Assembly (NCBI GenBank): GCA_019454045.1
Contig: SKCR01021359.1
Location: 35,544 to 99,543 of the forward strand
Reading direction: 5' to 3'
Source: Zanthoxylum bungeanum
Taxonomy: Eukaryota > Streptophyta > Magnoliopsida > Sapindales > Rutaceae
DNA length: 64,000 nucleotides
The notes beneath the pieces were generated by a model. The model did not search any database and had not been told where the DNA came from. It saw nothing but the letters and a program-made list of their open reading frames with translations. A program made the translations under genes and the position numbers. Positions 1 to 64,000 of this stretch are shown here, one piece after another; position 1 is the first letter of the stretch, and every line of letters begins with the position of its first letter.

Positions 1-587
1 AAATGGCTAACAACAATTCATTATGGCCAACAAAAAGGAGCATGATTCAACGAATTGTAAGAATTTATGAAGTTGGAGCTAACTCAGCCGTGAATACTAA
101 GTTAGAGCAAATGTGAAAAAGTCATGAAACACTTAGCACGCAAGTTGTAAACATCGCCAGAGCCACAAGTTCACCATATGGAGAAGCACCAGAGCCAAAC
201 CAACATGAAGAAACAGTGAACTATGTCAACAATTTCAACAGACATGAGAACAAACCATATTCCAACACCTATAACCTAGGGTGGAGGAATCATCCCAATT
301 TTTCATGGAGTAACAATTCAGGGCAAAAGAACATTCCACCACTTGGATTTCAACAGAAAAACAAAATCCAGGAGTTTGAAAAAGAACCAGAAATGAAAGA
401 ATAGATTGCAGAGATGTTCAAAAAGTTACAAGTAGCATATGATGTTATTTTTTAAAGCCAATCTGCTTCCATCAAAGCACTTGAGAATCAAATTGGACAA
501 TTGGCCAATGCTCAGAGTTACAGACCGCCAGGGAACCTTCCTAGCAACACAGAACCAAATCCAAGAAATCGAGGGTAGGAGCAATGC
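1..587 (+). pseudogene. Athila-type gag, C-terminal part, interrupted
   Basis: This is the end of a Ty3/gypsy gag polyprotein of the Athila type. A short open stretch (216-404) carries the gag motif NPYSNTYN-like followed by WRNHPNFSW, seen here as YSNTYNLGWRNHPNFSW. A different frame near 455-570 reads as the typical coiled segment ALENQIGQLANAQ followed by a proline-rich linker. In-frame stops and frame changes show it is dead. The reading resumes at 8802, so the 588-8801 element landed inside it. The 5-bp sequence AATGC at 583-587 is repeated at 8802-8806. The left part of this host element lies outside the window. Confidence 0.8.
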
Positions 588-2939
588 TGTGGGAACACAG
601 CTACCTGGGCGACGCTATTCTAGGCTCGCGGCCTAGTTGGGAAGTACGAAATAACATGGAGTCGCCACCCGGTGTGAACCGGGAAAATGAGATTTAAGGC
701 CGCACTCACCCCTCGCAAGGGAATACCTCAAACCATTGGGTTCGGAATGGTCCCTTACTTATGTCACTTGTAATAAAATGATTTATGTAATAATTTAACC
801 AGGCTTACAACATTTATTTCCAAAAATATCATGCTTCTAAATTCATATGCATACATCAACAAGTTCATCACAACATGCAACATCACATGGCAATCTCATG
901 AACATATTTCAATCCTATGATATGGAAAACTAAGAACAACTTAATCATGCTTGAATACTATCTCATGAACGTATTAACCAAATAACATGCTAACAGCCTA
1001 ACGGAAATGATAACGCCCTATCGTATGGCGTTTGATAACCCGTTCGAACGAAAATGAAACAGAATGCTCGCGTTCGTATGGTGTTTGATAACGCGTTCGA
1101 ACGGGAACAGACCTGATGCATGAAATGGGACGCAATACATAAACAACAAAATAAAGGGGGCGCGGCGAAGTACTGCCGTAAAGGTGGCCTTTTGGGGGCT
1201 CTTGATCTCTCAAAGAGAGGACCTTTAGACCAACATACTAAGCCCATGCGCGTCATATCACATCATGCATATAAACATAAAGACAATCATATTCAACTAA
1301 GTATGTCCGATTGAACGTGTCTTGCATCCAACCGAACACACATCAACCGGCGCGGCAAAGCATCGTGGTAAAGGTTTTAACCCCTCCCCATAGGGGATCT
1401 TTCATTCCACTTACTAAGCTCATGCGCTCGATTGAACCATGCATAAATAAGCAACAATATTAAACGTAATGTGTCCGATTGAACGTATCTCGCATTCAAC
1501 CGAACACACATCAATCGGTGCGGCAAAGCATCGTGGTGAAGGATTTTAACCCTTCCGATTAGGGGACCTTTCATCGCACTTACTGAGCCCATGCACTCGA
1601 TTATATCATACACAAATAAACGACATACAGAATTTAAATAACAAGAAATAGATAAACCAAAGCAACACAAAACAAGAGAAGGTGCCGTTTACTCAAGTGG
1701 TACGTGGAGTTGTATCCCAAGTACAGACCGCACTACCGTCCATTCGGATTCGGCTACGGAATTTACGTCTGGGTTTCCATCCTATATACCACAAGAGACG
1801 ACACTTTTCCATTTCATTCAAGCCACAACATGCATCCATAAACGACTCTCATGCGAATAAAATTCAATAATAAAAGGAACGAATATAAACTAATGAAAAA
1901 GTGTCCTCAGGTCTAACCTTTTAAGTCGTCTCTCGGACTCGCGTTTCACGAAGATCGGAAGGGGTAAAGCTCCGCAACTCTTCTGGTTCACTGGTTCACT
2001 GCTCTCGTTCGTTGTCTTACTGTTTTGGGTCGTCATCCTCCGTCTTTTGCTGCTTTTTTGACTCCGATTCGCTGCCGCTGCTACTGTTTTGCTGCTGTAT
2101 TTTAGTTACTGTTCTTGGGATGTTTTGGCTACTGTTTTGGGTGTGTTTTTCGGTGATGTTATGGAGTGGTTCGGGGGCTGTTTTATGTGTGTGTTTAGGG
2201 CTGCTGTATGGGCTGTTTTAGGAGGTGCAGGGGCTGTTGTTTTCGGTTGTGGAGTGGGGTTGATGAAGGGGATTATTTCTGTTTTTCTTCTTATTATTGC
2301 CGTGAGTTGTGTGTATCTTCTCTGTATGAGCTAGCTAGGGTTGAGAAGGTTGGTGAATGGTTCTTTTTATAGGCAAAGGGTTAGGCTTGACAAGGAAAGG
2401 GATTTGATTTGGTGTTGGATAAGGGAAGTCAAAGATTGAGGGGGGACAAATCTTGGCTAGATAAGGAAGGTTGAATATTTAGTTTATGTTGATTAGGCAT
2501 ACAATATTTTAAGTTTGGGAACAATATATTGGTTGATTGATTTTAACTTGGTATGATTATATTTGATTGGTTTAGATTAGGTATGATATGGTATGTGATT
2601 TTTAGATTTGTTTTGATTTCACCATGTGTTAAATATGTGTTTTAAGTGGGCTTGGGCGTGTGGGCCAAGGCTTGGGCGAATTGGGCTTGATGTGAGGCTA
2701 GCAGCAAAACCAGAATTACCGACACCGTTCGAACGCCTCCTCGAACGTGGCACGAACGTCCGCAATCTGCCAGACATTCGAACGAAGTAACGAATGCAGC
2801 ACCAATGAAGACAGTGAACTTGTTTATTCTGAATTCCCCCTTCCGATGTCCGTTTTCCGTGACCTCCGTGACTTAAAAGGTAGTGTCTCCAAAATGAGAC
2901 TCATCATAGGGACTTATGTGTAAAAATGCAGTGCCTACA
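588..2939 (-). repeat. 3' LTR of the 588-8801 element
   Basis: This 2,352-bp LTR is nearly identical to 6273-8801 but lacks about 175 bp present in the other LTR (around 6693-6870), which contains extra CGTTCGAACG motifs. A TATA-like box lies on the minus strand at 2364-2371. Around 1160-1600 there are about three diverged copies of a 150-180 bp unit containing GCGCATGGGCTTAGT-like sequence on the minus strand. The ends read TGTAGGC...CCCACA on the minus strand. Confidence 0.9.
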
Positions 2940-2953
2940 GTCGCCCCCACTTT
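2940..2953 (-). other. Polypurine tract of the 588-8801 element
   Basis: On the minus strand the sequence AAAGTGGGGGCGAC abuts the LTR start TGTAGGC directly. The same junction occurs on the plus strand at 35,018-35,032 in a related element, which confirms its role as the plus-strand DNA priming site. Confidence 0.85.
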
Positions 2954-3109
2954 GATGGGACTTGTGTAATGTGCAACAGTGACAATCCTATCAAAGTTAT
3001 GCAATGCATTTTCACTTACCTGGCTCGCCAACTGCCACTTGACTCTCCACGTGTTGAGCTGATTTAGGTGGTGAGGTGCTGCGACCCCTGGTTTATTCCC
3101 GAACCGTGT

Positions 3110-4060
3110 TGTGATGTGGTCCATTCCCGAACCGTTGCCGTAAGGTGGTCCATTCCCCAACCGTTACTGTGAGTTGGTCCATTCTCGAATCGTTACTGTG
3201 AGGTGTTCATTCCCGAACTGTTATCATGAGGTGGTCCATTCCCAAACCGTTACTGTGAGGTGTCCATTCTCGAACTGTTACTGTGAGGTGGTCCATTCTC
3301 GAACTTTTACTGTGAGGTGGTCCATTCTCGAACCGTGCTTCCATTCTTGGAGTGCCATTCTCGGCCTGTTCATTCTTGAACTGTGTTCCATTCTTGGATT
3401 GCCATTCTCGGCTTGTTCATTCTTGAACTGTCCATTCCCGGACCATATCTCCATTCTCGGAGTGTCATTTCCGACTTTTTCATTCTTGAACTCTGCTCCA
3501 TTCTTGGATTGCCATTCTCGGCTTGTTCATTCTTGAACTGTGTTTCCATTCTTGGAGTGCCATTCTCGGCATCTGTTGTGGTAGCGGTTCATTTCTGAAC
3601 CGTGCTGTGCGAGAATGTGGCTCATTTTTGAACCGTTATTTGATGAGATGGTCTTTGTCGCGGCAAACCTGCGAACACAAAACAAACATTGCATGTATGT
3701 GATATGTATGCATGTATGCATGTATATGTATCATATTCCGATGGGTTAGGCTTTCCTTGGTCCATTTCCGAACCGTGCTCCATTCTCAGAGTGCCATTTT
3801 CAGCGAGATAAGATGATGGTCCATCTCGAACCGTGCTCCATTTTCGGGGTGCCCTTTTCGGTGAGATGTGATAATGGTCAATTTCCGAACCGTTACTGAT
3901 GAGAGATGGTCCATTTCCGAACCGTGTTGATAATGATGTGGTCCATTTCCGAACCTTGCTTCATTCTTGGAGTGCAATTCCCGGCTTGCCATTCTCGGCG
4001 TGCTCATTCTCGAGCTGTCTATTCTCGGACTATATCTCCATTCTCGGAGTGCCATTCTCG
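3110..4060. repeat. Tandem array of a GGTCCATTC-CGAACCGT unit
   Basis: Many degenerate copies of a roughly 25-35 bp unit built on GGTCCATTCYCGAACCGT, with TTACTGTGAGGT or ATTCTCGGAGTGCCATTC spacers, fill this stretch. It lies just inside the polypurine tract. Open frames such as 3174-3536 are by-products of the periodicity and are not genes. Confidence 0.85.
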
Positions 4061-4074
4061 GCAGAACTGATCTG

Positions 4075-5110
4075 ATGTGATGCGGGCCTCGCCTTCAGAA
4101 TGCCATACCCGGCAATGCTGATCTGATGTAATATGGGCCTCGCCCCCAGAATGCCATACCCGACAAGACTGATACTGATGTTAATACGGGCCTCGCCCCC
4201 AAACTGATGCTGATGTGGGCCTCGCCCTAAACTGATGATGATGTGGGCCTCGGCCCTGGGATTCATTCCAAATTCTGAAGACTTGGGCCTCGGCCCTGGG
4301 ATTCATTACCTGGATTCATTCCAAATTCTGATGAGGTGGACCTCGACCCTGGGATTCATTCCCTGATTCATTCCAAAACTCTGACGATGTGGGCCTCGGC
4401 CCTAGGATTCATTCCTGGAGTCATTCCAAAATTCTGACGATGTGGGCCTCGGCCCTAGGATTCATTCCTTGAGTCATTCCAAAATCCTTCTGATGTGGGC
4501 CTCAGCCCTGGGATTCATTCCCTGGGAGTCATTCCAAAATTCTTCTGATGTGGGCCTCAGCCCTGGGATTCATTCCCTAAAACTGATATTGATGTGGGCC
4601 TCGCCCCCAGACTGATACTAATGTAGGCCTCGGCCCTGGGACTCACCCCCAAACTGATACTGATGTGGGCCTCAGCCTTAACTGATACTGACATGGGCCT
4701 CGCCCTAAACTGATGCTGATGTGGGCCTCGCCCCCAAGCTGATGCTGATGTGGGCCTCGCCCCCAAGCTGATGTGGGCCTCGCCCCAAACTGATACTGAT
4801 GTGGGCCTCAACCCTGGGATTCATTCCCTAAAACTGATATTGACGTGGGCCTCGCCCCCAGACTGATACTAATGTAGGCCTCGGCCTTAGGACTCATCCT
4901 CAAACTGATACTGATATGGGCCTCGGCCCTGGGACTCATCCCCAAAATTGATACTGATATGGGCCTCGCCCCCAAACTGATATTGATATGGGCCTCGCCC
5001 CTGTGATTCATTTTTGAAACTGCTGACATGGGCCTCAACCCTGGGATTCATTCCAACACTCTGACGACATGGCCCTCGACCTTGGGACTCATCCCCAAAA
5101 CTACTACTCA
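4075..5110. repeat. Tandem array of a TGGGCCTCGCCC unit
   Basis: This is a second array with units of about 30-60 bp containing GATGTGGGCCTCG(G)CCC and GGGATTCATTCC or CCCAAACTGATACTGAT. The reverse complement of the same unit forms the arrays at 28.8-29.0 kb and 33.2-34.3 kb, so the three loci belong to one element family. The minus-strand ORFs with SISLGARPTS-like periodic peptides here are repeat translations. Confidence 0.88.
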
Positions 5111-5270
5111 TATGTTGCTGATTCTGGTTGTCTTGTCTTTTCCCTAACCCAACGGGAATCTTGGATGGCTTTTAAATCACAAGGGTTAACATGATGCATG
5201 TATGCATGGGGTGCATGAGATGCATATGATACAAGGAATATATCAACTCATTAAAATTCTCACACAAATC

Positions 5271-5730
5271 GGCCCATCATCATTTTAGAAGCTTTTGGGC
5301 TAACTGTCATAGGATTGAACCCGTCCCAGTTTAAATGGCCCAACGAGTTCATGTCTTATGGCAAAGAGCCCAACTAAATCCAAATGATAATATTCCGAAC
5401 ACAATCATAACATGGCCCATTGTTATTTAGAAGCCTTTTGGCCCAATCGTCATCAGGTATGTTATTGTCCCAGTTTAAATGGCCCAACAAGCCCATATCT
5501 CATGACAAAAGATCCAGATGGATTCAAATAGCAATGTTCCCAAACATAAGCATACAAGGAAGATATTATAAACATAAAATAATAACTTCTACCGTGTGGC
5601 CCACCATCATTTCAGAAGCTTTGGGCCTAATTGTCATAGGATACGAACCTGCCCCAGTTTAAATGGCCCAGCAAGTTCGCATTTTTGACAAAGAGTCCAA
5701 TTCATCCAAATGATAATGGTCCTAAAGCAC
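5271..5730. repeat. Three tandem copies of a ~145-185 bp unit
   Basis: Starting near 5271, 5414 and 5588 the sequence repeats GGCCCAtcatCATTT.AGAAGC, then TTGGGC...TGTCATAGGAT, then CCCAGTTTAAATGGCCCA. These lie in the 5' leader of the 588-8801 element when it is read on the minus strand. I see no coding potential between here and the primer site. Confidence 0.8.
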
Positions 5731-6251
5731 AAGGAAATATTTGTTATAGGCTATACAACCCGGTCTACGCATGGGTTCGTGGGAGTATGGACAAAGGCTC
5801 TCATCGGCGAAGGATGGCCCACAACTAGGTCTCCCCAATCAAGGGTTCGAGCAACCAAGTGAGCACACCCTTTTTTTATACACTAAGGTACGTGCCAATG
5901 AGCTATGGTGTGTGACGGACTATCAAATGGATTTCCCGTTGTAGATTCCCCAGAGGGAAGGTGGAGCGAGGCTCACTTAAATACCCAAGCCTCTTAGGCT
6001 CTTATCGCTTGGTGTAAGGAATAAACAACGAGTCCTCCAAATTAGTCCATCATAAAAGGCTACGAGTAAATGGCTATCTAGGTGCCTTCACAGCTTTTCC
6101 TTCTAGAAAGGTAGTGAGTGAAGGAATACACCAAACCATTACCTAGCCTTAAAATGCCTTTGATTAAACCCTCACTTTATCCACTATAGACACGGTCAAT
6201 TAAAACATAAATCCAAACATTACAAGATAATATTTCGGGGCCAATTCTCTA

Positions 6252-6269
6252 TCCCCAGTGGAGTCGCCA
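6252..6269 (-). other. Primer binding site, tRNA-Arg type
   Basis: The minus strand reads TGGCGACTCCACTGGGGA, 3 bp inside the end of the LTR at 6273. This matches the primer site used by Tat/Ogre-type elements and assigned to tRNA-Arg (family knowledge). It marks the 5' side of the element. Confidence 0.85.
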
Positions 6270-6272
6270 GAC

Positions 6273-8801
6273 TGTGGGAACACAGCTACCTGGGCGACGC
6301 TATTCTAGGCTCGCGGCCTAGTTGGGAAGTACGAAATAACATGGAGTCGCCACCCGGTGTGAACCGGGAAAATGAGATTTAAGGCCGCACTCACCCCTCG
6401 CAAGGGAAGACCTCAAACCATTGGGTTCGGAATGGTCCCTTACTTATGTCACTTGTAATAAAAGGATTTATGTAATAATTTAACCAGGCTTAAATAACAT
6501 TTATTTCCAAAAATATCATGCTTCTAAATTCATATGCATACATCAACAAGTTCATCACAACATGCAACATCACATGGCAATCTCATGAACATATTTCAAT
6601 CCTATGATATGGAAAACTAAGAACAACCTAATCATGCTTGAATACTATCTCATGAACGTATTAACCAAATAACATGCTAGCAGCCTAATCATGCTTGAAT
6701 ACAATCCCAAGAACACATAGAATGGATAAATGCAGGAATACAAATAATACGGTTGGCTATATAACACAAGAAAGATCAACCAAGAGGCAATTATGCATGA
6801 ATATGATAAGACAGACTCAGTTCAGTGTGTGCGCGTTCGTGTAGCGTTCGTAAACGCGTTCGAACGGTAAATAGCAAGTTCGCGTTCGTATGGCATTTGA
6901 TAACGCGTTCGAACGGAAATGAAACAGAATGCTCGCGTTCGTATGGCGTTTGATAACGCGTTCGAACGGGAACAAACCTGATGCATGAAATGGGACGCAA
7001 TACATAAACAACAAAATAAAGGGGGCACGGCGAAGTACTGCCGTAAAGGTGGCCTTTTGGGGGCTCTTGATCTCTCAAAGAGATGACCTTTAGACCAACA
7101 TACTAAGCCCATGCGCGTCATATCACATCATGCATACAAACATAAAGACAATCATATTCAACTAAGTATGTCCGATTGAACGTGTCTTGCATCCAACCGA
7201 ACACACATCAACCGGCGCGGCAAAGCATCGTGGTAAAGGGCTTTAACCCCTCCCCATAGGGGATCTTTCATTCCACTTACTAAGCCCATGCGCTCGATTG
7301 AACCATGCATAAATAAGCAACAATATTAACGTAATGTGTCCGATTGAACGTATCTCGCATTCAACCGAACACACATCAATCGGTGCGGCAAAACATCGTG
7401 GTGAAGGATTTTAACCCTTCCGATTAGGGGACCTTTCATCGCACTTACTGAGCCCATGCACTCGATTATATCATACACAAATAAACGACATACATAATTT
7501 AAATAACAAGAAATAGATAAACCAAAGCAACACAAAACAAGAGAAGGTGCCGTTTACTCAAGTGGTACGTGGAGTTGTATCCCAAGTACAGACCGCACTA
7601 CCGTCCATTCGGATTCAGCTACGGAATTTACGTCTGGGTTTCCATCCTATATACCACAAGAGACGACACTCTTCCATTTCATTCAAGCCACAACATGCAT
7701 CCATAAACGACTCTCATGCGAATAAAATTCAATAATAAAAGGAACGAATATAAACTAATCAAAAAGTGCCCTCATGTCTAACCTTTTAAGTCGTCTCTCG
7801 GACTCGCGTTTCACGAAGATCGGAAAGGGTAAAGCTCCGCAACTCTTTCGGTTCACTGGTTCACTGCTCTCGTTCGTTGTCTTACTATTTTGGGTCGTTG
7901 TCCTCCGTCTTTTGCTGCTGTTTTGACTCTGATTCGCTGCCGCTGCTACTGTTTTGCTGCTGTATTTTAGTTACTGTTCTTGGGATGTTTTGGCTACTGT
8001 TTTGGGTGTGTTTTCGGTGATGTTATGGTGTGGTTCAGGGGCTGTTTTATGTGTGTGTTTAGGGCTGCTGTATGGGCTGTTTTAGGAGGTGTAGGGGCTG
8101 CTGTTTTCGGTTGTGGAGTGGGGTTGATGAAGGGGATTATTTCTGTTTTTTTTCTTGTTATTGCCGTGAGTTGTGTGTATCTTCTCTGTATGAGCTAGCT
8201 AGGGTTGAGAAGGTTGGTGAATGGTTCTTTTTATAGGCAAAGGGTTAGGCTTGACAAGGAAGGGATTTGATTTAGTGTTGGATAAGGGAAGTCAAAGATT
8301 GAGGGGGGACAAATCTTGGCTAGATAGGGAAGGTTGAATATTTAGTTTATGTTGATTAGGCATACAATATTTTAAGTTTGGGAACAATATATTGGCTGAT
8401 TGATTTTAACTTGGTATGATTATATTTGATTGGTTTAGATTAGGTATGATATAGTATGTGATTTTTAGATTTGTTTTGATTTCACCATGTGTTAAATATG
8501 TGTTTTAAGTGGGCTTGGGCGTGTGGGCCAAGGCTTGGGCGAATTGGGCTTGATGTGAGGCTAGCAGCAAAACCAGAATTACCGACACCGTTCGAACACC
8601 TCCTCGAACGTGGCACGAACGTCCGCAATCTGCCAGACGTTCGAACGAAGTAATGAATGCAGCACCAACGAAGACAGTGAACTTGTTTATTCTGAATTCC
8701 CCATTCCGATGTCCGTTTTCCGTGACCTCCGTGACTTAAAGGTAGTGTCTCCAAAATGAAACTCATCATAGGGACTTATGTGTAAAAATGCAGTGCCTAC
8801 A
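6273..8801 (-). repeat. 5' LTR of the 588-8801 element
   Basis: This 2,529-bp LTR is the fuller of the pair. A TATA-like box lies on the minus strand at 8228-8235, preceded by CCCTTTGCC. Several copies of the palindrome CGTTCGAACG or close variants lie at about 6835-6970 and 8588-8648. It ends with CCTACA at 8801, followed by the AATGC duplication. Confidence 0.9.
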
Positions 8802-9525
8802 AATGCCAAGTCATTACTTTGAAAAACGGTACTGAAATCAACAAAGATGTTGAAATCAAGGCAACAATTGAAGAGGTTCCTAAAGATGCAGTTCCACAGA
8901 TGGAGGAAAAAGAAGCAAATAAAAAAGATCAAGAAAAATTCACTTCACCTCCACCTTTTTTCTACAGCGTCTCCAGAAAAACAAACTAGACAAGCAGTTT
9001 GCTCGATTCTTGGAGGTGTTCAAAAAGTTGCACATCAACATTCCATTCGCAGAAGCGTTGGAAGAAATGCCCAGCTATGTCAAATTCATGAAAGATATTC
9101 TTTCACGAAAGTAAAGATCGGGAGATTACGAGACAGTAGCATTGACAGAAGAATGAAGTGCAATCATTCAGAGGAAACTTCCCCCGAAGTTGAAAGATCA
9201 TGGCAGTTTCATTGTCCCATGTACCATTGGAGAACATTATATCGGTAAGGCTTTATGTGATTTAGGTGCAAGTGTTAATTTAATGTCTTTTTCTATATAC
9301 AGGAAACTGCAAATTGGAGAAGCAATGCCTACCTCAGTCTCTCTGCAACTTGCTGATCGAACGCTCGCATTTCCGAGAGGTGTTGTTGAAGATGTGCTGG
9401 TCAAAGTCGACAAACTCATTCTCCCAGCATATTTCATTATCCTTGACATGGAAGAAGATAAATATGTTTTTATCATCCTTGGGAGACCATTCTTGGCTAC
9501 AGGTCGAACTGTGATTGATGTGTAA
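8802..9525 (+). pseudogene. Athila-type gag tail and retropepsin-like protease
   Basis: Reading resumes in the frame broken at 587, with a gag-tail motif of the QCQVITLKNGTE type. After frame changes it gives the Athila linker ending in HGSFIVPCTIG. The stretch 9190-9525 is an open aspartic-protease domain. The catalytic triad region reads DLGASVNLM where active proteases usually have D-S/T-G-A, so the first step is altered. The domain ends with LGRPFLATGRTVIDV and a stop at 9523-9525. The protease would process the polyprotein in virus-like particles. Frameshifts upstream and the stop make the locus non-functional. Confidence 0.82.
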
Positions 9526-9546
9526 AAAGGATAACTAACTATAAAA

Positions 9547-10533
9547 GTGCATGACCAAGAAGTTACCTTTAATGTTTTCAAAGCCATGAGATTCCCGAGT
9601 GATGAAAAAGAGGAAAAATATTTCAGAATTGATGTTGTTGATAGTATCATTCAGGATACTGATACAATTCCCACATATAAACTTGAAGCTTGCATCACCA
9701 ACATGACTGACAGCGAGCTAGATGCTGAAATTCTGGAATGTATCAACTATCTTGACAAGCCATTCCAATTCAAATCGACACCACCAGTGGAAAGTCTGGA
9801 ACTTCCGAAGAAAGATCGAATCAAGTCCTCAATTGAAGAACCACCGCAGCTGGAGCTGAAGCTATTGCCGAGTCATCTCAGGTATGCATTTCTTGGAAAC
9901 TCTTCTGAATTACCTGTTATTATTTATTCTTCGCTAACATTGGAGCAGGACGAAAAGTTACTGAGAGTGTTACGAGAACACAAAATAGCCATTGGCTGGA
10001 CTATAGTATACATTCGAGGCATTAGTCCATCATTTTGCATGCACAAGATTCTGATGAATGATGAGTACAAACCCACAGTGGAGCATCAACATAGACTCAA
10101 TCCAATCATGAAGGAAGTCGTGAAGAAAGAAATCATCAAATGGTTGGATGCTGGTATCATCTACCCCATCTCAGACAGTAGTTGGGTGAGTCTTATGCAG
10201 TGTATACCGAAGAAATTAGGAATTATTGTAGTCACAAATGAAAAGAACGAGTTGATTCAAACAAGAACGGTGACTGGATGGAGAGTATGTATGGACTACC
10301 GAAAACTGAACAAAGCAACAAGGAAAAACCATTTTCCGCTACCATTCATTGACCAGATGCTAGACATACTGGCGACATGAGTTCTATTGCTTTCTGGATG
10401 GATACTTGGGATACAATCAGATTGCCATCGCCCCAGAAGATCAGGAGAAAACCACATTTACATGTCCGTATGGTACTTTTTCTTTCTGCAGAATGTCATT
10501 TGGACTATGTAAGATCATGAGAAAACCACATTT
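9547..10533 (+). pseudogene. Athila-type reverse transcriptase, N-terminal half
   Basis: Open from 9547 to 10,380, this continues the polyprotein after the protease. It contains a linker, then RT block 1 (RLNPIMKEVVKKEI), WLDAGIIYPISDSSWVS and block 2 (VCMDYRKLNKATRKNHFPLP). After a stop at 10,378-10,380 other frames continue with GYNQIAIAPEDQEKTTFTCP and YGTFSFCRMSFGLC. The YxDD catalytic box, RNase H and integrase are missing because sequence jumps into an LTR fragment at about 10,534. It is a dead, truncated gene that copied element RNA into DNA when intact. Confidence 0.85.
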
Positions 10534-11500
10534 GATGAACGTTTTGGTGTGTTTTAGTTTATTTTGCAGATAAAATAATATTGGGACTCAATGAAATCAT
10601 TTAGGATGAAATTTGGGTCAAATAAGGGTAAAAAAATTGGACTTGACATATTAATTTTGGAGATTGGAAACTTGAAAGGGCGTTCTAACGAAGTGCAGTT
10701 TCGGAAATTTCAATTTTGCGCAACTGTTGTATATTGGGCATAACGTTTTATTCCGATATCGGATTGAGCTGATTCAAGTTTCAGATTAACGAAGACTGAA
10801 AGATCTACAACTTTGAAGAACAAAATAATTTCGAATTCTTAAGAGTTCATGACCGAAATTGATGAAACATCCAGAAGTGTGTTATTCATAATTATTAAAG
10901 TCATTTTCAAAACAAAAAAATAAATAAAAAAATAAAAAATAAAAATAGTCAAGCTCCCACCAAACATAATAGCAATTAATAATGGATTTGGTGGAGCAAT
11001 TAGTGGAGCAATTAATAATGGATTTGGTGGATGATTTGATGGATGTAAAATTTTGTCTATAAATACCAAGCCATTTCATTTGTAAAGTCATACTTTCTTC
11101 TTTGAAATTCCTTAAGAATAACTAAGAAAATTGTATCTTGTTTGTTTATTTACAGCTTTCAGTAATTAATTTCCGCTTTCGCACTTTCTTTTCTTTACTT
11201 TTCAGTTTTTACTTTCTTCAATTTACTTTTACGCACAATACTTTCCTTTCTTTACTTTTTCAGTTTTTACTTTTCAAGCAATGAGGAGGTAACTTCTCAT
11301 TGCTGGGGTAAAAGGTAAAGCTTTTATTATTGCTATTTAATCTCCCCTAATTATAATATAATAACTATTTAAAATCTGACTTAACGAGGATACCGCCATA
11401 TTGGTCGGTTGGTAATTAATTATAAATTGGTTTTAACCTGACTAAGCATGGATACCGCCTGGTTGGTCGGTTGGTAAATAATTATTAATTTGACTTAAAA
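10534..11500 (+). repeat. Truncated Athila-type LTR
   Basis: From GATGAACGTTTTGG onward the sequence parallels the LTR at 47,384-48,350: GTGTTTTAGTTTATTTTGCAG, the GGACT(C)AATG block, CTATAAATACCAAGCC, and the TACCGCC..TTGGTCGGTTGGTAA units. The first ~75 bp of the LTR are missing and the right end is lost at about 11,500, where another repeat begins. A TATA-like CTATAAATA lies at about 11,057. The right junction is approximate. Confidence 0.75.
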
Positions 11501-13672
11501 GTCATCCAGTAACGCCGTGTTTCGCCGTTTTTGCTTATTTCAACTCCGAAACACTCTCCGGCAATTGTTCCAACTCCCAAAACACATCCACTACATTCAT
11601 ATGACATCAAATTCATCACAAAATTTCCAGTTTTACAGAATCTGATCCAGAAACCAAAAATTCTAATTTTCATGCTTTAAATCCAAATTTTCAAGATTAA
11701 TCTAGTTAATCATAACACCAACTAAAGTCACCACATATGAACAACCCAAGAACAATTCTAGGTGTCACAAGAGTGGTCATAACATTCTAGAATAGCAACT
11801 CATCAACAATTGATCAATTTGGATACAAATTACACTAATTTCACCCAAATCTACTTCACACATGTTTCATCACTTCCAATTCATCACCAACAACCAAAAG
11901 CCCCAAAATTTCAGAATTGAAGGAACCCTAGAACATTTCTAAATCATCAAGAAATAAGAAATTAAATTTCTAAGTTTAGGGTTAAGTGGATTACCTTTTA
12001 ATCACTTGAAATCCCAAACTTTTTTCTTGATTTTCCTTCATTTCTTCCTTTGGATCATCAAACATGATTATTGAGACATATTTGGGAGTTCAATCGGTCA
12101 AGAAGATGGGTTAAAGGAAAATGAAAAAAAATTTAAATAAAAGGGAGTGATGACCGACTTCAAGAGGGCAATTTTGTCCAATTTAAAATTTAATCAAATT
12201 AAATTAATATTAAGCTTTTAAGTGGCCAATCAAATTGACACAAATTTAGCTTAATAAATTAATGCCATGTGTTCAAATAATATTTGGAAAAAATTCATAA
12301 CATTTATGAAAAAAGGTTTATTAATTAATCATTTAAATATTTAACAATTAAATATTCAAATAATCAATTAATATAAATATTATTATATATGTATTTTTAT
12401 TTACAATAAATAACAAATACATATATTTATGGCATGTGTCAAAATCTCATTTGACGAATAATTAATGTGTATCTAATAATATTATGTATCAAATACAAAT
12501 ACACAATAATTATTATCGGATAAAATCTCATAATGCATGTGTTATCGTTTAACCGATTAAACAATCCGAATTAACTCATTTAATCCGATGAAGTATTATG
12601 AATAATCCATATTATTCATATCGCGTTGCCCAAGTGCTCAACAAGTACACTTCATATTGTGGGACTCTCTAAGTTTAGGTTTATCCGTCACGAAATCAAA
12701 TTTCGTATCCATAATCCACCCACTTATGGATTATGACGACCACGAATAATCTCGCTAAACTATGCAAGTCGAGGTCATTGCATACGTATAATCCATCCGT
12801 CACAGGCTATCTGTATTATACCTGTGATATAAATGAAAACGTCAAATTTGTTCGGTATAATACAATCGACTTTCAATTTACGATCTCTAAATAACACTCG
12901 GAACTGATTTCCAAAGCTATACCACGGCCATGGATTTACTAGATCGTAAACACGTGAGGATGCCTATGCCATGTACACAGGACTGACGGATCTTATCTTG
13001 ATACGCACTGGATATCATGAGCATCAGTCCACACCCAACGAACAGGCGGAGGTCTGATCTAAATAGATCGGTGACGTGACTGCCATCAAAATATGGAGGA
13101 TAACTCATATATCCCACTGTGGTATCTCAAGTTAAATGACCACTATGCTCGCTCAACTCGAGAATATTCCTATTGACGTTGGTGTACTATTCTATTAGGA
13201 AATCTTCAGTGAGTCGTTCAGTGTCTTATCAAATAAACATCTATATGTCTATACGAGTCTCCCAAGACTCATGGTTCATTGGGATAAATCATCGGACCAA
13301 GTCACGATATACGACATGTACTGGTCTCAGCGGATTTTACTAACCGACCCGTGTTAGTAAATCTTGACCAGAAACTTTATTTAAGGATATATATCTTATA
13401 GTGCGCTTTCTAATGTCAATTACAAACTACGTTGTAACTGCGCACTATATTGTAAATCCTAGGGTCATTGTCTAATATACACGTATCATTAAACCGGATT
13501 CAGTTTTGATCTAATCGTAATCAGATATCTAATCGTAATTAGATCGAATAAGTGTATAAAAGACAAGGGTGCTACCATTAAATTAGTAATATTATGGAAA
13601 ATAGAATTGCTCGTATTTATGAATCAGACATAAATACGATTCGGATTGGCACTCTGAGCACCAACCCTAACA
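11500..13672. repeat. LTR-like repeat remnant (same family as 45,433-49,853)
   Basis: Homology to the 45.4-49.9 kb insertion is clear over long stretches, for example CTCTAGATTTAGG-like segments, CACGAAATCAAATTTCGT, the CGACCCGTGTTAGTAA block and the end CTCTGAGCACCAACCC. It ends with CCCTAACA at 13,672, matching CCCCAGCA at 49,853. The left terminus is missing. I find no open gag or pol, so it is best described as a truncated solo-LTR-like copy of an unclassified family. Confidence 0.7.
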
Positions 13673-15653
13673 GGTATAGCATTTAACAAGACAAGAATAG
13701 TTCACGTCTCGATATGCACACATAAATCACGAGGCTAAGGGAGATGGAAAGCTGTCTCCTGTCGGTCGTGTCCCGGGAGTTTTCAAGGTGTGACAAAGGT
13801 AATAAAAAAATGACCTTATTAACAACTTGTCCAATGAAACCAACAAGGCCAGAAGGAATACTTGATTGCACACGACCTCTCTAAGTCCATCAATGCTAGA
13901 AGAAATTCAAGAGTGGAGCCTCAGTTTCCTTGTTTTCACATCCATTGTTTCCTCTAATTGTACGCCAACATAATTCTCGATGGGCTCTCGATTTTTGTAG
14001 CCATTGTGAAATTTATGATAATGATTCTGACCATTGTACACTCTTGTACACTTAGGGTAAACTATAGAAATTATAATATAACTACATTAATTAAGAAAAA
14101 TCCTAAATTAATGTTTCTATGACTAAGAACATACACTCTAAAGTCTAACAAAAAATCACACTGTAATCTAAACAATAATTAAAATGTTGAAAAGTAAACA
14201 ACAAAAAGTAAACAAATAACACCGAATTTGTTTAAGAAATAGAAAACTCTTTGTATAGAAAAGCCACTATGGGCATAGGTTACCACTCGAATTCACTATA
14301 AAGAGAAACTTACAGTGATGGTTAAAACACTTATAGCAAAACCCTTACTGACTCAATTACCCCAACTGTAATAACCCAAGAAAACTCATCAAGTCTGCAC
14401 CATGTAGCCTTCTCTAGAACCTCTGAAGTCTCTTGTAGTAAATCCAATAGCAAACTCACTCTTGTCAGAACTCTGACGACCAATCTCCAACTCAGAACTA
14501 TAAAGGTTGGGGTTTGTTAGATTTGGTGTTATGATGGTTACTAAAAAAAAATGTTCGCCAAGAACAAAAAGGCATGAAATCAATGGAGTCTTCAATTGTG
14601 AACTCCTAAAGAAGATGAAAATAAAAATATAAAGGCTCTAAATATTATGTTTCCAACCTTAGGTAAAATGGCTAAGGCTTTATTGCTATTGGTAGGGTTT
14701 TTAAGTCTCCAAAAGCCCTTAAAACGTTTCCAAAATAAGCAAAATATATATGGCCGTTTGAACGCCAGTCAAACCCGTATTGTTCTCCAAACAGCGTTCG
14801 AATAATAAACGCCATTGAACGCAAAGCTACTGGAAGGTTTCTTTCGAACTCTGAGACGAACGCAACTCGATTTTGAAAACACTGGAAGGTTTCTTTTGAA
14901 CTCTGAGACGAACATGAGCTCTAAAATCTTCATCCAACCCCTTCCAAATGCTTGTCCAATTCCTCTGAGATCTTCAAAACTCATTACAATTCTATTGAAC
15001 TTGATTTATTACGGAATTGGCCAACACACAGACCCAACACATTGGAATAACATCGAGCTCTGAAGATTTTTAAAACACTATGGATCGTTATAATTGAAAG
15101 TGAAAGAGCTTTCACGCACGGAGCAATGAATTATCTTTTACAAGAAATTTGAATGGAATGTAATTTTTGTTTAGGGAAAATGGCAATTAATTACTATTTT
15201 AATACTTGTAGTTTTTCAAAATATAAGTTTTAGTCTTTGTCTTTAAATATTTTTAGTAAATTTTGAGTTATTTTTATTCGTGTTAAATGAATTGAATACT
15301 AAAAAACTATCTAAAGTAAAAAACTTATTTTAAAATAGATACAAAGTGAATCGATTAACAAAAAATATTAACAACATGACCTAAAACTTATATTTCTAAA
15401 AATATAAGGATTAAAGTATTATTATAACAATTTATAAGATAATTGAGTGTCATTTTCCTATTTGTTTGTGATTTTGGAGTTGGGGATAAAATTGAGATAA
15501 ATGATATTTTTTTTATTACACAATATTGTTATATTTGAAAACTACATGGACTAATTTGATAATTCCGTTTTTCATTGTCTAAGCTTGTACATTTGAATAG
15601 CAAATATTCACAATAGCCTCAATGAGTTTTATTGAGGACAAAGCATAGACATC
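13673..15653. other. Low-copy intergenic stretch
   Basis: I recognise no gene here. The only structure is a 33-bp direct repeat at 14,829-14,861 and 14,881-14,913 (ACTGGAAGGTTTCTTT then CGAAC or TGAAC, then TCTGAGACGAAC), in a patch with GTTCGAA-type motifs like those of the Tat LTRs. 15,180-15,560 is AT-rich. Confidence 0.6.
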
Positions 15654-15715
15654 AAAATGATACAGCTCAATTTACAGGCAACATATGAGAGTTGAGATTC
15701 TGGGCAGCTCCTGGA

Positions 15716-15721
15716 TTTATT
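15716..15721 (-). terminator. Candidate polyadenylation signal of the CDPK gene
   Basis: The minus strand reads AATAAA about 33 bp downstream of the CDPK stop codon. The position is plausible for a near-upstream element. It is the first such hexamer after the stop. Confidence 0.5.
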
Positions 15722-15753
15722 ATATATACACATGGTAATAGCACTTTGGATTT

Positions 15754-19893
<4,140 letters not shown>

Positions 19894-21434
19894 TGAAAGA
19901 GATTATGATGATGATGATCAACAAATTAAGAGATATTTTTAAGAATTTTTGGGCAGGTGGGTTTGGTCTGTTTAGGGACTTTAAAAGAGCAAATTGAGAA
20001 AGTTTAAAAAAATTAGGATGTTTATGGCTTTTGCTTATTCTTCCGATGCTTTATTCTTGTTGGTGCTTTGCTTTTGCCCATTGGATGGTGCTGAGTATCA
20101 GTTTTCCCTTTTTGCTTACATATTGCTTAAAAAAAAGGTAACATGAACGACCTGAGTAATTTTTTGGGGCGGGTATCATCCAAAAAAATTAATAAATGAT
20201 TTATATATTTTTAATTATTTTTAATATTTTAATACGCATAATAATAAATTATTAGATTATTATAGATGACATAATAGTCTTCTAGATTTTGTCCAAAAGA
20301 CAGATGCGTGAAGCTTAACACAATTTAGCATGGGACAAGCTTTCAGTTGTAATTTACCTTTTTGTTTCGATCCATTAGGCCGTTGTCGGAAATTCCCAAA
20401 AGGCCCACATAACGGAAGTATACGTTGGAAGTATATCCAAGTCCAACCATTTGAATCCAAAATTTAATTTATATTATTTATAAAACCAAAATTATGTTAG
20501 TAGTTATAATTAAAATCTATTGACAATTCATATATATGATACCAATTGAAATAATTAATTTTTTTTTTTAAAAAAAATAGAAATTTATTAACAAACATCA
20601 GAAACCCGTTATTTGGTATCCGAAAATAAAAAAAAAAATTATTTATTACCTAACTAACAAAGTAATTTTTCTTATAAAATACCGGAAACCACAACCGATC
20701 AAAATTATTTTGGTACCTAGTTACCAAACTGAAACATAATCATTATCCACTAAATTTCGGATATCATGTAATATTTTCGATCAAATAATATTAGGTATCT
20801 AAAATAAACGATTATATTATCATCTCTAACTAAGTACAATCATATTTAATTTGATATTTTTCGTAGAGTGATGATATTTCCCCAATCACACTTGAAAAAA
20901 AAAGTCATCGCTGTTTAATTGAATTTCAAATAATTAATAATTTACATAAATAATTAAAGGGTAAATATTTTAATTTTAATTTTTGACTTAAAACTAAATT
21001 TTTAAATTTGGACCATTGATATCTTCCGATCCAATCGGAACCAGTCAAGCCTCCCTCTTTGTAAGTTGTATCCTTTGTGTGTGCACAATGGCCTTTAATT
21101 GAAAAATGATGCATATAATAATGCAGCTATAGTGATATTTGACCCTTCAATTCACCAATTTCTGACCAGAGCAAAGCGATAAGAGATTTATATCGGTGGA
21201 AGTTTTGATACTGATGAGATGAAATATTATATCTTACAGCAATGAAATCTCGTTAAGCTTCATTTATGATGTGTTCAAGGAGAATACAAATTATTGATTT
21301 ATAAATTCATGCCAAACAAAAGCCTGAGAGAGAAAATTGTAATAAAAAGTAATTCTAAAAATAAATGAAATTAATTTAAAAAAGAGACTTGTAAGATAAA
21401 TTAGAGTAAAATATCACCACTCTTACAAAATATA
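19894..21434. other. CDPK 5' flank and AT-rich intergenic DNA
   Basis: The first 100-200 bp should hold the CDPK 5' UTR and promoter (minus strand). A CAT/ATC microsatellite-like run lies immediately upstream of the ATG, and no convincing TATA box is visible. The rest to 21,434 is AT-rich with short ORFs only; I see nothing recognisable. Confidence 0.5.
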
Positions 21435-21442
21435 CATACAGC

Positions 21443-22203
21443 TAGGGGTGGGCGCGGTTCAATTTGGTTCGGTTTTTGCTAAAAACCGAACCAAACCATA
21501 TTTTACGGTTCGGATTTTTTACCTCTCAAACCAAACCATTCAATAACGGTTTGGTTCGGATTGAAAAATTTTTAAACCAGAGGTTTACGGATTGGTTCGG
21601 TTCGGTTTACGGATTATTATATTTAAAAACAAATTTTTATCCACTTAAGTGCAAAAAAAAATAGTATATTAAACAAATAGTATGAAGTGTTAGAGTGTAA
21701 GTTGTGATTCCATGGAACACATGCACTCCATAAAGGATTGAAAAATGAGGCACAATTAATTATTGTATTTTTTAAAAAATACCTCGAATAATAATGCTAC
21801 CATCATTCTAATTAAGAACAAATCAAACATCTTACTTTCAAGAATAATGATGCTACCATAAAACAAAAATTTAAGAATAAAAGTATTAATAAATAAATTT
21901 AAGAACAAAAGTATTAATAAATAATATATTAACAACAAATTTAAGAATAAAAATATTAATATACTAATAAAATTAAAAGAAAAATATAAATTTTTTAATA
22001 AAATATATAATTTTTTAAATATAACGGTTCGGTTCGGTTTTACAGGTGCGGTTCGGATTAGCTCCTGAACCGAACCGTAAACCGTTTGGGGTGGGCCAAA
22101 CCGAACCGCAAACCGAACCGTTAGAAAAAAAATCGTAAATTCGGTCCGGTTTGGTTCGGTTTGCGGTTTGGTTCGGTTCGGTCGGTTTTTTTGCCCACCC
22201 CTA
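21443..22203. mobile_element. hAT-type non-autonomous element (MITE-like)
   Basis: The 761-bp element has perfect 11-bp terminal inverted repeats, TAGGGGTGGGC and GCCCACCCCTA, and a perfect 8-bp target duplication, CATACAGC, at 21,435-21,442 and 22,204-22,211. An 8-bp duplication and TAGGGGTG-type ends are hallmarks of plant hAT elements. Both subterminal regions are packed with GGTTCGGTTTGG or its complement, likely transposase-binding sites. The core is AT-rich, with no transposase, so it would depend on an autonomous partner. Confidence 0.92.
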
Positions 22204-22361
22204 CATACAGCAATGGACTTCTGGGCCGGGGCCTGTAAAATTCATTTATTTTAGTGTGTTGAAATTTGAAAAGTTTTGGCCCTTAAATTAAAATTATTAA
22301 TGGCCAGTAGATTCTTGATTGCCACAGAAAAAATTCATTCAGAATTTTGTGGAATTCAAAG

Positions 22362-23955
22362 TGTTGACGGGTGATTTTGGTCTCAGGGGTAATATCGGGA
22401 ACGAGATAGAGCTCCCGAGATAATCCTCCCCCAACTGTGAATTTGTTTGGTTATGGGGGACCAAAAACAAACTTTGACAAAAAAACGGATAAAACAAACA
22501 ATCAACGAAGAGTTTTTACGTGGTTCGGCGGGATGGATCCAGCCTACGTCCACGGGCACAAAATGAGTGGGGGTGTTTTATTACTGGAATGCGCTCGGCC
22601 GACCTGTTTTACGACTGGTCAAAGACTTTGACTCAAAGTGGAACCGAGCTGTTTGTGTTCTGCCTTTTACAAGATAGTTCTATTCTCTTTTTTAAGATCT
22701 TTTTTGACTATCCACTAACCAACCCCTACAAATGTGTTTTCCCTCCCTTTTTATACTAGTGAACGTGTAGCACCGTTCCCGAACCTAGGTGATGTCACCC
22801 ACGTGGATTCCTGAATCGTTGACCGGCTCTCTTCCCCAAAGCTACCTGGGCGAGAACAAACCTACTACCTCGTTATCATGCCCCTTCACCTTATCTCGTA
22901 CTCTGCCCCATGTGATAGTGATGTTTCAAACCTTCTTTGTACTCTGCTCCATGTGATAGTGACGTTTCAAACCTTCCTTGTACTCTGCCCCATGTGATAG
23001 TGACGTTTCACCCCTTTCTTACACTCTGCCCCATGTGAGGGTGATGTTACGAACCTTGAGAGGATCAAGCGGTGGAGAATGATATAAGGAAGAGTCTGGA
23101 ATACCCTGCCAACAGGTCGGTCTCCAAGAGGTCGGTCAAAATGATCTTCTGAACCGAGAATGCTTATGCCGATCTGATAATGCCCGAACATATCATGTGA
23201 TTGGTGTTGGACCATAAAGTGGTCGGTAATAATCGTCAGAACATGCCACGTCATATGGTCGGCACTACTCTGAAGGTCGGGCCGATACTAAGAGGCTGGT
23301 CAAGGGAGAGAATCAAACCTTATGGAAGCTGGACTCCCATACGAGGAAAATACCCTCTCTACCCTCGCCGCACTGCTCAGATGCCTTGGTGCTAGAAATT
23401 ACCACCAACATCTGTCCCATAGTTCTCGGTTCCAACAAGTGTACGAGTTGGTGCCGGGAACTACAAAAAGAATGGTGCGGCTGATCAACTGGCAGCCGAC
23501 TTTCGAAATCCAAGAAAGAAAAAATCACCTTGGCCCGAAAATATCTCGTCCTTGGTGCAATTTATGTGCTCGGTCGAATGTTTTCGCGACTGTCTTTCCC
23601 GGCCAAAGTGAAATCCCCCTTTTACCATTTTGGGAGCCGTCCCTCGAGACCCGCAAACGTCACATTCTCTTAAATGCCTATCAAATCATTTCTAGGGTTT
23701 AATCTGAGCCTGACACTTGTCATCCATCCGCTGGCTTCCCGCCAAAAGCAAAACAACTCGACCGCTCACCATCAACCAAAGGGACGCCCAATCTCGACCG
23801 TTCATCCAATTCTAACAGATCACTCCTGAAATCGACACATGGCGCACCTCTGAGGCTCTTTCTTAATCCAACGGTCTCAGATACACCGAACCGACTATAA
23901 GAAAATAAAGTAAGCATCTTTCTTCTCTTTTACAAAAAATTCGAATTGCCCCGAC
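22362..23955. repeat. Truncated LTR-like repeat, 'family 5', left copy
   Basis: This starts with TGTTGACGGG and is homologous, as reverse complement, to 53,161-54,245 plus 62,290-62,779. The clearest shared block is GTGGACGTAGGCTGGATCC followed by CCGCCGAACCACGT (minus-strand reading of 22,520-22,560). It breaks off at about 23,955 inside a LOG-like gene fragment, some 70 bp before its expected end. TATA-like boxes occur on both strands: 22,745-22,755 (minus, TATAAAAAGGG) and about 23,893 (plus, CTATAAG). Which one is the real promoter is unresolved. ORFs here, for example 23,322-23,702, have no recognisable product. Confidence 0.65.
22745..22755 (-). promoter_or_regulatory. TATA box in the family 5 repeat
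   Basis: The minus strand reads TATAAAAAGGG, followed by GAGGGAAAACACATTTGTA. The right copy has the matching segment GTATTTAAAGAGG on the plus strand at 62,428-62,440 followed by TTGAAAACACTTTTGTA. Conservation between the copies supports a promoter role. Confidence 0.55.
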
Positions 23956-23958
23956 TGC

Positions 23959-24111
23959 AAGATTGCCACCGCCATATACCAGGTGCATATTTCGCTCCGC
24001 TATGACTCGCCTCAATTCCTTCGCAGCCTCGATGAATTCTGGTTTATTACCAGAATTGGATCCACAGAAAACACAAATTCGCTTGATTCGCTGCTGTGAA
24101 GTTGCTTCCAT
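23959..24111 (-). pseudogene. LOG-like gene, 5' fragment
   Basis: This is the N-terminal 51 codons of a homologue of LOG, the cytokinin riboside 5'-monophosphate phosphoribohydrolase. It starts MEATSQQR and contains ICVFCGSNSGNKPEF and the nucleotide-binding motif LVYGGGN. Homology stops right after YGGGNL, where family 5 repeat sequence begins. The PGGxGTxxE catalytic motif is therefore absent and the product cannot be active. It aligns residue for residue with the start of the complete copy at 58,230, but its ICVFCGSNSG is closer to canonical plant LOGs than that copy's ICVFCGTSVG. Confidence 0.85.
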
Positions 24112-24157
24112 TTTCTCTCTTATCTAGATGTGTCGAAGAGAGAAATGACGGGCTGAA

Positions 24158-24163
24158 TTTATA
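24158..24163 (-). promoter_or_regulatory. TATA-like box before the LOG fragment
   Basis: The minus strand reads CTATAAATTCAGCCCGTCA, 47 bp before the ATG. The identical string precedes the complete LOG copy at 58,166-58,184. Conservation in both copies suggests that the captured gene came with, or gained, its own promoter. Confidence 0.6.
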
Positions 24164-24628
24164 GAACCTGAAAATGGGTGAGTAATAATTGCACTAGTAC
24201 CTGCCAAATGACAATTATTAGAAGAACGTTAAAATAAATCGTGAAAAGTCAAAAAGTATAAATCTTGTCGGCGAAAATAAAGATAAAAACAAAAGAAAAG
24301 CAAATCAAAGCAATAATTAAGGCAGTAGAATTGTGTACGCAATACGTCACTAGTTTGGTATAAATTCATCAGGATGCGTCTCAAGAATCCATTCCTTACT
24401 CAGCCACCACTAATGAATTAGCTCTCATCTTTGTGATTGCCAAACACCATTCATTTTGTCTTAAAATACTTCGTTTGTTCCTTTCCTACAAAAACAACAC
24501 ACAAAATTAAAAATTCTACAACATGTATACACAAAATATGAAAACAGAAATTACAACAAATGCATGGGTTGCCTCCCCGCTAGCGCTAAATTTTACGTCT
24601 TCAGCCAGACGTGACTGAAATCTATTTC

Positions 24629-25915
24629 TCAAGGAGGTTTCAGCGTCGTTTTGGATGTCCGATTAAAGACAATCCCATGAGCGTTGCTTTTGAAGGGTCT
24701 CTTCCAACGGTAAGGTGGCAAAAAGAGTTTTGTCTCATTCAGTGCTTGTGCTACCTTTTTAAACTTTGTCGCTCCAACAATTCCTGCAAAGAAAGAAAGA
24801 AAATCAGGAGGTCTCGTATGATGCTTGACTTGGAATGGGAGTTCCATTCTGTCAAGCTTCTGGGCGATATCTTTGATTTGTACTCCCCAAAACAGCGATG
24901 TTTCTCCTGAATGCTCTGGATCTTTATTAAGGTCAGACATTTGCTCCTCCATTTGATCTGCTTCTTGTTCCACCTTTTCTTCACAGATGTATTTGAAAAT
25001 TTCTGCATTCAGCTCTTCATCTGTCATCTGTGAAATATATGTTTCAAAATTTTCAACCTGAGGATGTAAAGAAATGTCAGATTTTAGGTCTTCATCCTCT
25101 GATATGACTGGAATGGATGGTTCAGATAGATCTTCTTCAAACATCATGGTAAAACATGCTCCAAGATCTTCATTTTGAGGATTGAAAGTTTGATCCTCCA
25201 TTGTTGGTGCAGTTGGTACAAATAGATCAGTTTCATCCTCGTCAGAATCTGAATAATAAAAGTCAAATTGAGACTTTGCTGGTTCAGGCACCTGAACTGA
25301 TACCTCTGGTTGTTGATACTGCTCAGCCTCTTCCTCTGTTAAAGTGTCATTGTGAAATGATTGGTACTCGAAGGCTTCATCAGTGTCATCTGAAACTGGT
25401 TCTTGAGGTATATAGCTCTGGTTCTCTGTTGATTGCCTCATTTGATCTGTCATATTCTGAATGGATGCTGATTGTCTCTGAATACTTTCAAATTGATTCT
25501 GGCATGTTTCAAGCATTGTATCCAACTTTTCGTCTTGTTTCTTGACCCAATCTTTGAGCATGTCAATCATCTGATCTTCCTCTGATGATTCTGATTGTTG
25601 ATGAAGATCGTAGGTGGATGGTGGATAAGATGGAAAATATGATGGTTCTTCGTACCTTGAATGATTCTGATAATTCTGCCACTCTGAAAGGTAAATACAT
25701 TGATCGCTCGGGTGGTTACCATCACAAATTACACATCTCCCCATTTCGTTCTGATGAGTAAATGTAGAATTGCTTGGTTCAGGCATCCAGTGATAATTGT
25801 TGGGCTGGACAACAGGCCTCAGAAAACCGGACTGTTGCTCCCAGATTTGGGGTGTATATTCTAGTAAAGCTCTTGATCTTTCAATCTCCCAATAATGTTC
25901 CATTTTTTTAATCAC
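24629..25915 (-). CDS. Gag-like protein of LOG-carrying Athila derivative
   Basis: This is an uninterrupted 428-aa ORF immediately after the primer site region. Residues 61-73 form a zinc knuckle, CVICDGNHPSDQC (C-X2-C-X3-H-X4-C), as in Athila nucleocapsids. The middle (about 110-330) is very acidic, with a Gln-rich coiled-coil-like segment. The C-terminus is basic and aromatic (about 350-428, with LPPYRWKRPF and GIVFNRTSKTT). I see no capsid domain of the usual retrotransposon-gag type and no protease. The + strand copy at 56,455 aligns throughout. A nucleic-acid-binding structural protein is likely; the exact function is unknown. A second Met four codons in (MEHYW) is the start shared with the other copy. 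Confidence 0.75.
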   Translation of the reverse strand: MIKKMEHYWEIERSRALLEYTPQIWEQQSGFLRPVVQPNNYHWMPEPSNSTFTHQNEMGRCVICDGNHPSDQCIYLSEWQNYQNHSRYEEPSYFPSYPPSTYDLHQQSESSEEDQMIDMLKDWVKKQDEKLDTMLETCQNQFESIQRQSASIQNMTDQMRQSTENQSYIPQEPVSDDTDEAFEYQSFHNDTLTEEEAEQYQQPEVSVQVPEPAKSQFDFYYSDSDEDETDLFVPTAPTMEDQTFNPQNEDLGACFTMMFEEDLSEPSIPVISEDEDLKSDISLHPQVENFETYISQMTDEELNAEIFKYICEEKVEQEADQMEEQMSDLNKDPEHSGETSLFWGVQIKDIAQKLDRMELPFQVKHHTRPPDFLSFFAGIVGATKFKKVAQALNETKLFLPPYRWKRPFKSNAHGIVFNRTSKTTLKPP

Positions 25916-26010
25916 CTGAAAACAAAAGAAAGAAATAAAAATTACAGATAAAGAAAATTAGATACGAGTAAATTGGATAGCTTCAAAATTAATAACTCAA
26001 GAAAAATAAG

Positions 26011-26028
26011 TCCCCGGCAACGGCGCCA
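26011..26028 (-). other. Primer binding site, tRNA-Asp type
   Basis: The minus strand reads TGGCGCCGTTGCCGGGGA, six bases after the LTR end. This is the primer site typical of Athila elements. Confidence 0.88.
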
Positions 26029-26034
26029 AAAACT

Positions 26035-27994
26035 TGACCGGCGTAAACACACACGTATAACGCAAGCGCACGTATCGTTCAAGTAGTATAAAAATATCGA
26101 TCCCACGAGGACTTAATTCCTACTGTTGTTATTAATTATTGATACTATTTATTTACAGGTATCTAATTATAGGGAGAAGGGAATTGATTGCTTTTGGTTG
26201 GTTGAATGTGGTTTTGCAAAAATAAAATAAAAACAGACTCAAAAGAAAATACTAAGGAAAATAAAATAAAAGACTCAAGGATCTAGGGTTTTGACTCCAC
26301 ACAATATTATTATAAAGATGAATTGATTCTCTTATTTATGTGTAATAAATTAATTTGCTAACCTGGAACACGAAAATATGCAAAAGCCTCTGTCGATGGT
26401 CAGACGCAAATACCCAGCATAACCCAATTGAACCATATGTCTATGTCAACCAAATTACCTGGATTCATTAAGATTAAGTTCCAATTATGGCTACCCCCGC
26501 CCGACAGGTATATGTCTATCCTGTAAGGAAATCTATTAAAGGGTTATCTATCCTCAAGGAAGATCGTGAGCTATTGAATCTAAGACTGAAACCTAAAATC
26601 CCTATGTTTAGTTCATTTTAAGTTTACCACATCAATCTTATTGGTGATCAGACAACAAGAAGCATTAGGCTTAAGACTCAATAAACAAACTAAAGAATTA
26701 CCCATAAAAAGAAAATCAATTATTAAGTGTGGATATTGTGTTTCATCATTTCCCTAGAATAAAATAAAATGCTGGGGTTAGAGGATCCACAATTAATATT
26801 TCTTATCTAGGAATCTCACTTATTATAATATATAAATTATTTTATATTCTGCTTTCTCATGAATTAATAATATTAAACATTTAAAACCAGCCATATAGGC
26901 GGCAATCCATTTAGTCCAATTACACCAGCCATATAGGCGGTAATTATCTGTCACATAAAGACCAGCCATATAGGCGGTAAGGTAATTTATATTTAAACCA
27001 GCCATATAGGCGGTAATAAAGTCTGACATTAATTAATCCGGTTAAATTATAATTTAAATATTATAATTAAGTGAGATTTACCTAAATAATTATATTAAAG
27101 GTTTCACCTTTTACCCCAGCGGTAAATTAACTACAAAACATAAAGTAAATAAATAAAAAGTAGTAATAAAAACTAAAAATAAAAATACATAATTTTATTA
27201 TTACAAAACTAGATGCTTCTTATGAAATCAGGGAAAAAATCCCAAGGAAAGCACACCAAATGAAGGGAAGAGGAGCTGAATTTATAGGCAAATTCTGGAT
27301 CCAGCGTCGCGACGCCAAAGGTCTCAGCGTAGCGACGCTGGAATGCGGTTTTGGTCCACGCGGGTTGACCACGCGTGATCTATCAGCAGAATATGGTGAT
27401 GACACATGTCACGCGGTAACGGTGGTGCAATGAGAAGACGACACGTGGCATACGGTGATTGGCTGAGCTTTCGGTCCAATGATCTTCTGACACGTGGCAC
27501 GCGTTTAGGATTGGTCCAATGAGAGATTAACACGTGGCAGCATGTAATTCACCGGTGATTCGGTCCAATGACAACTCGACACGTGGAACGCGCTTACTTG
27601 GTCTAATGAGATTTCAACACGTGACAGACGGTGCATTTTAACTGATCTTCTGTGATGATGATACGTGGCACGGCGCACGTTAGCAAGGTCGGCGCACGTT
27701 AGTAAGTCCAATTTCTCAGATTCAGACACGTGTACCTCGGCGCACATTAGCATGTCCGGCGCACGTTAGGTATCGCGACGCGTAGGGTCCTGGCGTCGCG
27801 ACGCGGCCAAATTACCGAATTGCCCTTTTGTCATTTTTTTCTCTATTTTGGCCCCAAATTGCTTCCAATGCTTTCCCAACTTTATTTATCTGTAAAATAA
27901 CACAAAACACATCAAAACGTTCACAAAAATCAAGAAACTATACAAAATATTAGGTTAAATGAGTGGGAAATAGTGATAGATTTACCACTCATCA
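26035..27994 (-). repeat. 5' LTR of the truncated LOG-carrying element
   Basis: This 1,960-bp LTR reads TGATGAGTGGTAAAT...ACGCCGGTCA on the minus strand. It has a TATA box (TATAAA, 27,281-27,286). Upstream of it, at 27,340-27,740, lie about six CACGTG sites (ACACGTGGCA type), bounded by GCGTCGCGACGC palindromes near 27,303 and 27,795. Four CCAGCCATATAGGCGG units (26,888-27,010) lie downstream of the TATA box. It abuts Tat-type internal sequence at 27,995, so the element probably inserted into that Tat copy. Confidence 0.88.
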
Positions 27995-29619
27995 TGCATA
28001 CATGCATTATGTTAACCCATGTATCTTAAAAGCCATCATAGATATCTGTTGGGTTAGGAAAGAAAGACTTGTCAAAAGGTGTTTAACAAACATAGATATC
28101 AGGAAAAGGAAACTGGGAAACAGAAAACCTTACGGCAATGATAGAGAGACAAGCGAATGGTATTCAGTTGAAATGATTAAGAAAAGAAGAAGGCAATGGA
28201 AGCAGTACTGCCGGTGGAAGTTTAGATACAGTCCATGTGGATATTGGCAGAAGCAGAGTTATTGGAGCAAGAATAGGCCTCACAGAGACTTGAACAGTTG
28301 GCATTACTGGATGAGAATAGAATGAAGTCCTTGCATCATATGCAGTTATACCGGAAGAGATCGGCCCGAGCATTCAACAACATGTGAGTCCTACTAAGAT
28401 CAGAGAGGGGGATCTAGTACTTAAGCTGTCAAAGCCGTCGACAACGGATCCGAGAGGAAAGTTCAGACCTAATTGGGAAGGACCCTACATAGTCCAGAAA
28501 GTGATGGGAAAGGGGCAATGAGACTGTCAGATTTGGAAGGGAACGAGTTCACCGAGCCGATCAACGTGGATAGATTGAAGTAGTATTTTGCCTGAGGGAA
28601 AGAAGACCGAGCAATCACCAAGGGAATTGACAGAAGACCTAACCCAACGGGATAGGAAACTCATTCATGCATACATGCATACACGTAACGTATTTTGCAT
28701 TTCTTTTTGTGTTTGTTTTGTTTTGTATTCACAGGTTTCAAAGAAGAAAAAAAGAAGGCGGCAAAGGTAAGCCAATTAGAAGCAGCAACAGTACAGTGTC
28801 ATCAGTTTTAGGAATGAATCATGGGGTTGAGGCCCACATCAGTCTCAGGAATGAATCAGAATCAGTATCAGTTTCAGGAATGAATCACCAGGTTGAGGCC
28901 CGCATCAATATTAGTCTTAGGAAGGAATCCCAAGGTTGAGGCCCATATCAGTATAAGTTTCAGGAATGGATCCCAGGGGGCGAAGCCCACATAATCAGCG
29001 GTTGAAAGGAAGAATTTCGCGGAATGAGTGAGAAAAAAAGAGAGAGAGAGAGATAAGTCATTGATGGTTAGGCATATGTCCGGTGATGACATTGTTTGCT
29101 GTAGGGAGAAACCTTAGAAGCGATAAATGTGAGATGTGCTCTCATCCGGTATTCTGAATAGTTGATCTCAGCTAGACTCGCGAGCACTTGATCACATGAT
29201 CTTAGTGGTGGAAGCCTGAGTAGTCGACAAGATGACTAGTTGAAGAGATGATGGATCAGTGAATGACCATTTACCTAGATGTCCATCCTGGTTTAGTTAT
29301 GCTATGGTTGGAAACAAAGAAAAAGTCTCTGAAAAGAAAAGAAAAAAAATAGACCGCCTATAACCGATAAGCGTGAAGCTACCCATTGGCGAGTGTTAGG
29401 ACCACCATGAGGAGAAATGCTACCTTAAATGGTAGGTGTGTCGGAAAAAAAGAGAAAGAGACAAGAGAAAAAAGAAGAAAACTGTATCATGTTGAGTACG
29501 TGGAAGTAATCATAGAGTGTGATCAAGACATCTAGGTTGGTTAGACCCACTGATCCGGTTCTCCGAGACAAAATCATCGAGTTGGCTTACTTAAGGGTGA
29601 AGTTGCGAAAGAGCCTTAG
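27995..29619 (+). mobile_element. Tat/Ogre-type element, 3' internal region (first part)
   Basis: This is the 3' half of a second Tat-type element. It is interrupted by the solo LTR at 29,620-32,775 and continues at 32,776-37,931. The string TGCATACATGCAT...GTTAACCC...AAAAGCCATC...GTTGGGTTAGG at its left edge also occurs, reversed, at about 5,140-5,220 in the other Tat element. It contains the integrase tail (28,060-28,590), a few GAGGCCCACATCAGT repeat units (28,790-28,990) and 630 bp with nothing recognisable. The 5' half is missing. Confidence 0.75.
28060..28590 (+). pseudogene. Tat-type integrase, C-terminal end
   Basis: In one frame with several stops the sequence reads AMEAVLPVEV, ASQRLEQLALLDENRM and QLYRKRSARAFN. 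It then gives REGDLVLKLSKPSTTDPRGK and FRPNWEGPYIVQKVMGKGA, which is the GPY-type C-terminal domain of Tat/Ogre integrases, ending near NVDRLK. The catalytic core is lost, and the 5' part shows internal deletions. It is a relic of the enzyme that inserted element DNA. It also identifies the clade of the non-autonomous relatives. Confidence 0.82.
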
Positions 29620-32600
29620 TGTAGGCATTGCATTTTTGCATATCAGCCCAATGATGAGCCTCGACTGGAGGCACTACTTTTTTAGTTGCGGAAGTTGCGG
29701 AAAGCGGTCGTCGGAAGGGAATGGTCAAGAATTGACATTTTTGTTGGATTTGGTTCGCTTGTTCAAGTTTCGGGTTCGCTCGTTCGGTCTCGGTTTCAAA
29801 TTATCCTCACGCCCACTTCACCCAATTTGATAAACAAACCCAAATATCCATGCTACCCCCACGCCCATCTCTCATTTACAAAACACAAAATGCCATTCAA
29901 CAAGAAGCTAAATTCCACCTCTTTTTCTTTGCCACCCACGTGAAAGCCACCCATTTCTCCATAAACACCAAATCACAAACACAAACTAGCAAAACCAACC
30001 CATGCAACCACTGCCCATGCCACATATCTCTTCATGTAACAACCCATAACCACCCATCCCTCTCCTAACTCATCACTCACGTGAATCACAAAGATGGCAG
30101 TCTCTCTCTCTCAATTTGAAGAACAAATAAAAGAGCCCCATACACTGCAACACAGAGAGGCCACGCACCACTATCCCTGACACTGCACTTATTCATGGCA
30201 AAAACACACAAAATGAGAACCCTTCAGCAGCCATTTTGACAGACCTAAGCCACGTTACCATGCAGGCGTGAAACAAAATGCCACTATCCCTCACAAACCC
30301 CAGCCGAGCCCTTCATCACACGGTACCATCATCTTCACGCCTAGAACACCCTCATCATGCCATAACCCCTCACGTTCACTGCCTTGACCGAGAACAACAA
30401 GCAAGAAACACAGTCCACGTAAAACCTCTCATCACAGCCCCTATGATCATCATTCACGCCACTGCAGTCCCACAAAACTAGCCACTGCTCCACGCTTCAC
30501 AGGCCCTCAAACACACATAGAAATCCATTACACTCAGCCTCTCGTGAAACTCAACCTCTCGGCCAACTCTCGGCAAACTGACATTCGCCCAATAGCATCG
30601 TTAACTGCACTCACACCATTCGAACATTCTTCACGCACAAGCTCATGTCAAACTACCACACAAAACTAAGCAGCCCTAAGCCACACGCATAACAGTCATT
30701 CACCTTCACCAACTCGCCACTGCCCATTCATGTCGTGAACCCTAATGCCTTGCACGTTCACCACACCAAGTCAGAACCAGTGAGCCTTCATTCACAGCAG
30801 CCCTCATCTTCAACCTCATGCAATAGCCCCTCTCTTCCATTCTCTCAGCTCTCGGCACCCCCTTTAGCTCAGCACGTCACTGCTAATCATCCATGCACAC
30901 ATAAACTGCACGTACAGCCCCTTCATCAACATAGGTCACGCATAGCCTTCATCCCTCACAGCCACTGCACGCACGGTGATCATCCAGCAAACCATTCACA
31001 CACCACTGCACTCTCCTATCACTCTCGGAAGTGAACCACGCAACAGCCCATTCCACTAAATCTTCTTCACAACACGCAGCTACTTCAACAAGCTCATCTC
31101 TCGGCACCTCCCACAAACCCTAAACCAGCAGCCCTTACGTCCCTTGCTTCAACAAATCCTTCAACAATCAACACAGCTCTCCCTGAACAACCTGTTCTCC
31201 CCTAGCACGGCTGGAACAAAGAGAATAAACTCTATCTCTCTCTAAAGCCATGACGTCAATACACTACCCCTTCACCACCTAAACTATTCACCAAACCTTG
31301 CCCTAACAGCCCTTTTCTGCCTCAACTTCACGCAAATACCATCCCAATTCAGCCATCAGACCACTCACGTAAAACAACCCTTACAATGTCCTTCCTCGCG
31401 TCTGCATACTGTCAACCCCCTCACTACCGAGCCCTTCCTCATATAACAGGCCCATTTGCTTCACTTTAACAGATCCCTCAGCTTAAAGCCTTGTTCACGC
31501 ACAGATCCCTCACTGCAAAGTCATTCTCATAGACAAATCTGCCCATATACTCACGCCTGAAGTAGCCTCACATTCACCGAGCAAATAGCCCCTGGAATAA
31601 CTCTGAAATTGCCGTAAAAAATCCATCGTGAAACCAAGCCAGAATAGTGGCCAAATAACCACCCAAAAATACAACCCAAAAACCGTAACAGAAATAACTC
31701 CAAAGTAACCCAAAGAGAGAGAATAAGAAGTCGAGTTAAAAATAGAGAAAACTGTAAAATGTAACTGCAGCGAAAACAGCGGACCGAGTGAAAACAGTGG
31801 AAACAGCGGACCCGTGAAAATAGCGGAAACAACGGACCAGTGAAAACAGAGAAAATAGTGAACCTGTGAAAACAGTAGAAACAGCGGACCAGTGAAAACA
31901 GTCGAAACGACCTCCCTTCCGGCATCGTGAAACGCACTCCCGGAAAGCGACTAAAAGGTAAGACCTGAGGGCACCCTTTCATTTATTATCCTTTATTTTT
32001 AGTTATTTTATTACTTTATTTCGCATGAGTATTGTGAATTGGTGCATGATGTGATTTCTGGGTGAACGGAATATGTGTTATCTCTTGCGGTATATCGAAT
32101 GGAAACCCGGACGTAAATTCCGTAGCCGAATCCGAATGGACGGTATTGCGGTTTGCACTCGGGATACAATGCCACGTACCGCTTGAGATACACGTATTTC
32201 GTTTCATCCAAATTTGTATTTGAGCATGTTATAGTCTTTAGGTTATTCCTTTATTATTTAAAGCATGGTTTAATTTAGATTGTTATTTATTTGTTAAAGC
32301 ATATTTAGGTTGTTCCTTATGTATGTTATTAGTTTATGATGTGTTTGGATAATGATTTATAAATGTTGATTTAATGGTTCAATATGCTCATTGTGTTACA
32401 TTGCGTGAGTTATTTGGATGAAAGCATGTTAGATCTAAGTACCTTGAGCATGATTAGGTTTCTAGTATGTTATTTATTTCTTAAGCATGATTAGGTCGTT
32501 AATATATTATTTCCCTATGTATGTTGTGTAGACTTGGTTAAATTATTGCACAAATCCGCTCATTACAAGTGGCATAAGTAAGGGACCATTCCGAACCCAA

Positions 32601-32775
32601 CGGTTTGAGGTCTTCCCTTGCGAGGGGTGAGTGCGGCCTTAAATCTTTGTCCCGGTTCACACCGGGTGGCGACTCCATTTTATTTCTCCGGTTTAGTCCC
32701 CCGCGGGCTACTCCGTACTTCCGACCGGGCCGCGAGCCCGGGACAGCATGCGTCGTCCATTTTCTGTGTCCTACA
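29620..32775 (+). repeat. Tat-type solo LTR, 3.16 kb
   Basis: It begins TGTAGGCATTGC and ends TGTGTCCTACA like the other Tat LTRs, and is flanked by a perfect 5-bp duplication, CTTAG (29,615-29,619 and 32,776-32,780). No primer site follows and no polypurine tract precedes, so this is a solo LTR left by LTR-LTR recombination. Its 29.8-31.5 kb body is unusually C-rich and T-poor on this strand and is not shared with the other Tat LTRs here. The last 250 bp (ACTTAAGTAAGGGACCATT-like block onward) are strongly conserved. Confidence 0.9.
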
Positions 32776-32949
32776 CTTAGCACACACACACTTGGAGTCT
32801 AGTTCAGATCATTGACTCAGACGGTCGAATTTGAGTTGTATCAGGTACTTTGAAGGTTCTCTGGTTTCGACACGGAGCATCCGTTGAGGACAAATATGTT
32901 TAACTATCAGGATTATCTTGTGAGAGGCAATATAGTATGTTGAAATGAA

Positions 32950-34910
32950 CCATCATATTATTAGTATCAGTTTTGCCAGGTATGGCACTCTGGGGGCGAG
33001 GTCCTCATTATTATCAGTATCAGTCTTGCCAGGTATAGCACTCTGGGGGCGAGGCCCACATCCTTATCAGTATCAGTCTTGCCAGGTATGGCACTCTGCG
33101 GGCGAGGCCCACATCATTATCAGTATCAGTCTTGCCAGGTATGGCACTCCGGGTATGGAGACACATCAGTATCAGTATCAGTTTTGAGGATGAGTCTCGA
33201 GGGTTGAGGCCCACATTATCAGTACTAGTTTGGGGTCGAGGCCCACATCAGCATCAACTTGGGGATGAGTCCCGAGGGTTGAGGCCCACATTATCAGTAT
33301 CAGTTTGGGGTCGAGGCCCACATCAGTATCAACTTAGGGGTGAAGCCCACATTATCAGTATCAGTTTTGGGGATGTGTCCCAGGATCGAGGCCCACATCA
33401 GCATCAGTTTGGGGATGAGTCTCAGGGTCGAGGCCCACATCAGCATCAGTTTGGGGATGAGTCCTAGGGCCGAGGCCCACATCAGTTTCATTTTTGGGGA
33501 TGAGTCCCAGGGCCGAGACCCACATCAATTTCAGTTTTGGGGATGAGTTCCAGGGCCGAGACCCACATCAGTTTCAGTTTTGGGGATGAGTCCCAAGGTC
33601 GAGGCCCGCACATCAGTATCAGTTTTGGGGATGAGTCCCAGGGTCGTGACCCACATCAGTAGTAGTTTTGGGATATGTTATCATCAGCAATTTTGGGGAT
33701 GAGTCCTAGGGTCGATGCCCACATCAGTATCAGCTTGGGGACGAGGCCCACATCAGCATCAGTTTAGGGTCGTGACCCACATCAGCATTAGTTTGGGGAT
33801 GAGTCCCAGGGCCGAGGCCCATATCAGTATCAGTTTGGGGATGAGTCACAGGGTCGAGGCCCACATCAGCATCAGTTTGGGGATGAGTCCCAGGGCCGAG
33901 GCCAACATCAGTTTCAGTTTTGGGGATGAGTCACAGGGCCGAGGCCCACATCAATTTCAGTTTTGGGGATGAGTCCCAAGGTCGAGGCCCACACATCAGT
34001 ATCGGTTTTGGGGATGAGTCCCAAGGCCGAGGCCCACATCAGTTTCATTTTTGGGGATGAGTCCCAGGGTCGAGGCCCGCACATCAGCATCAGTTTTTTG
34101 GGATGAGTCCCTGGGCCGAGGCCCACATCTGTTTCAGTTTTGGGGATGAGTCCCAAGGGCGAGGCCCATATCAGTATCAGTCCAGGGTTGAGGCCCACAT
34201 CAGTATCCGTCTGGGGCGAGGCCCACATCAGCATTGTTAGTATCAGTTTTGGGGATGAGTCCCGGGGGCGAGGCACACATCAGTATCAGCATCAGTTTTA
34301 GGGATGAGTCTCAGGGTCGTGACCCACGTCATGAGCAGTTTTGGGGATGCGTCCTAGGGTCGTGACCCACATCATCAGTAGTTTTGGGGATGCGTCCCAA
34401 GGTCGTGACCCACATCATCAATAGTTTTGGGGATGCATCCCAAGATCGTAACCCACATCATCAGCAGTTTTGGGGATACGTCCCAGGGTCGTGACCCACA
34501 TCATCAGCAGTTTTGGGGATGCGTCCCAGGGTCGTGACCCATATTGTCAATGTTATCAAAATGCGTCCTAGGGTCGAGGCCCCCTTCGTCGGTTGCAGTC
34601 ATCGAGATGTGTCCCAAGGTCGTTGGCCCTCTACATCATCAGTTTTGGGGATGCGTCCCAGGGTCATGACCCACATTGTTAGCAGTATTGCGATGCGTCC
34701 CAAGGTCGAGGCCCCTGTTGTCAGTTGCAGTTATCGGGATACGTCCCAGGGTCGTTGGCCCCCTACATCATCAGTTTTGGGGATGCGTCCCAGGGTCGTG
34801 ACCCACATTGTCAGCGGTATTGAGATGTATCCCAGTGTTGAAGCCCCCGTTGTCGGTTGCAGTTATTGGGATGCATCCCAGGATCGAGGTCCATTGCATC
34901 ATCAACTCAG
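32950..34910 (+). repeat. Tandem arrays of GAGGCCCACATCAGTATCAG units
   Basis: Three sub-arrays follow one another. 32,950-33,180 has about four units of ~65 bp with TTGCCAGGTATGGCACTC. 33,180-34,320 has many 50-65 bp units with GGGGATGAGTCCCAGGG. 34,320-34,910 has units with GGGGATGCGTCCCAGGGTCG and TGACCCACAT. The reverse complement of this family fills 4,075-5,110. The long periodic ORFs (for example 33,132-33,467 and 34,513-34,959) are repeat translations. Confidence 0.88.
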
Positions 34911-35017
34911 CTCAAAGCAGCAGGCAAGTCAGGTGGCAGTTGGCGAGCCAGGTAAGTAAAAATGCATTGCACAACTTTGATAAGATTGTCATTGTTACAC
35001 ACTGCACAAGTCCCATC

Positions 35018-35031
35018 AAAGTGGGGGCGAC
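35018..35031 (+). other. Polypurine tract of the Tat element
   Basis: AAAGTGGGGGCGAC is followed directly by the LTR start TGTAGGC. It is identical to the minus-strand junction at 2940-2953. Confidence 0.88.
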
Positions 35032-37931
35032 TGTAGGCACTGCATTTTTGCATGTAAGTCCCTATGATGAGTCTCATTTAGAGGCACTAACTTTTAAGTC
35101 GCGGAAGTCGCGAGAAACGGACGTCGGAAGGGGAAATTCAGAACAAGTATGTCATCGGATTCAATTCACATGTTAACTGCTTTCGTTCGTGCTACGTTCA
35201 TGAACACGTTCGAACGTCAAGCAGATTGCGGGCGTTCGTGTAGCATTCGAATCGGCGTTCGAACGGTGTCGGTACTTCTGGTTTTGTTGCTAGCCTCACG
35301 ACCCAAGCCCATTTAGCCCACCAAAACCCACCCAAAAATAATTAAAACATTTAAAACATGTCACAAATTAAAATTATATCCTTCCTAAATTAAATAAATC
35401 ACATCCCAATCTAAATAATTCATATACATAAATAAACAAATCAAATATATGATCTTCCTTCTTAAGCCAAATCATGTCCTCAATTAACTAGATGCTTTCT
35501 TTGTGAAACACTAATTAGAAATATTCCCCCCATAATTACTTGATCCCATTCTTATTCAAACAAGAGAAACCCTAGCCTTTGCCTATAAAAGAAACACAAA
35601 TCCAACCTTAGAACCCCTAGCACATACATACAAATCACCGAAAATTCTATAAAGCATTAGCACCAAAAACTCTCCTAGCATCTCACGCCCAACACAAGAA
35701 ACAACAAACAAATAATTCTCTTATCCTCTCTCTGCAATAGCCGAATACTCATCCCTCAAAACCCCCTCCATTGCGCATAAACTCAACCTCTTTATGTCAC
35801 CGAAACAGTCCTTAGACCACACAATAACACCACCAAAAATCACACCCAAACTGCATTTTAAAACCCTTAAATTACCGTAAGAAACAGCAGTAAAACAACA
35901 GCAAAACAGCAGTAAAACAGAGGAAACGACAGCTCAAAATAGTGAAGCAGCAAACGAGAGCAGTGGACCAGTGAACTGGAGGAGTTGCGGAGCATCAACC
36001 CTTCCGACGGCCGTGTAACGCACTTTCGAGAGACGACCTAAGAGGTTAGACCTGAGGGCATTTTTCTTATTTATTTTCTTCGCATGAGAGTCGTTTGTGG
36101 ATGCATGTTGTGGCCTTTGAATGGATGGGAAAATGTGTCGTCTCTTGTGGTATATAGGATGGAAACCCAGACGTAAATTCCATAGCCGAATCTGAATGGA
36201 TGGTAGTGCGGTCTGTACTTGGGAAACAACTCCACGTACCACTTGAGCAAACGGCACATGTTTCACTTTGCTTTTGTATCTTGTTTGTTTATTATTCGCA
36301 TTTTACATTCCGCCATTTACTTTCTGTACGTTTTTTGTTTGTGTATTGATGATGCAGCGCGCATGGGCTAACTAGGGTGGATTAAAGGTCCTCTATTCAA
36401 GGGAAAATGCCTAAAGGCTACCTTTACCATGATGTTTTGCCGCGTCGGACGAATTATGTTTGATTGAATTTGAGATATGTTTAATCGGACATACGGAGTT
36501 CCACATCATTGTCTTATTCATTTGCATGCATAGTAATATAATGCGCATGGGCTAACTAGGGTGGATTAAAGGTCCTCTATTCGAGGGAAAATGCCTAAAG
36601 GCTACTTTTACCACGATATTTTGCCGTGCCTTTTGTTATAACATTGACCTTTTACATATCATTGCTCTATTTACGCATGTATTGTATTCCAGTGCGCATG
36701 GGCTAACTAGGGTGGATTAAAGGTCCTCTATTCGAGGGAAAATGCCTAAAGGCTACCTTTACCACGATGTTTTACCGCGCCGGACGAGGTACACTCGATT
36801 GAATGAGAATGAGTTCAATCGGGCACATGAGGTCCTACATTGTGCATTTGCTCATCAGTGTATGTGTTTGCGTCGTCTATCATGCATCAGGTCTTGTCCC
36901 GTTCGAACGTGTTCTCGAACGCTATACGAATGCGAACCTTCTATTTCCCGTTCGAACGCATTTATGAACGCTACTCGAACGCGCATGCGTTTTGTTTCAT
37001 CAGGTATTGTCCCGTTCGAACATGTTCTCAAACGCTATACAAATATGAACCTTCTGTTTACCGTTCGAACGCGTTTACGAACGCTACATGAATGCTCATG
37101 CGTTTTGTTTTATCATGCATCAGGTCTTATCCCGTTCGAACACGTTCTCGAACGTTATACAAACGCGAACCTTCTATTTACCGTTCGAATGGGTTTTCAA
37201 ACGCTAGACGAATGCACATACACTGAACTGATTCATTTTCATCATATTTCATGCATAATTGCTTCTTGGGTGATTCCTCTTGCATCATGTAATTAATCAT
37301 ACCATTCCATTATTAATACTTTTACTGTTATCATCTATTTGTCATTCCCGCATTTATCTATTTGAGGTGTTCATGAGATTGTGTTCAAGCATGATTAGAT
37401 CATTAGTACGTTACTTGTTTCTTAAAGCATGATTATGTCGTTAGGACGTTACTTGTTTCTTAAGCATGATTTAGCCGTTAGTACATTATTCTTCCATGCA
37501 TGATTTGGTTATCTTCTTTCGCAATAGGCGTTCAATTTACGTTTATTTTTAGGTTGTTATTTATTTTTCGTGTTTGATGATTCAACATGTTCATGAGATT
37601 ATTGTGTGATATCGTATGTTTTCCGTTATGATGATTTATTTTATACATGTGAACTTAGAAATAGAATACCCTTGGAAATATATGTTGCTAGATTCGATTA
37701 AATTATTGCACAAATCATATCATTACAAGTGGCATAAGTAAGGGACCATTCAGAACTCAACGGTTTGAGGTCTTCCCTTGCGAGGGGTGAGTGCGGCCTT
37801 AAATCATTTTCCCGGTTCACACCGGGTGGCGACTCCATGTTATCTCTCCGGTTTAGTTCCCACGTGGGCTACTCCGTACTCCCAACCGGGCCGTGAGCCC
37901 AGGATAGCGTCGTCCACTTCTGTGTCCTACA
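35032..37931 (+). repeat. 3' LTR of the Tat element
   Basis: This 2,900-bp LTR reads TGTAGGCACTGC...TGTGTCCTACA with a TATA box at 35,584-35,590. Three copies of a 150-180 bp unit start at about 36,359, 36,541 and 36,692 (GCGCATGGGCTAACTAGGG...). From 36,898 to 37,210 six diverged 50-70 bp units each contain CCGTTCGAAC. It abuts the 128-bp tandem repeats of another element at 37,932. Confidence 0.88.
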
Positions 37932-38690
37932 GTAGCATCCATGGCCAAGTATTGTTGCTAGCTCAGGGTCGGGTTATGTCCCACCGAGTCTTGATTTCTC
38001 TTCGGAATGTGGTCAGAGCATCTCCCTCATGGCCATTATTCTGATTGGCACAAGAAGGTAGCATTCCCTCGTGGCCAAGTATTGTTGCCAGCTTGGGGTC
38101 GGGTTATGTCCCACCTAGTCTTGATTTATCTTCGGTATGGGGTCAGAGAATCTCCCCATGGCCATTATTTTGATTGGCGCGAGGATGTACCATTCCCTCT
38201 TGGCCAAGTATTATTACCAACTCGAGGTCGGGTTATGTTCCATCGAGTCTTGATTTCTCTTCAGAAAGGAGTCATAGCATTTCCTCCATGGCCATTATTC
38301 TGACTGGCACGAGGAGATATCATTCATGGCCAAGTATTGTTGCCAGCTCGGGGTTGGGTTATGTCCCACCGAGTCTTGATTTCTCTTCGGAATTGGGTCA
38401 TAGCATCTCCCTCATGGCCATTATTCTGATTGGCACGAGTATGTAGCATTCCCTAGTGGCCAAGTATTGTTTCCAGCTCGGGGTCGGGTTATGTCCCAAC
38501 GAGTCTTGATTTGTTTCGGCATGGGGTCTGAGTATCTCCCTCATGGCCATTGTTCTGATTGGCACGAGGAGGTAGCATTCCCTCATGTCCAAGTATTGTT
38601 GCCAGCTCGGGGTCGGGTTATGTCCCACCGAGTCTTGATTTCTCTCCGGCATGGGGTCAGAACATCTCACCCATGGCCACACGCTAAAGG
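37932..38690. repeat. Six tandem copies of a ~128-bp unit
   Basis: The units start near 37,932, 38,058, 38,187, 38,315, 38,446 and 38,573. Each contains GGCCAAGTATTGTTGCCAGC, GGGTCGGGTTATGTCCCACC and CTCATGGCCATTATTCTGAT. The array continues into 38,715 as a partial copy. On the minus strand it lies downstream of the gag-like reading frames and probably belongs to the same element. It is cut on the left by the Tat LTR. Confidence 0.85.
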
Positions 38691-38866
38691 CCGAACAGTC
38701 ACAAAAGTTTAAAAACTATGCCAAGTATTGAAAGGGGAAAACAAGCATGCAATTGACAAAAAATATATTAAGTACAAACTGTTTTAAGAAAGAACATTGT
38801 TTAATACATTGGGCCCCCTCGGGCTCACCCACTTCTTTCAGTCCACGCAGGGACAGATCTTCAAAC

Positions 38867-39620
38867 TCAAGCATGAGGAGTTTCAGTCTCAGAAGCGGCA
38901 ATCAGAGCCTCAAGCTCAGGAGCAATGGTCGGATCATCAGCCTCGGGTTCAGAAACTGTAACTTGGACTTCCAGCTCTGGTATGTCAGCTAGGACCTCGG
39001 GATCAACAGTCTGATTGGCAAGCTCGAGGTCAGTTGAGGTGCCGGGATATCCGGTGACCGGAAGCACTATGGACACCAGTTCAGGATCTTGAGTGGGCTC
39101 GGGTTTCGGGAAGATTAAACGTAGGGCATCATCTTCGGTTATTTCCCCTTTGTAGAGCTTCACCATAGTTTGTACCACATCCAAGTTCATCTCCGGTAGG
39201 AGCTCTTTGAGGATGAAGGTGCAATCTTCTAACCCCTCGAGTTTGGCTCGGTCCAGCTCGGCAGTATACCTAGCCTCCATCGCCCTCAAATCCTCCAAGG
39301 CTTTGTCCCTATGTATGCTAAAGTCGTCAACTTTTTCCTCGGTCTTAGCGATCCTCCATTTCAATGACCCGACTTCTACATTCAGGCAAACAGCCCAGCC
39401 ATCGCATCATCCATTTCTTTCTTGGTAAACATTGCGGCCTTTTGGAGGGATTCGACTTTGGAAGTTGTTTCGGCCTCAGTTTTCTTCTGATTTTTTTTCT
39501 CAGCCTCGAGCTGCAGTATCTTTGCATTGAGTTCCTCCTCCCTCTTGGTCATTTCCACCTCACGTTCGGTCAGATGGCTTTAAAACCTTTGCACCTGACC
39601 CATTTCAGATAAAAGGTTAT
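38867..39620 (-). pseudogene. Gypsy-type gag-like protein, coiled-coil C-terminal part
   Basis: Reading on the minus strand, 39,620-39,365 encodes a charged heptad-like coiled coil (EREVEMTKREEELNAKILQL) in one frame. After a stop or frame change, 39,364-38,867 gives a 165-residue open stretch with an acidic, proline-rich tail (PELEVQVTVSEPEADD). Such coiled-coil and acidic tails follow the putative gypsy-type transposon domain in many plant elements. No zinc knuckle or pol domain is seen downstream. The frame breaks make it non-functional. Confidence 0.55.
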
Positions 39621-40319
39621 TTAACAGGTCCTTATTGGTGGACAAAGCATAATCGACCTTCAAAATACGAAAGAAATGAGTTAGTTTGGATGGGTGAAAA
39701 ATAAAATTTCAGAAGGGAGAGATGTTTACCTATTGGACAATGGTGCAATACTTCTCGATTATGTCCACGGGAGAGACATCTTCGAAATGAGAGATCCACT
39801 CCGGGGGTACAATGGTCGATATATGGTTGAAGGTGGGGACAAGATGGGCCACAACGTCCCTCACCCCCTCGGAAAAATCATCTAACCTAAACAGCGGGGC
39901 GCCCCTTCTAGTTTGAGCAGAGGTAATGGCAATGGTTTTTCCCTTAGTTATTTTCTTTGCTCGGGGTGACACAGGCTCCTCAGGTTCGTCACTCCCGATT
40001 GTATGGCGACATTTTTTGGATGGTTGGGGAGGAGTTCCGGAAGGTTGGGCTGGCGGACTCGGAGCTCAGAGTGTTAATATGCCTTGGGGGGTCCTAGTTG
40101 GAGTGGTGGTCACTACGGCTTTCCGTTTAGCTTCCGGAGAAACTGGGGTAGTAATACGTGCTCGGGAATTATTGGACACACATCGGCTAGAAAACTGCAG
40201 AAGGGATTAAACCCTTCCCCTCGGCCCATTTGAGCTCGACATTCCTGCAAGAGACAAAGCAGAAAAGATATTTAGAATGTGAGAAAGATGAATAAGTAGA
40301 AGAAAATTTACAGGCAGTA

Positions 40320-41217
40320 TTAGCGGTTCAGATGGTATCTACCAAGGCGCATTTGGGGCGGTGGTATGCTCGGGATAATGCCTGATTTGATAAGGGCCGA
40401 AGGATCAAAAATATCCTTGCACTGGCTAGCGAATGCCCCGGCTTTCTTTATTCTGGATTGGGTTTGGTGGCTTACTTTGGGAAGGTCACTCCAGCAAGCT
40501 GAAATTGGTTCAAGAGTTAACAGTATAGTTAGAAGTCCAAAGGAATATGAAGAGGGGGTCGGGCTCTTACCTCCATCCGAGAAGGTGTCGAGGACTAAGA
40601 TTGGATGACTGTCGGCCATTCGGACTCGTCCCTAGTCACCCGTGGCTCAGAACCATTTATCATTGAAGTTCTTGTTAGATGAAGGGATGTCGTAAATTAA
40701 AGGGGGAACCCCAACATGCGCAGTAAGGTAGTACCAATCGATGTGAGGTTTCGGGTTGGCATTCAGCCGGTACAGTCTCTTTACTTTCCTCAAAGGTCGG
40801 CTCCCCCAAAACTGCTCGGTGCCAGATCACAGGAAGACCGGCTAATAACCTCCAGCTATTCAAATTCAGCTGACAATGGGGGATTTGCATAGAGTGCAGC
40901 ATTTTGGCGAAGTAATATTGGAGGGGCAGTCGAAGTCCGATGTCGAAGAAGGTCGAGCAAAGTGCTACTGAACCTTCATAAGTTCGGCTCGCATATTTAA
41001 GAGGTGATGGAATTTCTAACTGGATGTCAGCAGGGATGGTGAAACTCTCATTTAAGATGTCCAACTCAGCATTTGTGATTGTAGAGTGTCGGTCCATATC
41101 ATGATTGGAAAATTTCAGAAGAGATCGCTCAGGGTCAGGTCGGGATATCCGTTTGTCGTATGATTGGTTCTCTTCCTCAGAATGGGTCAGAGTGGTGTCG
41201 AGATCCTTGAGACTTTC
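40320..41217 (-). pseudogene. Gypsy-type transposon gag-like protein, main part
   Basis: The open frame 41,217-40,675 contains a block (CSTFFDIGLRLPLQYYFA then LNLNSWRLLAGLPV) that matches what I remember of the 'putative gypsy type transposon' domain (PF04195). Further fragments continue to 40,320. The N-terminus lies at 52,772-52,683: the 41,218-52,677 element inserted 30 codons after the start, and the frame is open across the restored junction. It is probably a gag-like structural protein; its exact role is unknown. The 39,620-40,320 stretch between this and the coiled-coil part is diverged and gives no clear domain. Confidence 0.65.
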
Positions 41218-41979
41218 TGATGAGGCCCAGGATGCAGTCCATGATAGACGAACCACCACAATGCATGTTCCAAAAGGTCCAATCACGAGGTCTCGAGCTA
41301 AGAAGATCCAGAATGCTATGCATGGATTCATACAGAAGATTGTATCTGACTATTCCGGCAATTTTACTATATTGAGTATGGGCTTGAATCTGGACGAACC
41401 CAAGATGGTGAATCTTATTCAGGCCGTGGAGCAACGAGATACTTAGGCCTATTTTATTATAGTTATTTGACAATTGTTATTACTTTATTTAGGGCTTGAC
41501 ATTTCTTTTATTTCGGCCCTTTATTTATGTTTGAGTGTTTTTTTTTCTTTAGATTATTATTTTATGTTTAGGAATTAGGTTAAGCGTGCAAGGGTTTGCA
41601 CGTGAGGATAACTTAGCTTAGTTTTAGGATACACTCCTGTTGGCGTGTGGGTAGTCTCGTCTTTTATTCTTTTGGGTTAGGGTTTTGGTTGAAGCCTCCT
41701 TATAAAAGGATAACTTTTTGGTTATGTTCAACAACTATTTTCAATAAAAAAAAATTACATCAATTTCATGAACTTTGAGGAACCCTCAATTTATTCTCAC
41801 TGGTTTTTCGCTTATCAAAGATCTGCTAACCCTTTGTGGCGCCTCATTAGCACTCTAGATTTTTGTTGTTTGTTCTTCAGAGGTTTAGAGTTTTATTATC
41901 CGAACTGTCTTGGCTTTCTTGGGAATGGTTCCAATCTTGTGTGGGTTTGTCTGGCTTTGTTCCAAGAAGGTTCTCATCA
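41218..41979 (+). repeat. 5' LTR of the chromovirus-like element
   Basis: This 762-bp LTR begins TGATGAGGCCCAGG and ends GTTCTCATCA. TATAAAA lies at 41,701-41,707 and CAATAAAAA, a possible poly(A) signal, about 40 bp later. It closely resembles 51,920-52,677. Confidence 0.9.
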
Positions 41980-41981
41980 AT

Positions 41982-41999
41982 TGGTATCAAGAGCAAAGG
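41982..41999 (+). other. Primer binding site, initiator tRNA-Met type
   Basis: TGGTATCAAGAGCAAAGG starts two bases after the LTR. It resembles the usual TGGTATCAGAGC with one extra A. Confidence 0.75.
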
Positions 42000-42883
42000 T
42001 TTGAAGGTCAGGTCACATATTTGTTCTAATTTTTTCGTTCACTATATTGTCGCATGTGTTCTATTCTGCATTTGTTTCTTTCCTGCATTTTTTCTTATAC
42101 CTTCTGCGTCTTTTTTTTTCTGTGTTTGCTGTCTTGTTTTGTGTTCTGTTTGTGCGTATTTCTCATGGCTGTGTTATTCTTTGCCTACATTTGTGTGATT
42201 CGCGTAACCTATGGTTCTAAAGCCTTAGGCTCTTTGCGACAGTAGGTAAAACTTGGTGAAATTTTGGAACTAATCGAAATCAGGTCTAATCCACAATATC
42301 AAATGGTTTAGAAGGTCCGAGGGACGTGATTTTAAAAAAAAGAGTACAAAATTTTTAAATTTTTCATACGTGCAATTTTTTTCCTAACATTCGTATTGTC
42401 AGGAAGAGGTGATTGAGATAGTTTACTTATGCGTATTAAAATTTTCATATTTTGAGTGTAACCGCTTACATGCTGCCATATTTTCCGCAATCGATAGTGT
42501 GCTTGTTTTCCTTCTTCCATCGCATTTAACTTGTTTTTTTAATTCATTCTCGTAAATCATGTCAGCATCTTGTTTCCCTTCTGCTTGTGTTTGTCTATCT
42601 GTTGTACTTGTGATTGAGCTAAATAGTGCTGTTTGGGATAAAATTAAGGGTTTCGACCATACTAGGCTCAAATCCTTTGAGAACCCATCCGAGAGCAAGA
42701 GAGGTAAAAGGCAAGGGTGGGTGAGCTTAGCTTCGGGTAAAAGTTCATTTGAGTGATAAATAGTAAAGAATTAGAATTGTGAGGATTTTGTAGTTTTCTT
42801 TGCTTTAATTGTTTTGTTTTTTTTCTATTACTAACTTTTGTTGCAGTTGTAGAGTTGGAAAAAAAAATATTTAAATAATAAGT

Positions 42884-44040
42884 ATGTCCAGAGAAGGCGC
42901 AACTCCGAGTCAAAGTGCCAATTATCCACATGAGTCCGAATTACGAGCTGTGGCGAATACTGTGACAGTGCTTCAGCAAGAGTTTGCGCGAGTATTAGAG
43001 TTGATGAGAGGTACTCGAGATGAGGTGCAAGCGATGAGACACAATACCCCCACAGGGGAATAGGCCAACACGACCTACTAGAGCTAATGAGGCCAGACAC
43101 GTACCCCTCAGGACTGGTGGGCGACGGACTGTACCCATGGATGAAATGAAGGCCGAGAATGAGTTTGATTATGATGAGGAGTTTGATAGAGTATCAGAGG
43201 TAAATATGGGTGAATTTCAGCCTAGAAGAGGTAGGAATGAAAGATCGTTCAGGAGACATCATGAGAATGAGGAAGATGGTGATTTGGGTAAAATCAAGAT
43301 GACTATTCCTTCTTTCCAAGGCAAGAGTGACCCCGAAGCTTACCTAGAGTGGGAACATAAGCTAGAGCTCCTTTTTGACTGTCATAATTATTCCGAGTTT
43401 AGGAAGGTTAAGTTCGTTGTTATTGAATTTACTGATTATGCACTTGTCTGGTGAGACCGAATGATGATAAACATTCGGAGGAATAGGGAGCGCCAGATCA
43501 CTACATGGGCCAAATTGAAAACAACTAGTTGTGAGGAAGTTGTTTTTACTGAGTCATTACTATCGAGATCTGTATCATAAACTTCAGAATCTTACATAGG
43601 GGTTTCAGAGTGTGGAAGACTACCACAAGGAGATGGAAATTGCGATGATTCGTGCAAATGTCGAGGAAGACCGAGAGGCCATTATGGCACGGTTTCTAAG
43701 TGGGCTGAATAGAGAGATTTCAAATGTAGTGGAATTACAATATTACATGGAATTAGAGGACATGGTACATATGACAATGAAAGTGGAACGCTAACTGAAG
43801 CGAAAAACTACATTAAGACGCAATTCGGGACCAAATAATACATGGAAGCCAAAATGGGTAGATAATGACAGGGATGGCACCATATCTAGGTTTAGATCAG
43901 AGGCCCCAAAACCAAGGGAAGATTTCACCACCAAACCTAAACAAAAATACGATACCCCACCAAATAAGAGTCATGACCTTAAATATTTCAAATGTCTGGG
44001 AAGTGGCCATATAGCATCACAGTGCCCTAATAGAATGACC
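42884..44040 (+). pseudogene. Chromovirus-like gag
   Basis: It starts at the ATG at 42,884 (MSREGATPSQ). Breaks occur near 43,062 and at the TGA after YALVW (43,452-43,454). The open piece 43,137-43,451 has the capsid motif DPEAYLEWEHKLELLFDCH. The piece 43,612-43,791 has YHKEMEIAMIRANVEEDRE and MARFLSGLNREI. The zinc knuckle near 43,985-44,030 reads YFKCLGSGHIASQC, with Tyr replacing the first Cys. It would have formed the particle and bound RNA. Confidence 0.85.
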
Positions 44041-44254
44041 ATGTATATGGGGGTGATGGTGAGGTAATTTCAGACGGTGAGGATGTTGCGGAGGAGGTGC
44101 CTGAGTTGGAGGTCACCACTGATGAAGTAGAGGTTGAGTATGCAGCCAAGAGGGAGTCCATTATGACCCGTCGTGCTTTAAGTACCCAGGCCAAGGTTAA
44201 AGATGATATGGTACAACATCGGGAGAACATATTCCATACTAGAACAAGGTATGC

Positions 44255-44612
44255 AGTGTGATTATCGACGGGGACAGTTGTACTAATATGGCCAACACAA
44301 TACTTGTTGAGAAGCTGGGTTTGACTTTACTTAGACATCCTAAGCCTTATCGTCTGCAGTGGTTGAATAACAGTGGCGAGGTTAAAGTCAATAAGTAGGT
44401 CTTAGTTAGCTTTACTATTGGTAAATACAAAGATGAGGTGTTATGTTATGTAGTCCCCATACAAGTTGCTCATTTATTACAAGAGCGTCCTTGGAAATTT
44501 GATAGAAGAGTGATGCATGATGGGTTTCAAAACATATATTATTTCAAGCAAGATGGAAGAAAAGTTATACTTATTCTGTTGACACCACATGAAGTTTTTG
44601 AAGATCAGATGT
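44255..44612 (+). pseudogene. Chromovirus-like protease
   Basis: The reading IIDGDSCTNMANTILVEKLG replaces the family motif IDGGSCTNVAS as I remember it; the catalytic Asp is kept. It continues with LTLLRHPKPYRLQWLNNSG. In-frame stops include TAG at 44,397-44,399, so it is inactive. Confidence 0.75.
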
Positions 44613-44839
44613 AGTTATAGGCTTCTACAAGGACAACACCAGCGAGCGAGATCGAGAATATGAGTCGAGGGGATGAGGTTAACAGTTCCAGAGGAGTGAG
44701 CGAGAGAAACAATGAGCGTGCATAAAATAATGAGCTTGTGGGTAGAATGAAAAATAGTTTCTTTGCTAAAGAAGGTGAATTGAGAAGAGTATGCCAAGAA
44801 TAAAGTTATGATTTTATTTTTGTATAAAGAAACTCTTCT

Positions 44840-45432
44840 GAGTTCTAATGACACTAACCCTAACGCTGTTTTGCCTAGTGTGTTTACTTCTTTAATGCAG
44901 GATTATGATGATGTGTTTGTAGAGGAGATACCTCATGGTTTACCACCACTTCGAGGTATTGAGCATCAGATCGACTTCATCCCAGGGGCGGTCATTCCTA
45001 ATCGACCAGCCTACCGCAATAGCCTTGAGGAAAATAAGGAGCTCCAAAGGCAAGTGGAGGAGTTGATGAGTAAAGGGTACGTACGGGAGAGCATGAGTCT
45101 GTGCGCAGTTTCCAGTCTTGTTAGTCCCAAAGAAAGATGGCACATGGAGAATGTGTGTGGACTGTCGAGCATTCAACAAAATCACTGTAAAGTATCGCCA
45201 CCCTATCCCTAGATTAGATGATATGTTGGATGAATTATATTGATCTTGTATTTTTTTCAAAAATTGACCTTAAAAGTGGGTACCATCAGATTAGGATGTG
45301 GGAATGGGATGAGTGGAAGACTGCCTTTAAAACAAAATATGGGCTATATGAGTGGCTTGTGATGACATTTGGCCTTACAAATGCCCCAAGCACTTTTATG
45401 CGTCTAATGAATCATGTTTTGCGTGCCTTTTT
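44840..45432 (+). pseudogene. Chromovirus-like reverse transcriptase, 5' part
   Basis: 44,808-45,212 is open and includes PHGLPPLRGIEHQIDFIPGA, NRPAYRNSLEENKELQRQVE and [16 protein letters not shown]. After frameshifts, 45,218-45,432 gives [33 protein letters not shown] and [15 protein letters not shown]. It stops exactly where the TGTTGGGG insertion begins at 45,433. Confidence 0.88.
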
Positions 45433-48400
45433 TGTTGGGGTTTTAAGGGGTAGTACGGGTAATGCAGCGGAACGGGGAAAATCAAAATTTTCCAAAAAAA
45501 TCTGAATTTTTTTAATTTTAATCATTTTAGTCCTAAGTTGCCGAAAATCTGAATTTTAATCATTTTAGTCCTAGCGGAACGGTTATTTATTTTAATTACT
45601 CAATACTTAAAATCTGAATTTTTTACCTAAGAAATCATATTTCTTCTTAATTGCCGAAAATGCCAAAAACTTTCAATTTTAATCATTTTAGTCCTAAGTT
45701 GTTCAAAACAAACTTAGGTGATTTCCAATCACAACCAAAATAATTTGTACATCAAATATACATGAAAAACAGAATTCTGAAAACGTTTTCCAGATTTTTC
45801 ATTAATTACAGAATTGTCCCAAAACTTTGCATTTTGATTATTTTGGTCCTTAAATTGTCAAATACAATTTTGAATGATTCCAAATGAGTACCAAAGTGAT
45901 TTTAACATGTCATACACATCAAATTATAAATTAAAATTCAAACCCACATTTTACAACAAATGCCGTGAACCCCTCATAGTTTCCAACTTGTGCATTTTAG
46001 TCCAATCTTGTTCGAAACAAGTCAAGATGAAATCCAATCATCACCAAACTTGATATACATCATATATACATCATTACACAACACATATATGAAAATCCTC
46101 AAATTTGGAAAGGGTATAAACCCTAATTTTACAAAACATCAATATGATCAAATTATACCAAATTAAACAAATCCAATGTTTCAATCAAGTCTCTACCACA
46201 CCAAAAAAGTCTCACCATTTTGAAATAACTCTAGAGAAATTCTAGGTCATCAATGAGTGGCCCAAAAACTCTAGAATGGCAACTAGATAATCAAATGATC
46301 AAAAGTGTGCTAATAAACCATTTACAAGCTCACTTTGTTTATATACATGCATACTACTTTCATTCAAGCTTCCAAACCACTTATTACAATATTAAGAGAG
46401 TATAAAAACGTGTGAACAACCTATATTGTAGATAAGAACCCTAGAAATATTTTTCTAGTTGAAGAAAAGTTGAAAAACTTACTTTATAACCAAGTTTTCT
46501 TCAAGTCTTTCTCTAGTTCTTCACTTTTCTCTCAACCTAATCTTTTGTAATATTTGGAGGCTTGGAAAAAGGTTGAAGCAAATATCTTAGAAGTCAAATT
46601 CAATTTGACAACCATTTCTTTTAATGCAAAGTCAAACTTATACATAAAATATTCATTTCCTAACTTTATCATAATGGTAGATATTTATATTTTAATTACT
46701 TTAATTATTTAAAAATTAATTAATTAATTAATTAAATACAAATATCTCAAATATATATATTATATTTACTTTAAATATCTCAAATACATATATTAATGAT
46801 ATATGTCAAATATCATAATTTGATAATTAATTAATGTGTATTTAATAATATCAAATATTAAACACAAATACCCACTAATTAGGAAATGACGGTTCGGCCC
46901 CTAATGCATGTATCTTTCGTTTAACAGTTAAACGAATTATAAATAATCACTATTATTTATAATAGTCGCCTAGTGCTCTACGAGTATATTTCATTAGTGA
47001 GACTCTCTAGATTTAGGCATATCCATCACGAAATCAAATTTCGTGTCCATAATCTACCCACCCGTAAATTATGACGACCAAAGATAAACTAGTTGAATCA
47101 TACAGGTCGATGTCATTGCATACGTATAATCCCTCCGTCACAGGTATTCGGATTATCCCAGAGATATAGATATAAACGTCAAATCTCTATAAGTATAATC
47201 CAGTCGACGTATCTATTAGCAATCTCTAAATAACACTCGAAACTTACTTCCGAAGTATACCACAGCCATGGATTTAACAAATCGCTAATCACATATGGAC
47301 TACCTATGCTCTTGATGAGCGGAAAATTTATCACTATTTACCGCCCCTTTTGACCTAATATTTTGTATGGTTTCTCGGGTTTTATGAACGTTTTGATGTG
47401 TTTTAGTTTATTTTGCAGACAAAATAAAATCGGGACTCAATGGAATCAATCAGGACAAAATATGGAACAAATAAGGGTAAAAACTGGACTTGATATTTTC
47501 ATTTTAGAGGTTGGAAACTTGAAATGGCGTTCTAACGAAGTACAATTTCGGAAATTTCAAATTTGTGTAATTTTCGTATTTTGGCCATAACTTTCTACTC
47601 CGATATCGGATTGAGGTGATTCAAGTTCCAGATTAAAGAAGACTCAAAGATCTACAACTTTGAAGTTCATAATAATTTCGAATTCGGAAGTTTTTCATAA
47701 CCGAAATTGATTAAACATCCTGAAGTGTGTTATGTGTAATTATTAAAATCATTTTCAAAAAAAAATGAAAAAAAAAATAAAAAATGAAAATTGTTTAACT
47801 TCCGCCAAACATGCTTGCATGTTTGGTGGAGGATTTGGTGCCATATTTTGTGCCATGTTCGGTGTCATGTTTGGTGGAGAAATTTGTGGAGGAAATTTTT
47901 TTCCTATAAATACCAAGCCATTTCATTTGTAAATTTCATACTTTCCTTGGTTTCTTGAATAAGAATTAAGGATTGTATCTTGTGTGTTTAATTTAGTAGT
48001 TTGTAATGTATTTTTATTTTCATTTTTAGTAGTAATAACAATTTGAGTGTTTTTATTTTCTTTTATGTTTAATAATTAATTTTTGCTAGAGGAAGGGTGA
48101 AATCTTTAATATGATAAGGTAGATTAATCTCACTTAATTTATAATTTAGAAATTGTAATTTAATAATATGGATTAAAATTGATACCGCCTTAATGGATGA
48201 TTTTATTTATTTGACATAATGTGACACCGCCTATATGGTCGGTCTTTAAGTGACAGATGATTACCGCCTATATGGTTGGTTTATGGACAAATAATAACAC
48301 TGTCTTTATGACTGATTTGACTTAATTGGGTAACACTGATAATTTCTATATTATAATAAAGTGAGATTTCTACATTTGAAATATTAAAGGTGGATCCCCT

Positions 48401-49853
48401 AACCTCAGCACTTTATTTTTATTCTAGGGAAGTGATGAAACACAATATTCACATGCTTAATAATTGATTTAATTATATTATGTTTAATGCTTTAGGTTGT
48501 TTATTGAATCTTAAGCTTAATGCTTCTTGTTTCCTGATCACCAATAAGATTGATGTGGTAAACTTAAAATAAACTTGGAAAAGGGATTTTAGGTTTTAAC
48601 CTTAGATCCAATAGCTCACGATCTCACCTTGGGGTAAAAGCCTCTTAGATAGATTTCCTTACAGGATAGGAATATACCTGTCGGGCAGGGGTAGCCATAA
48701 TTGGAACTTGAACTTAATGAATTTAGATAACTTGGTTAACATAGAAATATGATTAATTGAGTTATTTTGGGTGTTTGCATCTGACCATCGGAAGAGGCTT
48801 TTGCATATCTCCATGTTCCAAGTTAGCAAACTGATTTATTATACATATATAAGAGAATCAATTCACCATTAGAATAATATTGTGTGGAATCATAACCCTA
48901 GATGTTTGTGTCTTTTGTTTATTTTCCTTAGTATTTTCTTTTGTGTTTTTTTTATTTATTTATTTATTTATTTAGCAAATCCACATTCAACCAATCATTC
49001 AAGCAATCATTCTCTTCTCCTTTTAATTAGATACATGTAAATAATTAGAATCAATAATTAATAACAACAATAGAAATTAAGTCCTCGTGGGGTCGATATT
49101 TTTATACTACTTGAGCGATATGTGCGCTTGCGTTACATGTATGATTTCACCGATAAGCTCTGTACACAGAACTGGCAGATCCTATCTTGACACACAGAGG
49201 ATATCTTGAGGATCGATCCACACCCAACGAACAGGCGGAGGTCTGATCTAAATAGATCGGTGACGTGACTGCCATTTAAGTGTGGAGGATGTCTCATACA
49301 TCCACAGTGGTATCTCAAGTCGAAGGACCACTATGCTATTCAACCCGAGAAGATTCTTATTGATGTTGGTGTACCATCCATTAAGAATCTTCGGTGAGTC
49401 GTTCAGTGTTTATCCACTATAAACACCTACACGTCTATACGAGTCTCCCAAGACTCATGGTTCATTGGGATAAACCATCGGACCAAGTCACGATATACGA
49501 TATGTACTGATCTCAACGGATGTAACTAACCGACCCGTGTTAGTAATTCTTGATCATGAACTTTATTTGATAATATATTTCTAGTAGTGACACTTCCCAA
49601 TGTCAATTACAAACTACTTTGTAACTGCGTACTACATTATATATTATCGGGTCTTTGTCTAATATATATATATATATATATATATCACTAAATCAGATTT
49701 AGTTTCAATCTAATAGTAATTAGATCGAATACGTATATAAAAACAAGAGGTGCAACCACTAAAAAAGTAATATTATGGAAAAAAAAGATGCTCGTATTCA
49801 TGAATCGGACATAAATACGATCCGGATTTGTGCTCTGAGCACCAACCCCAGCA
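45433..49853. mobile_element. LTR-like insertion (solo LTR?) in the RT gene
   Basis: Its ends are TGTTGGGG and CCCCAGCA, with the 5-bp duplication TTTTT at 45,428-45,432 and 49,854-49,858. Removing it rejoins the RT reading. Without its own nested insertion it is about 2.57 kb, without coding capacity and without an obvious terminal repeat pair, so a solo LTR of an unclassified family is likely. The related remnant is at 11,500-13,672. A short TTTTAATCATTTTAGTCCTA repeat occurs three times in 45,510-45,700, and an (AT)n microsatellite lies at about 49,660-49,684. Confidence 0.82.
47313..49156 (+). repeat. Athila-type solo LTR
   Basis: This 1,844-bp unit begins TGATGAGCGGAAAATTTATC and is homologous to the other Athila-type LTRs here. 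Shared parts include GACCTAATATTTTGTATGG, the TACCGCCTATATGG units, GGATAGG.ATATACCTGTCGG and CGATATTTTTATACTACTTG. A 5-bp duplication, GCTCT, flanks it (47,308-47,312 and 49,157-49,161). It lacks the CACGTG array of the LOG-carrying elements. A TATA-like CTATAAATACC is at about 47,906. Confidence 0.88.
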
Positions 49854-49858
49854 TTTTT

Positions 49859-50790
49859 GGGTAAATTTGTAGTCGTATATTTTGATGATATTTTAGTGTA
49901 CAGCAAGAATTTAGATTAGCATGTAGGACATGTGCGATGTTTTGAGGAAGGAACTGTTGTGTGCTAACCTTAAAAAAATGTGACTTTTGCATGGAAAAAG
50001 TGATATTTATGGGGTATGTCATTAGTGTTCAAGGCATTGAGGTTGATGAAAACAAGGTTAAGGCCATTCGTGAGTGGCCTACACCTAAGAGCATCACTGA
50101 GGTTAAGAGTTTCCATAGACTAGCCAGTTTCTATAGGAGGTTTGTAAATGACTTTAGCACTATCACCGCACCACTTACTGAAGTCATAAAGAAAAATGTC
50201 GGCTTTCATTAGGGGAGGAACAAGGGAGTGCCCTTAAACTTCTTAAAGATCGATTATGTTCTACACCTGTTTTAGCCTTACCTAACTTTTACCAAACTTT
50301 CGAGATTGAGTGTGATGCTTCAAGTGTCGGCATTGGAGCAGTTCTTATGCAGGAACGACGTCCTATAGCTTTCTTCAGTGAAAAGCTAAATGACGCAGCG
50401 CTACGGTACCCGACCTACGATAAAGAGTTTTATGCTCTAGTGAGAGCGCTAGAAACTTGGCATCATTACCTCTGGCCAAAAGAGTTCATGATTCACATTG
50501 ACCATGAATCTCTGTGGCATATCAAAGATCAAGGAAATCTTAATAAACGGCATGCCAAATGGATGGAGTTTGTGGAGACCTTTCCATATGTCATTCGATA
50601 TAAGAAAGGTAAGGAGAATATGATCGTTGATGCACTATCACGCAGGTATGCTTTACTTACATCATTGAGTTCTAAGTTTCTTGGTTTTGACTTTATCAAA
50701 GACTTGTATGCAAATGATCATGACTTCGTTGAGATCTACAATGCATGTGAAAAAGGCGTCTGTGGTAAATTTTACAGACAAGATGATTTT
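49859..50790 (+). pseudogene. Chromovirus-like reverse transcriptase 3' part and RNase H
   Basis: The reading resumes with GKFVVVYFDDILVYSKN, which contains the YxDD catalytic box (YFDD). A stop follows at 49,916-49,918. The connection domain runs 49,961-50,209 ([36 protein letters not shown]). RNase H begins near 50,290 ([19 protein letters not shown]). 50,347-50,796 is open with [37 protein letters not shown] and [19 protein letters not shown]. Confidence 0.88.
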
Positions 50791-51918
50791 TTTATTTAAA
50801 GAGAATGAATTGTGTGTGCCTAGTTGTTCTATGAGTGAATTATTGGTCCGTGAAGCACATAGTGGGGGTCTTATGGGTCATTTTGGTGTTACAAAAACTT
50901 TAGATATCTTTCATGAGAAATTTTATTGGCCTAAAATGAATAAAATGTCATACGTATTTATACTGGGTGCATTACTTGTAGGAGAGCAAAATCTAAAGTT
51001 CAACCACGTGGGCTTTATACACCATTACCTGTTCCCCAGGCACCGTGGGTAGATATCTCCATGGATTTTATGTTAGGAATGCCTAGATCTAGGAAGGGCC
51101 GAGACTCTATTTTTGTTGTAGTTGACCATTTTAGCAAGATGTCACACTTTATTGCATGTCACAAATCAGATGATGTCACACACATTGTTGACTTATTTTT
51201 TTTATGAGGTTGTTCGCTTACATGGGGTGCCTCGAAGTATATTATTGGACAGGGATGCTAAGTTTTTAAGTCATTTTTGAAAATTTTTATGGGGAATGCT
51301 GGGAACTAAAATCTTATTTCCACCACTTGTCACCTACAGACTGACGGTCAAATTGAAGTCGTTAACAGAAACATGTCCCAACTATTGCGTAATGTTATTT
51401 CTAAGAATTTGAAGTCCTGTGAAGACTGTTTACATTTCATTGAGTTTGCATATAATCGCAGTATTCATTCCATTACTTCTTATTCTCTTTTTGAAATTGT
51501 GTATGGATTTAACCCACTAACACCTCTGGATTTATTGCCTTGACCCGTTGATGAGAGGGTTAGCCTGGATGGTAAGCGCAAGGTTGACTTGGTCACATCC
51601 ATCCATGAGAAAGCACGAAAACACGTTGAGAAGAAGAATGAACAATATGCCTCGCATGCCAACAAGGGTAGACATCGTGTCTCTTTTGAACCAAGTGATT
51701 GGGTTTGGGTACACATGCGGAAAGAGCGCTTCCCAAAGCAAAGACAGTCCAAACTCCAACCCATAGGCTATGGCCCATTTCAGATTCTTGAGAAAATAAA
51801 TGACAATGCATACAAAGTGGATTTGCAAGGTGAGTATAATGTTTCTGCGTCATTTAATGTTTCTGATCTTTTTTGTTTGATGCAGATTCGAGGTCGAATT
51901 CTTTCGAGGAGAGGATGA
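50790..51918 (+). pseudogene. Chromovirus-like integrase and GPY/F domain
   Basis: The zinc-binding region reads EAHSGGLMGHFGVTKTL and then decays. Core remnants are [51 protein letters not shown] and [18 protein letters not shown], which keep the acidic catalytic residues. Stops and frame shifts separate them. 51,589-51,918 is open and holds the GPY/F domain (SKLQPIGYGPFQILEKINDN, YNVSASFNVSDLF). A shifted frame from 51,873 continues across the LTR border into 52,076. Confidence 0.86.
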
Positions 51919-51919
51919 A

Positions 51920-52677
51920 TGATGAGGCCCAGGATGCAGCCCATGATGGATGGACCACCACAGTGAATGTTCCAGAAGTTCTAATCACGAGGTCTCAACC
52001 TAAGAAGATCCATGAAGCTAGGATGGATTCATACAGAATATTGTATCTGACTATTCCATCACTTCTACTACATTGAGTATGGGCTTGAAGCTGGACGAAC
52101 CCAAGATGGTGAATCTTATTCAGGTCGTGGAGCAACGAAATACTTAGGCCTATTTTATTTAGTTATTTGAAAATTGTTATTACTTTATTTAGGGCTTGGC
52201 ATTTGTTTTATTTCAGCCATTTATTTATGATTTAATGTTTTTTTTCTTTAGATTATTATTTTATGTTTGGGAATTAGGTTAAGCGTGCAATGGTTTGCAC
52301 ATGGGGATAGCTTAGCTTAGTTTTAGGATACGCGCCTGTTGGCGTGTGGGTAGTCTCATCTTTTATTCTTTTGGGTTAGGGTTTTGGTTGAAACCTCCTT
52401 ATAAAAGGCTAACTTTTTGGTTATGTTCAACAACTCTTTTCAATAAAAAAATTACATCAATTTCGTGAACTTTGAGGAACCCTCTATTTGTTCTCACTGG
52501 TTTTTGGCTTATCAAAGGTCTGCTAACCCTTTGTGGCACCCCATTAGCACTCTAGGTTTCTGTTGCTTGTTCTTCAGAGGTTTAGAGTTTTTTTTATCCG
52601 AACTATCTTGGCTTACTTGTGAACGGTTTCAATCTTTTGTGAGTTTGTCTGGCTTTTTTCCAGGCAGGTTCTCATCA
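51920..52677 (+). repeat. 3' LTR of the chromovirus-like element
   Basis: This 758-bp LTR is the partner of 41,218-41,979. TATAAAA lies at 52,400-52,406. The end GTTCTCATCA is followed by the CTTTC duplication. Confidence 0.9.
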
Positions 52678-52682
52678 CTTTC

Positions 52683-52772
52683 GTATCCCGAGCTGATGAT
52701 AGTTGCTTCTGGGGGTGGAATAGAGGATCTAATCTCCAGAGGAGTTACCGAGGTGGATTCAACATCTGACAT
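52683..52772 (-). pseudogene. Gypsy-type gag-like protein, N-terminal 30 codons
   Basis: On the minus strand this begins MSDVESTSVTPLEIRSS and is open to the CTTTC duplication, beyond which the frame continues at 41,217. It is the start of the gag-like gene described at 40,320-41,217. About 390 bp of leader (52,773-53,160), with no recognisable feature, separates it from the family 5 repeat. Confidence 0.65.
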
Positions 52773-53160
52773 TCCTGGAACGGCAAGATCCGAGGATGGT
52801 AATCAGTTAGTGGTCAGTTTGAGGAACATGCCCTACACAAGAACTATTCTAACTACAGAGGACCTAACCTAAAGGCTCTAAGCATCCTAACAATGGAAAA
52901 AAATGGTAAATCTTTTCTATAGCATCAAACAGAAACATATTCAGAAACCCACGAACACAGATTCTCTAAACACTAACCAAAAACCCAATTCAAGAACACC
53001 CATACCCCACCTATCAAAACCAACTCAAAAATCAAGCCACACCACAATAAATACCCAGGAAAGCAGATCAAAAATGTATGCGAAGACAAGAATGATCCAG
53101 ACATATTGAAGAACACAATAGAGACAAATGATGTTGAGTTAAGAGAAAAACTCACTTGGT

Positions 53161-54245
53161 TGATGAAGTAGAAGACGAGTGAACTCGGTCGGTGGTGAAG
53201 TCTGCTGGTCTCTGAGAACAAAGAAGGAAGTCTTTATTATTTTGAGAGAGAAAGAATTCACAAAAGTGTGGAAGGGTGTTGTGTTCCCCTTTTTATAGAC
53301 GGCTCGGGATGATCTCAGCCGTCAGATCCAATTGAGGGGCTCAGATGGGCTCCACGTGTGCAAGCTCTGATATCACCGGTTCAAATTCAATTGGACTAAC
53401 GAGATTAGGGAGCCATTCAGTTGGCTCAAGGTAAGTCACTTATCTTCGTTTTTGTGGGAATGCCGAGGATGAATGACAAATGTCACGATGGGAATAAAAG
53501 TAGAGGAAATCCTAATGAGATTTGATGGGCATTTAAGGAAATAATGATGACTTATGTTTCCCAATGGACGGTTTTCAAAAAGGACAGAATGGGTATTTGC
53601 AACAGGCCACCAGCATCGTTTGGGTCGATATCAAGAGTTTCCCGATCTGAGCACATGACGATGACACTGCTGACCAGATCAGTTACCGAGCAAGTTTATG
53701 CAGATTCTAAGGAGAGAAACATCGCAAGAATAGCCAGCATCCTCTTCGCCTTTATAGTTCCCGACACTAACTCTCATACTCGTTGGAACTGAGAACAATG
53801 GGACATATATTGATGGTGATTTTTGGGCCTAAGTGTTGACAACGGATCAAGAAGGGTAGTAAGGTAATTTCAAGTTCAGAACACAATAGTCTGAGAACAT
53901 TAGTAAAGGTTATCTGGTCCAGCTGAATGGTCAAGTTCGGTCTATATTCTTCGACCGACCTGGGGAGTGTGATTGTTCACTAATATCAGTATCCGAGGAC
54001 TTCGGATCATGCCCTACCGGTATAGCTCGGAAGGGCGTGATAGTCTCATATCAGTCATTCGACCTCATAGGGGAGGGCGGTTCAGTATTGCTCAGATCGA
54101 TATTACCAGTATAAGCACAGCTCGTGAACTTGCACTCTTCAAAAGCTTAAACGTGACAGGGCAAATTGTGAGGTTATCTTTTGACACACACCATCGAGTG
54201 AACGATTGGATACAGATTGACATCATAATTATAGCGTATGACAGT
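53161..54245. repeat. LTR-like repeat, 'family 5', right copy, first part
   Basis: This is homologous to 23,955-23,000 read in reverse, for example around CTAATGAGATTTGATGGGCATTTAAGG and TATAGTTCCCGACACTAACTC. It is split at 54,246 by the LOG-carrying element and resumes at 62,290. The outer ends TGATGAAG (53,161) and CCGTCATCA (62,779) form a short inverted repeat, suggesting a 1,575-bp LTR. CTATAAAAAGGGG lies on the minus strand at about 53,288-53,300, ahead of the gag-like gene at 52,772, so the repeat may be the 5' LTR of that minus-strand element. Confidence 0.6.
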
Positions 54246-56318
54246 TGATGAGTGGTAATTATATCACTATTTCCCACTCATTTAACCTAATATTTTGTAT
54301 AGTTTCTTGAGTTTTGTGAATATTTTGATGTGTTTTGTGTTATTTTGTAGATAAATAAAGTTTCAGGATATTCTAGAGGTGATTTGGAGCAAAATAGTGA
54401 AAATTGGCAAAAAGGGCAAAATGGTAATTTGTTCACGTCGCGACGCCTAACGTGCGTCGAGTCCTTGCTAACGTGCGCCGGGTCCACGTGTCAGAATTTG
54501 AAAAGTTTGACTTTGCTAACGTGCGCCGTGCCACGTGTCACCATCACAGTTGATTTGATAACGTGCGCCGTGCCACGTGTCATCATCCTACGGTGCCGAC
54601 AATTACCATTGCCACATGTGCCACGTGTCACTCCACGTCACCGCCACGTCATCATCCACATCACCAGTTGACCGAGTCAAAGTGCCACATCACCGCCACG
54701 TCATCATCAACCAATCATAGCGTGCCACGTGTCGCAATCCTACGGTGCCGACACTCCCTTTCGCCACGTCATGCCCACGTCAGTATAATAATTGAGCTCT
54801 CAGTCGCCTTGCCACGTGTCGCCTTATCTCCTTATCCAGAATCGCCACGTGTCAAGCCCTCAGCATGCCACGTCAAAAGAAGCTGGCGTCGCGACGCCCA
54901 GAGCTTATCGAGGCCTATATATTCAGCTCGATGTTTCAGTTTCAAATGTACCATTCTCTCTGAATTCTCTGATGTAAATAGGGAGTTTTCTATCTAGTTT
55001 CTTTTAGTTTTTAGTTTTGTAATTAATTTTAATTACGTTATGTAATAATAGTAATTTACTTTCTTACTTCTTACAGTTTTTACTATTCACCATGAGGAGG
55101 TAACTTCCCCAGCTAGGATGAAAGGTAATTCTTTTACTATTACTATTTAGATTAATCTCCCTTAAAAATAATATATTCACTATTTAAAATATTGACTTAA
55201 AAAGGATACCGCCATATTGGTCGGTTGGTAAATCATTTTAATCTGGTTTAAACCTAACTAATCAAGGATACCGCCAGATTGGTCGGTTGGTAATTAAATT
55301 TTCTTACCGCCTATATGGCAGGTTTATTTTGGTTCCGCCTTTATGGCTGGTTGGACTTAAATTGACTTAATCAGGTTACCGCCTATATGGCTGGTTGGTA
55401 AAATAATCACAAGTTAATATATTATATTAAGGGAGATATCTAAATAGTAAATAGTAAAAGTTGATCCTTTTACCTTAGCATTTTATTTTATTTTACTTTT
55501 CAGCTTTTACTTTATGTCTTTTACTTTTCAGCATTTTTACTTTATGTCTTTTACTTTTAAGTTTTTACTAGCCCTAGTCATGTGTTAGATATATGGGGTT
55601 GTGATGAATTCTAATATCACCGGTTTATAAGGGGTTATTTTATAGTTTGGGTAATTTAAAGGTTTACTTATTAAGTATTAAGCTTAATGTTTCTTGTTGT
55701 CTGATCACCAATAAGATTGATCTGGTAAATCTAAAATGAACTAGACATAGGGATTTTAGGTTTCAGCCTTAGATTTAATAGCACACGATCTTCCTTGAGG
55801 ATAGATAACCCTTTAATAGATTTCCTTACAGGATAGACATATACCTGTCGGGCGGGGGTAGCCATAATTGGAACTTAATCATAATGAATCCAGGTAATTT
55901 GGTTGACATAGACATATGGTTCAATTGGGTTATACTGGGTATTTGTGTCTGACCATCGACAGAGGCTTTCGCTTAATTTCGTGTTCCAGGTTAGTAAACC
56001 GATTTATTACACAAACATAAAATAATCACTTCATCTTTTAAAAGATATTAGAAAGATTCAAAACCCTAGATCTTTGTGTCTTTTGTTATTTTCCTTAGTA
56101 TTTTCTTTTGTCTTTTTAATTATTTATTTATTTAGCAAATCTACAATCAACCAAATCAATCAAGCAATCATTCTCTTCTCCTTCAATTAGATATCTGTAA
56201 ATAAATAGATTCAATAATTAATAACAACAGTAGGAATTAAGTCCTCGTGGGATCGATATTTTTATATTACTTGAACGATACGTACGCTTGCGTTATACGT
56301 GTGTGTTTACGCCGGTCA
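54246..56318 (+). repeat. 5' LTR of the LOG-carrying element
   Basis: This 2,073-bp LTR reads TGATGAGTGGTAATT...ACGCCGGTCA. The CACGTG array lies at about 54,430-54,900, the TATA box CTATATATTC at 54,915-54,924, and TACCGCC(A/T)..TTGGTCGGTTGG units at 55,205-55,400. Confidence 0.92.
54430..54900 (+). promoter_or_regulatory. G-box/ABRE-like array in the 5' LTR
   Basis: At least seven CACGTG cores, mostly as GCCACGTGTCA, plus many CCACGTCA sites lie within 470 bp directly upstream of the TATA box (54,916-54,922). Sites of this type bind bZIP and bHLH factors, for example in abscisic-acid and light responses (family knowledge). The array is bordered by GTCGCGACGCC near 54,440 and GGCGTCGCGACGCC near 54,887. 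Confidence 0.75.
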
Positions 56319-56324
56319 AGTTTT

Positions 56325-56342
56325 TGGCGCCGTTGCCGGGGA
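56325..56342 (+). other. Primer binding site, tRNA-Asp type
   Basis: TGGCGCCGTTGCCGGGGA follows the LTR end by six bases. It is identical to the site in the minus-strand copy at 26,011-26,028. Confidence 0.9.
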
Positions 56343-56454
56343 CTTATTTTTCTTGAGTTATTAATTTTGAAGCTATCTAATTTACTTATATCTAATTTTC
56401 TTTATTTTTATCTGTAATTTTTATTTCTTTCTTTTGTTTTCAGGTGGTTGAAAA

Positions 56455-57705
56455 ATGGAACATTATTGGGAGATTGAAAGATTACGAGCTTTACTAGAAG
56501 AAGATACACCTCAAATCTGGGAGCAACAGTCTGGTTTTCTGAGGCCTGTTGTTCAACCCAACAATTATCACTGGATATCAGAATCAAGCAATACTACATT
56601 TGCTCATCAGAACGAAATGGGGAGATGTGTAATATGTGATGGTAACCACCCGAGCGATCGATGTATATACCTTTCAGAGTGGCAAAATTATTGGAATCAT
56701 TCAAGGTACGAATAACCATCATATTTTCCATCTTATCCATCATCTACCTACGATCTTCATCAACAATCAGAACCATCAGAGGAAGATCAGTTGATTCACA
56801 TGCTCAAAGATTGGTTTGAGGAACGGGAAGCTCAATTTGATGCAAAAATTCAGAGTCAAGCGGCGTCTATACAGAGGATGACAGATCAAGTTAGGCAATT
56901 AACAGATAACCTGAATCTCATATCTCACGGAGCAATCTCAAATACTACTGAAGAAGCCTTCGAATATCCTGAGATTCATCATGACATCATAACAGAGGAC
57001 GAGGCTGAGCAGTATCAAGAATCAGATGTATCAGTTCTGGAGCCCAAACCAGCAAAGTCTCTGTTTGATTTTTATTATTCAGATTCTGATTCTGATGAAG
57101 AAGCTGAGCTATTTGTACAAACTACACCAACAACGGAGGATCAAACTTTCAATCCTCAAAATGAAGATCTTGGAGCATGCTTTACCATGATGTTTGATAA
57201 AGATCTACCTGAACCATCCATTCCAGTCGTATCAGAGGATGAAGACCTAATGTCAGAAACATCTTTACATCCTCAAGTTGACACTTATGGAGCATGTTTT
57301 TCACAGATGACAGATAAAGAACTGAATGAGGAAATCCTAAAATACATATGTGAAGAAAAGGTGGAGCAAGAAGCAGAGCAAAAGGAGGAGCAACAGTTTG
57401 ACCAAATTGAATATCTCAGGCATTCAGGAGAAACATCACTGTTTTGGGGAGTACAGATCAAAGATATCACCCTGAAGCTTGACAGAATGGAACTTCCATT
57501 CCAAGTCAATCACCATACGAGACCTCCTGATTTTATTTCTTTCTTTTCAGGAACCACTGCAGCAACAAAGGTTAAAAAGGTGGCACAAGCACTGAATGAG
57601 ACAAAATTCTTTTTGCCACTTTACCGTTGGAAGAGACCCTTCAAAAGCAACGCTCATGGGATTGTCTTTAATCGGACATCCAAAACAACGTTGAAACCTC
57701 ATTGA
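56455..57705 (+). pseudogene. Gag-like ORF with a single stop codon
   Basis: It aligns along its whole length with the 428-aa ORF at 24,629-25,915. It starts MEHYWEIERLRALLEEDTPQ, keeps the zinc knuckle CVICDGNHPSDRC, the acidic middle and the basic end (LYRWKRPFKSN). A TAA at 56,713-56,715 interrupts it after residue 86, where the other copy has a Glu codon. The frame is otherwise open to 57,705. The downstream piece from the Met at 56,791 (304 aa) has lost the zinc knuckle. As written it is a one-step pseudogene. Confidence 0.8.
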
Positions 57706-58166
57706 CAGATGGATTTCAGTCACGTCTGGCTGAAGACGATAAATTTAGCGCTAGCAGGGAGGCAACCCATGCACTTTGTTGTAATTTCTATTTTCATATT
57801 TTGTGTATACATGTTGTAGAATTTTTAATTTTGTGTGTTATTTTTGTAGGGAAAAGCTCAACCAAAGTATAAGATAGAAGGAATGGTGTTTGGCAAAGAT
57901 AAGAGATGATTCATTAGCGATGGCTGAGTAAGGAATGGATTCTTGAGACGCATCCTAATGGATTTATATACCAAACGAGTGGCGTATTGCGTACACAATT
58001 CTGTTGCCTTAATTATTGCTTTGATTCGCTTTTCTGTTGTAATTATCTTTATTTTCGTAGACAGGATCCAGACTTTTTGACATTTCACGATTTCTTTTGT
58101 TTTGTTTAGCTAACAAACGTCCTATGGAAGATACTAGTGCTATTATTACTCACCCTTTTCAGGTAC

Positions 58167-58172
58167 TATAAA
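58167..58172 (+). promoter_or_regulatory. TATA box before the LOG-like ORF
   Basis: CTATAAATTCAGCCCGTCA begins 64 bp before the ATG and is conserved before the LOG fragment at 24,111. The core CTATAAATTCAGC is also the LTR TATA sequence in the 26,035-27,994 LTR. Confidence 0.6.
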
Positions 58173-58229
58173 TTCAGCCCGTCATTGCACTTTTGAAGGC
58201 ATCCAGATTTGAGAAAGAAATATATAAAA

Positions 58230-58943
58230 ATGGAAGCCACTTCAAGAAGACGAGTTGAAAATATATGTGTGTTTTGCGGTACTAGTGTTGGTACTAATCC
58301 ACAATACGTAGAGGCAGCACAAGAATTGGGTCGAGTCTTAGCTGCAAGGAATATGCACTTAGTATATGGCGGAGGCAATCTTGGACTAATAGGGATCGTT
58401 TCAAAGGCCGTACAGGAAGGAGACAGTCACATTTTGGGAATCATCCCAAAACCATTGGCAGAGGCAAATCTTATTGGATCATCAAACGGAGATGAACTGA
58501 TCGTGCCAGGTATGTCTGAACAATTGGTAGAAATGATTAACCGTGCCGATGCTTTTATTGCTTTGCCAGGTGGCTTGGGCACATTGGAAGAAATTTTTAT
58601 AGTGTTATCTTGGGCGAACCTGAACATACACCAGAAACCAATTGGGTTGTACAACGTTGATGAATTTTATGATTTTCTTTGTGTGTTTCTTAATGATGCT
58701 CGGATAAATGGGTTCGTGTCAAAACCTATGAAAGAACTCCTCTTCACTGCCAGAACTGCTACGGATCTAATAGACCAAATATTAGCCTATGAACCTCAAG
58801 TTGACCATATCCTTTCAAAAATAAATTGGTCCGAGGACGATCGTGGTAAGAGGCGTCGGATTAATCTGGATCTTAACCTTTCATTTCCTGTAGAATTTCA
58901 GCTAACCAGGTATTATCTTCTAAACTCTTCTTCTACTGTTTAA
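58230..58943 (+). CDS. LOG-like cytokinin riboside monophosphate phosphoribohydrolase homologue
   Basis: This is an intact, intronless ORF of 237 codons. LOG enzymes split cytokinin ribotides to release active free-base cytokinins. Seen here: VCVFCGT-type start (ICVFCGTSVG, 12-21), nucleotide motif LVYGGGNLGLIG (44-55), ILGIIPK (68-74) and the signature PGGLGTLEE (113-121). Where plant LOGs have M-x-x-R-K-x-x-M just before the signature, this reads MSEQLVEM (95-102), so the Arg-Lys pair is lost. The C-terminus extends past the fold with GKRRR (206-210) and LDLNL (213-217). The ATG at 58,230 matches the MEATS start of the other copy; an upstream in-frame reading lacks an ATG. Plant LOG genes normally have several introns, so capture through RNA is likely. 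Activity is uncertain. Confidence 0.88.
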   Translation: MEATSRRRVENICVFCGTSVGTNPQYVEAAQELGRVLAARNMHLVYGGGNLGLIGIVSKAVQEGDSHILGIIPKPLAEANLIGSSNGDELIVPGMSEQLVEMINRADAFIALPGGLGTLEEIFIVLSWANLNIHQKPIGLYNVDEFYDFLCVFLNDARINGFVSKPMKELLFTARTATDLIDQILAYEPQVDHILSKINWSEDDRGKRRRINLDLNLSFPVEFQLTRYYLLNSSSTV

Positions 58944-60190
58944 GACATTAGGGACAATGTCTCATTTAGGTTTGGGGGAGGGAATTAGTTGATCAGTACC
59001 TTATTTTTAGTTTGTGTGTTATTTTTATTTTTAGTCCAAAATTTTTCGAAAAATACAAAAAAAATTGAAAATTTTCAAAAATTACAAAAATATTTTGTGT
59101 TTTTGTGTTTTTATTTTGACTAAAAATGTGAAATTGGTAAGAGATAGCTGAGTAAGGAGTTTCCACTCCTGAGACGTATCTCAAACCTATTATTGAAACA
59201 AGTTAGTTTTTGTTTATTTCATTTTAAATTATTTAATTTGTAAATTCTCCATAAAATTGACTAAAATGGATCTTTATATGCTCAGTTGACAGATATTATC
59301 AACATACATGAAACATACAGACATGAGCTATAATTGAAAAGTTTGTAATATTCAGTGCTCTAGTTTAATTGGAGGAAGCATCTCAGAAAGCAATGGAGTA
59401 AAAAAAAAACATATGAGATCCGAGTTATTAAGTCTGTAAGGGTGTTTTAACACCTAGTGCCCTAAAGCCAACTGGTTTGGGAGTCACTGGCCCAAAGCTC
59501 GCTACATGGATCAAAGATGCTGCAAAAATATATATATTTGAAGTCTGAGTAATTAAGTCCGTAGGGGTGTCTTAACACCTGGTGCCCTAAAGCCAACTGG
59601 TTTGAGAGTCACCGACCCAAAGTTCGCTACATAGACGGAAAATATTGTATATAAATAAAAAATAAAAAAAAAATCAAAGAAAAAAATCAGAAAAATCAAA
59701 AATTTATTCCATTGCTGCAAAAAGGTGTGAATTCTGATAAAACTTTAGGACAAAAATATTACTCTCTTATCAATTGCATTTATGACTGTTGTGGGCAAAA
59801 ATGAATTGTTTAATATTTTCTTGGCTGTGTATATAAAGAATGATAAATATAATCGGAGAATTTACTTATTCAGTAATTTAGAATGAAACAAAACAACTAG
59901 TAACTTGGAGTAGAAGTTTCACCTGATTAGTCACTAACTTTTTTATTCTCTTTTCTCTTGTCTTTTTGCTTTTGTGTGTATTAGTTTCACTACCTTTTTA
60001 CTTTTGTAAAATGTTTGTGGGTATCATTGCTGTAAACTCTCACGAGACTACAACTCGTCCACTAGGGACACCTAGGGGTTTAAAGGCTTGTTGCATACGC
60101 TAAATGCAACCGTGATCCCTACGAAAGTGGCTTAGTTAAATTTTATTATGTTATTTTATTGTATTTTGCTCGAGGACTAGCAAAATGTTA
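58944..60190 (+). other. Athila 3' untranslated region with a two-copy hairpin repeat
   Basis: After the LOG stop the sequence has ACATTAGGGACAATGTCTCA and TTAGGTTTGGGGGAG, a motif usual in Athila internal regions. Two copies of a ~100-bp unit at about 59,414-59,515 and 59,540-59,635 share AACACCTRGTGCCCTAAAGC and CCAACTGGTTTG. Each contains the hairpin GGTGTYTTAACACC. No ORF is recognisable. Confidence 0.65.
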
Positions 60191-60202
60191 TGTTTGGGGG
60201 TG
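60191..60202 (+). other. Polypurine tract of the LOG-carrying element
   Basis: TGTTTGGGGGTG directly precedes the LTR start TGATGAG, as in other Athila elements. Confidence 0.85.
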
Positions 60203-62289
60203 TGATGAGTGGTAATTATATCACTATTTCCCACTCATTTAACCTAATATTTTGTATAGTTTCTTGAGTTTTGTGAATATTTTGATGTGTTTTGTGTTAT
60301 TTTGTAGATAAATAAAGTTTCAGGACATTCTGGAGGTGATTTGGAGCAAAACAATGAAAATTGGCAAAAAGGGCAAAATGGTAATTTTTCCGCATCGCGA
60401 CGCCCAAACCCTTGGCGTCGCGACGCCTAACGTGCGTCGAGTCCTTGCTAATGTGCGCCGGGTCCACGTGTCAGAATTTAAAAAGTTTGACTTTGCTAAC
60501 ATGCGCCGTGTCACGTGTCACTATCACAGCTGATTTGATAACGTGCGTCGTGCCACGTGTCATCATCCTACGGTGCCGACAATTACCATTGCCACGTGTG
60601 CCACGTGTCACTCCACGTCACCGCCACATCATCATCCACATCACCAGTTGACCGAGTCAAAGTGCCACGTCACCGCCACGTCATCAGCAACCAATCATAG
60701 CGTGCCACGTGTCGCAATCCTACGGTGCCGACACTCCATTTCGCCACATCACAACCACGTCATGCCCACGTCAGTATAATAATTGAGCTCTCAGTCGCCT
60801 TGCCACGTGTCGCCTTATCTCCTTATCCAGAATCGCCACGTGTCAAGCCCTCAGCATGCCACGTCAAAAGAAGTTGGCGTCGCGACGCCCAGAGCTTATC
60901 GAGGCCTATATATTCAGCTCGATGTTTCAGTTTCAAATGTACCATTCTCTCTGAATTCTCTGATGTAAATAGGGAGTTTTCTATCTAGTTTCTTTTAGTT
61001 TTTAGTTTTGTAATTAATTTTAATTACGTTATGTAATAATAATAATTTACTTTCTTACTTCTTACGGTTTTTACTATTCACCATGAGGAGGTAACTTCCC
61101 CAGCTAGGATGAAAGGTAATTCTTTTACTATTACTATTTAGATTAATCTCCCTTAAAAATAATATATTCACTATTTAAAATATTGACTTAAAAAGGATAC
61201 CGCCATATTGGTCGGTTGGTAAATCATTTTAATCTGGTTTAAACCTGACTAATCAAGGATACCGCCAGATTAGTCGGTTGGTAATTAAATTTTCTTACCG
61301 CCTATATGGCAGGTTTATTTTGGTTCCGCCTTTATGGTTGGTTGGACTTAAATTGACTTAATCAGGTTACCGCCTATATGGCTGATTGGTAAAATAATCA
61401 CAAGTTAATATATTATATTAAGGGAGATATCTAAATAGTAAAAGTTGATCATTTTACCTTAGCATTTTATTTTACTTTTCAGTTTTTACTTTATGTCTTT
61501 TACTTTTCAACATTTTTACTTTATGTCTTTTACTTTTAAGTTTTTACTAGACCTAATTATGTGTTAGATATCTGGGGTTGTGATGAATTCTAATATCACC
61601 GGTTTATAAGAGGTTATTTTATAGTTTGGGTAATTTAAAGGTTTACTTATTAAGTCTTAAGCTTAATGCTTATTGTTGTCTGATCACCAATAAGATTGAT
61701 CGGGTAATTCTAAAATGAACTAGACATATGGATTTTAGGTTTCAGCCTTAGATTTAATAGTCCACGATCTTCCTTGAGGATAGATAACCCTTTAATAGAT
61801 TTCCTTACAGGATAGACATATACCTGTCGGGCGGGGGTAGTCATAATTGGAACTTAATCTTAATGAATCCATGTAATTTGGTTGACATAGACATATGGTT
61901 CAATTGGGTTATACTGGGTATTTGTGTCTGACCATCGACAGAGGCTTTCGCTTAATTTCGTGTTCCAAGTTAGTAAACCGATTTATTACACAAACATAAA
62001 ATAATCACTTCATCTTTTAAAAGATATTAGAAAGATTCACAACCCTAGATCTTTGTGTCTTTTGTTATTTTCCTTAGTATTTTCTTTTGTCTTTTTATTT
62101 ATTTAGCAAATCTACAATCAACCAAATCAATCAAGCAATCATTCTCTTCTCCCTCAATTAGATATTTGTAAATAAATAGATTCAATAATTAATAACAACA
62201 GTAGGAATTAAGTCCTCGTGAGATCGATATTTTTATACTACTTGAACGATACATACGCTTGCGTTATACGTGTGTGTTTACGCCGGTCA
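60203..62289 (+). repeat. 3' LTR of the LOG-carrying element
   Basis: This 2,087-bp LTR nearly matches 54,246-56,318. The array at about 60,385-60,890 has eight CACGTG cores and retains two GGCGTCGCGACGCC-type palindromes where the 5' LTR has lost some sequence. The TATA box is at 60,907-60,913. Confidence 0.92.
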
Positions 62290-62779
62290 ATAGTACCCAA
62301 ACAGAGTGATTTAATGAAATGTCAGATGACAGGTTTTACTTTCGGCAGTGGCAGGTTTTACTTTCGGTAGATATAGGCTCACGTGGCTGATGTCACGAGG
62401 ATGGTGGAACAATGATTATTTTCCTTTGTATTTAAAGAGGTTGAAAACACTTTTGTAAGTGTTAGAAAAGTTAAATTCAAGCATTACTTGTAAGAATCGA
62501 GAGAATACAGAATCTCGACCATACCCGACAACCTGTAAAAAGAGGTCGGCTAAACCCGACCAAATTATAAAATCAGTCTTTTTCTTTGTGTCCGTGGACG
62601 TAAGTTGGATCCATTCCGCCGAATCACGTTATATCGTCTGTTCTTATCTATGTGTTTTTCATTTTTCCGCTAAGTTTGCTTTTGGTTCCCAACAAACCAA
62701 ACAAATTCACAATTAGAGGAAGATTATTCGAGAAGCGAGTTTCCGAATTTCTCCCTAAAATAAAAATCGACCGTCATCA
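62290..62779. repeat. LTR-like repeat, 'family 5', right copy, second part
   Basis: This continues 54,245 after the LOG-carrying element. It contains GTATTTAAAGAGG (62,428-62,440) and the block GTCCGTGGACGTAAGTTGG followed by CCGCCGAATCACGT, shared in reverse with the left copy. It ends CCGTCATCA at 62,779. The ORF at 62,459-62,716 has no recognisable product. Confidence 0.6.
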
Positions 62780-63007
62780 TATAATGTGATTGCGCACTCC
62801 TTGACAAGAGAAGCTTTAAATTATGTAAATTCTGTTATATGGTTGGGTGAATTCTCAACCAACATTAATTTCTTATTCAATTTGTTTCCTTTCGGGAAAA
62901 AATACAAAACAAAGTGTACACGTAATGAAGTGCGTCCAGATACATAAAACGAAAGTGAGACTATTTCGGAGGATATGATTTTATTAATCAATTATTTACA
63001 CTCGTGT

Positions 63008-63017
63008 CTATATATGA
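63008..63017 (+). promoter_or_regulatory. Candidate TATA box of the thioredoxin-like gene
   Basis: CTATATATGA lies about 100 bp before the ATG at 63,114. Nothing else recognisable is present in 62,780-63,113. If this is the core promoter, the retroelement block ends only about 230 bp upstream of it. Confidence 0.45.
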
Positions 63018-63113
63018 ATGAATATATCTAATCTAACCTTTCCTCTTTATCTTTACCAATTATTAATATTTCAGAACACATTTAATAATTAAAAGAGTGT
63101 GTAAAAAAAAAAA

Positions 63114-63949
63114 ATGCAGAGAGAGAATAAAAATCACGCAACTCTGGTATTACAATCAGCTCTGCTCTGCTTTTTCATTTTCAATTTATGCTTTGCACAA
63201 TCCCAGTCGTTGCCGCCGGCGAAACACGATGGGTTCGCGTACACGAAGCACCCCGTTGACTCTGACACCATCATCATCGAAGCGTTCTTTGACCCTGTCT
63301 GCCCCGATAGCAGGGACGCGTGGCCACCTCTCAAACAAGCCCTTCATTATTACGGCCCTCACGTTTTCCTTGTGCTTCATCTCTTGCCGTTACCGTTAGT
63401 AATTCTTACTTTATTGTTTCATATACAATTCAAATTTTTATATTATCACGGCTGGCGATTTTGGGAGCAATTTCAATTGAATGTCAATTTTGTTTCCTTT
63501 ATTATTTATCCCAACGCAACTTAATCTTACGGTAAAAATTACCTGAAGATGTTAAAATTTTGAAGATAAATTCATACATATCGTGTCAATCCAATTTTTA
63601 AAAAGCATAACTCGTGAATACGATTCATGTCGGATGGGGCCAATTTTTTAAATTTGTACGCCCTTATCTTAAAGCTCTTGTTTTTTCAACTTGAGAAATT
63701 TTACTGACTCAATTATTTATTTAATTTTGAGAAGTACTAAAGAGATTAAAAATGGATTAAATAGAGATTAACCATTGGAATGAACAACATAAAGCTAGAG
63801 CTTGCAACCAGTGGAATGAACTGATACTTTCTTTTGATAATTGCAGTTACCATGACAATGCATATGCTACTTCTCGTGCATTGCACATTGTAAACAGGGT
63901 TAATTCTTCTGCTACATTCTGCTTGTTGGAGTGGTTCTTTAAACATCAG
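63114..63949 (+). CDS. Secreted thioredoxin/DsbA-like protein, first two exons
   Basis: Exon 1 is 63,114-63,394 (donor GTTAGT) and exon 2 is 63,847-63,949 (acceptor TTGCAG, donor GTTGGA). Together they give 128 codons, with more exons expected beyond the window. Residues 1-28 form a signal peptide with the hydrophobic core LVLQSALLCFFIFNLCFA, so the protein should enter the secretory pathway. The thioredoxin-type active site is in EAFFDPVCPDSRDAWPPLK; the motif CPDS (63-66) has only one Cys where DsbA and thioredoxin have CxxC. LHLLPLPYHDNAY spans the splice site and ALHIVN follows. It resembles Arabidopsis proteins annotated only as thioredoxin superfamily (AT1G76020/AT1G20225, from memory). 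Function is unknown. It appears intact. Confidence 0.88.
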
Positions 63950-64000
63950 GTTGGATTTACAGCATCAATTTTCAACCGCAAAGTTTTATATTCATATTGT

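Follow-up and report, generated by a model that had tools for sequence, protein, structure and literature searches.

The LTR retrotransposon at 54246-62289 of the Zanthoxylum bungeanum DNA analysed here (64,000 nucleotides, the window) carries a LOG-type gene, and we put at about one half the probability that this cargo is a long-kept accessory gene which derives from a plant LOG enzyme, has since changed its function and resides on an Athila-type element lacking pol. The features of the element and of its relatives in the window are listed in Table 1.

Table 1. Features of the LOG-carrying element and of related sequences in the window.
Feature	Position	Strand	Remarks
5' flank ACAGT	54241..54245	+	candidate target-site duplication
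5' LTR	54246..56318	+	2073 bp, TG...CA
Primer-binding site TGGCGCCGTTGCCGGGGA	56325..56342	+	from sequence; right after 5' LTR
gag-like ORF with CVICDGNHPSDRC knuckle	56455..57705	+	one in-frame stop, ending at 56715
Pyrimidine tract ending CAG, then CTATAAATTCAGC 13-mer	58148..58178	+	just before LOG ORF
LOG-type ORF	58230..58943	+	237 codons and stop, single open frame
CAA (Gln) codon at proposed catalytic Arg99	58521..58523	+	C. glutamicum LOG numbering
C-terminal tail KRRRINLDLNL	58848..58880	+	basic stretch and LxLxL; conserved end of the family
TCA replacing the relatives' stop after LDLNL	58881..58883	+	20-residue read-on; close relatives compared
Two tandem 125-bp units	59400..59649	+	80% identical; between LOG ORF and 3' LTR
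Polypurine tract	60192..60202	+	from sequence; G-rich, just 5' of 3' LTR
3' LTR	60203..62289	+	2087 bp, starts TG, ends CA
3' flank ATAGT	62290..62294	+	
Second element	27994 to 23956	-	order LTR, leader, gag, LOG start
Second element, 5' LTR	26035..27994	-	
Second element, gag-like ORF	24629..25903	-	uninterrupted, ATG at 25903
Second element, LOG start	23957..24111	-	about 51 codons, different sub-lineage
LTR of the same family	47313..49143	+	about 79-83% identical where aligned; inside another element

The carrier shows a TG..CA LTR pair, a primer site, a polypurine tract and a candidate target-site duplication in which 4/5 positions of the flanking 5-mers are identical, as is characteristic of LTR retrotransposons. 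The two LTRs differ by 52 mismatches over 2053 aligned sites. The TGGCGCCGTTGCCGGGGA primer site is presumably of Athila type; this type of primer site, a CX2CX3HX4C gag knuckle and an extra ORF between the position of pol and the 3' LTR are what we take to be the marks of Athila, and a site of this type, the knuckle and an extra ORF before the 3' LTR are all present in the element. The knuckle is the only gag mark of the upstream ORF, which matched no Pfam gag domain, so that the term gag-like is justified by the motif and otherwise weak; five relatives of this ORF were retrieved with that of the second element as query. The internal region contains 16 stop-to-stop ORFs of at least 60 aa, 15 of which were scanned against Pfam, the remaining one (58298-58495) overlapping the LOG ORF out of frame. 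Only the LOG ORF was matched, and no pol domain (protease, reverse transcriptase, RNase H or integrase) was detected among these 15 of the 16 ORFs, a scan that decayed remains could escape. The possibility that an RNase H ORF at 50347 represents the pol of the LOG-carrying family was dropped, since by its position it probably belongs to a different nested element. Thus, the LTR-flanked LOG cargo with primer site and polypurine tract, as well as the lack of pol, were confirmed as originally predicted, and the element is best read as an LTR retrotransposon, probably of Athila type, that lacks pol and is non-autonomous.

The LOG ORF matched PF03641 (E 2.3e-31), scored above the cut-off of TIGR00730 and contains the nucleotide-binding motif PGGxGTxxE in the form PGGLGTLEE. 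For its AlphaFold2 model (mean pLDDT 80; below 50 for residues 204-237, which contain the tail) the best PDB match was AtLOG3 (2a33_B, TMt 0.94), and the identity in structural alignments was 46% to AtLOG3 (2a33) and 41% to AtLOG8 (1ydh). With the NCBIfam equivalog model NF058542 the protein obtained 106.7 bits (cut-off 300); this score was dropped as evidence, because three canonical plant LOGs also fell below the cut-off (116.2, 132.4 and 126.1 bits) and are thus not separated from the window protein by the model. At the positions of Arg99 and Glu122 the window protein has Gln and Glu, leaving the catalytic pair incomplete, and at those of Met96, His97, Lys100, Glu125 and Trp129 it has Met, Ser, Leu, Ile and Trp. 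Because Gln replaces the proposed catalytic Arg99, the protein, which is of LOG descent as judged from its sequence, is not claimed as a working enzyme. The 'complete' LOG gene of the original prediction therefore stands with regard to its single open frame and its PGGLGTLEE motif, and does not with regard to the catalytic Arg, the lost stop and the 20-residue extension. The window copy is a decaying member of its family and probably inert.

The 120 nearest relatives, most of which share about 48-65% identity with the window LOG protein, were obtained by a search that lists intact frames and thus favours conserved members. They were compared with 120 canonical LOGs sampled by two queries, whose names, as far as shown, were mainly LOG1/3/4/8-like, LOG2/5/7 types not having been sought. 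All 120 canonical LOGs have His97, Arg99, Lys100, Glu122 and Glu125. Among the relatives, Arg99 was found in 107, Glu122 in 117 and both in 105, while Lys100 and Glu125 were found in one and the same set of 16, and His97 in 39. A cargo family without both the Arg and the Lys of the RK pair was rejected, since the alignment shows the Arg to be retained in most relatives and lost in the window copy. A tree was built from 40 tail-family sequences (the window copy and 39 of the 120 relatives), 10 of the 120 canonical LOGs and one outgroup. All 40 tail-family sequences grouped in a clade of their own, apart from the 10 canonical host LOGs (support 99/97), and none of these 10 was placed inside it. 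Loss of Lys100 corresponded to one change on this tree, in which 3 canonical sequences were left unscored by the residue pattern. No relatives of the window LOG were found in viral contigs, and none of P0001 in bacterial and archaeal contigs.

The second distinctive property of the family is its C-terminus. LxLxL occurs within the last 12 residues of 79/120 relatives versus 0/120 canonical LOGs, and 78 of these 79 relatives have a basic pair within the last 20 residues. In the 41/120 relatives without a strict LxLxL end (10/39 of those in the tree), a group ending in LDIDLNR, a Xanthoceras group ending in KKRRLA or KKRKLA, and fragments were found. Among the 36 derived sequences of the tree, the entropy of the three tail Leu columns was 0.77, 0.38 and 0.51 bits, compared with 1.92 and 2.45 bits for the columns between them, 2.2-3.0 bits for linker residues 202-206 and a mean of 1.13 bits for the core. 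Even with a loose tail pattern, four tail changes, rather than a single one, were counted on the tree. The LDLNL of the window copy conforms to the EAR pattern (LxLxL or DLNx(x)P), and in its form the tail resembles a nuclear signal followed by an EAR co-repressor motif. The link to TOPLESS is predicted from the motif, its position and its conservation, LxLxL being short and common.

The second element in the window was originally predicted to have the same order, which holds from the LTR through the leader and the gag-like ORF to the start of LOG; LOG similarity was absent from about codon 51 onwards, and a 3' LTR was not detected. None of its two scanned ORFs contained a pol domain. Over 52 common codons, the two LOG cargoes gave dN 0.21 and dS 1.58 (dN/dS 0.13), which supports a cargo lineage under constraint. 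The gag-like ORFs gave dN 0.12 and dS 0.25, and synonymous changes amounted to 24/37 sites in LOG versus 53/247 in gag (Fisher p 2.4e-7). The elements are 85-96% identical in the 3' half of the LTR, the leader, the gag-like ORF and the spacers, whereas LOG is 70% identical, and simple copying of one element was rejected on the grounds of this difference and of the excess of synonymous change in LOG. As synonymous change in LOG lies far above that in gag and LOG identity is 70%, the two cargoes, which belong to different sub-lineages on similar chassis, have different histories. The front of the LTR is also divergent (64-66% identity), and therefore the chassis itself is mosaic. The selection on the cargo that had been proposed thus finds support at the level of the lineage, but its original argument, the contrast of an open cargo frame with a disrupted gag, fails, because the window copy has lesions and the second element shows the reverse, an open gag frame and a broken cargo.

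With regard to mechanism, reverse transcriptase and integrase would be supplied in trans by related elements. The cargo may be expressed via a spliced LTR transcript or from a site just upstream, where the pyrimidine tract is acceptor-like and the CTATAAATTCAGC 13-mer TATA-like. This 13-mer recurs inside the LTRs, with one mismatch in those of the 54246-62289 element and none in that of the second; a common promoter origin was dropped, since the similarity, inspected by eye, ends at the edges of the 13-mer. The cargo protein retains the LOG fold and, according to the alignment, most of the 120 relatives retain the Arg/Glu pair, with the cytokinin side of the pocket replaced. The disordered tail could, by its motif, mediate nuclear entry and binding of a TOPLESS-type co-repressor, and co-repressor recruitment is the leading candidate for the mechanism. 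The gain for the element might be, speculatively, weaker host responses or tuning of its own transcription. A more tentative extension, which we consider rather doubtful, is that the hormone enzyme became a nuclear adaptor, in which a LOG dimer would serve the element as a two-tailed scaffold recruiting TOPLESS, the pocket may sense another nucleotide and the module was swapped between chassis by recombination. If the tail works as suggested, this would be a transposon exploiting the plant co-repressor system via a protein derived from a hormone enzyme.

An active, cytokinin-activating LOG spread by the element could promote its transposition by favouring cells that divide or give rise to the germline. 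Its fold, the PGGxGTxxE motif (window copy and 103/120 relatives) and the Arg99/Glu122 pair are indeed retained, and the basal members P0063, P0105, P0034 and P0053 keep Arg99, Lys100, Glu121, Glu122, Glu125 and Trp129. However, three of the residues that the active-site description in the C. glutamicum LOG paper assigns to the adenine/prenyl site are mostly replaced in the 120 relatives, Lys100 in 104, His97 in 81 and Glu125 in 104; alanine changes in the AMP site of that enzyme, as described there, nearly abolish activity, S19A excepted, and Arg99 is replaced by Gln in the window copy. A plain hormone gene as cargo was therefore set aside on account of the altered cytokinin pocket, the spread of a hormone-biosynthesis gene that was originally predicted is not borne out, and functional hormone-gene cargo is judged unlikely. 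A functionless LOG retrocopy, captured and amplified by chance and now decaying, would explain the Gln at Arg99, the lost stop and the broken gag of the window copy as well as the truncated LOG of the second element, and LTR retrotransposons are known to capture host genes (PMC7264820). Such a passenger is very unlikely given the dS of 1.58 against a dN of 0.21 between the two cargoes, the conservation of tail and active-site columns across relatives this divergent, and the single loss of Lys100 common to the whole clade.

The tail-bearing clade could also be an ordinary plant subfamily with a nuclear role that was picked up repeatedly by Athila-type elements, in which case the low dN/dS would reflect selection in the host. 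This would fit the gene-style names (LOGL10) of Populus P0045, P0050 and P0055 and the small number of clade members seen inside elements here: only the two window copies are seen within LTR elements, whereas short upstream peptides link P0009 and P0010 to the element, and the others are connected with it by clade and literature. For P0009 and P0010, the peptides 5' of LOG were matched in both window copies by the region immediately preceding LOG (best E 6.7e-5 and 6.5e-6 in a search of the window alone), and the sequence upstream of Xanthoceras P0087 gave no significant match to the window (E 3.4). We regard this origin as improbable, since a LOG domain is reported for LTR-element consensuses of Citrus and poplar in the survey PMC9289625, and the window cargo and the element-tied P0009 and P0010 share one clade without canonical sequences. 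In addition, Reevesia has many similar copies (8 among the relatives listed, over 6 linkage-group names), as has Xanthoceras (11 listed, with name prefixes suggesting several assemblies, so that some are perhaps alleles).

The abstract of Steinbauerova et al. 2011 (Genetica 139:1543) reportedly names a pair of Athila-like elements that show similarity to LOGL4. The LOG ('YgdH') domain is recorded in LTR retrotransposons of Citrus sinensis, C. clementina and P. trichocarpa by Alvarado-Marchena et al. (2022, PMC9289625), who cite a 2011 report for such elements. LOG genes in LTR elements are thus already published for Citrus and poplar and not new as such, and the unusual character originally suggested is not supported if it is taken to mean a lack of earlier reports. 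These elements share with ours an LTR retrotransposon carrying a LOG-domain extra ORF, but the survey's passages on them mention no changed pocket, basic/LxLxL tail, cargo exchange or pol-less carrier (PMC9289625). Its marker was reverse transcriptase (PMC9289625), and therefore pol-less elements like the one at 54246-62289 would be missed. In our literature search no paper joining Athila with LOGL was found, and no tail-bearing retrotransposon LOG was evident from the titles among the matches listed. Compared with canonical plant LOGs (AtLOG3 2a33, AtLOG8 1ydh), the cargo has the same fold, PGGxGTxxE and catalytic Glu, but differs in the replaced His97, Lys100 and Glu125 and in the LxLxL end. 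In orchid Gypsy elements, an AlkB-type m6A demethylase is likewise a fixed, enzyme-derived extra ORF, for which the survey's authors suggest action on element or cellular RNA (PMC9289625); activity was shown there in vitro, whereas the active site of the LOG cargo looks repurposed from sequence alone. With EAR-motif repressors and EAR-bearing pathogen effectors the cargo shares LxLxL near the C-terminus, given as the commonest EAR position in PMC9956375; EAR repressors are defined by tested repression, while the cargo is an enzyme fold with a predicted motif. Fixed extra protein domains are considered rare in plant retrotransposons in the survey's account (PMC9289625), and domains whose origin can be read and whose function can be tested are rarer still.

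Besides the two elements, the window contains the LTR at 47313..49143, next to which no matching internal region was detected and which appears solo-LTR-like. Some clade members have been deposited under the name of cytokinin riboside phosphoribohydrolase (LOGL10, poplar), and LOG surveys could miscount them as hormone genes.

The element at 54246-62289 (copy 1) carries an ORF of the LOG type, the cytokinin-activating enzyme family. The DNA around it is crowded with nested LTR elements and, judged by its gene content and relatives, comes from a plant. Its LTRs of 2073 and 2087 bp differ by 52 mismatches over 2053 aligned sites and by 5 gap openings. With a rate used for grasses, 1.3e-8 substitutions per site per year, the insertion dates to about 1 million years ago, and it could be several times older if the host tree evolves slowly. 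In a Pfam scan of 15 of the 16 internal ORFs (at least 60 aa), LOG was the sole match, so copy 1 was taken as non-autonomous, in agreement with the original prediction of an element without pol. The anatomy of the element is considered nearly certain.

Features annotated in the window
Feature	Position	Strand	Remarks
Copy 1	54246-62289		ends TG..CA, flanks ACAGT/ATAGT
Copy 1 primer site			TGGCGCCGTTGCCGGGGA; polypurine tract also present
Copy 1 interior	LOG-type ORF 58230-58943		gag-like ORF with one stop, spacers, LOG-type ORF
Copy 2	27994 to 23956	minus
Same-family LTR	47313-49143		without matching internal region
Short LTR-like stretch	11190-11481
Other element	41218-52693		direct ends 41218-41994 and 51920-52693, 90% identical
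Probable calcium-dependent protein kinase gene exons	15764-19893	minus	PF00069 in 19195-19893; EF-hand-like pieces 15764-16737 by eye
Probable host gene start	63097-63524		signal-peptide-like start FFDPVCPDSRDAWPPLKQAL; about 0.8 kb downstream of the copy 1 3' LTR; no Pfam match

A second element with the same order had been proposed. Copy 2 does share LTR, leader, gag-like ORF (here uninterrupted), spacer and LOG start with copy 1, but its LOG similarity stops near codon 51, and the window did not reveal a 3' LTR for it. The same-family LTR sits inside the other element, which contains scattered gag, RT-like and RNase H (50347-50799) pieces as well as, by eye, integrase-end pieces. The stretch 12317-12969 plus 12972-13667 is nearly continuous, while its other copy (46684-47309 / 49161-49848) is split by this LTR; from the split repeat, the LTR would be a later insertion.

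The cargo itself is of a known kind. A 2011 abstract by Steinbauerova et al. reportedly mentions two Athila-like elements similar to LOGL4. PMC9289625 describes a LOG domain, there named 'YgdH', in consensus sequences of LTR retrotransposons from Citrus sinensis, C. clementina and, under a laxer filter, P. trichocarpa, and calls this result 'in line with' the 2011 study of Steinbauerova et al. Because the domain is thus published in Citrus and poplar elements, the cargo type cannot be regarded as unreported. An account of the cargo tail or the changed pocket described below was not found in the portions of the open-licence full-text literature that were retrieved; this twist on a known cargo in a pol-less carrier is testable.

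The copy 1 ORF matched PF03641 (E 2.3e-31) and TIGR00730 (160.8 bits against a cut-off of 96.35). An AlphaFold2 model (mean pLDDT 80, pTM 0.77) had AtLOG3 and AtLOG8 as best structural matches, suggesting a predicted fold like that of these canonical enzymes, and residues 204-237 (pLDDT below 50) are predicted to be disordered. For comparison, 8000 candidate relatives were scored and the best 120 of 7175 were termed the tail family. A canonical set was obtained with two Arabidopsis LOG pieces as queries (best 120 of 7998, canonical plant LOGs by name; the names shown were mostly LOG1/3/4- and LOG8-like).

For C. glutamicum LOG, whose numbering is used here, PMC4979012 proposes Arg99 and Glu122 as catalytic and gives Met96, Lys100 and Glu121 as adenine contacts. 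Arg99, Glu122 and Trp129 are present in 107/120, 117/120 and 117/120 of the tail family (best 120 of 7175), and His97, Lys100 and Glu125 in 39/120, 16/120 and 16/120, whereas each of them occurs in 120/120 canonical proteins (best 120 of 7998). Since the same 16 proteins retain Lys100 and Glu125, these two went together; Arg99, Lys100, Glu121, Glu122, Glu125 and Trp129 are all kept in 15 of the best 120. Gln replaces Arg99 in copy 1 and 11 of these 120 relatives, and His or Cys in two more. Judged by residue identity, these counts indicate an altered cytokinin side of the pocket and a hydrolytic pair that is largely retained. The idea of a hormone-biosynthesis gene as cargo fits poorly with the rarity of Lys100 and Glu125 and with the Gln in the window copy.

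A tree was built from 39 of the 120 tail-family proteins (a non-redundant pick from 94 of suitable length), the window cargo, 10 of the 120 canonical proteins (chosen among 103) and, in addition, B. subtilis YvdD. One branch sets apart all 40 tail-family and window sequences at support 99/97. Within this clade Xanthoceras P0063 and P0105 branch earliest, followed by the relatives P0034 and P0053. All four retain both Lys100 and Glu125; Lys100 is lost in the other 35 relatives and the window cargo, which amounts to one change on the tree. Five Xanthoceras predicted proteins (P0006, P0015, P0021, P0022, P0040; 290-406 residues) are tandem two-copy LOG fusions. The Populus tail-family members P0045, P0050 and P0055 bear the deposited name 'probable cytokinin riboside 5'-monophosphate phosphoribohydrolase LOGL10', which would probably mislead should they be genes of retrotransposons that lack the cytokinin pocket.

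The tail is a C-terminal basic cluster followed by LxLxL. LxLxL occurs in the last 12 residues of 79/120 tail-family proteins (best 120 of 7175), and in 0/120 canonical proteins (best 120 of 7998); in 78 of these 79 the final 20 residues also include a basic pair. A looser pattern (basic run, then alternating hydrophobics) was found in 90/120 versus 0/120, the basic cluster by itself in 100/120 versus 1/120, and LxLxL in 29/39 of the less redundant tree rows. Of 107 proteins with a late Trp, 29 lack strict LxLxL, many ending in KKRKLDIDLNR, KKRRLA or KRRRLD and some being fragments or fusions. Over 36 derived tree rows, column entropy was below 0.9 bits at Lys207, Lys208, Asp212, Leu213, Leu215 and Leu217, 1.2-1.3 at Arg209 and Lys/Arg210, 1.9-2.5 at the x positions and 2.2-3.0 in the linker, against a core mean of 1.13, a profile such as a short motif would be expected to give. 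Scored by the loose pattern, the tail requires 4 changes on the tree. EAR motifs, defined in PMC9956375 as LxLxL or DLNx(x)P with the C-terminus as commonest position, resemble the tail in sequence and placement, and we infer that it may combine a nuclear signal with an EAR motif. The family seems to have given up hormone activation for a different role, probably one in the nucleus. We give a changed and conserved function a probability of about 0.6; a co-repressor mechanism for the tail would be a tentative extension, held to be less likely than not, and copy 1 is a decayed example of the family.

The 52 LOG codons common to both copies gave dS 1.58 (near saturation), dN 0.21 and a ratio of 0.13, with a synonymous excess at Fisher p 2.4e-7, versus dS 0.25, dN 0.12 and a ratio of 0.49 for 413 codons of the gag-like ORFs. 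Between the copies, identity is 85-96% over the leader, gag-like ORF and spacers and drops to 77% immediately before LOG and 70% within it; the cargoes are 67% identical. Among the relatives listed, the copy 1 cargo is closest to P0001/P0002 (90% over 51 residues) and that of copy 2 to P0009/P0010/P0014 (94%). If both cargoes had been captured separately from host genes, the low dN/dS would reflect host selection, but their common clade argues against this. The simplest account is that related elements swapped their cargo through recombination of the kind expected from template switching, and because the LTR front is divergent too (64-66%), several blocks may have been exchanged.

In searches of the window only, the peptides upstream of LOG in P0010 (E 6.5e-6 and 2.3e-5) and P0009 (E 6.7e-5 and 6.2e-4) matched DNA just 5' of LOG in both copies, which links these two relatives to elements of this type; the upstream peptide of Xanthoceras P0087 failed to match (E 3.4). 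Element membership of the remaining relatives rests on the clade, multiple copies in Reevesia and Xanthoceras, and the literature.

Directly before the cargo, both copies have a pyrimidine-rich CAG acceptor-like site and the 13-mer CTATAAATTCAGC, which also occurs within the LTRs with 0 or 1 mismatch; at up to 2 mismatches it has 8 matches in the window against 2.2 expected. We take the LTR 13-mer for a putative TATA box. The cargo protein could be made either from a spliced transcript or from an internal start.

Elsewhere in the window, the direct repeats 587-2939 and 6272-8801 are about 98% identical at a spacing of about 5.7-5.9 kb, possibly representing another pol-less LTR element family; their internal tandem repeats (4.1-5.1 kb) resemble an inverted stretch at 31.9-37.9 kb.
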